Positions 1 to 64,000 of a DNA stretch of 64,000 nt are shown in pieces. The stretch comes from Quercus robur (Eukaryota > Streptophyta > Magnoliopsida > Fagales > Fagaceae): assembly GCF_932294415.1 (NCBI RefSeq), contig NC_065539.1:48251001-48315000 (forward strand), read 5' to 3'. Position 1 is the first letter of the stretch; each line of letters starts with the position of its first letter. The notes under the pieces are model-generated. The model made no database searches. It was not told where the DNA came from and saw only the letters and a list, made by a program, of their open reading frames with translations. Both the position numbers and the translations under genes were made by a program.

Positions 1-2827
1 CAAGGAATTTCCCTGACGATACTCCAAAGGCACATTTGCTAGGATTCAGCTTCATGTGATACTGCCTCAACGTCTCAAATGTCTCCTGCAGGTCGTCTAG
101 ATGTCTTCCTTCGTCCTGGCTTTTCACTAGCATGTCATCTACATAGACTTCCACATTCCGCCCAATCTGCGGACGGAACATGTGGTTGACCAACCTCTGG
201 TATGTCGCCCCTGCATTCTTTAAACCAAACGGCATCACTTTATAGCAGAATAAGCCTTGACTGGTGACAAAAGATGTCTTCTCTTGATCAGCCTCGTCCA
301 TTCTTATCTGATTATATCCTGAAAAGGCATCCATGAAGCTAAGCAATTTGTGGCCTGCAGTTGAGTCTACTAACTGGTCAATGCGCGGTAACGGATAGCT
401 GTCCTTTGGGCAAGCCTTGTTCAGATCAGTGAAGTCCACGCACATTCTCCACTTGCCATTCGCTTTTTTGACCATTACTACATTGGCCAACCAATCCGGG
501 TAGTACACCTCCCGAATGAACTTTGCTACCATCAGCTTTTGAACCTCGTCCTTGATTGCATTATCTCTCTCAGGGGCAAACACCCTCTTCTTTTGCCGCA
601 CAGGCTTGGAGGAAGGACATACATTCAAACGGTGGGTAATGACACTAGGGTCTATACCCGGCATATCCTCGTGACTCCACGCAAACACGTCGATGTTTTT
701 CTTCAAAAACTGGACGAGGTCTGTCTTAATCTTCTCTTCTAAATCTGCTCCCACCCTGGTACACCTCTCAGGGTTATCTTCATCCAAGGAAATATCTTCC
801 AATGCTTCAGTAGGTTCTGCTACAACCCTCTTTTCTTCAATGTTCATTGCTTGAACTTGTTCATCCATGGCCAGCATGGCCAAGTAACACTCTCTTGCTG
901 CCAGTTGGTCACCTTGTACCCGTCCTACCCCGTGTTCTGTTGGAAACTTGACTGATAAGTGGTAAGTAGAGGTAACAGCTTTCCAACTATTCAAAGTTGG
1001 CCTCCCAATGATGGCATTGTAAGAGGATGGACAATCTACCACAAGGAAGTTCACATCCTTGGTAATCTGTTGTGGATATGCCCCCACTACCACGGATAGG
1101 GAAATGGTACCCACTGGTTGCACCTTCATCCCCCCAAAGCCTACTAGGGGGGAGTTCACTGGACGGAGCTGGTCTCGTCCTAATCTCATCTGCTGAAAGG
1201 CTGGATAATACAAAATGTCTGCTGAGCTTCCATTGTCCACAAGCACTCTTCTGGTTGTGTAGTTTGCAATTAGTAAAGAGATGACGAGGGCATCATCATG
1301 AGGGTGATGAATTCTGTCGGCGTCCTCGTCCGTAAAAGTGATTGCCCGCTCGTCCGTGGATCTTGCTCTTGGTGATCGTCCAGAAAGTTGGACGCTCTGT
1401 ACTACCTTCAAGTATGCTTTCTTGGACTTGGACGACTGGCCAGTTGTACTTCCTCCAATGATGACTCTTATCTCCCCGAGTGGTGGTCGCGATGAATCTT
1501 CCATCTTTCCCTTCTGTTTCTCGTCCCTCTGGTCTCGTCCAAGGAAACCCCTTAACTTCCCTTGCCTTATGAGATTTTCAATTTGCTGCTTCAAGTCAAA
1601 ACACTCGTCCGTGTCATGACCATGATCCCTATGGAAGCGACAATACTTGTTCCTGTTACGCTTATTGGGATCACCCTTCATCTTCTCTGGCCACTTCAAG
1701 GAAGGATCATCCTTGATTTGCATAAGGACTTGCTCAAGTGGGGCGTTTAAAGGGGTATACTGCTGGTTCCGTACTGGAGGGCCTGGCTTCTTACTTTCTC
1801 GATCTCTCCTTTCCTCCATCCGTCCCTTCTTTGGACGAGTACCTTGCTCATGCTGACGACTGGGATTTGCGTCCATTCTCTCGGACCTCTTCCTCTTCTT
1901 AGCAATGATTGCATCTTCTGCATTCATAAAATTCTGAGCCGAATGGACGAGTTCGGCCATGGACTGGGGCTCTTTTTCATAGAGCTTGTGTATAAACAGA
2001 TCTGAATTCACCCCATTGTGGAAGGCTGCCAGTAGAAGCTTATCATCTGCTTCGTCCACACTGAGAGCTTCTCTGTTAAAACGGGTGATAAATGACCGAA
2101 GGCTTTCGTTCTCTCTCTGCTCTATTGTCAACAAACTGGACGAGGAACGCTTGTGCCTTTGTCCTCCAATGAAATTGTTAACAAATAACTTGCTCAACTC
2201 TTCAAAAGAACTCACCGAATTCGGAGGTAGTTTGCTAAACCAAACTCGCGCCGAACCCTTAAGGGTGGTTGGGAAGGCCCTACACATTATTTCATCAGGC
2301 ACTCCTTGAAGATGCATGGTGGTTTTGAAAGTGGCTATATGATCAAACGGGTCACGTGTTCCATCATATGAATCCAGAGAAGGCAACTTGAACTTTGATG
2401 GTAGTGGGTGACCGTTGATGGAAGCCGTAAAGGGAGAATCTGTCCTGTGAACCAAGTCTTCTATCGGATTCGCCTTTTTCATATTCTCCTTCATTTCCTC
2501 CATAACTCTCTTCATTTGGTCCATTTCTTCCTTCAAGTATGGTACCGTTCGTGAAGTGGTGCCTCTGAACTGACTTCCAACTTCGGTGTTCTCTCTTCCA
2601 CCGTGACTATCTGTTTGTCTTCCTTCACGTTCTTCTTGTGTTTGCCTCCTCATATTAATCTCCATTCGCAATTCTTGGTTTTGGCGAGTCAACTCCGCCA
2701 TAGCGTCTGCCATAGATTGTGCTTGTTGGGCAGATGACTGCATGACCGGCGCAGACTGGCGATCGCGATGCGGGTTGCTGCTACCCTGATGGCCTGGGCT
2801 AGTAGCCCGTGATCTAGTCCGAACCAT
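1..2827 (-). CDS. Ty3-type retrotransposon gag-protease-RT polyprotein, partial (runs off left edge)
   Basis: Reading the minus strand from ATG at 2827 gives about 942 codons with no stop up to position 1, so the frame is open and cut only by the window edge. Order: basic N-terminus (MVRTRSRATSP), glutamine-rich coiled stretch, retrotransposon gag domain (about 2450-1900), degenerate zinc knuckle (CRFHRDHGHDTDEC, about 1640-1590), aspartic protease with VDNGSSADIL (about 1245-1205), then reverse transcriptase with its YVDD catalytic motif (about 147-126). RNase H and integrase would lie left of the window. The ATG lies 39 bp inside the primer-binding site, as expected for gag. A gag-pol in one frame with a DNGSS protease resembles Tat-like Ty3 elements; that lineage call is inference. 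The intact frame suggests a young copy. Confidence 0.9.
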   Translation of the reverse strand, partial: MVRTRSRATSPGHQGSSNPHRDRQSAPVMQSSAQQAQSMADAMAELTRQNQELRMEINMRRQTQEEREGRQTDSHGGRENTEVGSQFRGTTSRTVPYLKEEMDQMKRVMEEMKENMKKANPIEDLVHRTDSPFTASINGHPLPSKFKLPSLDSYDGTRDPFDHIATFKTTMHLQGVPDEIMCRAFPTTLKGSARVWFSKLPPNSVSSFEELSKLFVNNFIGGQRHKRSSSSLLTIEQRENESLRSFITRFNREALSVDEADDKLLLAAFHNGVNSDLFIHKLYEKEPQSMAELVHSAQNFMNAEDAIIAKKRKRSERMDANPSRQHEQGTRPKKGRMEERRDRESKKPGPPVRNQQYTPLNAPLEQVLMQIKDDPSLKWPEKMKGDPNKRNRNKYCRFHRDHGHDTDECFDLKQQIENLIRQGKLRGFLGRDQRDEKQKGKMEDSSRPPLGEIRVIIGGSTTGQSSKSKKAYLKVVQSVQLSGRSPRARSTDERAITFTDEDADRIHHPHDDALVISLLIANYTTRRVLVDNGSSADILYYPAFQQMRLGRDQLRPVNSPLVGFGGMKVQPVGTISLSVVVGAYPQQITKDVNFLVVDCPSSYNAIIGRPTLNSWKAVTSTYHLSVKFPTEHGVGRVQGDQLAARECYLAMLAMDEQVQAMNIEEKRVVAEPTEALEDISLDEDNPERCTRVGADLEEKIKTDLVQFLKKNIDVFAWSHEDMPGIDPSVITHRLNVCPSSKPVRQKKRVFAPERDNAIKDEVQKLMVAKFIREVYYPDWLANVVMVKKANGKWRMCVDFTDLNKACPKDSYPLPRIDQLVDSTAGHKLLSFMDAFSGYNQIRMDEADQEKTSFVTSQGLFCYKVMPFGLKNAGATYQRLVNHMFRPQIGRNVEVYVDDMLVKSQDEGRHLDDLQETFETLRQYHMKLNPSKCAFGVSSGKFL

Positions 2828-2865
2828 CAACCCTTTGTCACGAAGAAACAAATTGTGAAACAATC

Positions 2866-2884
2866 GTTCCCACAGACGGCGCCA
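2866..2884 (-). other. Retrotransposon primer-binding site
   Basis: On the minus strand the LTR end ATCATCA is followed by GT and then TGGCGCCGTCTGTGGGAAC. The leading TGG matches a tRNA 3' CCA end, as in a standard LTR element PBS. The initial TGGCGCC is shared with other Ty3 elements, but I did not identify the tRNA. Confidence 0.75.
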
Positions 2885-3102
2885 ACTGATGATTCCTTGG
2901 TTATCAGTGGGTTGATAAGACTTGAACGTTGATCTTCGGGCTATCTCCTGTAATACCAAAGACACAGAATCAGAGGGGACCGGTGTCGACCGGCCAAAAA
3001 TCCTCCGATGATCAAGTTAGTTATTTGGAACTCTCTGTAACGAAGAAGTGTTCTCTTAAAAGTAAGAAAGTGTCTGAATACCTTTTTCCTTCATCGAAGA
3101 AG

Positions 3103-3113
3103 CCTTATATAGT
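3103..3113 (-). promoter_or_regulatory. TATA box of the Ty3 LTR promoter
   Basis: Minus-strand ACTATATAAGG lies about 220 bp before the LTR's inner end, with gag 280 bp downstream. Position and sequence suit an LTR core promoter; transcription has not been shown. Confidence 0.55.
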
Positions 3114-3217
3114 GTGTGGAACGGTTATCTATTTGGTAACCGTTCCCAGTGTCGAGGAGTCCGGAGAATTGGGAGTAACCGCTGTGGAAGTTACTTAGGT
3201 CGGACGGGCCGATGAAC

Positions 3218-3379
3218 TCGTCCATCCATAATGAAGATGGACGAGACCTTCATGAGTAGCTCGTCCACGTTTAGTCCATCCATAATGAGGATGGACGAGA
3301 CCTCCAGGATGATCTCGTCCACTTTTAGTCCATCCATAATGAGGATGGACGAGACCTCCAGGATGATCTCGTCCACTTT
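3218..3379 (-). repeat. 54-bp tandem repeat inside the LTR
   Basis: Two nearly identical 54-bp units (3272-3325, 3326-3379) and a diverged unit before them share CCATCCATAATGAGGATGG and GATCTCGTCCAC. They sit upstream of the TATA box, where LTR enhancer repeats often lie. The GTCC/GGAC words form short inverted pairs. Short reading frames across it on both strands are artefacts of the repeat. Confidence 0.85.
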
Positions 3380-3532
3380 TAATGAAAGACGGACGAGATC
3401 ATCTTGGAAGGCTTGTCGTCCATAAATGACGAGTAGATCTTGAGGTATTAAGCCCGTCCATATACGGACGAGGGTCGCTGGTACGGTTGCAATTCTCTCC
3501 GCCTATTGTTGCTTCTTTCGTTGGACGAGACA

Positions 3533-5065
3533 TATGGACGAGTTATGGGTTTGGGGATTCTGTGACACCATCAGTAAATATTGCAGCACTCGAAGATTGA
3601 CCTCTAGATATAGGGATAAGCTCCTGTGCTCGAGGGTTTGGACAACAATGAAAAAGGGGACTGAGATCTTCCAAAAGGGGGTTAGATGGACTTGTGGTAG
3701 GGAGAGTAACCTTAACTTTTGGTTTGACAACTGGTCGAAGTTTGGAGCTTTAAGGCAGATCATACAATGCCCCATCTCTAGTGAGCTGATGAATTTGAAG
3801 GTAAAAGATGTTGTATCCGCTAATGGGTGGGATTGGTCTATTACTTCCTTTGAGTTCCCGGATTTAGTTAGGCAGGAGCTCTAAGCCATTCCGTTTGCTA
3901 TGGCATCCCGTGGGGCGGACAGGTTGACTTGGAAGGTGTCGGTTAATGGCATGTTCAATCTCGGCTCAGCTTACAAGATAGCCATTGACCAGGTTAATGT
4001 TGATTCCTTTAGGGGTAAGTGGATTTGGAAGTCTAAGGTGTCACCTAGGATCCAATCCTTTGTGTGGCTGTGTTACCATGAAAGCATTGGAGTGAAGGAG
4101 TGTCTCAATCGTAAGGGTATGCTTCTTGACACCCATTGCCCTCTCTATCATACTTCTAGCGAATCTATTCTCCATGCTCTTCACGATTGCATGGTGGTTA
4201 AGCATGAATGGGACCAGCTAGGTGAGAATCGGGTTAATAGGTCCTTCTTTAGTAGCAACCTTCAGGAGTGGTTGGAGGAGAATGGCACCAAGCAGCAGGT
4301 CATTGGTTGTCATGCTATTCCCTGGAGTACAATATTTCTATTTGCTATATGGCTTATTTGGAAGCACATGAACCAGGTAGTGTTCAAGGAGCAAAGGCTA
4401 AATCATGACTTAGCTAAGGAGATTTCTCAAAGGGCCTTAGAATACAATTTCTTTGCTAGACCTCAAAAGGAAGCTATCACGCGAATATATAAACCTGTCC
4501 GTTGGTGTAAGCCAGCAAATGGGTGGGTCAAATTGAACAAAGATGGATCCTCACTTGGTAATTCGGGCCGAGCAGGAGGAGGGGGTTTAATTCGAGATGA
4601 AGAAGGAAATTGGATAGTGGGCTTTGCGCGCAAGATTGGATCTACTACCAGCTTTCTTGCAAAACTTTGGGCTCTTTGTGATGGGCTTAATCTGTGTCTT
4701 AGTTACAATTTTGCTGCAGTAGAAGTAGAGATAGATGCTAAAGCTATTGTAGATGTCATCTCCAACCTGAACTACACTAATGTATTTGTCTCCCCTCTCA
4801 TGGATGATTGCAGGCTCTTGCTGTCTCGAATCCCTTAGATTCGCCTTACGCATTGCTATCGTGAAGCCAATAGGTGCGCTGATGGTCTTGCACGTCTAGG
4901 TGGTCTTCAAGCCACAGATTTTGTTATGTTTATGTGTTCGCCTGTGGACTTAGTTAAGCTGTTAGATTCTGACTTTAAAGGGTTGTACTTGAACAAGCTT
5001 TGCCCTGAGTTGATTTGTTCTTCTTAGTTTGTTTAATATATTCCACTTCCAAAAAAAAAAAAAAA
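3533..5065 (+). pseudogene. LINE ORF2 3' part (C-terminal region and RNase H), broken
   Basis: The reading frame resembles the region of plant LINE ORF2 after the RT domain (CSRVWTTMKKG, FWFDNWSKFG), then the zinc-binding-like RT-associated region, then an RNase H domain (KLNKDGSSLGNSGRAGGGG, about 4530-5020). It is cut by in-frame stops TAA at 3882 and TAG at 4836, after which the same frame continues (REANRCADGLARLG) to a stop near 5026. A 15-base A tract at 5051-5065 marks the 3' end. The 5' side is lost at the Ty3 LTR border, so the Ty3 element probably inserted into this LINE. Confidence 0.85.
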
Positions 5066-5213
5066 GTTTTATACATATATACACTTAAATTAAGTTAAAG
5101 TAGAATTTCTATCTTGTAAAATAAATAAATAAATAAAAAAGTAAATATGACAATATTAGAGGTTTTTTATCATTAAAAAAAAATAAAAAAACTTTAGTTG
5201 ATATTGTTAGTAC

Positions 5214-5312
5214 ATAATCAGAGGCAGAGGGTCTGAGACTGTGACAGTGAAGTGGCGGAAGGTTGCGGAACTGGAAGGTTGAGAATGATGATTTGGCCAC
5301 GAAACCTGACAT
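5214..5312 (-). pseudogene. Broken copy of the small membrane-protein gene (exon 1 only)
   Basis: Minus-strand ATG at 5312 begins MSGFVAKSSFS and aligns with exon 1 of the intact copies at 13513-13613 and 23193-23290. The tail still reads FTVTVSDPLPLIM, but in another frame, so an indel has broken it. The splice donor AT|GTACTAAC is the same as in the 23-kb copy, and intron-like sequence follows to about 5140. Exon 2 is absent: the LINE 3' end (5065) and the Ty3 element lie where it should be. It may sit beyond the left edge or be lost. Confidence 0.7.
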
Positions 5313-5983
5313 TGATAATTCTGGATGAAAAGAAGTTGAATGAAAATGGTTTTAACATGACAATTATATATCTATATATATATATATATATATATATAGA
5401 TAGATAGATAGGCGACAAAAAGGAGAAAATAAGAGAAAAAGGAAAAGAAACAAGAAGTGAAGAACAAAAGTGCTGAGTTTTTTCCTTTTTCTTATTCATG
5501 ATCGGGTTTGGGCGACGCCACACCCCCCCAGCTGCACTTTTTTCTTCTTCTTTCTTTTTCGTACACCTTCGTGGAAAGATGCTTGTACATATAGGTGCGC
5601 GTGTTTTGTGAATTTTATTACACCTCAATCTCCGTGGCCAACATATTCTACATTTGCATTTCCAAAGCCAAAACCAGACGACCACCTTAGTATACTTGTG
5701 CTACTATCGCATATGAAGCCAAAGCCACGTGGCGGATGTGAATTTTCGTTTGAATATTTTTCTTGGTAGTTTTTAAGTCATGGATTTCAATGCATTTCAA
5801 GTGTATCTAAGAACTAAGAATGCGTGTAATTGGATGTGTGTATTAGTTATTTTTTCTTCTTTTTTCACAGCATTTTATTATTTAAGTCTCTTGGGTCTGA
5901 GCAAAATGATCCTCTATGTAAGTCTTTTGATAAGGGATCCCTGTACAATACAAACATATTCATGAATCATCCACTTAGTAATA
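5313..5983. other. Upstream flank of the broken small gene; no gene seen
   Basis: A (TA)n/(GATA)n microsatellite lies at 5367-5412. The segment 5565-5610 (CTTCGTGGAAAGATGC and following) matches 13740-13785, upstream of the 13-kb copy, so the duplicated unit included promoter sequence. I see no other coding signal. Confidence 0.5.
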
Positions 5984-6617
5984 GGCCAAAATGGCCCATT
6001 AGCATTAATTTTTGAAATATTTAGCAACAGAGCACTGTTTCGGAAATAATTAGGGAAATACCACTTTTTCTGGTACTCGAGCTTGGTGAGCTCGAGTACT
6101 ATCTTTTCATTGGTCAAACATCTTCTCAAAAAAAAAAAAAACGCCGCTATAGGGCCCGAAAACGTCACTATAGGGCTTAAAAACGCCACTATAGGGCCTC
6201 TTGAACCTGTTATGGGACTCATAAAAAAATTTTGCAGGAAAACGCCGCTATAGGGCCCAAAAATGTCACTATAGGGATTAAAAACGCCACTATAGGGCCC
6301 CTTAACCTGTTATGGGGACTTATAAAAAAATTTTTTGCAGGAAAACGCCGCTATAGGGCCCGAAAACGTCACTATAGGGCCCCTTACCTGGTATGGGGGC
6401 TTAAAAACGCCGCTATAGGGCCCGAAAACATCACTATAGGGCTTAAAAACGCCACTATAGGGCTCCTTGAATATGAGGCGACAGTGGATTAAAAAAACAT
6501 GGTACTCGAGCTCACCAAGCTCAAGTACCAGAAAAAGTGATATTTCCCTAATTATTTTCGAAACAGTGCTCTGTTGCTAAATATTTCAAAAATTAATGCT
6601 AATGGGCCATTTTGGCC
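5984..6617. mobile_element. MULE-like non-autonomous element with long inverted arms
   Basis: Arms of about 115 bp are near-perfect inverted repeats, starting GGCCAAAATGGCCCATTAGC at the left and ending with its complement at 6617. The flanks are 10-bp direct repeats differing at one base: CTTAGTAATA (5974-5983) and CTTAGCAATA (6618-6627). That duplication length fits Mutator-like elements. No transposase is present; the middle is the CTATAGGG array. Confidence 0.85.
6141..6466. repeat. Array of CTATAGGG-containing units
   Basis: Eleven CTATAGGG words occur in about 325 bp, in a higher-order order of GCCG-CTATAGGG, GTCA-CTATAGGG, GCCA-CTATAGGG, with spacers CTTRACCTGTTATGGG and TAAAAAAATTTT between groups. 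Similar GCGGCTATAG words occur next to the CACTA terminus at 31497, so the array may derive from CACTA subterminal repeats. Confidence 0.85.
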
Positions 6618-6957
6618 CTTAGCAATATATATAATATATATACCTAAAGCCTAGAAAAGAGAAGTAGGGATGGTTATGGGTCCAACTGGCTCACCTAGCC
6701 CAGCTTAGGAGAATTTGATCTTGGGATGGGAAAAAGGCCTGTTAAGTTGGGCTGGATGCTCTTTTTAGGGCCAACTCAATTGCTGGTTTAGATTCGATTG
6801 GATGCTCTTTCTAGTAATCAATCTGGACTTAACGATACAATTTGTATTTGGTTTTTTTTCATGAAAATATTTTGTAAAAAAATATAAAGCTTACGCTTGA
6901 GGTGAGAAGCCTTTTACACAAATAATATCATAGCTTTTTTCAAATTCTTTTTGAAAC
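6618..6957. other. Intergenic; no gene seen
   Basis: AT-rich sequence between the MULE-like element and LINE homology. Two imperfect direct repeats around TTGGATGCTCTTT (about 6750 and 6800) are visible, nothing else. Confidence 0.4.
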
Positions 6958-8990
6958 ATTAGATTTGTTTGCTTGGAAGGTCTTAACCGTCTAATCCAAA
7001 GTGTAGCAAGGGCAGATTTGATCCGGGGTTTTTCTCTTTGGTGTAATGGTCCATGAATTACCCATCTATTTTTTGCAGATGATAGCTTGCTTTTCTATCG
7101 GATTGAGATGGGGGACTTGCAAGCTATTCAAAATACTGTGCTCATCTATGAACAAGCATCGGGGCAACAAATAAATCAAGAAAAAACGACGGTGTTCTTC
7201 AACAAACTAGTTTCAGAATAGATGAAGGTGGCCATTAAAATTTTTTGGGGGGTGACTGAAATTAGAGAGTATGAACGCTACCTTGGTCTCCCTGCTGTGG
7301 TGGGTAGAAATAAAAAAGGCAGCCTAAACTACAACAAGGAGAGAGTTTGAAATAAACTCCAAGGGTGGAAGGAGAAGTTGTTATCTTAGGTGGGTAGAGA
7401 AGTCTGGCTAAAATTGGTAGTGCAAGCCATTCCCACCTTCGCTATGGGTTGCTTCAAACTCCCGGTAGGTCTTGTTCATGATATTGAGATGTTGATTAGA
7501 AAATATTGGTGGGGACAATGCGGTGAACAAAGGAAAATTCTCCAGAAAAAATAGGAGACTTTGTGCAAACCAAAGGTACTAGGAGGGATGGGTTTAAAGA
7601 TTTAGTCAAATTAAATGATGCAATGCTTGCAAAACAAGTGTGGCGATTATTGACAGATCAAACTTCACTTTTTTATCAAATGTTCAAAGCAAAATACTTC
7701 CCAAATGGATCTATTTTTCAGGCCAAGACTTCCTCAGGGTCCTTTGCTTGGCAAAATATCTTAAAAGCCCGTAAAGTTATTTCGGATGGGATGCTATGGA
7801 GAGTGGGAGATGGCAAGACAATTTGGGTATTTTAGGATCGATGGCTATCAGGTCAAAGCTTTGGTGGAATAGTTCAGTAATTGATGCTCTATTTCTCCCC
7901 TTTGAAGCCCAGAAGATGAAAGACATACCCTTGTGTGTGTCTAATGAAGAGGACTGAATTGTTTGGTTGAGATGCAAGTCTGGACTCTACTCAGTCAAAA
8001 CAGGGTACCAACTGTTATGCGAAAAGGAAACCAATGAAAAGGCATCCGGTTTGAATGATGCACCATCCAAAATTTTTTGGGGAATATTTGGAAGCTGCGA
8101 GTACCAAACAAGGTAAAAATATTTTTGTGGCGTGCATGTACAGAAGCCTTGCCAACAAAGCTGAATCTGTAGAAACAGAAAGTGCTGGACAATCCCAGTT
8201 GCAACCTCTGTCAATCAGCAATTGAGAACACCCTTCATGCTCTATGGGGTTGTGAACATCTCCTTCCAGTTTAGGATATAGCTTTCTCTGGAATTTGACG
8301 AGATTTTCCTCAACTGGATTCATTCTCTGACTTAGTGAGTATCATTAGCCAAGAATCTCGAAACCTGGAATTGTTTGCTATGGTCGCTTGGTTTGTTTGG
8401 CTTCGAAGAAATAAACTGTGCTGCAATGAACCAAGCCTCCCTATCCAAAAAATTTCAAATCTGCTACTGCACTACTTTCTAAGTTTCAACAGGGGGCCTG
8501 TGTGAGAGTTCAGAAGCCAAAGCCAGCCTCGGTCAGGCGGATAACTCCAGTTCTAGGTGAGTTAAAGGTAAACTTCAATGGGGCTACTTTTGCAGAATCT
8601 GATGAAGCAAGGATAGGTGTTATAATCCGGAACGCGAGTGGAGAGGTGATGGCAACATTATCTAAGAAGATTGCTCAGCCTCACTCAGTGAAAATTCTAG
8701 AGATATTGGCTGCAAGAAGAGCTATTCAGTTCACTGGGGAACTCGGCTTTCATCATGTTACTTTTGAAGTGGATGTTGAAGGTGTGATTAAAGCCCTCTC
8801 TTTGGGCAGTTTTCCTATCGCGGCAACTGGTCATCTTGTCAAAGACTGTAAGTCTATAACAGGCTCACTTAGAGCCTATTCTTTCTCTCATACAAGAAGG
8901 TAGGGTAATAAGGTTGCTTATGCCTTAGCAAGGGGAACTAGATTTTCTTTTCCGTTGAAGTTTGGATGGAGGATGTTCCACCAAACATTT
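6958..8990 (+). pseudogene. LINE ORF2 remnant: end of RT, C-terminal region, RNase H
   Basis: Translation follows plant LINE ORF2 from just before the RT catalytic motif (HLFFADDSLLFYR, about 7060-7100) through YLGLPAVVG, KYWWGQCGEQRK, GGMGLKDL and KAKYFPNGS to an RNase H domain (8502-8940; VNFNGATFAES, EVDVEGVIKAL). At least seven stops and several frame changes break it. The 5' half (endonuclease, early RT) is missing. No poly(A) is seen, so the 3' end near 8990-9050 is approximate. Confidence 0.85.
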
Positions 8991-9271
8991 TTAATTTTGT
9001 TGTTAGCAAATTTTTTGTGGTATTTACCTCCTTATAAAATTATAATAGGGTGGTTATTTGTGTTAGTATATCATGTTCATGTCATGTCAAGACAAAAGCA
9101 TTCAATGCGGAAGTCAAGTGTTGTGCAATAGCATTAACAACTATTGAACTTGTATGAGTTGGATCTCTTCTGACTACATAAGTCAATCCTAACTTGACTC
9201 ATTTAATTGATTGTGTCAAAATCCTTCAACCCTAACACAATTCATTTATTAAACTGGTTGATAATTACAAT

Positions 9272-9352
9272 AAGGGAGGGGAAATTTGAATCCTAAATGT
9301 CATGGACATCCCAAGATGTGTCAACCAATTGAACTATAAGACTTTTGGCGAA
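9272..9352 (-). mobile_element. tRNA-derived SINE fragment
   Basis: The minus strand reads TAGTTCAATTGGTTGACAC, like a pol III A box, and about 40 bp later GGATTCAAATTT, like a weak B box. The order fits tRNA-derived SINEs. The copy is short, with no clear tail or target duplication. Confidence 0.4.
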
Positions 9353-9407
9353 TAATGTTATAAACTTGAGAATCTCTACCCGGTACACAAATTAAGCATG
9401 TTCTCTT

Positions 9408-10536
9408 GCTTTGATACCAAAATTTGAAGACAAAATTAAAATAATGCAACTGTAAGGTTGAATTTTATCAACCATCTTGTTAGTTTTATTCCGTGCCAAA
9501 TTTGCTTGTATTTTAGCAATTAGTAACCCTGTATTTAGGTGGGAATCATGTAAGGATAGTGTGTGAGAGAGTGTGAAGAAATGTTCAAGATTGTATAAAG
9601 AAGCAGGGACTCGCGGCTGGCTCATAGCTTGCAAGCTGCCAGAAAGTTGCACACGTGCCAAGCATGCTAGAAGCTGAAGAGTCGCGCTAGCTGTTGCACT
9701 ACAGAACAAAAGTCCTAGGCTGGCCAGGCCATTAGTTCGCGGCTTGAACTCGCGACTCAACCCAGTCGCGAGGTCAAGTCGCCAGAATACCCTGTTTGGG
9801 AAAAACTGACTTTTCACATTCCTTCTCACCCTACTATATATATACCCTTATACCCATGATATTCAGAGAGTTTTCAAAGAGAATTTTGAGAGAGAAAACC
9901 TAGAGAAAACAAGATTGATTCATCCACAATATTCATATAGAGACTCTTCAAATTCCTCTACTCTTTTCCTCTCCATTGTCAAATCCTTGAGAGGTACATT
10001 ACCAAAACCTTTTTTCACTATACTCATATCTGTGAGGAGGCCGTTTGGTGTTTGGGAAGCAGTTAAGAAGGGATCAATTTCATATTGGTATATGCTATGG
10101 TCAAGTAGTGGAATCCAGCAAGCTAAAAAAGAAATAGGTTCGGCGTAACCTCGTTGGAGTAGGAGCTTGGAGGGCTTAGGTACATTGAGTAGATTAGTCT
10201 TGGAGGGTTTTCTGCTGTTCATGTATCCCAACTACATTCTTTAGTGGATTGTTTACAGCTTGGAGGGCGGCGAAAAGGTTTTATGCCGAAGGCTTCGGTT
10301 TCCTCTTCGATAACACATCGAGTGTTATCCTTGTGTTTGCATCTCTCTTCCCTTAATCTTTTCCATTTAATTTCTGCTGTGAATGTGATTTTATTTGGTT
10401 TAGATTGTTTATCAATTCTGTATTAAGCTTATGTTCATTTTCCGCACATTAATTGTTTGATATTAAGCTTGAATTGGTAATTTGTAAATTGGGAGTCTAA
10501 ACGTTCAAGGTGTTTCATACACTTATTGAACTTTCA
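9408..10536 (-). mobile_element. Copia-type LTR with adjoining tRNA-Met-like primer-binding site
   Basis: Read on the minus strand, a segment starting TGAAAGTTCAATAAG (10536) and ending TTTGTCTTCA (9425) is followed five bases later by TGGTATCAAAGC (9419-9408), close to the TGGTATCAGAGC primer site of plant copia elements. Leader-like sequence continues to about 9360, then is lost. Body and 3' LTR are missing, so this is a truncated element. A TATATATA tract lies at 9833-9842. The stretch 9545-9800 is richer in GCGA/TCGCG words than its surroundings. Confidence 0.6.
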
Positions 10537-11108
10537 GCAACATTAAAGTTAAAAACTAGAAAAGTAAAATTAACATAATAATCAACACCTAGACTTACTT
10601 GCAATTGGAACAAATCAAGATAATAAAATCTAGGAATCAAAAATTAAGGTTGACTAGAGTGAAAAACAAACCGTTAAAAACATATATTGAATAGAAATTT
10701 TATTGATCAGGCAAATTGTAAACAATATTAAAACTCAATACCTTAAGTAAAAGAAAATTAATCTACTAATAATGTAGTCCGGAACTGAACCAATGTAGGA
10801 AAAGAAAAGATTTTAAACAATTACGTAAGACAACAAAGTTTAAATATTAAGTAATTCACTTGTAAGAGGAGGGAGGCCTTCTCAAATAAATAAAGAATTT
10901 CTCCTTAATTCAACTAAAAATAATAATAATCAAGTGGTTAGGCCGACTAAAATAAAAGCAGGTTACATCAAAAAGGGCCATTTTCTTTTTATATTTACGT
11001 CTACAAATTTGTAAATATCTTGCACCAAAGTAATATGATTTTTTTTAATAAGAATTTATTCAACGAAAAAGGAAAATTACATCATTTCAACACCATATAG
11101 AACAAGTA
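10537..11108. other. Intergenic; downstream flank of the 13-kb small gene
   Basis: AT-rich without coding signal. From 11041 the sequence (AATAAGAATTTATTCAACG) matches 22612 onward, downstream of the 23-kb gene copy, showing how far the duplicated gene unit extended. Confidence 0.5.
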
Positions 11109-11114
11109 TAAAAG

Positions 11115-11667
11115 TCAAGGCAGTCAATACCATACCGGAGGCTGTACCGGTTTGACCAGTGGTACGATATATTTCGGATACCGGTCAATACCGGTGTACC
11201 ATTTCGGATTTACCATTATTTTTTATATTTATAAATATATATATATATATATGTATGTATGTATGTGTGTGTGTATTATAATAAATATAAAAGTTTACCA
11301 TAAAGCATTTCCTCAATTCAGAACTAATTATTCATGATTTTAGACTTTAGTATCAATTAAAAGAAAGAAAAAAAAAACACAATATAAAAAATAGAAAGCT
11401 TAAAAGTTACTATTGCATACTAAGAAAACAAATAATACTAATAAGTTAATACAAATAAGTTACCATTCTACCCTAATAAAAATTACAAAACTTATAAAAA
11501 TAAATAAAAATAACTTTTTTCTATACCGGCCGATATTGCCCGAAATTGGCCGATATGGCCGGTACGGCCGGTATTTAAACTGGTACAAAACGTTGATATT
11601 TCGATACCGGTATACATACCGGTACGGTACATACCGGCCAATACCAGTACGGTATTGACTTCCTTGA
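11115..11667. mobile_element. CCGG-rich TIR element
   Basis: Inverted ends TCAAGGCAGTCAATACC (left) and its near complement ending at 11667 are flanked by perfect 6-bp direct repeats TAAAAG (11109-11114, 11668-11673). The paralogous locus near 22690 reads through as AACAAGCATAAAAG without the insert. Both subterminal regions hold many TACCGG/CCGGTA palindromes. The middle is AT-rich with a (TA)n(TG)n tract at 11236-11275. No transposase is seen; superfamily not assigned. Confidence 0.8.
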
Positions 11668-11840
11668 TAAAAGTTCCTATCCAAAAAAAAAAAAAAAAAA
11701 AAAAATCACACCTCAAACAGTTCATGCATGCTACCCTAATTAACTAAGAATATAAGAGATTTTGTAACTCTATGCATGAACTAAACAATATGTATACATG
11801 AGTACATTTTTTTTATAAGAAATTAATTGAACTTCATTAA

Positions 11841-12749
11841 GGCTGCGTTTGTTTTGCCTTTAAATGATTTCAGGAAATCATTTTACACCAGCATTTGTGT
11901 TTGGTAGCTACAGAAAATTGGGTTAAACAGAATTCATTTTCTGCGTTGATTGTAAAATACCCTGCCTCACCTGTAAAACCATTTTAGGTTTTATTCTACC
12001 TTCAAATGATTTCTACCCCAGGAAAATAGAAGAGGAAGAGAGAGAGAGAGAGAGAAACAGCAAGAAGATATCGCACCAAGCATCGGTCTCATCGCACCCC
12101 AGCATCGGCGAGATCGCGCTGCCTGTAGCACCACTGAGATCGCATCCTAGTTCCGACGAGATCGCACCCATAGTCGCCACTGGAAGCTCATTGGCATCGC
12201 CATCTAGATCTTCACCACTCAAGATCGATCCACCCAAAACCGATCTCATTCTCGACCCACCCAAGACCGAACTCGTTCTCGACACACCGATCTTGTTCTC
12301 CCTCTTGCTCAACATCGCCGATCTGGCTGCCACCGTCCACTAGCCCACTCCACTCCACCCCCAAACCCACCCGATCTGGTTGTCGTCCTCCATCCACTCT
12401 GATCTCTCTCTTTCCTGATCTATCTCTCTGTCCCTCACTCTGTCACTCTCTCTCTCTCTCCAATCTCACTCTTTCTTCCTTTCCCTCAATGCTTTTATTT
12501 TGATTTTTGGTTGTGTTAAGTGTATATTTTGAAATTTTCTGTAATAAAATTTGTTTGGATGCTGAGAAAATGTGAAAATTTTGTAGGAAAATAGCATTTC
12601 TAGAATGTTACCAAACACTAAAAATCATTTTCCGAACTATTTTCCATTGCAAAACCAAACACCTGGATTTTATTTTCCTTACAGGAATTCACTTTTCCCT
12701 GCATTTATTTTACACTCAAAATTCGATTTACATTGAACCAAACGCAACC
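11841..12749. mobile_element. PIF/Harbinger-like non-autonomous element
   Basis: Ends are GGCTGCGTTTG and CAAACGCAACC (10 of 11 complementary), flanked by TAA on both sides (11838-11840, 12750-12752), as for PIF/Harbinger insertion at TWA. Subterminal regions are mutually inverted (TGATTTCAGGAAATCATTTT-like words). The middle (12040-12480) is GC-rich, repeats GAGATCGC/ATCGCACC words, then becomes a CTCTCT tract. The open frames there look like repeat artefacts, though a captured gene piece is possible. Confidence 0.75.
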
Positions 12750-12882
12750 TAAAAGAATTGAAAGAAATTACATAATTTGAATTAAAGAGAATGTTATAAG
12801 AAACAAGAGTCCTTTTTAATTTCAGTAACATAATACGCAATACCTTGAACGTGTTTTGCTAATAAATGTGCTGGATGATTTC

Positions 12883-13008
12883 GGGCCTGTTTGGTAGGAC
12901 ATTTCAAACATTTATTTTTAGTTTTTAAACAACATTACATACTTTTTCACACACACATATTTTAAAAGCTACAAACAACACTACTCAAATCCCTTGACCA
13001 AACAACCC
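12883..13008. mobile_element. 126-bp MITE
   Basis: Ends GGGCCTGTTTGGT and ACCAAACAACCC are inverted repeats, flanked by TTTC on both sides. Length and ends are typical of small plant MITEs; the superfamily is uncertain. Confidence 0.6.
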
Positions 13009-13064
13009 TTTCATTCCTACAGGTATATGACTACATGTACAGTATATTGGTCGTTATCAGAATA

Positions 13065-13613
13065 TCAGACCAAGTCAAAGCCAAAGTCATTCATATTCGG
13101 AGTTGGTAGTTGAACTTGGACAACGACATCACCACCAGTACTGGTAAAGTTGCTGCCAGCAACTGTCGTGCCAGCATTGCTAGAATAATTTCTCCAATAT
13201 TTGCATAGCGCAGCAATGAGAAACATTAGGCTAATTATTGCTGCAGCGATTTTGACCACGCCCAAAATAAATTGTTCTTTCCTGTTAAAGAAAAATTAGA
13301 AAAAATATTAAAAAATATTTTTAATAATTATTTTAAGAAAGTTTTAATATTACTTCTATGAAAAATATAAAAAATTATTAAAAAAATCAATTACGTTTTT
13401 ATTTTCTCATAAAATGTTTTTAAAAATACTCCATAAACTAATACTCTTAGAGTATTCATCAACATTTTCAATAAAAAAAATTCGAATAATTTTAGTAAAT
13501 AGTAAATCTTACATGATCAAACGTGGAGGGTTTGCCATTGTGACAATGAAAGTGTGGGAAGGAGGCAGAACCGGAAAGCTAGAAAATGATGATTTGGGCA
13601 TGAAACCTGTCAT
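13065..13613 (-). CDS. Small single-pass membrane protein of unknown family, copy A (two exons)
   Basis: Exon 1 is 13613-13513 and exon 2 is 13281-13065, joined across a 231-bp intron with donor AT|GTAAGATT and acceptor TTTAACAG|G; the split codon gives Met34. The product is 105 residues: a proline-rich N-terminal part (MTGFMPKSSFSSFPVLPPSH), one hydrophobic helix of about 20 residues (IAAAIISLMFLIAALCKYW), then a tail with STGGDVVVQVQ and PTPNMNDF. The 23-kb copy has the same splice pattern and length; exon differences between the copies are mainly substitutions plus whole-codon indels, which suggests constraint on the protein. A TATA box lies about 60 bp upstream. I do not recognise the family; no signal peptide or enzyme motif is evident. 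Confidence 0.65.
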
Positions 13614-13670
13614 TGATAATTTGATATGAAATTGAGACTTGAGAGAGTTTGGGACATGATGACTTGATGA

Positions 13671-13680
13671 CTTATATAGA
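13671..13680 (-). promoter_or_regulatory. Candidate TATA box for small gene copy A
   Basis: Minus-strand TCTATATAAG lies 58-67 bp before the ATG at 13613, a suitable place for a core promoter with a short leader. Confidence 0.5.
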
Positions 13681-14048
13681 TTATAGATGTTATGATCTGA
13701 CACATTTTTTTAATTTTTAAAAACCAACCCACGCAACAGCAACTTCGTGGAAAGATGCCTGTCTTAATCTCACATATCGGTGTGCGACAAAGTAGCCAAA
13801 AGGAGTCCGCAATATATGTGCTATAGCCATAGATTTGGAATCCGACCAGGTACTACTAGCAATTAAAAAACAGCAACTCCATAGAATATTTGGAGTCTTG
13901 AAGTGCTTTGTAGTCAACGAAAACCAATCTTAATTAGTCTTGATGTCGAGCTACCGACCGTGGGAGAGACTCAAAGAGAGAGAGAGATAAGAACATGGGT
14001 GAATTGGCTACAGGGTAAATATAAATTGAAGTCGGTCACAATTTCAAC
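13681..14048. other. Upstream region of small gene copy A; no gene seen
   Basis: 13740-13785 is shared with the region upstream of the broken copy at 5.3 kb. A GAGA tract lies at 13977-13988. I see no coding sequence. Confidence 0.4.
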
Positions 14049-14165
14049 GTGAGTTTCAGTTAGCTTAGTTAGTAAAGTTTCTGATTGTTAAATAAAAGAT
14101 CTGAAATTCAATCTCCGTCTATATCAAAAACCGATTGGTATCTTAGCTTTATGATAGCTTATTGC
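14049..14165 (+). mobile_element. tRNA-derived SINE
   Basis: Begins GTTTCAGTTAGCTTAGTTAG with an A-box-like TTAGCTTAGTTAGTAAAG and later AAATTCAATCTCC in the B-box position, then ACCGATTGGTATC. It matches the SINE at 51192 along its length, so this is a real family. It ends at the left border of duplicate A. Confidence 0.55.
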
Positions 14166-14826
14166 TAAGAAAGGAAATAGATAATATATGAATTTATATG
14201 CTCTCGTCTGAATAATAATATTTTATTATTTTGATTTCGTTTTTTTTGTTTTTGTTTTTGTGATTTATGGTTCAGTAACCCTGCGAATATTTTTGTTTAC
14301 CTGTGTTTACGGTTCTTTGTGGTACAATCTGATTGAATAATTGAAAGAATTCATTTGTAAACCTGTGCAATCTATTGCTGAGTACGTTTAGAAATTTTGA
14401 TAATCTTGTAATCTTTCAACACTGTTTAACCTTGCGTATAATTTTTTTGACGAAACTGTATCATCTAGATTCAGTTTTGATGGTTGGCATTTAAGTAATG
14501 GGTTATTATTAAACTTTTCTTTACTTGACTTTTAAGTGAAATCTTATCTATAATGTTTGCAAGCCACTTGTTTGGCGTTGGTTTCTGAGTATATGAACGG
14601 CTTGATGTATGTGATTCGGACTGCACTATTATACTTTTGAATTTTGAGAAAACATGCATGTCGAGAAAGAAGCCATTCTTTTCTTTCGTGAAACCACGAA
14701 CGATTTGGGAAGAGAATCGAAAAAAATTGCAGTTTGCGGTGATGACCCAAGCCTTGTACCGCTTCGTGTCGATGAAGGAAAAAAAAGAAACAGGTTTCAT
14801 TAAAAGGTATGATTCTAGACTTCGTA

Positions 14827-15354
14827 TGTTGAGATAAATCCCGTCTGAATTAAATTAAATATAACTCAAGCAATAAAAAAAATAGAAATCTACAAAAGCG
14901 AAAAGAAAAGAAAAAAAGAAAAAAAAAATCAACCAACAAAAACATCATGAAATTACGTGGAAACCCCTTCAGTTTAGAGGGAAAAATCATGGGGCAAATC
15001 CGATCAATCCACTATAACAAAATAAAGATTACAACACTCAAATTATACACAAAACCTGAGTTCACAATAAATTGAAAAAATACAATAATATATTTAGGAA
15101 CAAATACAACATTACCACAAAACTCGATAGTAAAATCTTCCATTCTGAATATTTCAATTCTCTGTGATTGTAACACTCAAATAATCGTCCTAGAGAAAAC
15201 TTTCAATTTATCTTCTTTGTGTGTCTTGAACAAAAAAAAAAAATCACATTTTCTTTTTTCTCTCAGAGCCGCACAAAGTCCTAATCTTAAATCTTATTCT
15301 TTCAATCGGTTTCAAATCTATGTTTCAGTCTCTCTCTCTCTTTTTCTCTATATC

Positions 15355-15385
<31 letters not shown>

Positions 15386-15566
15386 AACCTCTTTTTCTCT
15401 ATATCATACGCACACAATATATTGCTTTAAATAAAGCATCTGCCCCCTGACACACTCCAAAACAATTAGGAGTAGGAGTCTTAAACTTGTAGACCACTGT
15501 TCACTTATTTCTAATTGAAATAGGATTTTTATATGGGCTGGACTTTAGGTGCCCGGCACCTCAACA
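14827..15566. mobile_element. Solo LTR (TGTTGAG...CTCAACA), 740 bp
   Basis: Starts TGTTGAGATAAATCCCG and ends GGCACCTCAACA. Duplicate B lacks it and reads GACTTCTGTACAATC at 19126-19140. The flanks CGTA (left) and CTATA (right) are decayed versions of the empty-site CTGTA. No PBS or coding region is present, so this is a solo LTR from recombination between two LTRs. Superfamily uncertain. It includes a long T tract at 15357-15382. Confidence 0.85.
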
Positions 15567-16490
15567 CTATACAATCTTTCTGTGTGCTGGAGTGGTATTG
15601 GTTGTGCAATCATTTTTGCCCACAGTGTACACTTAATGGGTTTTTTTTTTTTAAAAAAAAATTTGGTGTATAGAGACTATAGAGAGTTTGAAATAGGGGA
15701 GGTGCAATTATATCATTACTCTACTTTTCCACCCAGCCTCAAGAAGTGTCCAAACAACTCCTCATTTTTTGCCTTTAACTTTGGAATTTAAAGAAAATGA
15801 GAAATGTTAAGTTTATAATATTTTCACAATAAGATATAGTGATAAATTGTTATTAGTTCTAATTTGAATTCACAATTGAAGTTACTTTTCTATCCACTAA
15901 TTACAACTAATAACAATCTGTCATATTAAATTTATTATAAAAATGTTGTGAATATAATATTTTTTTTAAAAATTATGCGTATAGACAAGATTTTTTGACT
16001 CACAAAAAACAGATTGACCCAAACTCGTGTAAGTCTAGGTCGATTCGGGTTGAGTTTTGGGTCAGCCAAGTCATCCCGTTTTTAACAAATGAAAATTTTA
16101 TTTGTGCCGTATGTTCTTTCATTTTGTCTACAAACCCTACATTTCTTCATTTAATTCTTTGACTTTTCTTCCTTACTTCATCAGTTATCGTTACTTTTTT
16201 TTTTTTTTTTATACTTACTGTACATCAAAAACCACTACAAAATTTGTAGTTTTCACCCCTGCATCTTATAGCGAAAAAGATAAAATTTTCCTCTGCAAAA
16301 TTTTCTTTCCTAACCACTAAAGCCGATTAGGTTTATTTTTCACTCATTCTCCATATTTGCCTTTCTCTTAAATCTTAATTTCATTCATTAAAAAAAACTA
16401 GTCTTTACAAAATCCTAAATTTTCAAAATACCATAATCTTTCAATACATTTTTTTCATAAAATAACATGTTTTTTCTTGTTTGTGACATG

Positions 16491-17067
16491 AAATTTTTTT
16501 TTTGTATTTAGCTTTATTTTTGAAATATTTTAGTTAGTTGCCATGTTTGCAAAATTATTCAGCAAACTAGCATCTCAAGTCTTAGAAACTCGAGTTTCAT
16601 CTTAGAACTTATGTCTCTAAAACTCGAGTTGCATGTGGTGGCAATCTGATATGGAAAAAAAATCCACGTGGAACTCAAGTTTAAATACTCAAGTTCCTGC
16701 ATTCACCAACTATTGTTCTTCCTCCTCTGTTCGTCTTCTTCCTCTGTGGGTGTCAAGGTGAGTTCTTTCTTCTTCCTCTATTCTTCTCTTTCGTGGGTTC
16801 TTCTTCAAATTCTTCATATTCTTTGGATCTTCTTCTTTCTTCTTTAGATTCTTCATTTTCTTCTATGGAACTCAAGTCTTTGAGACTCGAATTCCAAGTG
16901 GCAAAAATCTCCATGTTAGCAATGAGAACTCGAGCCTTTGAGGCTCGGGTTTTGTCACTAAACTCGAGCCTCTAGGGCTTGAGATATTACTTTCATAAAT
17001 TGTTTCAAAGCCTTGCTTACTAACGATATAATTTCTATATATGATGCTAGAGGGCAAATATCCCTTA
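16491..17067. mobile_element. 577-bp insertion with ACTCGAG repeats, present only in duplicate A
   Basis: Flanked by ACATG on both sides (16486-16490, 17068-17072); duplicate B has one ACATG at 20158-20162 and no insert. The inside holds many ACTCGAG/CTCAAGTCTT words and a CCACGTGGAACTC motif, like the MULE-type element at 49149-50200. Subterminal sequences are only weakly inverted, so it may be a decayed relative. Confidence 0.7.
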
Positions 17068-17524
17068 ACATGTTTGGATGCTTTGATTGCATGACATGAA
17101 TCCATGACCATTAATGGTTCATAGATTGGGGTTTATTAATGTAATTTCATTTTTTAGAATGTAACTATGACCAAAGTCATTCTTAGATTTTATTTGTGAC
17201 CACAAAGCCTTGTAAAGTTATCTTATATCAAATGTAAAATTTAAATTTAATCTATAAAATGAGGACTTTATTTTATTACATGGTTTTCTTAACTTTTTTT
17301 TTTTCCTAAGATTAAATAAGTTACAGCTCTAATTGTGAACCTCTCAATCTAGGAGAACAATATCGGCGGTTGAACTGTCATTTTGAGAGGCAATAACGCT
17401 AACTCACCCATTCAAATGAGTTTGGTCCCAATAAAAATCAGTGGGCTAAGGCTGCAATCTCTCACACAGGGGAGGATCAATCCTTTGAGTATACACTAAA
17501 TGGAAGAGTCTTACTCAACTCTAT

Positions 17525-18221
17525 TGTTAGGGATTTTATCAAATCAAGGAGTAACAATGAGAGAACAAAATGAATACAACAAGTAAATAGAGATTAGTGA
17601 TTGACTTGGAGGCACAATTGAATGTTATCCTTAGACAATATTTGTCCCCACACACAAGTTGCTAAAAGGTTTCTACAAATTTGTCTCCATAATACAACCA
17701 AGCTTATTGAGTTCTACAAATAGAAATTTTGGAGAATACCCACAAGATTTCTTGTATTTCTTTGTAACTTACTATTTTCAAGTGAACATTAACCTCTATA
17801 TATACCCATAGAGTTATAACCCTTCAAAAGGTATGTATGGAGAGTTAAACTGTTTCATAAAATCATTCACAAGACTTGAAACATCTTCAACCTTTCTGAA
17901 CAGTCACTTGAAAATTCTACAGAAATTTTAGTTTTTCTAGTTTCGATTGGTCGAGAGGTCCTTTCAGTCGATTGAATGCTCTTTTCAATCGATCCAACAG
18001 GAATCAAATAGTGATTGAACCATCCAGAAACTCCAGGATTATTTTCTTACTATTTCGATCAATCGAGCCAAAATTTCGACCAATCAAAAATGCTAAATTT
18101 CGAATTTTCACTTAGAAAATTCCAGCTTGAATTTTCATTTTAATAACTTTATGAAAAAATATTCTCCAAACTCAAATATCATTATTACAACTTATCCATG
18201 TATATACCTATATATACAACA
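17525..18221. mobile_element. Solo LTR (TGTTAGGG...ACAACA), 697 bp
   Basis: Flanked by perfect 5-bp repeats TCTAT (17520-17524, 18222-18226). Duplicate B has the uninterrupted site at about 20610-20625. A TATA-like CTCTATATATACCC lies near 17800. No internal region is present. The body repeats TCGATTG/TCGATC words (17940-18070). Confidence 0.88.
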
Positions 18222-18482
18222 TCTATTGCACATGCTTGGACATACTCTCTCTCCCTTCCGTTACATCAAGTTTGCCTCCTTAATGTTATCAAAAAAAAAA
18301 AAGTTTGCCATTTTAACATTATGCTTATTATGGAAGAACTCATCTTATTTTATAGTTTCAACATTGAAGATATATTGTCATTATTTCTTCATCTGTGAGT
18401 GTTTGTTTATGCTTTTCAAATTTCAATATTTCTCTCACACAAACACTCCCTCTTTCCTTCATTTTTCAATTTTTATATGCTA

Positions 18483-21400
18483 GGAAAGGAAATAGATAAT
18501 ATATGAATTTATATGCTCTTGTCCAAATAATAATATTTTTTTATTATTATTTTTTTTTTTTCTGATTTGTGGTTCGGTAACTCTGCGAATATTTTTGTTT
18601 ACCTGTGTTTATGGTTCTTCGCGATACAATCTGATTGAATAATTGAAAAAATTCATTTGTGAACCTGTGCAATCTATTGCCGAGTACGTTTAGAAATATT
18701 GATAATCTTGTAATCTTTCAACACTGTTTAACCTTGCGTACAATTTTTTTGACGAAAATGTATCATCTAGATTCAGTTTTGATGGTTGGCATTTAATTAA
18801 TGGGTTATTATTAAACTTTTCTTTACTTGACTTTTAGATGATATCTTATCTATAATGTCTGCAAGCCACTTTGTTTGGCGTTGGTTTCTGTGTATATGAA
18901 CGGTTTGATGTATGTGATTCGGATTGCACTATTATACTTTTGAATTTTGAGAAAACATGCATGCCGAGAAAGAAGCCATTCTTTTCTTTCGTGAAACCAC
19001 GAACGATTTGGGAAGAGAATCGAAAAAAACTGCAGTTTGTGGTGATGAGCGATTAGTGATGACCCAAACCTTGTACCGCTTCAGCCCTCGGGTCGGGTTG
19101 ATGAAGGAAAAGGAAGAAATTTCTAGACTTCTGTACAATCTTTCTGTGTGCTGGAGTGGTATTGGGAGTGCAATCATTTTTGCCCACAGTGTACACTTTA
19201 TGTATGTAAAGTGTAAACTATACTATTTAATGGTTTTTTTCATAAAAATTGGTGTACAGAGAGTTTGAAATAGGGGATGTGCAATTATATCATTACTCTA
19301 ATCTTCCACTCAGTCTCAAGAAGTGGCCAAATAACTCCTCACTTTTTTGTCTTAAACTTTACTGTCTCCACTTAACCCTCAACCCAGTAAAATTCGACTT
19401 CAAGAACCTACAAACTCCGTTGAAACCAAAGAAAAACGAAAATTTCTATATTTACAATATTTTCACAACAAAATTTGAGTGGTAAGCTCTTATTAGTTTC
19501 AATTTGAAATCACAATTAAAATTACTTTTTTATCCATCAATAACAACCTATCATATAAAATTTGTTATGAAAGTGTTGTGAATCAGATTTTAAACATACC
19601 ATTTCTCAAGAAGAATTATGTGTAGGCGGATTTTTTTGACCCCCAAGAAATGGATTAACCCAAACTCGTGTAAGTCCAGGTTGCTCGGGTTGAGTTTTGG
19701 GTCAACCAAGTCAACCCATTTTTGTGCCATATGTTCTTTCTTTTTGTCTACAGAACCTACATTTCCCTTCTTTTAATTCTTTGACTTTTCTTTCTTACTT
19801 CATCGGTTCTCATTACTTTTAAAAAAAAAAAAAAAATTTTATACTTACTCTACATTAAAATTTCTAATCTAGAGACGCTACAAAATTTTTAGTTTTCACC
19901 CTTACGCGACTCGTATCACCCCTTATAGTGAAGAAGAGAAAATTTTCCTCTGCAAAATTTTCTTTTCTAACCACTAAAGCCATTTAGGTTTATTTTTCAC
20001 CCATTCTCCACATTTTCACTTCTCTTAAATCTTAATTTCATTCATTCAAAAAAACTAGTCTTTACAAAACCCTAAATTTTCAAAATAAAAATCCTTTTCA
20101 AAACCATAATCTTTCAATACATATTTTCATAAATAACATGTTGTTTTCTTGTTTGTGACATGTTTGGATGCTTTGATTGCAAGACATGAATCCATGACCA
20201 TTAATGATTCATACATTGGGGTTTATTGATATAATTTTATTTTTTAGAATGTAACTATGACCAAAACCATGTAATTCTTAGATTTTATTTAGGACCACAA
20301 TGCCTTGTAAAGTTATCTTATATCAAATGTAAAATTTCAATATAATCAATAAAATGAGGACTTTATTTTATTGCGTGGTTTTTTTTCCCCCCCTAAGATT
20401 AAAATAAGTGACAGCTCTAATTATAAAATTCTCAATCTAGGGAGAACAATATCATCGGTTGAATTGTCATTATGGAAGGCAATAACACAATCTCACCCAT
20501 TCACATGAATTTGGTCCCAATGAAAGTTAGTGGGCTAATTAAGGTCACAATCTCTCACACAGGGGAGGATCAATCATCCAAGAATACACTAAATGGTAGA
20601 GTCTTACTCAACTTTCCTACACATGCTTGGACCAGCGGCAGCTCTAGAAATTTTTTTATGGTGATCACTAATAAATTTAAATTATATAAAATCTAATAAA
20701 GTAATAACTTGAATATTTGCTACAACTAACAATCAAGTCAAGTCGCTAAAGAGAGCAAAATTGTTGCGACTGCAAAGTCAAAAAGAGTATAACTATCGTC
20801 ACCATCAAGAAGAACTCACAATTACAATATTTTTCTTGGTACCATTTTTTAAAGAAAAATGAAATTAGAGATTATTTGATTGAATAGGTTGAACAAGCTA
20901 CAAATTTGAATGATTAGTGATTTTTATCTTTTTGTTTTATAATAGGCTTTTTGTTGAATAATTTGTTCACTTGTTGTTATTTGGTTTATGTTTGTTGTTA
21001 TTTAAGCTAATATTTATTGTTGTTATTTACGCTTTTTTCTTTTATTTATAATAGGGATTAAGGATTATGTTTGGGGATAGAATTAATTTTGGAGTAATAC
21101 TACGTCTATAACATTTTTATAATAAATCTTATGCAAAAAACTGTTATTGGTGGGTAAAAAAATAATATCAATATTGGAGTCAAATTAGAATCAATAATAG
21201 CTTACCACATTGGATTTGTTGTGAAATTATTGTGAAAATGTTGTGAATATAACATTACTCTTATTTTTGTTGAACCCAAATTTTTGTAATTCTCAAGTTA
21301 AGGTATTCAACATTTTTATTAGGGTGATCACAATAAATTAGTTTAGCATATAATATTTTTTTGAAAAATGTATATATACATTTTTTTTGCAAGTCAGGGT

Positions 21401-21655
21401 GGTCCTGTGACCAGCCTGGCTTGCATGTGGAGCTGCCAAGGCTTAGAGTCTTGGACATACTCTCTCTCCCTTCCGTTACATCAAGTTTGCCTCTTTAACA
21501 TTATGATTAATATGGAAGAACTCATCTTATTTTATAGTTTCAACATTGATGATATATGATCATTTTTTCTTCATCGGTGAGTGTTTGTTTTAGCTTTTCA
21601 AATTTCAATATTTCTCTCACACAAACACTCTGTCTTTCCTTTATTTTTCAATCTT
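18483..21655. repeat. Tandem segmental duplication, copy B
   Basis: Second copy of 14170-18480, head-to-tail and directly adjacent. It lacks copy A's two solo LTRs and 577-bp insert, and carries its own hAT-like insertion at 20633-21448. The open frame MHAEKEAILFFRETTNDLG at 18957 matches copy A at its start but diverges later, so a protein product is doubtful. Confidence 0.9.
20633..21448. mobile_element. hAT-like non-autonomous element in duplicate B
   Basis: Flanks are 8-bp repeats GCTTGGAC (20625-20632) and TCTTGGAC (21449-21456), one mismatch. Duplicate A has the empty site at 18234 (CATGCTTGGACATAC). The ends share inverted GGCAGCTC (CAGCGGCAGCTCTAG at left, GGAGCTGCC near the right end), but the outermost 4-11 bp do not pair well. 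Eight-base duplication suggests hAT. An AT-rich MITE-like segment (21085-21260) lies inside. Confidence 0.72.
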
Positions 21656-22887
21656 ATTTTTTTTTCTTTCAATAATCTCTTCATAGGCAACTAAAGCCTG
21701 GCGAGGGCCTTCACCTTTTATTCTTTCCTCTAAGGCCCATTTTCTCTTCTTAGGATGTGTTTGAATACCACTTATTTGTTGAAACTGAAAAATTATTGTT
21801 AAAAGTATTGTAGATAAAAGTAAAAGTTAGTTGAAATAGTATAGTGAAGCCCATGAATAATGCCAAAAAGTACAGTGAGGCTCATGAATAGTAACAAAAA
21901 TAAGCTGAATAATGAAATAATTTTAATTTTTCATTTCAATCCAAACACAGACTTAATCATGCTTTTGCTTGGTATTTGAATTAGATAACGGATGCTTTGA
22001 TAGCCATCGACGATCTTGACGTTATTTTTTTATTTTCATCCAAACCCCAATAATATTAAGGCCAAATTAGTTATTGCATATTAGGGATTCAGGTTAAGAA
22101 CAATCTAGTGTTATGTTTTTAGTACAGAGTATAGTACCATGATTTTTCTTTAATAAACCATCAAGTCATCTAATTTCTTTTTCTTTTTCTTGGTTTATGC
22201 TTTTGGCCTCTCTAAGTTTAAATCCTGATTCTGTTTCTGTCTACCATGATCTTTCTTTAATAAACCCTCAAGGCCACTGATTAATTGGGTCATTTTCTTT
22301 TTTATATTTATTCTACATGTATATATCCGTTTATTTTTTGAAAGCCAAATAGTTGTATTCATTAACTGCTAAACCCCAATACTATCAGATAAGAGTTGAG
22401 CCTGTAAAACAGACTAGCCAAATACAATAAGGAGAATAAATGGATTTTGCATATCTTGCTAGTACTTGCTGGTTGCCACCCCGACGCGTTATGTAACAGT
22501 TTAAAGTGTTGAAATCTTGGCAGCAACAGTCGAGCTATTGTATTGATGAACCAAATTCCCATACCACGAAAAATCCTCCTGACTTGACTGAAGTGCAGGG
22601 TAATAAATTTGTTTTGAATTTTAATAAGAATTTATTCAATGAAAAAGGGAATTACAAGTTTACAACAAAACAAATCTACACGATATATAACAAGCATAAA
22701 AGCTGTGCAAAGCTCACACCGTGCATGGTACCCTTTTTAACTATGCATAACCAACAAGATTCCAAAAAAGAAAAAGTGTAACCAACATAAACAGAGCATG
22801 GAAACTCTACGTGTGATGCGAGATTTTACTCTATGCATGAACTAAAAATTATGTACATGTACGGTATATACCGTATATTTGTCATTA
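21656..22887. other. Intergenic, including a 200-bp MITE and the 3' flank of small gene copy B
   Basis: A MITE-like inverted repeat lies at about 21755-21955 (GGATGTGTTTGAATACC left, TCCAAACACAGACTTAATC right). From about 22612 to 22860 the sequence matches 11041-11114 and 11668-11808 downstream of copy A. No other gene is evident. Confidence 0.5.
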
Positions 22888-23290
22888 TCAGATCGAGGCT
22901 AAGGCAAAGTCGGTCATATTCAGAGTTGGAGGTTGAACTTGAACAACAACGTCACCACCAGTACTGGTAACGCTGCTGCTGACAACTGTTTGGCCGCCGT
23001 TGCTGAAATAATTACTGATCCAATACTTGTATAGTGCAGCGATGAGAAACAGGAGGCTAATTATTGCTGCAGCGATTTTGACGCCCAAAAGAAACTGTAT
23101 TTCTTCCCTGTTAAAAAATGAAAAATATTAGAGATTTTTATCATTCAGAAAAAGTCGAACAACTACCTTAGTAGAGATATTAATGTTAGTACATGGTCAC
23201 GGGCGGAGGGTTTGCGATTGTGACAGTGAAAGTCGTCGAAGGAGGCTGAACTGGAAGGTTTGAAAATGGTTTTGGCACGAAACCTGTCAT
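22888..23290 (-). CDS. Small single-pass membrane protein of unknown family, copy B (two exons)
   Basis: Exon 1 is 23290-23193 and exon 2 is 23107-22888, joined across an 85-bp intron with donor AT|GTACTAAC and acceptor TTAACAG|G; the split codon again gives Met. The product is 105 residues, with start MTGFVPKPFSNLPVQPPS, one hydrophobic helix (IAAAIISLLFLIAALYKYW) and the tail STGGDVVVQVQPPTLNM. Against copy A the helix and tail motif are nearly unchanged, and indels are whole codons. The intron is much shorter than copy A's. Upstream there is only an (AT)n tract at 23404-23428. Probably membrane-anchored; function not recognised. Confidence 0.65.
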
Positions 23291-23542
23291 TGATAATTTG
23301 TTATGAAGAGGAGGAAAATATATTCGATCGAACACGAACTTGTAGAAGTTTTTTATTTTATTTTATAACGACCTTGAAGAAGTTTGGACATGAGAGGGAT
23401 AAATATATATATATATATATATATATATTAAGTTTAGCCACAGATTTTTTTCTAACTTTATCACAACTTTGCTTCGTACCGACTCGTGAGTGGTGAAATC
23501 ATGAACTCACATAAACCCATTATTTTATTTGAAAAATAATAT

Positions 23543-23703
23543 GTTCACAACATTTTCACAATATTTTTACGACAAATCTTAAGTGATAGGTTATTACTGG
23601 TTGTTATTGTTAAGGTAAAAAAAAAAATTTATGTTAGGTTTAAATTTGAACCAATAACAACTAACTACCTATGATTTGTTGTGAAAAAATTTATAATACT
23701 AAA
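23543..23703. mobile_element. AT-rich MITE family member
   Basis: Ends TTCACAACATTTTCACAATATT and ATTTGTTGTGAAAAAATTTATAA are inverted. Related copies, all with CACAACATTTT or TTGTTGTGAA ends around a AATAACAACT core, lie at about 15790-15960, 19445-19590, 21085-21260 and 24540-24680. Those at 15.8 and 19.4 kb are the same insertion carried by the segmental duplication. Confidence 0.6.
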
Positions 23704-24055
23704 CTTGCTCACATTTATAATATGTCAGTTTTTATTTATCCGTCGGTGTATATTAGTATATATAACACTTTCCTGGAAAGTGGAAAGGATTCCTGTTTGT
23801 TAATTTGGACTATAATCCAAAGAAAAGGGGGTATTTTTTCCAAAAGTAGGTGGATGTCAATCTTTTTCCAAAAGGATTGTTGAAAACAGGTACGGTGGCT
23901 TGATACATTTGGGAAATAGGGAGTTAACGCGAACGCTGACGCGAGCGAAAACCCGAAGAAAACTGAAAACACGTACAGTGGCTTGATACATATGGCTTTA
24001 AAAAAAAAATTAATATTGTTTAAATTCTATTATATTGTTTTGAATGTAAAATTAT
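23704..24055. other. Intergenic; short direct repeat
   Basis: The phrase GTACRGTGGCTTGATACAT occurs twice (about 23890 and 23972), preceded each time by GAAAACA, around a GCG-rich spacer. No gene is seen. Confidence 0.4.
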
Positions 24056-24340
24056 GATTGCAGGTTCCTCGTAACAAGATTTGTGCAGGTCCGGGTGAGG
24101 CATATTTTTAGAGAGGCAAATCAATGTGCCGACTTTTCGGCTAAAATGGGCTGTTTTATGATGGAAAATTTTGTTGTGTTTGATTTTCCCCCCTGCTGAT
24201 ATGTATATTTTGATTGACTTTGATAAAAATGGGTTGTACTATTATAGGCATGTTGCCAGTACTCTTCCCTTTATGGGCAGTTTGTAATGTTTGTTGCTGG
24301 CTGTTAATATAATATCTATCCTGTTAACCCAAAAAAAAAA
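24056..24340 (+). mobile_element. 5'-truncated LINE, 285 bp, with 11-bp target duplication
   Basis: Flanked by perfect TGTAAAATTAT repeats (24045-24055 and 24341-24351). It ends in ten A residues, and its frame encodes the end of a LINE RNase H (VRHIFREANQCADFSAKMG). This is a textbook short target-primed insertion. No intact frame. Confidence 0.9.
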
Positions 24341-25115
24341 TGTAAAATTATTACTAATTAACCTGAACTATATAAGATTCTTTTTAGAAAGTTTACAAAC
24401 ACAAAAAATTTGGTAAAACTTTTCATACCTGTTAATATAGTAAATTGATAGTGGTAAGTAAAAGAGTGATGTACATCCACCTATTGTGAAAAATGTTGTA
24501 ATTTTTTTTGTGTATTGCTCTCTTTTTTACTTTTAAAAAGTGCTACATTCACAATATTTTTCACAACAAATTCTAATTTGAATTCACTACTGAAATTATT
24601 TTTTTGCCATCAATAATAGCATGTGACAACTTGCTACTTAAGATTTATTGTAAAAAAATGTTATAGACGTAGTATTTATCTCTTTTTTTTCTTGCTTTTC
24701 ATTTGATAAAAAATATTATTTTATTAATGGCTAATATTTGTGCTCAATTAATTAAAGAAATGACCCTATTGATTATAATTTGGAGGCCTTTTTCTACTTG
24801 GGCCTTAGGCGACCGCATTAATTGTTTATAGTGTAGAGCCTAGATGAAAAACCATAGAGCATACCGCCGAGCGCATATACCTGTACCTGTTATCATCTCG
24901 TTTTTTGATGATTCTTTTTTTTTTTTTTTTTCTTTTTTTTTTGTGGGTAATTCATATGTATACAAAATGGGCAAATTGTGACAAAAATTGTATAAATTGT
25001 TATGGTATTAGCATTATTCATATGTGAATTCTCGTTATGTTTTGAGTCCACATGTGCAAAGACGTACGAATGCACCCTTCGTCTTGGTATTCTTGTGGTA
25101 GACTGTAGACTGGTA
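24341..25115. other. Intergenic; no gene seen
   Basis: AT-rich. Contains one MITE family copy (about 24540-24680) and a T tract at 24910-24942. Confidence 0.4.
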
Positions 25116-25159
25116 TCACATGGAACATTTTTTTTTTTTTTGAAAACAAATCCAACTTT

Positions 25160-28100
25160 TATTGATCCTCATGAACTGTCAAAATAGCTTCCAAAGCAAC
25201 CGAAGGGGAGTCCTCCATCCATACAATTTCATCATCAATATTTTTTGCAAATTGGGCTAGAGAATGCAAGACAGAGTTGGTTGTACGGTGCACACAGCCC
25301 ATTGTAAGAGTGGTTATCCCTGCTGCCATACATTTGACATCCTCATACAGGTGTCCCAACCGAGAAAACTTAGTTCATGAGCTGAGTATAGCCTTTATGA
25401 CCACAGAGTTGTCTCCCTCCACCATTATATCCGTGAACCCCGTGTCCACTGCAAACTCTAGTGCTTTTCTACATTGGAGGAGTTCGGCCTCCTCTGTATC
25501 TGCAACTGATGGTCCTATAACTGAAAAAGACGCCATAACTTCACCCTTCTCATTCCGGATTATAGCCCCGAATCCCAACACATGAATTTCCTAAAAAATG
25601 GCTACATCAAAATTGAGTTTAAATTAATGTTCAGGCGGCGGTACTCATCTCGAGCTCCTCACCATCATATTCGATACGGTGAGGTGGTCTTGTGAAGCTC
25701 TATACTCCTCCAGAAAAACAGAGGCTTGTTGCACTAGTTGAGCCGGGTCTTGTATTGCCCTTCCTATTCTAACCTTGTTTCGCTGTGTCCACAACATCCA
25801 AGCTTGCACCAGAAACATTTCAACTTCCTCCAAGGGCAATCTATGTATCAACACCTCCAGTAGTTGCAAAAATCCATCTTGGCCTCCTCCACACTTTTGT
25901 ATTCTCTTCATACTCCCTGCCCATACATCCACTGCCACAGTGCATTCCCATAAAACATGTAGAACCGATTCCATTTCTCTCTGACACAGCTCACAGGTGC
26001 TATCATCAATTACTCGTCTCCAGACAAGATTTTCACGGGTTGGGAGAATATTATGACAAGCCCTCCACCTGAAAATTTTTATCTTATTCAAAATTTTGAG
26101 TTTCCACAGCTTGCTCCACACTGGGTTGACATCCACTTCTTTAGAACACTCCCCTTGAGAGTCCGCTTCCTTCCCCAGCTGCTTTGCTAAATGATATCCA
26201 GATTTAACAGTGTACTTCCCCTCCCTGTTATGTAACCAAAACAACTTATCACTACTCAGCCTCCTACTCAGTGGTATTCGAAGAATGACGTCTGCATCTT
26301 CTGGATGGAATTTCATTTCCACCAATTATCTGTCCCAGGTCCGAGTTGTCCAATCAATCAGCTCCACCACCCTCCACTCCCACTCATTATCTTGTGGTGG
26401 GTGAATCACCATGTTGGTCGGGTGATTAGGAATCCATTTATCCCGAGTAACCGGAATGGCCGACCCATCTCCCACTCTCCAGCAGCTTCCTCTTCTTAAA
26501 ATTTCCTGAGCAGCCATTATGCTCCTCCAGACATAGGAGCTGTTTGGAGTCTCGCCCGCCTCCAAGAAATTGCACCTAGGAAAATATTTTGCTTTAAAGC
26601 ACCCATACAATAATAAGTTTGTTTCCTGCATTAACCTCCATCCTTGTTTGGCTAACATTACGAGATTAAAACTCCGGCTATCTCTAAAGCCCATCCCTCC
26701 CTCCTTTTTCGGTTTGGACAACAAATCCCAATTTCGCCATTGAATTTTCCTTTCATTGCCCACTTGTCCCCACCAGAATCTTGCACACATGGCATTTAGC
26801 TCATTACACAACTTCACCGGTAACTGAAACACCCCCATTGTGTAGGTAGGCACGGATTGTGCAACTGCTTTAATGAGCACTTCCTTCCCCATTCTAGATA
26901 ATAACTTACCCTTCCAGCCTTATAATTTTTTCCAAACTCTACCCTTGAGAAAGGAGAAAGTTTGGTACTTTGAGCGACCAATCAAGGTAGGTAGACCCAA
27001 GTATGACTCTAATCTGTCAACCTCCTTAACCCCCAATGTGCCTTTAATCCAATCCCTTTGCCTTGCCACCGTATTGCTACTAAAAAACACCGATGATTTT
27101 TCAAGGTTTAAGCATTGTCCAGATGCCAATGTATACAGCTGCAAAATCTCCGTAATTACTTTAACCTCTTCTCTAGTAGCACGGCAAAAGAGCAAGGAAT
27201 CATCCGCAAAGAGGAGGTGGGAGATGCTAGGAGCTCTACGGCATATCTTTACACCATGTAGCTTATCTTCCAATTCAGCTTTTTTCAATAATGAGTTAAA
27301 TCCTTCTACACATAGAAGAAACAAATAAGGGGACAATGGGTCTCCTTGGCGGAGCCCCCTAGAGGGTTTGATGTTACCATATGATTTACCATTAATACAA
27401 ACAGAGAAAGAAGGCGTGGAGATACAACTTATTACCCGGTCAATCCAAAACTTGGAGAAACCCAATTTTGTCATAATGCCTTTTAGGAAGGCCCACTCCA
27501 CCCGGTCGTAGGCTTTATTAACATCCAGCTTCAAAGCAAATGAGACATTTTTTCCTTTTTTACGAGAGTGCATGGCATGTAGCTGTTCATAGACAACTAA
27601 AATATTATCTATAATAAGTCGGTCGGGTACAAAGGCACTCTGAGTGGGGGAGATCAACTGGGAGAGAACTTGCTTCAATTTGTTTGCCAAAACTTTTGAG
27701 ATTGTTTTGTAAATTACGTTACACAAGCTTATAGGTCTAAAATCTGAAATTTTTTCTGGGGATTTAGTTTTTGGAATGAGAACAATTTGAGTAACATTAA
27801 CCTCAGGTAACATAATCCCATGATTTAGAAAATCTAACACTGCATTAATCACATCATCACCAACCACATGCCAGAATTTTTGATAAAAGAGAGCATTCAT
27901 ACCATCTGGTTCAGAAGCCTTTGTTGGTCCCATTTGGAACACCGCTGCTTTTATTTTCTCCACACTAAAATCACTGGACAAGATATCCTACATTTTAGGA
28001 GTAATCCTGTGATGAATGGCCTCAAGACATTCCTCCATCCGATCACAATCACCTGCTTTGAACATGTTCTCAAAATAATTAATCGCCACTTCTGCAACCC

Positions 28101-29275
28101 AATCATTCTCCGTCACCCAGTTGTTTGCCTGGTCTTTAATCCCCTCAATAAAATTCCTCCTTTTTCTCTGTGATGCTTTTGAATGTAAATACTTCGTGTT
28201 TTTGTCTTCATGCTTCAACCAAGAAATTCTTCAACATTGCGCCCAATAGATTTCTTGTTTTAGCAAGAGATCATCCAACTCTTTGCTAGCTGCCAAAAGA
28301 ACAATTTTGCTGTCTTCAGTTGACTCTCCCTTACCAAGTGCCTCCACCTTAGCTTGGAGTCTTTTAATTTTTTCCACGTTTGGGTGAGTTCTAGTTGAAC
28401 CCCATGCATGCAAATCTACACCACACATTGCTATTCTCTCCTTTATTCTTGCCAAACCCGAATTTGCCCTTGCTTCTTTATTCCATGCATCGTGAATCAC
28501 TTGCTCACCATCCTCCCATAAAAACCACACCTCCTCGAATTTGAAACATCTTGAAAATCTTGGACAGATTTTTTGGCTTTCTTTATATGTAGAATTATTA
28601 GTGCATGGTTTGATGCATGAGAGAATAGGTGTGTCAGAGAGCTTGCTGGAAACTTTGCTCTCCAACTCTCCATAGCCATAGCACGGTCAAGATGCTACCC
28701 AGTGTTGGCAATGCCCAACCTTTTGTTGTTCCACGTGTAGGGATACCCGTGAAACCCCAAGTCATGTAATTGGCAGCGCTCCAATGCCTCCCTAAACTCC
28801 TCCATTTGCTTGTATGGTGGTGGCCTCCTGCTTAGTTTCTCTGAGGAGTGCAAGATTGCATTGAAATCGCCTATGCACATCCAAGGACCATCTACAAAAG
28901 ACAACAAGTGAGTTAGCAAAGCCCAAGATTTAAACTTCTGAGTCGATTTCGGCCACCCATAGAAGCAGGTCAGATACCAAACAAACCCATCTTCCTCTAT
29001 CACCTTCGCTAATACATGGTTTGCCGTGAAATTAATTATATCAAGGATCACCTCCTCTATCCATAGTAGTGCTAAGCCTCCCCCCGAATCAGGTTTCTTG
29101 ACTATGAACTGATTCTTAAAGGGCAAATTCTTACAATGTTTCTTGAAGCCATCCTTATCCAATCTTGTTTCCATCAAAAAGCAAACTGTGGGAGTTTGAT
29201 TCTTCACAATTTTGCGAAGATTACGAACTATTTAAGGATTCCTAAGCCCTTGGCAATTCCAACTTAATATCCTCA
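25160..29275 (-). pseudogene. LINE ORF2 (endonuclease, reverse transcriptase, RNase H), broken
   Basis: Begins MRILSWNCQGLRNP at 29275, the usual endonuclease start, then METRLDK, GGGLALLW and GDFNAIL. The RT domain at 27981-26920 is open for 353 codons and keeps RPISLCNVIYK, GLRQGDPLSPYLF and FADDSLLF (about 27220). A further 188 and 226 open codons follow (26892-26326, 26325-25645), then RNase H (GFGAIIRNEKGEVMASF, EGDNSVVIKAIL). Stops at about 29232, 28695, 28497, 26920, 26326 and 25645, plus frame changes in the endonuclease-RT linker, make it inactive. Confidence 0.93.
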
Positions 29276-29399
29276 TTGTGATCGGCAAGGGTGATCCATC
29301 ACCGGCCCCCACCGCTGTGTTCATAGAGTAGTCACCACGTGTCTTGTTGCGCTTCAGTGCTTGTACCATAAATTCACTGTGAACCTCCTCATCCACAGT

Positions 29400-30570
29400 C
29401 TAAGCTACTCCTCTCTTCCCCAAAATTGAGCTCGCCACCCCTTCCTCTTCTTTCCCAGACCCACACTCCATACATGGCACTCTAGTCCACTTAGGCCTGG
29501 CTTTGTCCAGCTTGGTGCAGCCATTAGTGACCCCATTATGATTTGCATTAACTCCACCTAGGGCATTCACCTCCTTTACGTTGGACTCACCCTCATTGAC
29601 TTCTAGATTTTCTATAACCGTACCACCTATCTCATCATTACTATAATTTATTCCCATAAAATCCGAATCAGCTCCTCCATTCACACTATTCCCTTTTGCA
29701 TGCGTTACGTATATGCTAGGGTTTGCTTTTACTGCTGTGTCCGCCGCCACCTGTTGACCATCCGCCCTACCCTCACTGTCGGACTCCATTCCTCCCTCTG
29801 AATCAGTCGGTGTAAACTGGGCCAATTCCTGTTTTGGAGGTGACCATGAACAAAGGCTAGTTGCACGCAACCAATCTCTGCAATGACAATGCACCTCTCC
29901 TTCCTTTTTGGACGCTGCATAGTGGCTTGCACAATGCTTGAGATCGTGCCCCAGTAATCCACAATAATGGCAGAATATCGGCAAACATTCATACTTATAA
30001 TTTACCCAACACTGCTCTTTGTCCAATCCCGTAACAAAGCCACCTCTCCAAATCGGCTTAGAGATAGGAAGTGCTACCCTCACCCTCATGAAAAGGTTCT
30101 ATACTTCTTTTTTAGATCTGTTTTCCATCGCTTCCACTGTACCCAATCTACTTCCAATCTCTTTGGCCACCTTTGGAGATATCATATCAAAGGGAGCCCC
30201 CCAAATCTGGACCCATAGTGACGCTGTATCAAACTTCACATTCGCTACCGTCATACCCTTTTGCCAATGCCGGAGCATCAGTGCTTGATTGTCAAAAGAC
30301 CACGAACCTCCTCAAGGAATTCTTTCCATGTTGAATTCCGTCTTGAACTTGAACTGAAATAGATTGGCACCCACCTCAACGATCTGTACTCCCTCTTCCA
30401 GCCCCCATGCTTTCTTCAGAGTGTACTGAGCCGCTTTTTTATTGAACGGTTTGCAAGTTAGAAATTTCCCCACCAAGCTTTGAGTGCAACTCTCAATTTC
30501 TTCTTTTCATCCTTCGTCAAAAATTGCTATTACCTCTTCTTCTTCCGTGGTTAGTTTCATATTACTCATA
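29400..30570 (-). pseudogene. LINE ORF1 (DUF4283-like and CCHC zinc knuckle), broken
   Basis: Starts MSNMKLTTEEEEV near 30570. The N-terminal half fits the DUF4283 region of plant LINE ORF1 proteins (KPFNKKAAQYTLKKAWGLE, later WVQIWGAPFDMISPKVA). A zinc knuckle CHYCGLLGHDLKHC follows (about 29990-29930), then an acidic low-complexity tail. Stops after residue 19 (FDEG), after ERIP and after KKEV break the first half; the last 229 codons (30089-29400) remain open. Such ORF1 products bind element RNA. Confidence 0.85.
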
Positions 30571-30706
30571 CTGTGAATCACCTAGTCCCATTGAATAAAA
30601 AGCAAAGGCAAACCCTCATAATACACTAAAGGAGAGAATACTCATTAGACGAGAGAGATAGCTCCTACGTAGAGGAGAGAGAATTAAAGTCTTTTTTCAC
30701 ATGGAA

Positions 30707-31496
30707 ATTTTAGAGCACATCTCCATCACCATTCGCCATCTTTTTTACTTTTTTATTCAATCGAATTAAATATATTTTGAGACACCCTTAGCAAAGCCGG
30801 ATTTGTATTCACTTTGAATTATGGTACTTACAGCCATGAGCAAAAGTGAATTTAAGGCTATGTGTATTTCGTTATAAAATATTTTAGAATAATAATTTCA
30901 GCATTTTTCAATGTTTTTTTATTGTGAAATTTTGGTCAAATCTGAAAATATTTTTAGATGATTGAAAAATTTGTGTGTGAAAATTGTAAAATATTTTATT
31001 AAAAAATTTTCAATAATATATATTTTTAAATAGAAACCACGTTATTTCTCTCATTTCGCACACACATACCCCCTTCTCTTCTCTCTTTTGGCTCATAGAA
31101 ACACATATAGACCTAGTCATTAGCACTGTGGTGAGTAGCAATCACTGATACTGAAAGGCAGCACAAAGGCTTGTAGGTTTGCAATCAACACAAAGGTTGT
31201 GCAAAATGGCAACGTTTCACAGCTAGGTTGTGCTTTAAATTAAGGGGAGTGTTAAAACTATGTGGTTAAATCAATGATTAAATTTACCATTTTTTAATAA
31301 CTAAGCTTTTTAAAGAATCGATATATTTTAACAGAGAGCCTACTAAGATAAAGGTCTTCATATGGAGAGCATTTCACAATATACTATTACATTACTACCC
31401 ACAAAAAAAAACCTATTTGCAAAAGCATATCATCCTACCTTTCTCTTGTGACCTTTGTAAGTAAGAAGTAGAGATCGTTTCCCATGCTCATTTGAT
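30707..31496. other. Intergenic; no gene seen
   Basis: AT-rich with repeated AAAATATTTT words at 30870-31030 that are partly inverted and may be a decayed MITE. No coding signal. Confidence 0.4.
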
Positions 31497-31610
31497 CACT
31501 ACAAAAAACGAGGGCTATAGGGGTGTTTCTAAAATGCGGCTATAGACCCTAAAAATGCGGCTAAAAAAAGCCCCTATAGCTAGCGGTTTTTGGTATCGAT
31601 ACTCGTGAGG
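31497..31610. mobile_element. CACTA element terminus (single end)
   Basis: CACTACAAAAAACGAGGGC is followed by subterminal words GGGCTATAGGGG, GCGGCTATAG, GCGGCTAAAA and CCCCTATAGC in both orientations, as at CACTA ends. I found no matching TTTTTTGTAGTG end, so the element is truncated or only a terminus. Confidence 0.65.
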
Positions 31611-32702
31611 TCAATGCATTGGAGTGACACATGAACGATTGAGGGATGGTGCTACAAAGGATAAATATATAAAAATAGGCCACCTGATACTGTATTATGG
31701 AGATGCTAGCTAGAAGCTTTTGCTATGTTATTTTTCAAAAATTCTATATGACCATATAAAAAAACTATGACTTTTCTCACAACCGTCCACATGATAATTT
31801 ATGAGTAATCGATATGTGTGAAAATGACAGACAACTAGTTATAATCAATCATGTAAGATAGTTTGGACAAAAGTTGTAACTTTTGTCCATACTACCTTAC
31901 AATTGTGATTTTTATGTAATATTAGAATTATTCCTATTTTTCATGGTGTCCAAGTCATTGCAATATAACATCACGGGGACTTGGCTTTAAGGTGAATTGT
32001 AACAAGGATGCAGTCTTTCCTTTCTTGGGTGGAGGATACTCTAACTTGGATCCACCGTGCAATTACCCTCAATATGAAATATATAGGATGGTTAGAAAAG
32101 TTAAAAAGGTTTTCCTATTATTAAAATTATAAAAAATCTAGTCGCTAACCTGTGCGATGCACGAGAAAGCTATTGATAACTTCCCTAATATGAAAAAAAA
32201 AAATCAATATCATGGTGTAATTTATATACCAAACCAATAAAATCTATCACTTGCACAGTAATAAAATCTATCACATGCATTGAGAAATCGTGATAACCAA
32301 GAGCTTGAAATCATATTTAAAATATATACAACTGATATAAGTACTATCCAATACAATTAATTACACAAATATATTTTTCATACTCATTCAATCAAATATC
32401 TTTCATAAATTATATTAATCATTCTTGATGTCCAAGATGTATCTAAATTCTAACAATGTCGATAAACAAAGATGCTAGACCTTAATGGAATTGAAAAGGC
32501 AACATAATGCCAATTTACACCATTGCTAAAATCATCACTTTCCACTATTGCGAGAGAGAGAGAGGTGGCTGTTGTGTTGTATCTCTTAAGAAGAATCTAC
32601 CCTTTACATTTTTTTTGATGTAATCGACCCATAACAAAATAGATGTACCATGTTCAGAGCATGTACATTTGGGAGATTAAAAGTAAAGGAAAATGAACCC
32701 AT
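31611..32702. other. Intergenic; no gene seen
   Basis: Contains CTAACCTGTGCGATGCACG (about 32143), a phrase that looks like a dispersed-repeat end, and a GAGAGA tract at 32550-32563. No coding signal. Confidence 0.35.
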
Positions 32703-32780
32703 CTAAAGTTTTTTGCTCTTCCTCTTGATGTTGACTTTTCCAGCATCATCCAGAATTAAATTTATATACTCCTCAAAACC
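32703..32780 (-). pseudogene. Orphan SmE-like exon (small nuclear ribonucleoprotein E)
   Basis: After a good acceptor (TTTTATGCCTTACAG) the minus strand encodes GFEEYINLILDDAGKVNIKR and then KSKKL and a stop. This matches the Sm2-side exon of spliceosomal SmE, which normally runs on through a longer C-terminal segment. Here it stops at Leu-TAG, no following exon is seen, and I could not find the preceding exon with the N-terminal Sm1 motif. It is probably a remnant or a very diverged copy. SmE is part of the Sm ring on spliceosomal snRNAs. Confidence 0.55.
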
Positions 32781-33201
32781 CTGTAAGGCATAAAAATTAA
32801 CTTTTGAACAAATTTACATGTATTCACTTAAAATTGTGAAAGATGCTAAAAATTAGGTTGATATCAGCCTTTTAACCAAAATTCAACATTTTAATGATGC
32901 ACATCAATTAGCAATTTTGCCATTGTTAGTTGCAACATATATCTTTTTATTTGTGACAAATATGGTGCAATTTTTTTGGCCATCAAATTTTAATCAGAAG
33001 CCATGATTAAAAATACTCATCATAAATGTGATTAAAAAACTCAAGTAGTAAATTACAACCCTTTGCATAGTTTTTCCTTTTTCTTTTAAAAAAAAAAAAA
33101 AAAGACTATCCTTAACATTTTATCTTCAAAACATTAAAACAGGGAATGCTGCAAAAATTTGGAATGATTTACCTATATATAGCTTAACAATACTTACTAC
33201 T

Positions 33202-34175
33202 CAGGGGCGGAGGGAAGGAGGGGGGGGGGGGGGGCGAGAGGGGGCAGGTGCCCCCCCTGAACTTTCAATTTTTTTTACTGATATGCGATAATAATAATGC
33301 ATTGAACTGAAATGTGTTATTTAGCCCCCTTACACAAAAGACAAAAAAAACTTTTCTTTTTTTTTTTTTTTTTTTTGGTAATCAATCTACAGCTAGCTAC
33401 ATGGTTCAGAACTCAACAGTAACTCTAAAATTACTGTAACTTTAATATAAAACTATTGATCCACCTAGTAATGACTAAAAAAAAAAAAAAATACTGCTAA
33501 TGCTATATGCCTATACGGAATAGGAATCACGGCAGCCTAATACTAATAGAACTCTGTGAAAATATATATATATATATATATATTTATATAATACTGTATA
33601 AGCCTCTCAAAAAAAAAAATATAATACTGTATAACGCACGCCTCCCCTTAAAAAAAAAAAAAAAAAAAAAAGACTCTTAGTATTCTTTTAAAATTAAGTA
33701 AGAGGGGATAATTATCTTTTTCATAGTTTGTTATTTTGTTAATATAGTAAGGATAAATTTGATAATTCATTTGGTTCAGTACTTCTAAGTTCTGCTCTTC
33801 CTCAAAATCTCTCCAATTTTGGAGAATTAAAAATGAGGGGTTAGAAGTAATTAGAACCCTTCCAAATCTCTCCCCCTCTTAAAAAAATCCAAATAAGGTA
33901 ATTTAACTTACTCTCCCTCTCTTTACTTTACTTCCCTATACTCTCCCTCCATCCAAACAAGCTATTAGAGTTTCTGTTGCATTTTTAAAAGCATTTAAAC
34001 TAAGTTTTTAAAAGCATTCAAGTCATTGAGTCACGTTTAAATATTCACAGATATATTGCGTACTTTAAATATTCATGTTTAATTTTTTTTTAGATTAGTT
34101 TTTTACTTTCAATCTTATCTTTTAATCTTGCCCCCCCCCCCCCCCCCCTAAACTACATTCCTGGCTCCGCCACTG
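33202..34175. mobile_element. hAT-type non-autonomous element with perfect 8-bp duplication
   Basis: TTACTACT flanks both sides exactly (33194-33201, 34176-34183). Ends are CAGGGGCGGAGGG and CTGGCTCCGCCACTG, inverted repeats of the CAGNGGCGGA type. Just inside the left end is a tract of 14 G, and near the right end a tract of 18 C. The inside is AT-rich with A/T tracts and no transposase. Confidence 0.9.
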
Positions 34176-34183
34176 TTACTACT

Positions 34184-36383
34184 ACATATAATTCAAATCA
34201 AGACATTTGATTTTCCCCCCTCATCACTCAAATAGATTATCAACTAAAATTTTAAGAATAGCATTACATGCAAAACCCAGAAAAGCCCAACATTGAAAAG
34301 GACAAAACAAATGATTAAAAGTCTCTATAAAACATTACCACTATCATGCAATATCCAATATAGCCACTTTTAATAAGCACTATGAGAAGCAAATATACAA
34401 CAAAATACCTAATCTACAAAAATCTATAAAACTAAATCAAATAGCTGTTACTTATCTAACTCTCTCACGAGAACCTCTATTTTTAATAAGATCATCAAGT
34501 GACATATCCAATTTAGTAGCCATAAAATTAGTAGCCAAAGAAATAGTCTTTGAGAGAAAATTGTTTTGTTTTCTTTAGGATAATCTCTTATGGGGTTTCT
34601 ACAATTTTGATTAGCTTTATTGTTTTAGACTTGAATTTTCCTTCAATTCTTTATTTCTTATTGTTACCTGGCATTGGATGGATTACTCATTTATTGCTTA
34701 AAAGCAGCTTTTGATTTCAACTTCATATTTCTTACATAAACAGAAGTTACAGGACGTTCCCATGGAAGTTATTGATTGAAGTGTAATGTTTGTGTGTGTA
34801 TACTGCCAATACACAAAGAAAATGAAGGCAACAACACAAATCACTTCACTACCATTTCATTAATATTGAGGTTTCAAGGAAATCATCACAGTAACAAATC
34901 AGCGTGAACTGGACAGACCAATTTCATTACTAATTCATGTGCCTGTTAAAGTCTATTTATTAACCATGGTGGATCATACATCCCATTCACCTCAAGATTT
35001 TTAATGAGATTCCACCCATCTACGGTAGGTTATTCTAGGAGTCTTCCAATATATATTAAAAAGACAGTTTTATTTATGATCACAATTAAACTCTTTATGA
35101 TACATGATGCACAAATTATTCTAGATAGTGACAATAAAAAGTTCTTAATTTATTTTGTTCACAATAATAATAATAATAATAAAAACATGTGTAATATGTT
35201 TACCTTGATGAAAAGATTGTATCTCTGAGCCCAACTTGGATATTCCTGATGCAACCTAGTATTAGGAATTCAGCAATTCCCAAGGTCTCAGCCCTCTGTA
35301 AGCCAGGAAAACATGATGTGAAATTAGCTGTAATGCAGATATATATGGTCATATACACCTTAACCTCAGCACTATATAAAATTGTAACAAAAGAAACAAA
35401 TAAATGATTTAAAAAAATAAAAAATAAAATAAACAGAACAAAGCAATACAAAGTTAGGACTAATATAACCAAAGAGAAGACTATGAAATTTTGCATCAAT
35501 GATGAGAAAGTTAAATATTTCAATTACATCAATAAGATAAGGAAAATCAAGAGAGCCCCATTCAAACTATATATATGCTAGTGTTAGTACAGCCTCACAC
35601 GTGGAGCCTTTTCACACATAATTATAAATGTTCATTCAAGAAATCTTCAATTGTTTTGCAAAAGATTTACATATTGACTTTTTTAAATTATTTAATTTTT
35701 ATGTAAGTATGTTACCATGTGATTCTATCAACAGGTCTTCATGGCAATATAAAATCTATGAATATTAATCTGTTGACAAACTATGGAAAGTATATTAATC
35801 TGTTGAAACCATTATCAAAATTAAGAGGGTTTTATGAACTTGATCTCATGGCTTCAATCAAATTTAAGAGGGAATCCTCTTTTTAAGTAAAATAATAAAA
35901 CTTTCTAAAAGCTTTGATTCCTTTGAAGTTATTAAGGGTAAAAAACTCTAATCTTAATGCACAAACAGACTGAAATAAATCATTAAAAAAATCAAATCTA
36001 CTTCTCAAACGAAATCATATCAAAATCCCTTCCAAGACTCCAAACCCACATATTTGTCATGCTCAGAATTGGGGGACCATGGGCACTTAAAACACCAACT
36101 TTTATTGATCATCCACACATCTAAACTTACATAAATTGAATAATTTCCCACAGCCCCGTCAAATTTCTCTACTACTCTTCTAGTCCACAGCAATAGCAGC
36201 CCAATAGAGGCCCCTAAAGCTCCAAAGTGACATCAGTCCATAAACTAATAATCAATATGGTAAATCATTGTTACAATAGTGCAGAAAAAAAAAATACATT
36301 TGTACAATACTACAACCAAAACATTCCCATAAAACCACAATACACAGTTTAGTTGTAAACAAAATGTAATAAACCATTTAAAA
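34184..36383. other. Intergenic; one possible spliced segment
   Basis: On the minus strand 35300-35213 lies between an acceptor-like CTTACAG and a donor-like GTAAAC, and could be an exon of the same lost transcript as the SmE-like exon at 32.7 kb. I could not match its translation to anything. The rest is AT-rich without signals. Confidence 0.3.
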
Positions 36384-36985
36384 ACAAAAACCCAATAATT
36401 TTGAAAACCAAAACAACATAAAAAGCATATTAAGATCCATTTAACAAACAAAAAAGCAATTGAAAGATCTAAACTTATATTTATTATAACTAAAAATCAA
36501 AATTTTAACAAAAACCCAATAATTTTGAAAACCAAAACGACATAAAAAGCATATTAAGATCCATTTAACAAACAAAAAAGCAATTGAAAGATCTAAACTT
36601 ATATATATTATAACTAAAAATCAAAATTTTTGCATATAAAATCAGAATTTTTGTTTTTTTGATAGAGTAGGGTTTTGATCACATACCGTTACCGGGAAGA
36701 GATTGTTTCAGATGAGAGTGGAGATAAAGGAGAAGGATTTGCGTCTAGGGTTTTCAATTTTGGGTTTTCCTGCGTATTCTACTAAAAATCAAAATTTTTG
36801 TATATAAAATCAGTTTTTTTTTTTTTTTTTTGGTTGATAGAGTTGAGTTTTGATCGCATACTGTTGCCGGGAAGAGATTGTCTAAGATGGGACTGGAGAC
36901 AAAGGAGAAGGATTTGCATCTAGGGTTTTCAGTTTTGGGGTTTCCTGCGTATTCTTTTGCAGACTCAAATCGTGTTTCCAGGTTA
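36384..36985. repeat. Two successive tandem duplications
   Basis: A 124-bp unit (ACAAAAACCCAATAATTTTG start) is present at 36384-36507 and 36508-36631. A 175-bp unit (GATAGAGTWGRGTTTTGATC start) is present at 36661-36835 and 36836-36985. On the minus strand the second unit contains AAAACCCTAGAYGCAAATCC, CT-rich sequence and a possible donor (GTATGTG), and so looks like a duplicated plant 5' leader exon. Confidence 0.75.
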
Positions 36986-37893
36986 AGTTTGCATTTGTGT
37001 CTATCGTTTTCTTTTTTTTAAGATAAGTATCAGTTTTTTTTTTATTTTTTATTTTTTATAATTTTATAGATAGGTATTCGGTTTTGATTTTGAGTAAAAA
37101 AGAGTTTTGATTTTTTAAAATTATTTTTTAAATATTGTGTTGACGTGGAAAATTGTGGGAGTTTTAAAAGTTTCAGTTTTATATATATATATATATATAG
37201 ATAATAATAAAAAAAAAAACTATTGCACAATTCCTTAATTTGAAGATAAATGTAAACAATAAACTATGTCTAAAGCATAATATGGTGCATTATCAATTTT
37301 CTTCAAAAGAAAAAACTCGGATTTAGATCTCGTGCAATAATGTGCAATAACTCCTAAATCACTCACAAAAAGTTACAAGTTTTTCATCTTTTACCTCTTT
37401 TAACTTTTAACTATTTTTACTTTTTAAACCTTTTTGATCTAATGATAATATTAAAAATAACCTTCTTAACTTTTTTTTATGACAACCATTAAAAAGGAAT
37501 CACATGGTGCAATAACCGGTCTCAATCCAAAAAACTCATAAATGAGCTGACATGGCAGTGCTGACTTATATATACTTTATAAATTAAAAAATATATATAT
37601 ATATATCTTTAAGCAGGGCCCAAGACCAAGACTGAATAACTTGAACCCAAACGGTTAAAGCCCAAAATCCCAAATGCTTTAATAACTCGACAACACGCAA
37701 AATGGAAGGTCCCGAATAGCACACGCCACCAACCAACTTGTTTGGAGTCTGGACAAAACATTTCAAACCTACCCCCACAGGCCACAGTCTTACTTAACCT
37801 CTCTCCCTCTCTCTCTCTCTCAATATATATATATATATTGAGAGAGAGAGAGTATCTGCTAGCATCAGTCAAACTCAAAACAAAAGCAAAATA
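36986..37893 (+). promoter_or_regulatory. Upstream region of the DQD/SDH gene
   Basis: AT-rich with (TA)n tracts at 37180-37199 and 37590-37606. Just before the gene, at 37799-37852, a CT tract, (TA)n and GA tract form a perfect inverted repeat around CAATATATATATATATATTG, which includes TATA-like sequence 45-75 bp before the ATG. CT/GA-rich leaders are common in plants; no start site is proven. Confidence 0.4.
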
Positions 37894-40800
37894 ATGGACT
37901 CTACCAACGTTCTGGTTAGAAACTCCTTTTCCCTCTCCACTTCCTTTTCTTTCTCTTTACTTTTCCTGTTCGGTTGCTCAGAAAAACACTTAAAACTAAA
38001 TAAATTTTATACTGCTTCACAATCTATAGTCACTCCATTCCCAACTTGTCACTACTCTGCAAAAATTTTCAACGGTTTTTTTTTTTTTTAATTATTGATA
38101 TGTAATTTTTGTTACTGTTATCTTGCGGAGCGTTTTTGTTTTTGTTTTTGTTTTTTGTTTTTTTTTTTTTCCTTTTCCTGTTTGGTTGCTAAGAAAATGA
38201 AAATAATGGAGCATTTACTTTAGAGCGTTCCTATAGGAATTTACTTTTAGCTTTGTTGGAGATTCTATGTTTGTTTTTCTCAGTAACCAAACAGACATCT
38301 AAAATATTAATGCATGTTGATTGCGATTAGTTTAACTGGCTGGATTACTGTGTTTTCCTTTGTTTTCTCAGCAATCAAACAGATATTTAAATTTTTTTTT
38401 TGCGGATCAAATAAATTTATTGTAACTATAGGCATGAATTACTTTTAGCTTTGTTGGAGATTCTATGTTTTTCTCAGTAACCAAACAGACATCTAAAATT
38501 TAATGCATGTTGATTGCGATTAGTTTAACTGGCTGGATTGCTTTGTTTTCCTTTTTTTTTTCTCAGCAATCAAACAGATATTTAAATTTTTTTTTTTTTT
38601 TTTGCGGATCAAATAAATTTTTATTGTAACTATAGGCATAATTGTGTGAATTTTTGGTCACTTTATTTTTGATGGTTTTGTTTGATTGAATTTTCAGCTT
38701 GCTTCTTCTTCTGCTGGCTTAGAAATGGGAATTAGAGAAATAAGGAAGAATCAAACCCTACTTTGTGCTCCTATAATGGCAGAAACAGTCGATAAGATGG
38801 TGATTAATATGGATAAGGCCAAACAAAGTGATGCCGACCTTGTGGAGATCCGATTGGACAGTTTGAAGAGCTTCAATCCTTATGAAGATCTCAAAACCCT
38901 GATCAAAGAGTGTCCATTGCCTACTCTATTCACTTACAGGTTCACAACGGGAATTCTTTTATGATTAAACTGTTTCTGCATTATGTTTGTGTGTGACAAT
39001 GTGTTTTCAAGATTTATATAATATTGTCTCGATCTTTATGGATTGGAAACATGCTAATTTTGTTTTAGAAGATTGGTATCGTTTGTTGGAATGGATGACC
39101 ATAATCAAGAGATATTATAATTTGATCTTGTTATGTAACCTTTTAAGAGTCTCGATTGTAGACCTATCTGATTTTATGTATTTTTCTAGACCAAAATGGG
39201 AAGGTGGTCAGTATGATGGTGATGAAAAGAAGCGATTGGATGCCCTTCGATTAGCCATGGAGTTTGGAGCTGATTACATTGATGTTGAGCTTCAGGTTGC
39301 TTCCTAATTAATATGTGAATTAAAACAAATTCAAATGATGGTTTGTTTGAGTTAACAAAGAGTTAGAATATGTGATTATAAGTAGTACATTGTTTTCCAT
39401 TGTTAAAATAAAATTAATGATTTTGTGTTGGGTATGAAAAATTTAAGTGGTTAGAGGCTTGAGATGGTTTAAATACTACCCAAATATGAAGTTTCATGAA
39501 AATTTCTGCAAAATTTGTGTTACTGTAGAGCCATTAAGCTTGCCACTTTTAAAATAATCTGTGCGCTATGCGTTGCTTTCTGATGACAATTTGTATTATT
39601 ACCTTCATTACAGCCTTTATTGAAACCTTGATTGCACTTTCTTGATATTTGACTGTTCTAACATATTGGCTTGTTTCTTAAGTTTATTTTCCCCAACAAA
39701 ATTATAGTAAGTTTTCTTTGGATAACATTGTATCAATCTAGACAGCATCCATCAATTCATGGATTTTTCAGTGCTCTACTTTTTTTTAGGTCTTATAGGA
39801 TTCACAAATACTGGAAGAGGGTGACATGTCAACTTTTTTCATCTTGCTTTTGAGACCTACTAGTACTCTTTTTGTGGGAAAAAAGTTTGAATGATAAAAC
39901 TGACAGTACCAGATATTATTTTAAGATGTCAAATATATGTATTGAATTATTGGTAAACTTGTGAGAATATGTTCCAATGCCACTCAAGTGCAAAGAGATT
40001 ATCTTTACAAAGGGCTGTTTATAAGATTTCAAAATAATAGTTCTTCCTGTCCTACTTTCGTTTTAAATTACTACTAGGATTATAAATGTTAAATTATCTT
40101 CACTTGCATTATTGCTCTTTGAAGGTTGCTCGTGAGTTTAATGAATCCATTTTTGGAAAAAAGCCTGAAAAGTTCAAAGTCATCGTATCATCTCACAATT
40201 ATCATGATACTCCATCTGTGGAGGATCTTAGCAACCTTGTGGCAAGAATACAAGAAGCTGGTGCTGATATTGTGAAGATTGCAACAACTGCCTTGGAGAT
40301 CTCTGATGTGGCACACATTTTCCAAATAACTGTGCATTCTCAAGTAAGCAGTGTATGTGAAAGCATTGCATTTTAAACTGTAACCTTAGTCCATTATTGT
40401 CTCCATTGTTGTTAAAATTTGTATAATGCTTTTGTTGCTATCTTTTTTATGCCACCATATAGAAATCAAGGCTGAATGGTTCATATATAGATTATGTGAA
40501 TGGTGTGAGGTACATATATTCCATTACTGATTGCTAGCAGCAAATGGCTCATCTTAGATTAGGTGATAAGTGTCACTGGTTAATGGTATCAAGGTTTAGG
40601 TGTAAGAAGTGTGATTATTTTAGTTGTCGTTCTTTTCTTTTCTTGTGATCAGTGAATAACTCCAATGAGTTGGATGAGAAATTACTGAGATGAATATATT
40701 GCTCAACTTAAATATGTAATCAGATTAGGAGTAAAAGGAAAGGATATGAAGGTATGCATCATGTATCCTTTCTTGAATGTCTCCACAATGATAAATGTAG

Positions 40801-43800
40801 CCATGTGACATCTAAAGCATTGAATTTTAGGAAGATACTGTCAATACAAAATCTAATTATCCCTTCTCGTTTTTTCTCTATCTTTATGCTCATTTATTAC
40901 TAGTTTTGACCAGTAATGGTAGAAACTCTTACGTTTTGTATTCATAGATTCTTCACGTATTTAAAGATTTTTTGATTTATTTAATAATGAAAATTTTAGG
41001 TTCCAATTATAGCAATTGTTATGGGTGAGAGGGGTTTCATCTCGCGGATTTTATGCCCAAAATTTGGTGGTTTTCTCTCATTTGGTACCATTGAGTCGGG
41101 AGTTGTTTCAGCTCCTGGTCAACCAACAATGAAGGATCTGTTAACTCTATACAACTTCAGAGAGATAGGGCCAGATACAAAAGTGTTTGGCATAATTGGG
41201 AAGCCTGTTGGCCACAGCAAATCACCTATTTTATACAATGAGGCATTCAAGTCCGTTGGTTTTAATGGAGTTTATGTGCCTTTCTTGGTGGATGACGTTG
41301 CAAAATTTCTCCAGACTTACTCATCCATAGATTTTGCTGGATTCAGGTTCAAACTTCTTTGTTGAGTTCTCTCTAAGTCAAACTACAGTATTTATTATAT
41401 TTTAAGTATGATGTGTCCTTGGTCTGTTTTCTTCTAGATTTCTCTTCTTCTGGTGGCCAATATTTTGGGGAGGGCTGGGCTGCTTAGTAGAGTGATGGGG
41501 ATTTGGTAGCTTATTTAATTACTTGATATTGTAGTTGTTGAAGGTTATTCCAATGGTTTCATTTATAACATATATTGGCATATGACAAAATAAATCTGTC
41601 TGGAATATTATAACACTTATTGCATTATACTTGAATCATGAGATAACTTCTTTCCCAAACACAGTTGTACAATTCCTCACAAGGAGGATGCTCTCAAGTG
41701 TTGTGATGAGGTTGATCCAGTTGCAAAGGTATTGAAATTTTATTCATGTTGCTGGGCTTTTCTGAAAATTTACCAACCCGAAGTCTCTTGGCACCACCGA
41801 ATTTCATGAGTAGTTGGGGATGCCTTAGCTTTGGTTGTTATTTTTTCATTTTAAGTAATAGTATATGATTTGTTCACAGTCAATAGGAGCTGTGAATTGT
41901 GTCATAAGGAGACCAACTGATGGGAAGATGTTTGGTTACAATACTGACTATGTTGGTGCAATTTCTGCTATTGAAGATGGACTACGAGGTATCATTTGTG
42001 TTTAATGAGCAAATAAAAAATATAAGCATAAAATCACAGTTACACACAGGTCAATGGGCACTGGGCACTGAGGAATAGCTTCAGTCGCCTGTTAAGCCCA
42101 AACCAGTTCCCACAGTCAATGAACAGTGCCATTACTTCGATGCTTGTAATTTTTCTTCTGGTTCAATGTCTCTTTTTTATACAAATAAATAAATGGACTG
42201 TTAGACACATAAACCTCTCTCTTCTTTGGTTTAAAGCTAAGGCATTCTTGCACGATATTATTTCCATGTTAGGTTCTCATAACATTAGCGCTACTGCTGA
42301 TTCACCCTTAGCTGGTAAGCTCTTTGTGGTCATTGGCGCTGGAGGTGCTGGGAAGGCACTTGCATATGGTGCAAAAGAAAAGGGTGCACAAGTTGTGATT
42401 GCTAATCGCACTTATGGTAAGCTTCCAGCTTTTGATTGCTTTTTGCAATGTTCAGTTTGGTACACTTCTTTTTATTATTCTTGTTTTCTGATCATATATT
42501 TCTGGTAGTGTCATTCTAACATTCTCTGTAATGACTTGTGACTGTCTGTCAGTTATTATTCTCATCCTGTAATACGAACTATGATTTTCAAAAGGATGGT
42601 CTTTTACATGTTTTTTTACAATGGTTGGCATCCATAATATACTATATTATAAAAGTTGTGTACTACAAGCTGTGGTTGTGCCAACGGGATGCCCTCTTCT
42701 TTTTCTCCTTTTGCCACATGGACAATCCTTTTGCACATTTATTTTACATACAAAAGATTTGTATCCCGACTAACAAAAGAGTCCTCATTGCATTATAATT
42801 ACATTATCATTATAAAAAAATTTTCAATTTAAATTAATATTTCAATTTAAAATTTAAAATTCTATCCTAATTTTTTGAATTATATTTCAAGACGTGACAT
42901 TTATTTTAATCATCTACTATAAGTTTTATTTTTGAAAAAAAAAAAAAAATTCTTTCATGATGATAGCTACGCATCAACCAAATAACTTTAGCCGTTTTTT
43001 TCTTCATTTTTATTATCTATTGTATTGCTCAAATATGATATTTGTAAAAAATTCCTTTACATATGAATTTCAATTAATCTATGCATCACATGGGCATACT
43101 ACTAGTAGCTATAAAAATTTAACTAAAATATTTTTTCTTCTTGATGAAACAACAAAAATATATGCTATAGGGGAACTAGTAGAAGGAAGGTTACTATTAT
43201 GATAGAAACTTTTCTTTGTTGTAGAAAAACTAAAAATGTAATGCATAATTTAATCTTTTTGTATTTGAAGAGGAAAAACTTTTTCTATGGTTGTGGAGAA
43301 GTAAGATATGCTGCAATGCCAATGAGCTATAGCTCAAATAGCATCTCCTCCCCTTTTATAGCAAGGTGGAGGATGAGGTCATACTACTTATGACTTTCAA
43401 TTAATCCATGCTTCATACAGTCATGCTAATATTAGCTACAAAACTTTAACTGAAATATTTTTTCTTCTTGATGAAACAACAAAAACTAATGCTAAAGGTG
43501 AACTGGTGGAGGGAAAGGTTATGATTATGATTAGAACTTTTCTTTGTTGCAGAAAAACTGAAAGAGTAATGCATAGATTATCCTTTTTGTATTTAAAAAG
43601 GAAGATTTTTTTTCTATAATTGTGGAGAAGTATGATACGCTGCAATGCAAATGAAAATGGCATCTCCTTCTCTTGTACAACAAGATGAAGGATGAGGTCA
43701 TGGGTTCAAAGCCCCACATGTGTGATTAGAAAAGAAAAGAAAAAAAATAGAGTAAAATATGCTGTAGTGTGAAATGGTTGTCGGTTCATATTGTGATTTG

Positions 43801-44978
43801 TTTTCCTTTGATTATATTTTTTGTCCATGTCAAGCTCCATCTAAGCAATCTTCTGAATTAATGCCACCACTGTTGATAATTATTCTTTCCTTTTCTCCTT
43901 CCCTCTCTGGGCCCCCATTCCTGTTCTTAAATATTGTTGTCCCAGTTTTGCTACAAATAAGGATTTTACTAATGTGTGCCCTTAGGGCACACATTAATTT
44001 CCATTTTTGGAAAAAATTTTCTCGAGAATTGAAAAAGTGATGACAACTTTTTCAATTCCCGAGAAAATGTTTCCAAAAATAAAAAGCTTAATGTGTGCCC
44101 TTAACCGGACCCAATGTTATTTCTTGCTTCAATGTGTCTTGTCTTGAAAATGTTTGCATTGAATTAATTTTTTCTTCACCATAATAGATTTCCTTCTGCC
44201 ACATAATCTCAAGTACCATGGATAGGGAAGTTCTAAGGATATGTGTAATGTGTTTAAGAATTTCACTACATACAATACTGATAGGCAGTGTTAAGTATAT
44301 ATCTATTTTAGAATTTCAATACTTACAAGACTGATGAACAGCATTTTGTTGTCTGCTGGTTTCTTGTAATTATTCAGATTAGAAGTTTCCACAACCTTCC
44401 AGAAATGCTTTATTGAAGTATGATATGTTTCATCATCAATTTTATGTTCTTTAAAATGTTCTAGTCATCCCATCTAGGACACTGGCATCTCAAATGCATG
44501 TACAATAGTCAAGCATGCACACGTGACGTTACTCCATGCATCTGATTGACATAGAATGTTACCACAACTCTTTTTCCCCCAAGCTCAAGTAATATTCCTG
44601 ATATTCTAATTATTTCACTAATAATATCTGATTGATCTATATATTTCACTTCAAGATCGAGCCAGAGAGCTTGCTAATACTATTGGAGGAGATGCTGTAA
44701 CTCTTGCTGATCTAGAAAATTTCCATCCAGTGGATGGTATGATTCTTGCGAACACGACATCTATTGGAATGCAACCAAAAGTTGATGAAACACCCATTCC
44801 TAAGGTCTGCCTCTCTTGCACGCTGTTTCTTTTGTCTTGGTAACCATATAGATATTGGGAATATTGACAACCTAATCTACTTTTTCATTAAAAGCATGCA
44901 TTGGTGGTTATTGCAAGTTGCAGCATGGTTATTGTTAAGTTGACTGTGAGCCGCATTTGTTTCAGACATGGATCAATT

Positions 44979-45012
<34 letters not shown>

Positions 45013-46821
45013 TTGTTAAAAAGACGTTATAATTACATATGAGGTTTTGAGATGGAGATTTATTAATAGAAGAGTAGATAAATAACAAATAAGTGCTGTT
45101 GTGAAAAGTCAGAGGTAAAATGAATTGATGAAAAAAATTTCATCTGTGATGATTTCTCACGTGCACTAAATATCTATGCAGTGGGCTTTGTTTAAAGGAA
45201 AATTGGGTTGGTCAGAGAAGGCACAATAGGATAGAATTTGGTTGTAATACTGCATTCAGTGGTCCAACTCACCTTTGGTCCCTTCTTTCAATATGAGCTT
45301 ATTTCAGAACTGCAGTGTGAAGAAACCAAAATAATGAAAATTGATGCTACCCACTTTGGGCTTTGTTATGAATATTAACCACCAAAAAAAGAAAAGAAAA
45401 AAAGAGTGATGAGTGTGTAAATTACTTAATAATGTTAGATGATATTTTTTTTAATTGAAAAAGATCTTAATAACTCAATTCTTAGCAATATTGTTCAATA
45501 ACATGGACACCACCAACTATAACAATTTAACGGGGAAAAAAATCCATTACCATGTGGGTAAAATCGTGGTTATAATTCAGGTGGGTTCGCTTTTTTTTTG
45601 AATCTTCTAGCTCAGAATTTTCAAAAGAAGCCTAGATTACCTACAACTACGAGATCTTCATAAAGTAGTACAAAGGCAAAGCAGCTGTCAGTTTAAGGCC
45701 ATAATTAGGGAAAGAATACAGGTGAGTTACCAGTGCTGTTGTCCTGAATGCTCTGGCTCAGATCTTAACTAATTTGGTGCTCATTGTTGAATTAAGGTCC
45801 TGAGCATTTTTAGTTAAAGTTCATTCTCATATAAGCCAAAGCATCCATAGTTCCCATACTACTTGGATAATTTTGTTTCCCTGATTGACGAAGGCCTAAT
45901 TGCTTCCTTCATGCTCTTTATATGCCTCTTTAGAAGGAAAATATATCTTACGTATCAGCTACATGCAACATCTCTCTCACATTGTGTGGGACCCACATAA
46001 TGTGAGAGAGGTGCTGCATGTAGCTGACACATAAGATACCGCCTTATGTAGTAAGGGTGTGAGGATCTCATTTTCCTAGAGTGAAACCAACTTATCATTA
46101 TCGACTGTTTGAACTGACCTTAATTCTTGTCAGGCTTTTGGCTTGCCTTAGGTCCTTTCAGTCTTGGGAGGGGTTTTTAGGTATAACAATAATGTTGACA
46201 TTCAAAGTCACCTGCTAACAGAAATTCCAGTGGAGAAAAGAAAAAAAAAAAAATCTGAATCCTCCACGCTAGTTTACTGACAGCCATTGAGGGTGGAGAA
46301 AGTTGTTTAATCAAACTCAAAAATCCTTGTGAATAAACCAAATTTAATAAAGGGAAGCTGTACCATGCTAGCCTTTTGTTTCTGAGAAGTTCATTAGCCC
46401 TTCAGTGTTTCATTTTTTGCAGAATGGCACCAGGCCATTATGATATCAACTTGCAAGTTCAGAGGCAAGAAAATAATTGGATTTCTGTTTTTGCAGCATG
46501 CTCTGAGATCCTACTCACTAGTTTTTGATGCGGTTTACACTCCCAAACTTACTAGACTTTTGAGGGAAGCAGAAGAATCTGGAGCCACAATTGTTTCAGG
46601 GTTGGAGATGTTCATAGGACAGGCATATGAGCAGTTCGAGAGGTTCACTGGGTTGCCTGGTAATATGATTGTGAATAGCTTAATAACATTCATTCAGACT
46701 GTCTTTTTTATTACTCTCTACTTAATTGGCAATTAACTGATATTTGTTTTTTGGCTTCTTGCTTCATTGTCCATTTGCAGCACCCAAACAACTTTTTAGG
46801 AAAATTATGGCAAATTCCTAA
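37894..46821 (+). CDS. Bifunctional 3-dehydroquinate dehydratase / shikimate dehydrogenase
   Basis: Eleven exons with GT-AG borders and consistent phases: 37894-37914, 38698-38939, 39190-39295, 40125-40343, 41000-41346, 41665-41728, 41880-41988, 42273-42416, 44656-44804, 46497-46659, 46781-46821, giving 534 residues. The N-terminal dehydratase has EIRLD, His147 in SSHN, Schiff-base Lys174 in DIVKIATTA, and PGQPT. The C-terminal dehydrogenase has SKSP (269-272), CTIPHK with Lys318, Asn339, NTD with Asp356, the GAGGAG loop (391-396) and NRT (414-416) typical of NADP use. It converts dehydroquinate through dehydroshikimate to shikimate; family members can also supply gallate or quinate. The 7-codon first exon is the least certain part; a start at Met in exon 2 (MGIREIRKN) is possible. 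No clear plastid transit peptide is seen. Confidence 0.93.
38241..38640. repeat. 198-bp tandem duplication in DQD/SDH intron 1
   Basis: Two copies beginning TTACTTTTAGCTTTGTTGG (38241 and 38439) run almost identically to TTGTAACTATAGGCAT, differing by a few bases and T-tract length. The second ends about 60 bp before exon 2. Confidence 0.9.
43068..43690. repeat. 327-bp tandem duplication in DQD/SDH intron 8
   Basis: Copies start at 43068 and 43395 (TTTCAATTAATCYATGC) and share TTTTTCTTCTTGATGAAAC, GAACTTTTCTTTGTTG and GTTGTGGAGAAGTA. Divergence is higher than for the intron 1 duplication, so this is older. It lies inside a 2.2-kb intron, the longest in the gene. Confidence 0.8.
43981..44104. 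mobile_element. 124-bp inverted-repeat MITE in intron 8
   Basis: Arms TTAGGGCACACATTAA...TTGAAAAAGT and their complement meet around a 7-base loop near 44038. An extra TAATGTGTGCCC just left of the element makes a second small palindrome. No coding content. Confidence 0.7.
45944..46038. mobile_element. 95-bp near-perfect hairpin in intron 9
   Basis: TATCTTACGTATCAGCTACA pairs with the complement ending at 46038, each arm about 47 bp with a loop of about one base. The five or so mismatches are all transitions that would be G:U pairs in one RNA strand. The length fits a small MITE. Confidence 0.75.
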
Positions 46822-49148
46822 TGAGGTTTGTTTGGCTACACTTTACATGCAGCTGATTCTCATTCCCATGTAGCTGAATTTGAACTTTTTTATTTCCTAT
46901 TTTCTTGAGAAATTTAATGCTTGTTAGTTTCATCCGCTGTTAATTATTATACTTATACCCGATTCCCGAATGATCTTATTCATATTGCCTTGATAAAGTT
47001 TCAAGGATGTTTATGCAAGACTTTGTGTACTACTCTCTCACTCATTGATTGTTGAACAATATGTATTGCAAAAGTTAATATAGCTACACTGCTGTGTTTG
47101 TGCCAATTAAATGACTAAGCTCGCCTTCAAGCATCATAAGATGCGCTTTGACCTCTTTCATTGGGTTGCGCTTCGAAATACAATGGTGTAGCATTGACAA
47201 AAGAGCAATCATTCTCTTATCTATGCATTGATGCTTTGACCTAGTTCATGCTTGCAAAATATCAAGAGGATTAAAGATCAATGATTCTCTTATCTATAAA
47301 TCTTAAATTTAAAGTATTTTATACTTTAAAATTATACACACAAAATGTAAGATTATGGATCTGATAGTAAAGAACAACCTATTAAATAGAACATGCAATT
47401 TTGATACATGTTTAGAATAAATAGAACATGCAATCTCATTAGAGGATTCTTCTCTTTGGATTGGACTTTTATGTGGTTCAAAAATACTCCTAGACTTTAC
47501 TTTTAACATGGATAAAACTTGGAGATAATACCATAAAAATATATCTCCAATTCCACTTAAAATGCCCACAAAATAGGATAATCTCCTACTAATTCATGTC
47601 TTCAAAACAAACTTATTTAAAAATTTAAGTTATAAAAAATAAAAACCTTCTCAGTCCACTTTGTATATTTCCTTCAAGATCACATTCCACCTTTTTTTTT
47701 TTTTTTTTTACTTTATCAAGGCTCACTGGTTTCTTTCATTTAATTTGTCTTTTTTCTTTTTCTTTTTTTGGAACTATTTTTATATTTTGGGTTGTGTCAT
47801 AATCTAAAAATTGATATGAATGAAAAATTATAACATTAAACCAAAAAAAAAAAAAAAAGAAGGAACCTCATTGCACATGCAAAGTGAGAGGCTACTATAT
47901 ATATGGTCAAGATTAAGTTACATTTATTGTAACTCTTATTAATGTTGCTCCTTAAATAACTTTGTATTGGATGAGTGTTTTAATAAATCCACTATTATCC
48001 CATAAATAAATAATAAAAAATCAAGTATTAGATTATATTATTTTCTTATACTCTTCATAATTGTAAAATATCAAGATGGTTATAGATCAATAACTATTTC
48101 ATTTATAAAATGTTAAAATTTTAATTTTTATAAAATTTTACATAGAACATAAAACTATTATTCCAATAAAATGTTATTGATCTAACAAAGTTATTAAGTA
48201 GTATAACTATTTGACATCATTCAATAACTTTTCATTTGATTAATACTTGGATTGTTTTTTTTCCTATAAACTTCTTATGCATGCCAAATTTGGTGTTATA
48301 CACACACACACACACACACACTTTTGATCATTTTCTAGATGAGATATTTTTTAATCTCTTATCATTTCTATATTTTGTATGCATGATAAGTACATAGAGA
48401 TAATATGACTTCAAAAAGTTACAGGGCTCTCACAAAAGGGTTGGGCCCCACATGTGGGTCCCACCATGGGGCCCAAGCCATTTGTGAGAGCCTAGAGCAG
48501 TGCTCCAGGACTACCTAAGTTTTTTTCGTAGTTATATCATTATACTATACTGGTGTGGTGACCTTTTTTTGCATATGTAATTTGTTTACTTTTTTCTCGA
48601 CTAGACTAGAGTGTTCATGAAAGCTAGTGTACCAAAGTTGTGCAACTAAAGTTGAAAGCTAGAGTACCAAAGTATATCGTTACATGGGATACATCATGGA
48701 ATTCAAATCTTAAGATTGGATTGTTAATTGGAGAGACAATCTATGTGTACAACAAAATCTCTCAATAACACAAAATTTCGTCAAGTCCTTTGTATAGAGT
48801 TTGAAAAAAATAAGCATGTTTATTAAGAAATAAAAAAGGAATTAGATAAAATTTTGATAGATTGAAGTAATAATTAATTTAGCATGAATCGGGTGTCCCA
48901 TCTGGAACCGAACCCAATGAAACTAACTAACCCGAGCCACCAAATTTAAAAATATCGTGTTGGTTCAACTGATGGCAAGTCGCCAGTGAAAGGAATCGAT
49001 AAGATTGGTTGGAGTGGTGGTTGTGCTATTAGAGAACTCGATAAATCTAACATGTTTCACAACTTCATCTCCAGTTGCAAAACTCTACCATATTCGAGAA
49101 GATCTCAATCAATCTTGCTACATTTTCTCTAGATTCAAGAAGATCTTA
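46822..49148. other. 3' flank of DQD/SDH and intergenic; no gene seen
   Basis: Contains a (CA)n microsatellite at 48300-48321 and a GGGCCC-rich hairpin at 48424-48494 (GGGCTCTCACAAA... inverted around a CACATGTGGG centre). AT-rich otherwise, with no coding signal. Confidence 0.45.
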
Positions 49149-50200
49149 GGTTTTTTTTTTTTTTTTTTTTTTTTAAATAATTATAAAAGCCAAACTATTT
49201 TGTTAGTTAGCAGCATTTCCAAACTATTTAAGAAACTAGCAACTCGAGTTTTTGAGACTCAATTTCACTATAGCAAATCGAGTTTAAGAGACTCGATTTC
49301 TCTTTGTTGTCAAAGCTGAGATGGACTAAAAGAACCACATGGAACTCGAGTCTTTAAGACTCGATTTCCTGTTCACCATCTTCTTCCTTCTTCCTTCGTT
49401 CTTTTTCTCTCTCTCTCTCTCTTTTCTTTTCTTTTTTTCCTCCAAATTTCGTGCCACTCCTTCTCCCAAGCCCCCAAAAACCCTAGCCAGTTCTTCCTTC
49501 TTCATCTAAATCCATTTCTCAAAATCCCAACCCAAATCACGATCTCAATCGGAGCAAAAATCCAAACCCCTCATCTAAATCCATTTCTCAAAATCCCAAA
49601 CCCAAATCATGATCTCAATTAGAGCAAAAATCCAAACCCAAAAATCACGATTTCAGCACCAGAGCGCCATTGGTTTGTCTCTTGATTTGTTTTCTATTTT
49701 TTATGGGTTCGTCTGTCTCGGATGGAATATTTTCTATTGTGGGTTTGTGTTTTCTGGGTCTATTAATGTTTTCTAAGTTGATGTGCTAGGTTTTTTTTTC
49801 TTTTCTGGTTGGTCTGCTTGTGTTTATTGGGTTGCTGTTCTATGTTGTTCTGGGTTTCTGCGTTGGTCTATGTTGAGTTTTCTTTTATGGGTTGCTGCAT
49901 TTTCTGATTTTTGGGTTGCTGCATTTTCTAGTTGTTGCACATTTTCTGGTTGCTGCATTATATGATTTCTTCCTGTGTTGGTTTGTGTTGAGTGTTTTGT
50001 GGAGGGAGACTCAAGTTCCACGTGGATTTTTTTAATCCACCTCAGCTACGCACCTAATGGAAATCAAGTCTTTAAAAATCAATTTGCTACAACGAAATCG
50101 AGTCTAACAGCCTCGAATTGTTAGATACCTAAATAGTTTCAAAATTGTGCTAACTAACAAAATACTTTGGCTTTTATAGTTATTTAAAAAAAAAAAAACC
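49149..50200. mobile_element. MULE-type non-autonomous element, 1052 bp
   Basis: Inverted ends GGTTTTT...TTTAAATAATTATAAAAGCC and its complement (ending AACC at 50200) continue about 90 bp inward (TATTTTGTTAGTTAGCA, AACTATTTA). Nine-base flanks AAGATCTTA (49140-49148) and AAGATCTCA (50201-50209) differ at one base. Subterminal ACTCGAGT/GACTCGAT words and a CCACGTGGA motif link it to the insert at 16491-17067. The middle has CT-rich sequence, AAAAACCCTAGCC and a 69-bp tandem repeat (49502-49570, 49571-49640), resembling a captured 5' leader. No transposase. Confidence 0.82.
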
Positions 50201-50778
50201 AAGATCTCAGCCAATCTAGTGAGATCTCTGTCACTTTTGAGGAGATCTTAGCTAATGTAAGGAGATCTCCACCAATTATGAGAAAATCTCAGCCGATTTG
50301 GTGAGATCTCTACCCTTCACCGCGTTACTACAACTTCAACTGATTCGATAGTAGGAGATCTAAACCCGTGGCAATCTGATTCGACCAAATTGGAGGTTGA
50401 TAGCATGTCTCACTATCTAACACTCAACATGAGCAAGCATGAGGCCACATAAAAAAGGAGTTAAATCGCATATTAGGTTTTAAATTTTTAATCTTTATTT
50501 CAAAATCATCTTTATATTTTAAAATCTTTTATTTTAGTTTTTATACTTTTAATTTAACATTATTTCAAGAAGTTCATAATCATATTACATCTTTCCATAT
50601 CATAGGCTTTACTTCATTAAAGTAATATATATATATATATATATTTTTTTTTTTAGAAGAAGGACCTCGAAACTTTAGTAAAAAAACTTAGCCAAAATTG
50701 GCTTAAAGAACATCATGAAGATGGAAAAGAATATCCTCCATCCATACTGATAAACCTCTAACATGTCTAGCAGTAGTA
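50201..50778. other. AGATCTC-rich minisatellite-like stretch and spacer
   Basis: GAGATCTC/AGATCTTAG-CCAAT words recur about every 25-35 bp at 50201-50315, and also at 49095-49148 on the other side of the MULE-type element, so the element sits inside this repeat. 50455-50770 is plain AT-rich sequence. Confidence 0.5.
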
Positions 50779-51191
50779 CAAGGCCGGTTCAACTATAGAT
50801 GCAACTGATGCAATCGTTTAAGGCCCCCATTTGTAAAAAAAAAATTTATATACACACACATAATATATTTATCTGTATATTTTAATTACGATTTTTTTTA
50901 ATAATTTTATTGGTCAATAGAATGTATTAAAAAGATCCCATTGTATCACTATTAAAAATTTTATTTTTTAATCTGCACACACGGTTGACAGCAATGACAG
51001 GACATCACATTAGCACACAGGCACTGCTCAAAGGCTATGGCCACACCATAGCTCACACCTGGTCGGCTGTCCCACACACACTAACCCATGGCCCACACTC
51101 AATTTTAATGTATACTCATAGCATAGGCACACACCCACTGCACCGTACACTATCTTTTAGACTTTTACTTTTACTTTATCAATTATTATAA

Positions 51192-51353
51192 GTGAGTTCT
51201 AGTTAGCTCAACTGGTAAAGTCTCTGATGATTATATAAGAGATTTAGGGTTTAATCCCCACCTACACCAAAAACTGATTGATGTCATGGCCTGATGATAA
51301 ATCAGGAGCGGACGCCATAGGTTGAAAATCTCTAAAAAAAAAAAAAAAAAAAA
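51192..51353 (+). mobile_element. tRNA-derived SINE with poly(A)
   Basis: A box TTAGCTCAACTGGTAAAG and B box GGTTTAATCCC are about 30 bp apart, followed by a tRNA-unrelated body and a 19-base A tract at 51336-51354. The same family occurs at 14049-14165. Confidence 0.78.
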
Positions 51354-51403
51354 ATTTAAGTTATCACATCAATTAATAATTTGATGTAGACCATATCAAC
51401 CTA

Positions 51404-51741
51404 TTGTATTATAGTGATACTAATTTATTGTACTTAATTATGCAAATAGATGAAAATACTCCAATTTATGTACTTAATTATTTAAAAAGGCTAGATTCTT
51501 TTCCAGATGCATATATTGCGTATAGAATATTACTAACAATACCTATTACAGTTGCATTTGTAGAAAAAAGTTTTTCAAAACTAAAATTAATAAAATATTA
51601 TTTAAGGTTTACTATGTCATAAGAAAGATTAAGTGGATTAGTCATATTATCAATTGAAAAAGAAATGTTAGAAGAACTTAAATACAAAAATTTAATTAGT
51701 AATCTTGTACCTCAAAAAACAAGAAAAATAGATTTTAAATA
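51404..51741 (+). pseudogene. hAT transposase C-terminal dimerisation domain, broken
   Basis: Frame reads YIAYRILLTIPITVAFVEKS then FSKLKLIKYYLR, stops at 51620 (TAA replacing the Gln usual in SQERL), then continues ERLSGLVILSIEKEMLEEL to a stop at 51741. This is the hAT family C-terminal dimerisation region. The rest of the transposase is missing. Confidence 0.85.
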
Positions 51742-51835
51742 AAATAAATAAATAATTCAATAAATATTTAAATAAAAAAAAAAGCCCCACTTAAAGTTTT
51801 CACCTAAGGCCCTTAAAATTGTTGAGCTAGCCTTG

Positions 51836-52718
51836 CAACAATACTATTTCTTTACGGATATGAGAAAAAGATACATGATTGAAAGCTACTATAGTAAGTT
51901 GAACTGTTTTAAGAAGATAACCAAAAGATGCCAAGGATTCCTCATTTATTTATACATTTAAGGGGCTTTAAGAAGTTTTTTTTTTTTTTTTGAGAAATAA
52001 TTACAACATGCTGCTAACCCGCAGTTCGAACCCCTTCCTCCCTAGACCCCTAAGCACTTTGTGCATGGAAATGTGTCAATTCAGTTACAAGGCCTTTGAC
52101 AGAGACTTTAAGAAGTTAAATTGGTTTATCCATTTATAAATCAGATTCTCAAAATAAAAATTATATATATAAAATAAAGACAATTTTTTTTGCTACAAAA
52201 AAAGTCTCATTGTACGTGTAAAGCACATGTGACGAGGCTAGTCACTATTAAGAGCCTTTATTACCACCATGGAATCACCCTCCAAAGTAATAATTTTTTT
52301 GGTGAATTCCATTTATTTTGTCAATATTTTCTATTCATCAAATGACATTCGAAATATTTTAAATATAAGGAAGTTTTTGTAATTAATGACAAAGTTTGAG
52401 GCCCATTTATGCAATTTAACTAAAGTATAAACAAAACCAGAAATTAGGGAGAAAATGGAAAGACCGAACTGTTTTCCACGCACAACCTCAATAGTCCAAC
52501 ACCGTGTGCTCTTAATCACCGAACCTCCAATTACTCACTGCGCTAAAACTGACTTTTCTTTCTTCACTGTATCTGCCATACACCGTGCATGCGTATTACT
52601 TTGTATGTTAATTATATCTTGTTTTTGGGATTTCTTGAGCCCGTCTGCTTCATAGGCTCCCAACCACATTCAAAACAACTCCTTTACCTTAGCGTGTGTC
52701 TCTGAGAATTGAAATAGA
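51836..52718. other. Upstream region of the PPR gene; no gene seen
   Basis: Contains a T tract at 51976-51993 followed by a GCAGTTCGAACCCC phrase that might be a reversed SINE B box. No coding signal. Confidence 0.4.
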
Positions 52719-52760
52719 ATGACATGCACTCAGATTTATTCCAAATTACATCTAAGATAG
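52719..52760 (+). promoter_or_regulatory. Upstream ATG overlapping the PPR start
   Basis: An ATG at 52719, five bases before the PPR start and in another frame, opens 13 codons and ends at TAG 52758-52760. If in the mRNA it could lower initiation at the main ATG. Confidence 0.4.
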
Positions 52761-54622
52761 CAATACTTGCACGATCGGGTCGAATCAAATGCGCTCGCAA
52801 ACTGTTCGACGAAATGTCCCACAGAGACGCGGTCGCTTGGAACGCAATGCTCACTGGCTATTCTCAACTGGGTCTTCACCAAGAATCGCTGTCGCTTTTC
52901 CGCCACATGAGAATCTCCAACACTAAACCCGACCATTACTCGTTCACCGCAACTTTGAGTGCGTGTGCAGGCGCAAGTGAACTTACACACGGAGTTAAAA
53001 TCCATGCTTTGGTTATTGTTTCTGGGTTCCAATCTTCGTTGCCGGTTTGTAATTCGCTAATTGACATGTACGGGAAGTGTTTGCGTCCCTTCAGTGCTAG
53101 CAAAGTTTTTGAAGATATGCAAAGTAGGAATGAAGTAACTTGGTGTTCGCTCTTGTTTGCGCATACAAATTCTTGTCAATTTGACTCTGCGCATGAAGTG
53201 TTCCACATGATTCCAAAAAAGGTGGAAATTGCTTGGAATATTCTGATTGCCAGTCATGCTCGATGCGGTGAAGTGGAATTATGTTTGAATTTGTTTAAAG
53301 AGATGCGTGAGAGTTTGTGTCAGCCAGATCAGTGGACATTAAGTGCCCTCATGAATGCATGTTCTGAATCATCAGAATTTTCGTATGGATGCTTGGTGCA
53401 TGGAATTATAATTAAGACTGGTTGGAGCTCTGCAGTGGAGGCTAAGAACTCAGTATTAAGCTTTTATGCTAGACTAGGTTGCCCGGATGATACTACGAAG
53501 GTGTTTGAGTCCTTTGGAACGCTCACTCAAGTGTCTTGGAATGCTATCATTGATGCCCATATGAGAGTAGGGGACACCCAGGAAGCCTTTCTTGCTTTTC
53601 AGCGAGCACCTGAGAAGAATATAGTTTCATGGACATCTATGATTGCAGGGTACGCAAGAAATGGGAGTGGAGATGAAGCTCTTTGCTTCTTTGTTGACAT
53701 GATGAGAAATTGCGTACAGCCTGATGATTTTGCTTTTGGGGCTGTCCTTCATGCGTGTTCTAGCCTGGCAGTACTAGGGCATGGTAAGATGGTCCATGGT
53801 TGCATAATCCACTTTGGTATGAATGCTGATGTCTATGTTGGCAATGGTTTGATTAACATGTATGCCAAGTGTGGTGATGTAGAAGGTTCAAGCCGTGCAT
53901 TTAATGACATTCCTAACAAGGATGTGGTCTCTTGGAATGCAATGTTGTTTGGATTTGGGTTACATGGACGGGCTGGCCAGGCTCTATGGCTTTATGAACA
54001 AATGGTAGCATGTAGAGTAAAACCTGACAAAGTAACTTTCATTGGCCTGTTGATGACTTGTAGCCACTTGGGTCTTATAGAGAAAGGTCGCTTCTTTTTT
54101 GAATCTATGGTTTCTGTTTATGGGATTTGCCCTGAAATGGATCATGTAGCATGCATGGTGGATATGCTTGGCCGAGGTGGGTTCTTGGCAGAAGCAACAG
54201 AGTTGGCTGATACGTATTCAGTAACAGATAATGCAAAGGCCAGCTCGTCTGAGGCTCTGCTTGGAGCATGTTCTGCACATTGGAACGTAGGAGTGGGAGC
54301 ACATTTGGGGGAAACTTTAAAGATTTTAGAACCTCAGAAAGAGATAAGTTATGTTGTGTTGTCAAATTTGTATTGTGCAAGTGGACAGTGGAAGGAAGCA
54401 GAGATGATTAGGAAGGCAATGTTGGACCAAGGTGTGAAGAAAATGCCTGGTTGTAGTTGGATTGAAGTGAGAAACAAGGTGACCGCTTTTGTTGCTGGGA
54501 ACCATTCACATCCATACCTGGGGGATATCTGTAAAATACTGCATTTCCTTGAATTTGAAATGAGAAATCCATGTTTTATTGGTTTTGAGAAAAGAAAATT
54601 TGAGATTACATTTTTTAGGTGA
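52724..54622 (+). CDS. PLS-class pentatricopeptide repeat protein with E domain
   Basis: One exon, 632 residues, near the usual size for this group. About a dozen PPR motifs of P, L and S type run from residue 1 to about 500 (RDAVAWNAMLTGYSQLGLHQ; KNIVSWTSMIAGYARNGSGD; KDVVSWNAMLFGFGLHGRAG). E and E+ motifs follow (KKMPGCSWIEVRNKVTAFV, then GNHSHP). There is no DYW deaminase domain. The start, repeat order and end resemble Arabidopsis At2g36980, an organelle-predicted PPR, so this is its likely orthologue; that rests on recall, not a search. E-type PPRs usually select RNA editing sites in mitochondria or chloroplasts and recruit a deaminase in trans; no target can be read here. Confidence 0.92.
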   Translation: MHSDLFQITSKIAILARSGRIKCARKLFDEMSHRDAVAWNAMLTGYSQLGLHQESLSLFRHMRISNTKPDHYSFTATLSACAGASELTHGVKIHALVIVSGFQSSLPVCNSLIDMYGKCLRPFSASKVFEDMQSRNEVTWCSLLFAHTNSCQFDSAHEVFHMIPKKVEIAWNILIASHARCGEVELCLNLFKEMRESLCQPDQWTLSALMNACSESSEFSYGCLVHGIIIKTGWSSAVEAKNSVLSFYARLGCPDDTTKVFESFGTLTQVSWNAIIDAHMRVGDTQEAFLAFQRAPEKNIVSWTSMIAGYARNGSGDEALCFFVDMMRNCVQPDDFAFGAVLHACSSLAVLGHGKMVHGCIIHFGMNADVYVGNGLINMYAKCGDVEGSSRAFNDIPNKDVVSWNAMLFGFGLHGRAGQALWLYEQMVACRVKPDKVTFIGLLMTCSHLGLIEKGRFFFESMVSVYGICPEMDHVACMVDMLGRGGFLAEATELADTYSVTDNAKASSSEALLGACSAHWNVGVGAHLGETLKILEPQKEISYVVLSNLYCASGQWKEAEMIRKAMLDQGVKKMPGCSWIEVRNKVTAFVAGNHSHPYLGDICKILHFLEFEMRNPCFIGFEKRKFEITFFR

Positions 54623-56499
54623 TTTGACTTTTGAGACTAACTCAACCAATCATCTACTTTGTTTACTTAGCAAGGGACAATTGAAATATTCAATCTCATC
54701 TTCTCATGTCCTTCATTCACCTAGACAATTGAAAGATTCAATCTCTCTGGCATATTGAATGCAAGTGGCCAATTGCGTGATGATTTGTTACCAATGGTGA
54801 ACCACAAGAACTAACGTGTTATCATGTAAACTGCCTCACTTGCATGCCATCTGTTGTAACAATAGATAAAGTCTATAAACACCACCAAAAAAAAAAAAAA
54901 AAATTGATAATTTTTTTTGATATGACATATTGTTAGTGGTAGATTTAACTGAGAACCATAAAAATTTATCAACTTAACTATTATAAAAAATATTGTGAAA
55001 ACTGAAACAATAACTAGTGCATTCACACATCCACCAAACCGACACAATTACATAATGGTAATTTTTTTGTGACATTCTTCCCTTTGTTACTACGAACATT
55101 AAATATTCATTAGAAATCGACTAAATTTAGTAGGGGATGATATGCGGATGCCTGGATTGAAATGAATTTAGATTGGGACAAAAAGGTGACTACTGCATTC
55201 GATGGGCTGTTTATTGACAAAGGACAAACTGTTATAATCAGTATATACAAAAGGGAAGGCAGCCCTTTTCATGGTCAAATTCTAGATGCACTTTGTAAAC
55301 CATCAATTTTGTATTAAAAAGGTTAAAGACAATCACTTTCTAGAAAAGTGGAGCATTACTCACCTGAAAGTTCTAGAATGGAATTTGAAAAAGCCAGACC
55401 CTGTTTTTTTCTAATATAATTTATGAATAGTATTTCACTACACAATCAGCTAACAATATAAGCAAATAACCTAAAGTTTGTAGAAAACTAGAAATAAGAG
55501 TTCTCTCTCTATTTTGTAATAAGTGCCTTTGGAACGGGGTAACAGTGCATTTTCCACACTACAATTATTTGAAAAAGTAAAACTTAAATAGAGTATCTTA
55601 CATGCAGTATCTGATGTTTCTTAATTAAATTTAAATACATAATTGTATTGAATTTAATTATTTTTTAAAATAATAACAATATTTGTACTTTATTAGTCAA
55701 CATAATCAAGTGTCTAAATTTAACTGTACACATAAGGTACTATATTTCAATTTTATTTCTAAAAAATTCCCTCCCTTTTAGGTACAGTATTTTCAAATTA
55801 TACATTTTAAAAAAGTTGAAAAATAGTGTTTCTCTTTTGGTATATCAAGGACAAAATAGGGATATTTTTGATATGTTAGGGGCAAATAAGAACATCACCA
55901 CTCACCCAAGAGCAATTTAGTCCACAAAAATTGGTTACTAAGGGCAAAATAGGGATTTAGATTAAATTATATATTTGGTAATCAACTTTTAGTTTTTTCA
56001 AAAAATCACCTTATAATTAAAAATGTTTCAAAAAGGTCCTCACTATCATTTAATCGATGAAAACGCTAATGTAGCAAACGAAATTCATGAAATCGATATC
56101 ACTTTGATGACATGAAGCCTATGATGTAGAATGAATTCCGTTTTTTCATATCGGCATTTCTCATTCGTCAAATTATGATAAGGACCAGTTTGAAATAATT
56201 TTGAAAGTTTTGGGCCTAAAGTGAAATATTCAAAAGTATAAGGACTACTTAGAAACGAAGATAAAAGATTGAGGACCAAATATGCAATTTAACCAATAAT
56301 TCATTCAAAAAAGTCCCTCAACTTCAACATAATTACAAGATTTGGGCTAATTTCCCTAACTAGATCTAACCTACACCTGCAAATTCATAGTATACAGGGG
56401 CATATTAGCAAAAAAAAATTTCTAAATAGTCCTTCAACTGCAACAGAATTACAAGGTTCATGATAAACACAAGTACAAATTGGGTTTGCTAGTAGAGGA
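54623..56499. other. Intergenic, including one MITE-like inverted repeat
   Basis: 55961-56294 has inverted ends ATTAAATTATATATTTGGT and ACCAAATATGCAATTTAA, with TTAGGGACC-like wording inside, as in a MITE. 55840-55950 repeats GGACAAAATAGGG/GGGCAAAATAGGG. No gene is seen. Confidence 0.5.
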
Positions 56500-58124
56500 A
56501 AATTAAAGTCAAACCGAGATTATATTTCTCTTCTTCAACCTCTTGGTTGGTTTCTTTTGCCACAGCAAAACCCTTTCCTATTGGTTCCCACAAGACCTCT
56601 GGTTTACTCTTCAACTACACTAAGTAAGTCCTCCTTCACTCTGCTCTCTCCTCTAATCGCTCAAATTTCTTTACTCTCTTTGAGTTTAAACTTTTAACTG
56701 ATTTAACAGTTCTAGGGTTTTTTTTTTTAAATTCCCCAAATTGTAAAATGCCTAATTCTTTAAAATTTTCATTTCCCCAAATTGTTCATCGCCTTGTTTT
56801 TGAGTTGATTGAGAATGAAATATCTTATTCTACGCCTTGCATTATCTGGGTTTGTTTCAGTTTCTCAAATATATTAGTGGGTCACTTCTACTTTGATTTT
56901 TCTTATTTCTTATTTCTTTTTTTTTGAGTTGGGTTCTGCAAAGTTTGAATGAAATTAGGGTCAAGGGTGTAAAGGTTTTTCTGGGTTTGTTCAGTTTTCT
57001 TAAAATCTTGTCTATATTTCTCTCTGTGAACTTGATTTTGTGGCTTTTGGGGTTTGGTCAGGGTTTAAAGAAATGTTTGTTTTTTTGAGTCGGGTTTTGC
57101 ACAATTTGAATGATATTAGGGTTAGCAATATAAGGGTATTTCTGGGTTTGTCCAGTCTTTTAAAAAAAGCTTGTATTTTTTTTTTCCTGTGTGAATTTGT
57201 TTTGGGCTTTGTTTAGGGGTTAAAGAATGTTCTAATCCTTTTAAGATGTGCTATCACTGGTTTGGTTTCACTCTTTGACAGTGACATGTACCAGGCTATC
57301 TGACACGTAGTAGTTATTTGATGGGTCATTTTTCTGCTTTTGAAATCGTAGAACATGCACAGCCTGTATCTGAGTTTTTAATTTTTAATTTTAAAAATTT
57401 TTGTTTTGTCTAACGTTATTGAGGTTTACCATTTGTTAAATTACCGATGGATGTATAGTTTTGATTAAGTTTGAATCATTTTTCTTTTTGGGTGTGTTTT
57501 ATGCTCTTCTTTTTTTAGTTAATCTATAATTGGATGTTTGCTAATTGGCAACATGGGTGTGTTTTTTTCTGGCTTGGTCTCTGTAGAGTGTAGACTAGGT
57601 GTCTTTATTTTCCCAAGCTTTGCTTCTTTTTTCATTTTTTTATTTTTACGAGGCGTTGATGCTTCATTAGGTTGGGTTGTTTTGTGATGGTTAGGATTTT
57701 CGAAATATTTGTTATATCCCTATCTTCCTGGCATCAATTGAATTTCAAGTTGGTATGACAAAGTAATATATTGAAAAAGAAGATAATAATAAATAAAAAT
57801 TAATGTTACATGTCTCTTGGGTACCGTTTGTTCATTTTATGGAGTGAGGCAACTGACACAGATGCTTATGTATTACTTTAATGGTTGCAAGCTTGTAGGT
57901 GCTGTTAATCACTCCCTTTTCCTTTCTTATTTATTTTTTATTTTTATAGTAAATATTAGGTTTTTAATGGGTGTAAATTTATACAAAATTTGTAGGGCCC
58001 ATCTGGACGATCGGGTTGAATATTTTGGATGATGGGTCAGGATTTCTGGAGGGTTTGTACGGGCTATGCATTTTAATGTGGCTATGTTAGTATAGGTTGA
58101 AGCAAGCATGGGCTTTTGATGCAG
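56500..58124 (+). promoter_or_regulatory. Promoter, 5'UTR exon and long leader intron of the J-protein gene
   Basis: A CT-rich leader (about 56520-56623) ends at the donor TAA|GTAAGTCC, and an acceptor TTTTGATGCAG lies at 58114-58124, 61 bp before the coding start. The 1.5-kb interval is T-rich with repeated GGGTTTGTYCAGT phrases and no conserved coding sequence, as plant leader introns often are. Long leader introns often raise expression; exact start not shown. Confidence 0.55.
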
Positions 58125-58136
58125 CTTTTCTGTCGA

Positions 58137-58160
58137 ATGAACTTCAGTGAAGCAATTTGA
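58137..58160 (+). promoter_or_regulatory. uORF upstream of the J-protein start
   Basis: ATG at 58137 in the second leader exon encodes MNFSEAI and stops at TGA 58158-58160, 25 bases before the main ATG at 58186. It is in a different frame from the main coding region. Confidence 0.5.
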
Positions 58161-58185
58161 GTCAGGTTCTGGTTCTGGATTAGTG

Positions 58186-61086
58186 ATGGATTGCAATAAA
58201 GAAGAGGCTGTCAGGGCCAAGGGGATTGCTTTGAAGAAGATGGAAAGCAAGGAATTTGTAGCGGCTCGTAAAGTTATTATCAAGGCCCAACAACTATATC
58301 CTGATGTGGATAATATTTCTCAAATGCTTATGGTTTGCGATGTGCATATTGCTGCCGAGCAGAGAATATATGGGAATGAGATGAACTGGTATGGTATCCT
58401 TCAGATTGAGCCGACAGCTGATGAGGCAATGATTAAGAAGCAGTACAGGAAGTTTGCTCTACAACTTCATCCTGATAAAAACAAGTTTGCAGGTGCAGAA
58501 GCTGCTTTTAAGCTGATTGGGGAAGCTCAAAGAGTGCTTTTAGACCGAGATAAACGTGCTTTTCATGACATGAGACGCAGAGCGCCTGTGTATAAAGCAG
58601 CACCACCGAATCGGCCCTCTCAAAAGGGCAGCTGGAGCTCAAATGTTGGGGCTCATAATAACTATAGGAGCAATGTGACAGGCTCGAATCCTCAGCAACA
58701 GAAGCCGCCTCAGCCAGTTCCACCTGGTCACTCTAATGTCCGCCCAACTTTCTGGACTGTCTGTCCGTTTTGTTCAGTAAGGTACCAGTATTATAAAGAA
58801 GTTGTCAATAGATCTCTCCGTTGTCACAGTTGCCAGAAGCCATTCATTGCATATGACATGAATGTGCAAGGTCCTCAACCAACTACCAACAACAGTCATG
58901 CACCACCAACTACCAACAGCAGTCATGCACCACCAGCTACCAACATGAGTAAGCCAGTGTTCCCCCAGAAGAACGAAGGTGCTTGCAAGGTGGAGGTAGG
59001 ATGTCAGGGGAATGTTGGTAAGGTTGGATCAGGAAAGATGAATGGCAAGAAGAGGAAGCAGGTAGAGGAATCCAGTGAGAGTTTTAATTCTAAGAGCAGC
59101 ACTGACTCTGAAGAAGAAGATATAGCTGTAGACAATGATGGTAATATTCAGGGTGGACAGAAGTTTGAATCTTTTAGAGACCAAAACATACGAAGATCTT
59201 CACGGCACAAGCAGCAGGTTTCTTACAAGGAAAACTTGAGTGATGATGAAAACACTGTAAACTCTCGAAAAAAAGCCAAGAGGAGTGAATCATCCTCTGC
59301 CACTAAAGAGGAGAGTGGGGATGCATCTATAAAAGAGTCAGCTAAAATAAATAAATCATCTCATTTAGCTTCTAATGTAAAAGAAGATCTGAAAGAGGTG
59401 AAACAGAATGAAAATGCTTGTTTTGAGGAGAGCTTACCGAATGGGAACATGAAAGCAAAATTGAGTGGAAAAGAAACAGTGGCTGATGATAACCGTAAGA
59501 AAACTTCTGAAGCTTATGACAATTCTGCATCTGATTCAAGGTCTGACGCAACACTAAATCCTGAATATTTTCAATATCCTGATCCAGATTTCAGTGACTT
59601 TGACAAGGATAGGAAACAAGAGTGTTTTGCAGCAGGGCAGATCTGGGCTGTTTATGATACTGTGGAAGCCATGCCTAGATTTTACGCACAGATTAAGAAA
59701 GTTCTCTCTCCCGGGTTTAAGCTGAGGATAACCTGGCTAGAGCCAGACCCAGATGATGAGGATGAAATCAAATGGTTCAATGCGGACTTGCCTACTTCTT
59801 GTGGTAAGTTTACAAAGGGGAACACGGAAAACACTGAAGATCGTCTTATGTTCTCTCATTTGATTTCTTGGGAGAAGGGCAGCCGTAGAGATAGTTTCAA
59901 GGTTTATCCAAGAAAGGGAGAAATTTGGGGATTCTTCAGGAACTGGGATATCAAATGGTACTCTGATCCAGACCAGCATCGTAAGCCCGAGTATGAATTT
60001 GTTGAAATCTTGTCAGAGTTTTCACAGGATGTGGGTATACGTGTTGCATACATCGTTAAGGTGAAAGGCTTTGCAAGCCTCTTTTGTCGAATGGTTAAGG
60101 AAGAAATGGGCACATTTCAAGTTCCACCTGTAGAACTATTTAGGTTCTCACACAGGGTTCCATCCTTTAAAATGACTGGTGAGGAAAGAGAAGGTGTGCC
60201 GAAAGGATCTTTTGAACTAGACCCTGCAGCTTTACCCCTTAAAATTGAAGAGTTTTCTGTGCCTGAAGATGTGGCAGTGGAGGCTGGTGCAAATGCATCA
60301 ATGTACCAGGCTGATGTAAAGAGCAGCCACTTTGAGTCTGGGGAAAGCAGTAATGGCATTGTTACTGAAGATCACAGTAATCCTCCAGCTTCCCCCTCAG
60401 AAGCTATTGAAATTCCAGAACCTGAATTTTACGATTTTGATGCTGAAAAATCCCAGGAGAAGTTTCAGATTGGTCAGATTTGGGCATTGTACAGTGATGA
60501 GGATGGCTTGCCAAAATATTATGGTATGATTACGAAAATCGATGCTGGCTCAGTTTTCAAATTGCACCTTACATGGCTTGGCTCCCGCCAGCTGCCAAAC
60601 AACACTATCCAATGGCGTGATAAAGGCATGCCCATTTGTTGTGGAAATTTTAAGATTAAGAGTCTATCCCAGGTATATACTACTACCACTTCCTTTTCAC
60701 ATCAGGTAAGATCTGATCCTGCTGGTAAGAGGAATGAGTATGCCATCTTTCCTAGGAAAGGTGAGGTATGGGCATTATATAAGAACTGGACTGCTGAAAT
60801 AAAATGTTCTGAGTTGGAGAGCTGTGAATATGAAATAGTAGAAGTCATTGAGGAGGAGGATTTGCATATAAGAGTGTTGTTTTTGGAGCGAGTGGATGGT
60901 TTCAACTCAGTTTTCAAGGCCCAATTAAAAGAGGGGTCAGAAGTAACCATTGGGATTCCTCGGATAGAGCTTCTTAAGTTCTCCCATCAATTACCTGCTT
61001 TCCGCCTGACAAAAGAGAAAGGTGGCACCCTGAGAGGCTTCTGGGAACTTGATCCTGCAGCATTGCCAGTTCATTATTTTTCTTGA
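58186..61086 (+). CDS. J-domain protein with two DUF3444 domains
   Basis: One exon, 966 residues. The start is the ATG giving [20 protein letters not shown], the usual beginning of this family; codons upstream are open but lack an ATG. An N-terminal helical region (1-62) precedes the J domain (about 66-130) with intact HPD (95-97), which stimulates Hsp70 ATPase. A zinc-ribbon-like CPFC...CHSC unit follows (about 192-220), then a charged, serine-rich region with basic GKKRKQ, a possible nuclear signal. Two DUF3444 domains follow at about 457-690 and 742-960, each with an aromatic-rich FxxGQIWAxY core and closing ELDPAALP. No transmembrane segment is seen. Client and partner are unknown. Confidence 0.94.
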
Positions 61087-61587
61087 GGCAGGAAAACTGA
61101 ATTAATAGAGCCTGTTCAGGTTAGAGTCAAAGCACCATCCTTGTTCTTATAGTTGCTCAGCAGAGATACACCCATCAAGTGCATATGATAGATGTTTGGC
61201 AGTGTAATGATTTTTGTCCTCAATCCTGCTGCATTGGAGAGAAATTTGGAGGCTGTGCTGGTTTTTTTGTTGAATTTTACTCGTCTCTAATCCTCTTGAT
61301 GGTGCCATGCAATTTGGCTAGTTAGGCACAAGTCACTTCAAGGTAGCGTTAATTTTATCTGGATTTTCCTGTTAACGTCTTCTCTTGGTAGATACCTTAT
61401 TTGGAAGTAGAAAAAGTTTTTCAGCAAATCCACTCTACCTATTTTGTGGTTTATTTACCTCTAGTTAGTATAGTGGATCAGATAATGTTAGCCTTGTTCA
61501 ATATGTAGAACTGCAAATGCACATCCAAAATGAGGTTCTGAATTCTCTCTCTAACCCCCCCCCCCCCCCCCCCAAAACCCCGCCCAA

Positions 61588-61618
<31 letters not shown>

Positions 61619-63518
61619 CGCGTCTGTCGGCAGCGGACCCCTTTTTCTGCATGTTAAATGTTTGCAAACAGTTCGGATTTGTCTCTATGATGTAATTTGT
61701 TCTTGAATGGCATACATTGGAATCACTGCATATCATATTTGCAGGTGCAGTTGCGGTTGCATATGGGTCTAAATTATCCTTGCATCTGGAACTGGGTCCA
61801 AATATGGGGTTAATGGGAAAGTTCACATCATAAATGATGTAGATTTATGTGTTTTTAAAAGCATGTAAACTTGCACTGTAGGCTTGCAGGCAGTACGATC
61901 CCGTCAGCAGAGGACATGATGTGAAGAGGCTGCTGCCTCAAATGACTTTCTTGATGATCTTGTAACTTGTCAAATGGTTTAAGTTTGCGAAGCTTCCTTG
62001 TTGCCTCACTGATTTCTTGCCCAAACTCCCCTCCCTTGCAAGGATCAATGTCTTTTCCCCTCCTGATCTGACATATATGAAGACCATGGATGCTTGCTAA
62101 TTATAGGCTTAGGCTTGTTCCAGTGAAATTCATCCTTTAATATGAAGTTTGGTTCAGGATACTCTCTTGGTACTAAACATTCCTTTGTGGGGAAAATATG
62201 GCTTATTTTTCGAAGAGATGAGTATCCCCTAGTTCACATTACTGCGAAAGTTCTATCCTTTCAAAGTGACAATAAAATAACCAATGCAATACCTTTTGAC
62301 TAATCAAAATAATACTCTTTTCTCCTCTAACGCAACTTGTGTGTTTTTATCAGATTGCTCTTCCATTGGACCTAGATTTGTTTTAATCCACTGTATTTTC
62401 TCTGTTTTAATTTATTTTGATATCTAATATTTTATTAAGAACCTACAATTTAATCTATTTTGATCAATGTGACATAAGTAAACTTTGTTTATTCCGTTCA
62501 CTATTTTGTTAGTTGGGAGCTGTTGTTTGTTGTTGAGATTTTCAAGGTTTAATTTGGCATAAACTTTAGTTTTTAGATTATGGTTAAATGTGTAAATATC
62601 TTTTGATTAGGTTGGTCCAATGTGTTTTAATTATTGTAAGTCATGCGAAAATTAATGGGATGGCTTTGAATAAGATAGAATGTTATAAAATAATATATAT
62701 GGTCAACGCTGACTAGCATATTGGGATTCATTACGTAGGTCTCATAGAGTCAATAACCATTTGGATGTTTGGAGAGGTGTGGAGCTGATTAGAAAGCTTT
62801 AATAATTTAGAAGGATGGAGGGTATTGGGTGCGTGTAACTTACCAATAAGGTAAAAAAATGATGGATAGATAAGAAATTATGTCAATCGGAGAATAAAAG
62901 CATGATGGATGAGGTGAAGAAGCATATAAAGGTATTGTACTGTGATCATAAAATATTTATTAAATTGGGTAAATTGCATTAAGACCCCTAAAATTTTATT
63001 TTATTGCACTAAGACCCTCTTAACTTTTTTGTCACTTTAGTACTGAAACCTTGGTACATGACTAAATATACCCTTCAGTTAGGGTTTTGTCCAATCATGA
63101 ACAGAGACATAAGTGGCTTAAAAAAAAAGGTTCTGTCCAATCATGAATATGTTAAACTTTTCTACACATTGTGGGAATCATTAAATAGTGAAATGAGGGT
63201 TATAAGTGGAAGAATATTTTCTCAACTTTGCAATGCCTTTGATGTACTCTTTCCATCTTCAATACTCTCAAAATATCATCACAAATCTGTTAGTAATAAG
63301 TATGAAGTTTTTTTTTTTTTGGATAAATAATAAGTATCAACCATCAACTATACCAATTGATCAAATCTTTTCTTCGTACTTAGATATATGAGATAAATTT
63401 TAACTTTAAATGAAGAACAATGGGAACTGAGTTTACGAAGATCCTTTGTCACCTACAAATTATTAAAAAAGTAAATTTAAAAATAAAATAAATCCTTTCA
63501 AAGTACTATCCATATTTT
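61087..63518. other. 3' flank of the J-protein gene and intergenic; no gene seen
   Basis: 61555-61573 is a run of 19 C, followed by AAAACCCCGCCC and (TA)n(TG)n to 61618. The 3'UTR probably ends somewhere in 61300-61900; no unique poly(A) signal could be chosen. 62960-63060 has the TAAATTGCATTAAGACCCC phrase of a dispersed repeat. Confidence 0.45.
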
Positions 63519-63828
63519 TTGGCAAAAATACAAAAACACCCATTGGAGTTCCAATTCTTCCTTATAATACCTTGAGATTTTCATATCCTTCAAATTAACC
63601 TCTAAGACTAACTTCTGTTAGCTTGTATGGATTGAAAAATCACATAACCATTATGTTAAAATAAGAAGACTCACCAATTAATTTGCACTGCTAGTTATGT
63701 GATGGTCACATTGTTTTTTCATCCATAATAGTTAACAAAAGTTAGTCTTAGTAGTCAATTTGATGAATATGAAAATCTGATGGAGTTATAAGAAAGAATT
63801 GAAACCCAAGAAGTGTTTTTGCAACTAA
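63519..63828. mobile_element. MITE with long inverted arms
   Basis: Arms of about 140 bp (CAAAAACACCCATTGGAGTT..., TAAGACTAACTTCTGTTA...) pair with the right half around a short centre near 63670. Mismatches are scattered. A partial repeat of the right end (AAGGAAGTGTTTTTATATTT) follows at 63840. Target duplication not resolved. Confidence 0.7.
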
Positions 63829-64000
63829 CCTAAATCTAAGGAAGTGTTTTTATATTTAGGTAAAGTAAGTTTGCAAAAAACAGTTGTGGGAAATGTTTAA
63901 ATTCTTTTAAATAAAAGAGTTTATTTGATTTATGTATAGAATTTTAAAACTCGTTTTTCTCCTTTTTGGGTTATACATAAAAGCTGTTAAAGTCTAGGTG

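Follow-up and report, generated by a model that had tools for sequence, protein, structure and literature searches.

The window analyzed in this study is a 64-kb stretch of contig C6 (C6:48251001-48315000) in a 785.7-Mb, 42-contig plant genome. It contains two two-exon loci on the minus strand, copies A (13065-13613) and B (22888-23290), at exactly the positions that a first-pass annotation had claimed. Exon 1 of copy A (13513-13613, minus strand) begins with ATG and ends in phase 2 after the AT of a split codon; it is followed by a 231-bp GT-AG intron (13282-13512, minus strand; GTAAG...AACAG) and by exon 2 (13065-13281, minus strand), which encodes the helix, the basic juxtamembrane residues, the tail, and the stop. 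Copy B comprises exon 1 (23193-23290, minus strand), an intron of 85 bp (23108-23192, minus strand; GTACT...AACAG), and exon 2 (22888-23107, minus strand), in which a helix is predicted and the remainder of the structural model is of low confidence. The large difference in intron length reported earlier was confirmed, and both introns are GT-AG. A TATA-like box lies 65 bp upstream of the start of copy A (TATATAA, 13672-13678, minus strand) and 77 bp upstream of that of copy B (TATAAAA, 23361-23367, minus strand). A TA repeat farther upstream of copy B also fits the TATA pattern.

The starts, splice sites, and stops of both copies are all intact, and the two proteins, which are 70% identical, match each other within the window at E 2e-23 (query A) and 9e-25 (query B). 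The helix and the STGGDVVVQVQ tail agree with their earlier description, as do the whole-codon exon indels: the alignment contains two one-codon insertions in A and two others in B. Because these four indels cancel, the equal length of A and B is coincidental. The 105 residues that the annotation assigned to each protein are correct for A and B but are not a family trait, given that copy D of the same array has 104 codons and that lengths range from 74 to 105 aa in the 25 models with a stop. Similarly, the Met codon split between AT and G is present in A and B, but across the family a split Met was found in only three of 27 models, all of them copies on C6.

The third copy placed at 5.2 kb with a frameshift, here copy C, is real and out of frame; it consists of a 99-bp exon 1 relic (5214-5312, minus strand), and a search of the 64-kb window for its exon 2 found none. 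On the side where exon 2 is expected lies non-LTR retrotransposon sequence (Pfam zf-RVT and RVT_3, 3885-4835), ended beside copy C by an A-run at 5051-5065. A whole-genome protein search returned eight matches at E<=0.001, all eight within C6:48.2286-48.2743 Mb, and the array in this region (48.23-48.27 Mb) was resolved into six copies, A to F. Copy D (C6:48228597-48229014) has two exons, a changed first ATG, and an in-frame ATG four codons downstream, and copies E and F, almost identical to one another, retain exon 2 only; four of the six copies (C, D, E, and F) are therefore damaged. When the DNA of copy B was used as the query, seven matches were obtained genome-wide, all in its own array within 46 kb, whereas the repeat located between A and B (17068-17520) yielded 427 candidates genome-wide, 40 of which were scored and all 40 of which matched. 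Because the DNA of copy B is confined in this manner, unlike the dispersed repeat beside it, the C6 copies behave as a tandem gene array. Stretches that can be aligned 1-4 kb downstream of several array copies mark the duplicated unit; they were read in all frames and are apparently non-coding.

The two-exon family proposed in the first-pass annotation is real, but it is far larger than the copies first noted. At a looser threshold, the copy D protein also hit clusters on C40 and isolated positions on C39, C3, and C2, and several of these loci repeat the same plan, in which a short first exon and a phase-2 intron precede an acidic pair and the helix. The union of the protein and DNA searches gave at least 56 loci at E<=1e-3, at least 62 at 0.01, and at least 78 at 1 (79 places were typed, one with E above 1), all of these counts being lower bounds. 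Values above approximately 0.01 were counted as noise because one search listed many proline-rich chance matches there. The loci at E<=1e-3 are distributed over eight contigs, with at least 23 on C5 (1.6-2.75 Mb), at least 13 on C2, at least 8 on C40, at least 7 on C6, at least 2 on C39, and at least 1 each on C3, C4, and C37; a later search outside this union added two more C39 loci below 1e-3.

Between the window array and these places, individual sequences gave weak links: copy D matched locus L027 at E 6e-4 and other places at 0.0058 and above, and the link to modelled members, from L032 to copy F, has E 0.009. L027, the best single-sequence link to another array, has no gene model. In a profile comparison by hhalign, the window array (alignment A2, five sequences) was aligned with 13 other members (alignment A5) at a probability of 98.1%, with E 9e-14 and a score of 74.4. 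As controls, reversing the columns gave a score of 18.9, none of 30 full shuffles exceeded 16.8, and none of 100 block shuffles, performed within the N-terminal part, the helix, and the tail, exceeded 30.8. Judged by this profile alignment, the window array is homologous to the other arrays of the family. In the exon 2 tree, copies from C6 grouped together (0.998) beside those from C40 (0.930), and copies from C2 formed a group of their own (0.946); the C5 group also included members from C3, C37, and C39. The grouping by place on C6 and C2 is what tandem birth and death would be expected to give.

DNA was read at 51 loci (the six copies of the C6 array, L027, L028, L030-L037, L045-L061, and L063-L080; L062 is part of L050). 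Two-exon models could be built for 27 of the 51, namely 21 of 22 in a first set and six of six in a second; L047, which has no GT donor, was the sole failure among the 22 tried. The other 24 loci are truncated, frameshifted, intronless (L030 and L031), reduced to exon 2, or otherwise decayed or unmodelled. Exon borders and starts were chosen by eye, a downstream ATG was used as the start in D, L054, L075, and L077, and the models of L065 and L066 run past the fetched sequence without a stop. All 27 models have a phase-2 GT-AG intron, 79-314 bp long, directly before the helix, and the split codon falls in one alignment column, where it encodes Gly in 18 models, Arg in four, Met in three (the C6 copies), Thr in one, and Glu in one. 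The splice site is followed by two conserved columns, one with E or D in 25 of the 27 models and the other with E in 20 and Q in seven. Two intronless open relatives on C40 align without a break across the junction (query residues 9-94 and 9-91) and are therefore most simply explained as copies of a spliced message, which suggests that a spliced message of the family once existed.

Fifteen of the 27 models had 110 bp or more of upstream sequence and were scanned for a TATA-like box (the other 12 were left out); TATA(A/T)A was located 30-160 bp ahead of the start in 11 of the fifteen, compared with a mean of 2.6 (s.d. 1.4, maximum 7) in 300 rounds of shuffling. The best 19-residue Kyte-Doolittle window of the 27 proteins averages 2.3-3.4, and the hydrophobic stretch, counted by eye as a single helix, begins at residues 22-43. 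AlphaFold, run on exon 2 of copy B with A (two sequences), placed a helix at residues 2-37 with a mean pLDDT of 64.8. In every model, the 15 residues that follow the helix carry a more positive net charge than the 15 that precede it, and K, R, or H directly follows the helix. The net charge before the helix is negative in 19 models, zero in five, and positive in three; after the helix it is positive in 26 and zero in one. A basic juxtamembrane stretch, RKCKRN, occurs in five of the 27. No N-glycosylation sequon was found before the helix in any of the 27 models, and sequons, where present, are on the tail side only. According to the positive-inside rule, the positive flank of a membrane helix faces the cytosol, and the order of charges would thus place the N-terminus outside and the tail in the cytosol. 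These features suggest that A and B are probably single-pass membrane proteins.

Selection was estimated by several methods. For the A/B pair, the NG86 method gave dN 0.157, dS 0.377, and omega 0.42 (bootstrap 0.23-0.75), and YN00 as implemented in Biopython gave 0.189/0.254, a dN/dS of approximately 0.74. Our own implementation of a codon likelihood, used in place of PAML, yielded omega values of 0.49 for A/B (p 0.022), 0.59 for A, B, and D (p 0.035), and 0.52 for exon 2 of five copies (p 0.008). Among the seven subfamily fits, two were individually below 1, with omega 0.57 (p 0.027) for the C6 array and 0.52 (p 0.044) for another subfamily; the remaining five were not, four of them giving 0.82, 0.66, 1.06, and 0.82 and the fifth being a near-identical, uninformative pair. 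The sum over the seven fits gave p 0.078, and a pooled fit of 26 of the 27 models (L045 omitted), with parameters common to the seven groups, gave omega 0.65 (LRT 16.7, p 4e-5). Under the two-class model M1a, 31% of the codons have omega 0.09 and 69% have omega 1. When positive selection was sought in the 26 pooled models, M2a fitted no better than M1a; without such a class, a strong arms race is less likely, even though defence genes occur in similar arrays. Constraint is similar along the protein (omega 0.71 in the N-terminal part, 0.65 in the helix, and 0.63 in the tail).

The lengths of alignment gaps were also compared in 19 models from five subfamilies, and multiples of three accounted for 19 of 19 gaps in exons and nine of 24 in introns (p 9e-6), a result favoured by the eye-picked borders and by the choice of intact models. 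The choice of start codon accounts for two exon gaps, of 15 and 27 bases, and without them the count is 17 of 17 (p 2e-5). The earlier suggestion of selection on a coding family is thus borne out by the A/B and pooled omega values, and the YN00 estimate and the summed subfamily p value limit that support. Purifying selection appears to be mild, to be visible when the groups are pooled, and to act mostly on roughly one codon in three; the near-neutral majority would fit a disordered tail and spacer.

Three other explanations were weighed against these data. The array members may be recently dead relics of an old coding family, non-functional and still open only because they are short. The damage to four of the six copies (C without exon 2 and out of frame, E and F without exon 1, and D without its first ATG) is in keeping with this explanation, as are the only moderately low omega of the array (0.57, p 0.027) and the YN00 value of approximately 0.74 for A/B. 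Nevertheless, we consider it unlikely: A and B have retained their starts, splice sites, and stops, their four indels are codon-sized, and their omega is 0.42 (NG86) or 0.49 (likelihood). The gap pattern in five subfamilies (19 of 19 in-frame gaps in exons versus nine of 24 in introns) also argues against decay, although intact models were chosen for that comparison. An alternative in which the hydrophobic stretch acts as a late signal peptide and the tail is released as a peptide, so that the products are precursors of secreted or cell-death peptides, is very improbable. PROSCOOP-like peptide precursors of plants are short, have few exons, occur in tandem arrays, and change rapidly, and the present genes are reminiscent of such families in their size, two-exon structure, tandem arrangement, and loose constraint; the restriction of sequons to the tail side would also be accommodated by this alternative. 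PROSCOOP-like precursors, however, carry an N-terminal signal peptide, whereas the present proteins have an internal hydrophobic stretch that begins at residues 22-43, with anchor-like flanks whose order of charges is that of an N-out anchor.

We regard it as hardly credible that the genes belong to the interior of a transposable element or were spread by one. The decayed loci L033, L037, L051, and L056 and the pair L053/L058 are near-identical, introns included, at unlinked places, and L055 lies within repeat-like sequence; elements may therefore have carried a few copies. In contrast, the seven matches to copy B DNA remain in one 46-kb array, unlike the 427 candidates of the neighbouring repeat, and a dispersed transposon protein was rejected for this reason. 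The copies on C6 (0.998) and C2 (0.946) group by place, with the C5 group mixed with members from C3, C37, and C39, and the Pfam matches of 17 members include no transposon domain. The homology to a transposon-internal protein that the first-pass annotation named as decisive against its claim was accordingly not found among these 17 members.

Comparison with known families revealed no relative. In Pfam-A, the HMM collection used for the check that the annotation had proposed, no curated cut-off was reached by A, B, D, E, F, or six other members, and the best E among 17 members was 0.0067. The best sub-threshold matches (Cadherin_C_2, TM7S3_TM198, TAF8_C, and ODV-E18) differ between members and have in common with the present family no more than a basic-flanked hydrophobic helix or a short proline-rich piece. 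In the PDB, the best match of copy B alone was an antibody chain (E 0.11) and that of the 17-member profile a histidine kinase (E 0.48). Membership of a known Pfam or PDB family was thus rejected. In pattern-seeded searches, 407 stretches of prokaryote genome contigs and 28 stretches of viral contigs fitted the pattern, and none passed tblastn. Four peptide strings of the family and descriptions of such a family were sought in the open-access literature and not found, and the accessible portion of an article on tandemly duplicated oak genes (PMC6086335) contains no mention of such a membrane-protein family. The statement that the proteins fit no known family therefore holds against Pfam, the PDB, and the open-access literature, and relatives elsewhere may well be annotated as uncharacterised proteins.

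Another point of comparison is provided by the GLUTAMINE DUMPER (GDU) proteins of plants, which are small, cross the membrane once, carry a cytosolic tail, and are considered to be regulators. The present proteins resemble them in being small and probably single-pass and in their predicted cytosolic tail, but the VIMAG motif of GDU proteins is present in none of the 27 models.

Taken together, the findings are best explained if A and B are intact representatives of an extensive plant family whose small proteins cross the membrane once and whose spread is due largely to tandem duplication and decay, a reading to which we assign a probability of approximately 0.75. Two exons, a phase-2 intron before the helix, kept frames, mild purifying selection, and a TATA-like box in 11 of 15 models can be read from the DNA itself. 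The protein would expose a short Pro/Ser-rich N-terminus on the outside, and the helix would serve as an uncleaved signal-anchor. The basic juxtamembrane stretch, the Cys of which could be acylated, would lie in the cytosol together with a Ser/Gly/Asn-rich, probably disordered tail. It is possible, although doubtful, that such proteins act as membrane-anchored regulators or adaptors; the helix would pair within the membrane with a larger protein, a short C-terminal motif (..IQLP.LN.. or ..VVVQVQ..) would touch a cytosolic partner, and the tandem arrays would supply many slightly different versions. Somewhat less doubtful, and still tentative, is the broader proposal of a new superfamily of at least 56 loci in immune-receptor-like arrays, in which N-out/C-in membrane microproteins with a conserved helix and a short C-terminal binding motif would constitute lineage-expanded membrane regulators.

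Gene-finders easily overlook short two-exon genes, and a family with dozens of small membrane proteins that lack a Pfam model could represent a sizeable unseen share of a plant's membrane proteome. Large tandem arrays of this type could offer ready functional variation, and the conserved intron and helix together form a simple profile that could be used to search any plant genome.

The dehydroquinase/shikimate dehydrogenase gene on the plus strand (38686-46733) carries Pfam matches in 40086-40373 and 41000-41362, its remaining exons having been read by eye, and a direct repeat of 327 bp with 80% identity lies inside this region at 43058-43701. This gene and two others on the plus strand, which encode an E-motif PPR protein (52718-54619) and a DnaJ/DUF3444 protein (58141-61083), are ordinary genes of the host.

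On the minus strand, a long open frame (2-3016), judged by eye, resembles the beginning of gag-pol in a Gypsy-type retrotransposon. A non-LTR retrotransposon sequence occupies 3885-5065 on the plus strand, with Pfam zf-RVT and RVT_3 matches in 3885-4835, and the out-of-frame exon 1 relic, copy C, adjoins it. Another lies on the minus strand at 25648-30098, with RVT_1 in 26923-27987 and the remainder assigned by eye. The stretch at 5984-6617 is bounded by 124-bp inverted repeats that are 96% complementary and enclose four tandem units of roughly 100 bp each, rich in CTATAGGGCCC; it looks like a non-autonomous DNA element. Between the intact copies A and B, a 4.3-kb unit is tandemly duplicated (14159-18473 and 18473-21655); the second copy is shorter, blockwise identity is about 74-97%, and the segment 17068-17520 is a repeat scattered across the whole genome.

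Elsewhere in the genome, the family loci L030 and L031 (contig C40, 42.70-42.73 Mb) are open relatives without the intron, with intron-containing relatives nearby; they are possibly copies of a spliced message. The decayed copies L033, L037, L051, and L056 are nearly identical and lie on C39, C3, C2, and C38, and L055, an exon 2 on C3, is embedded in repeat-like sequence. These findings suggest that mobile elements may have carried some copies of the family.
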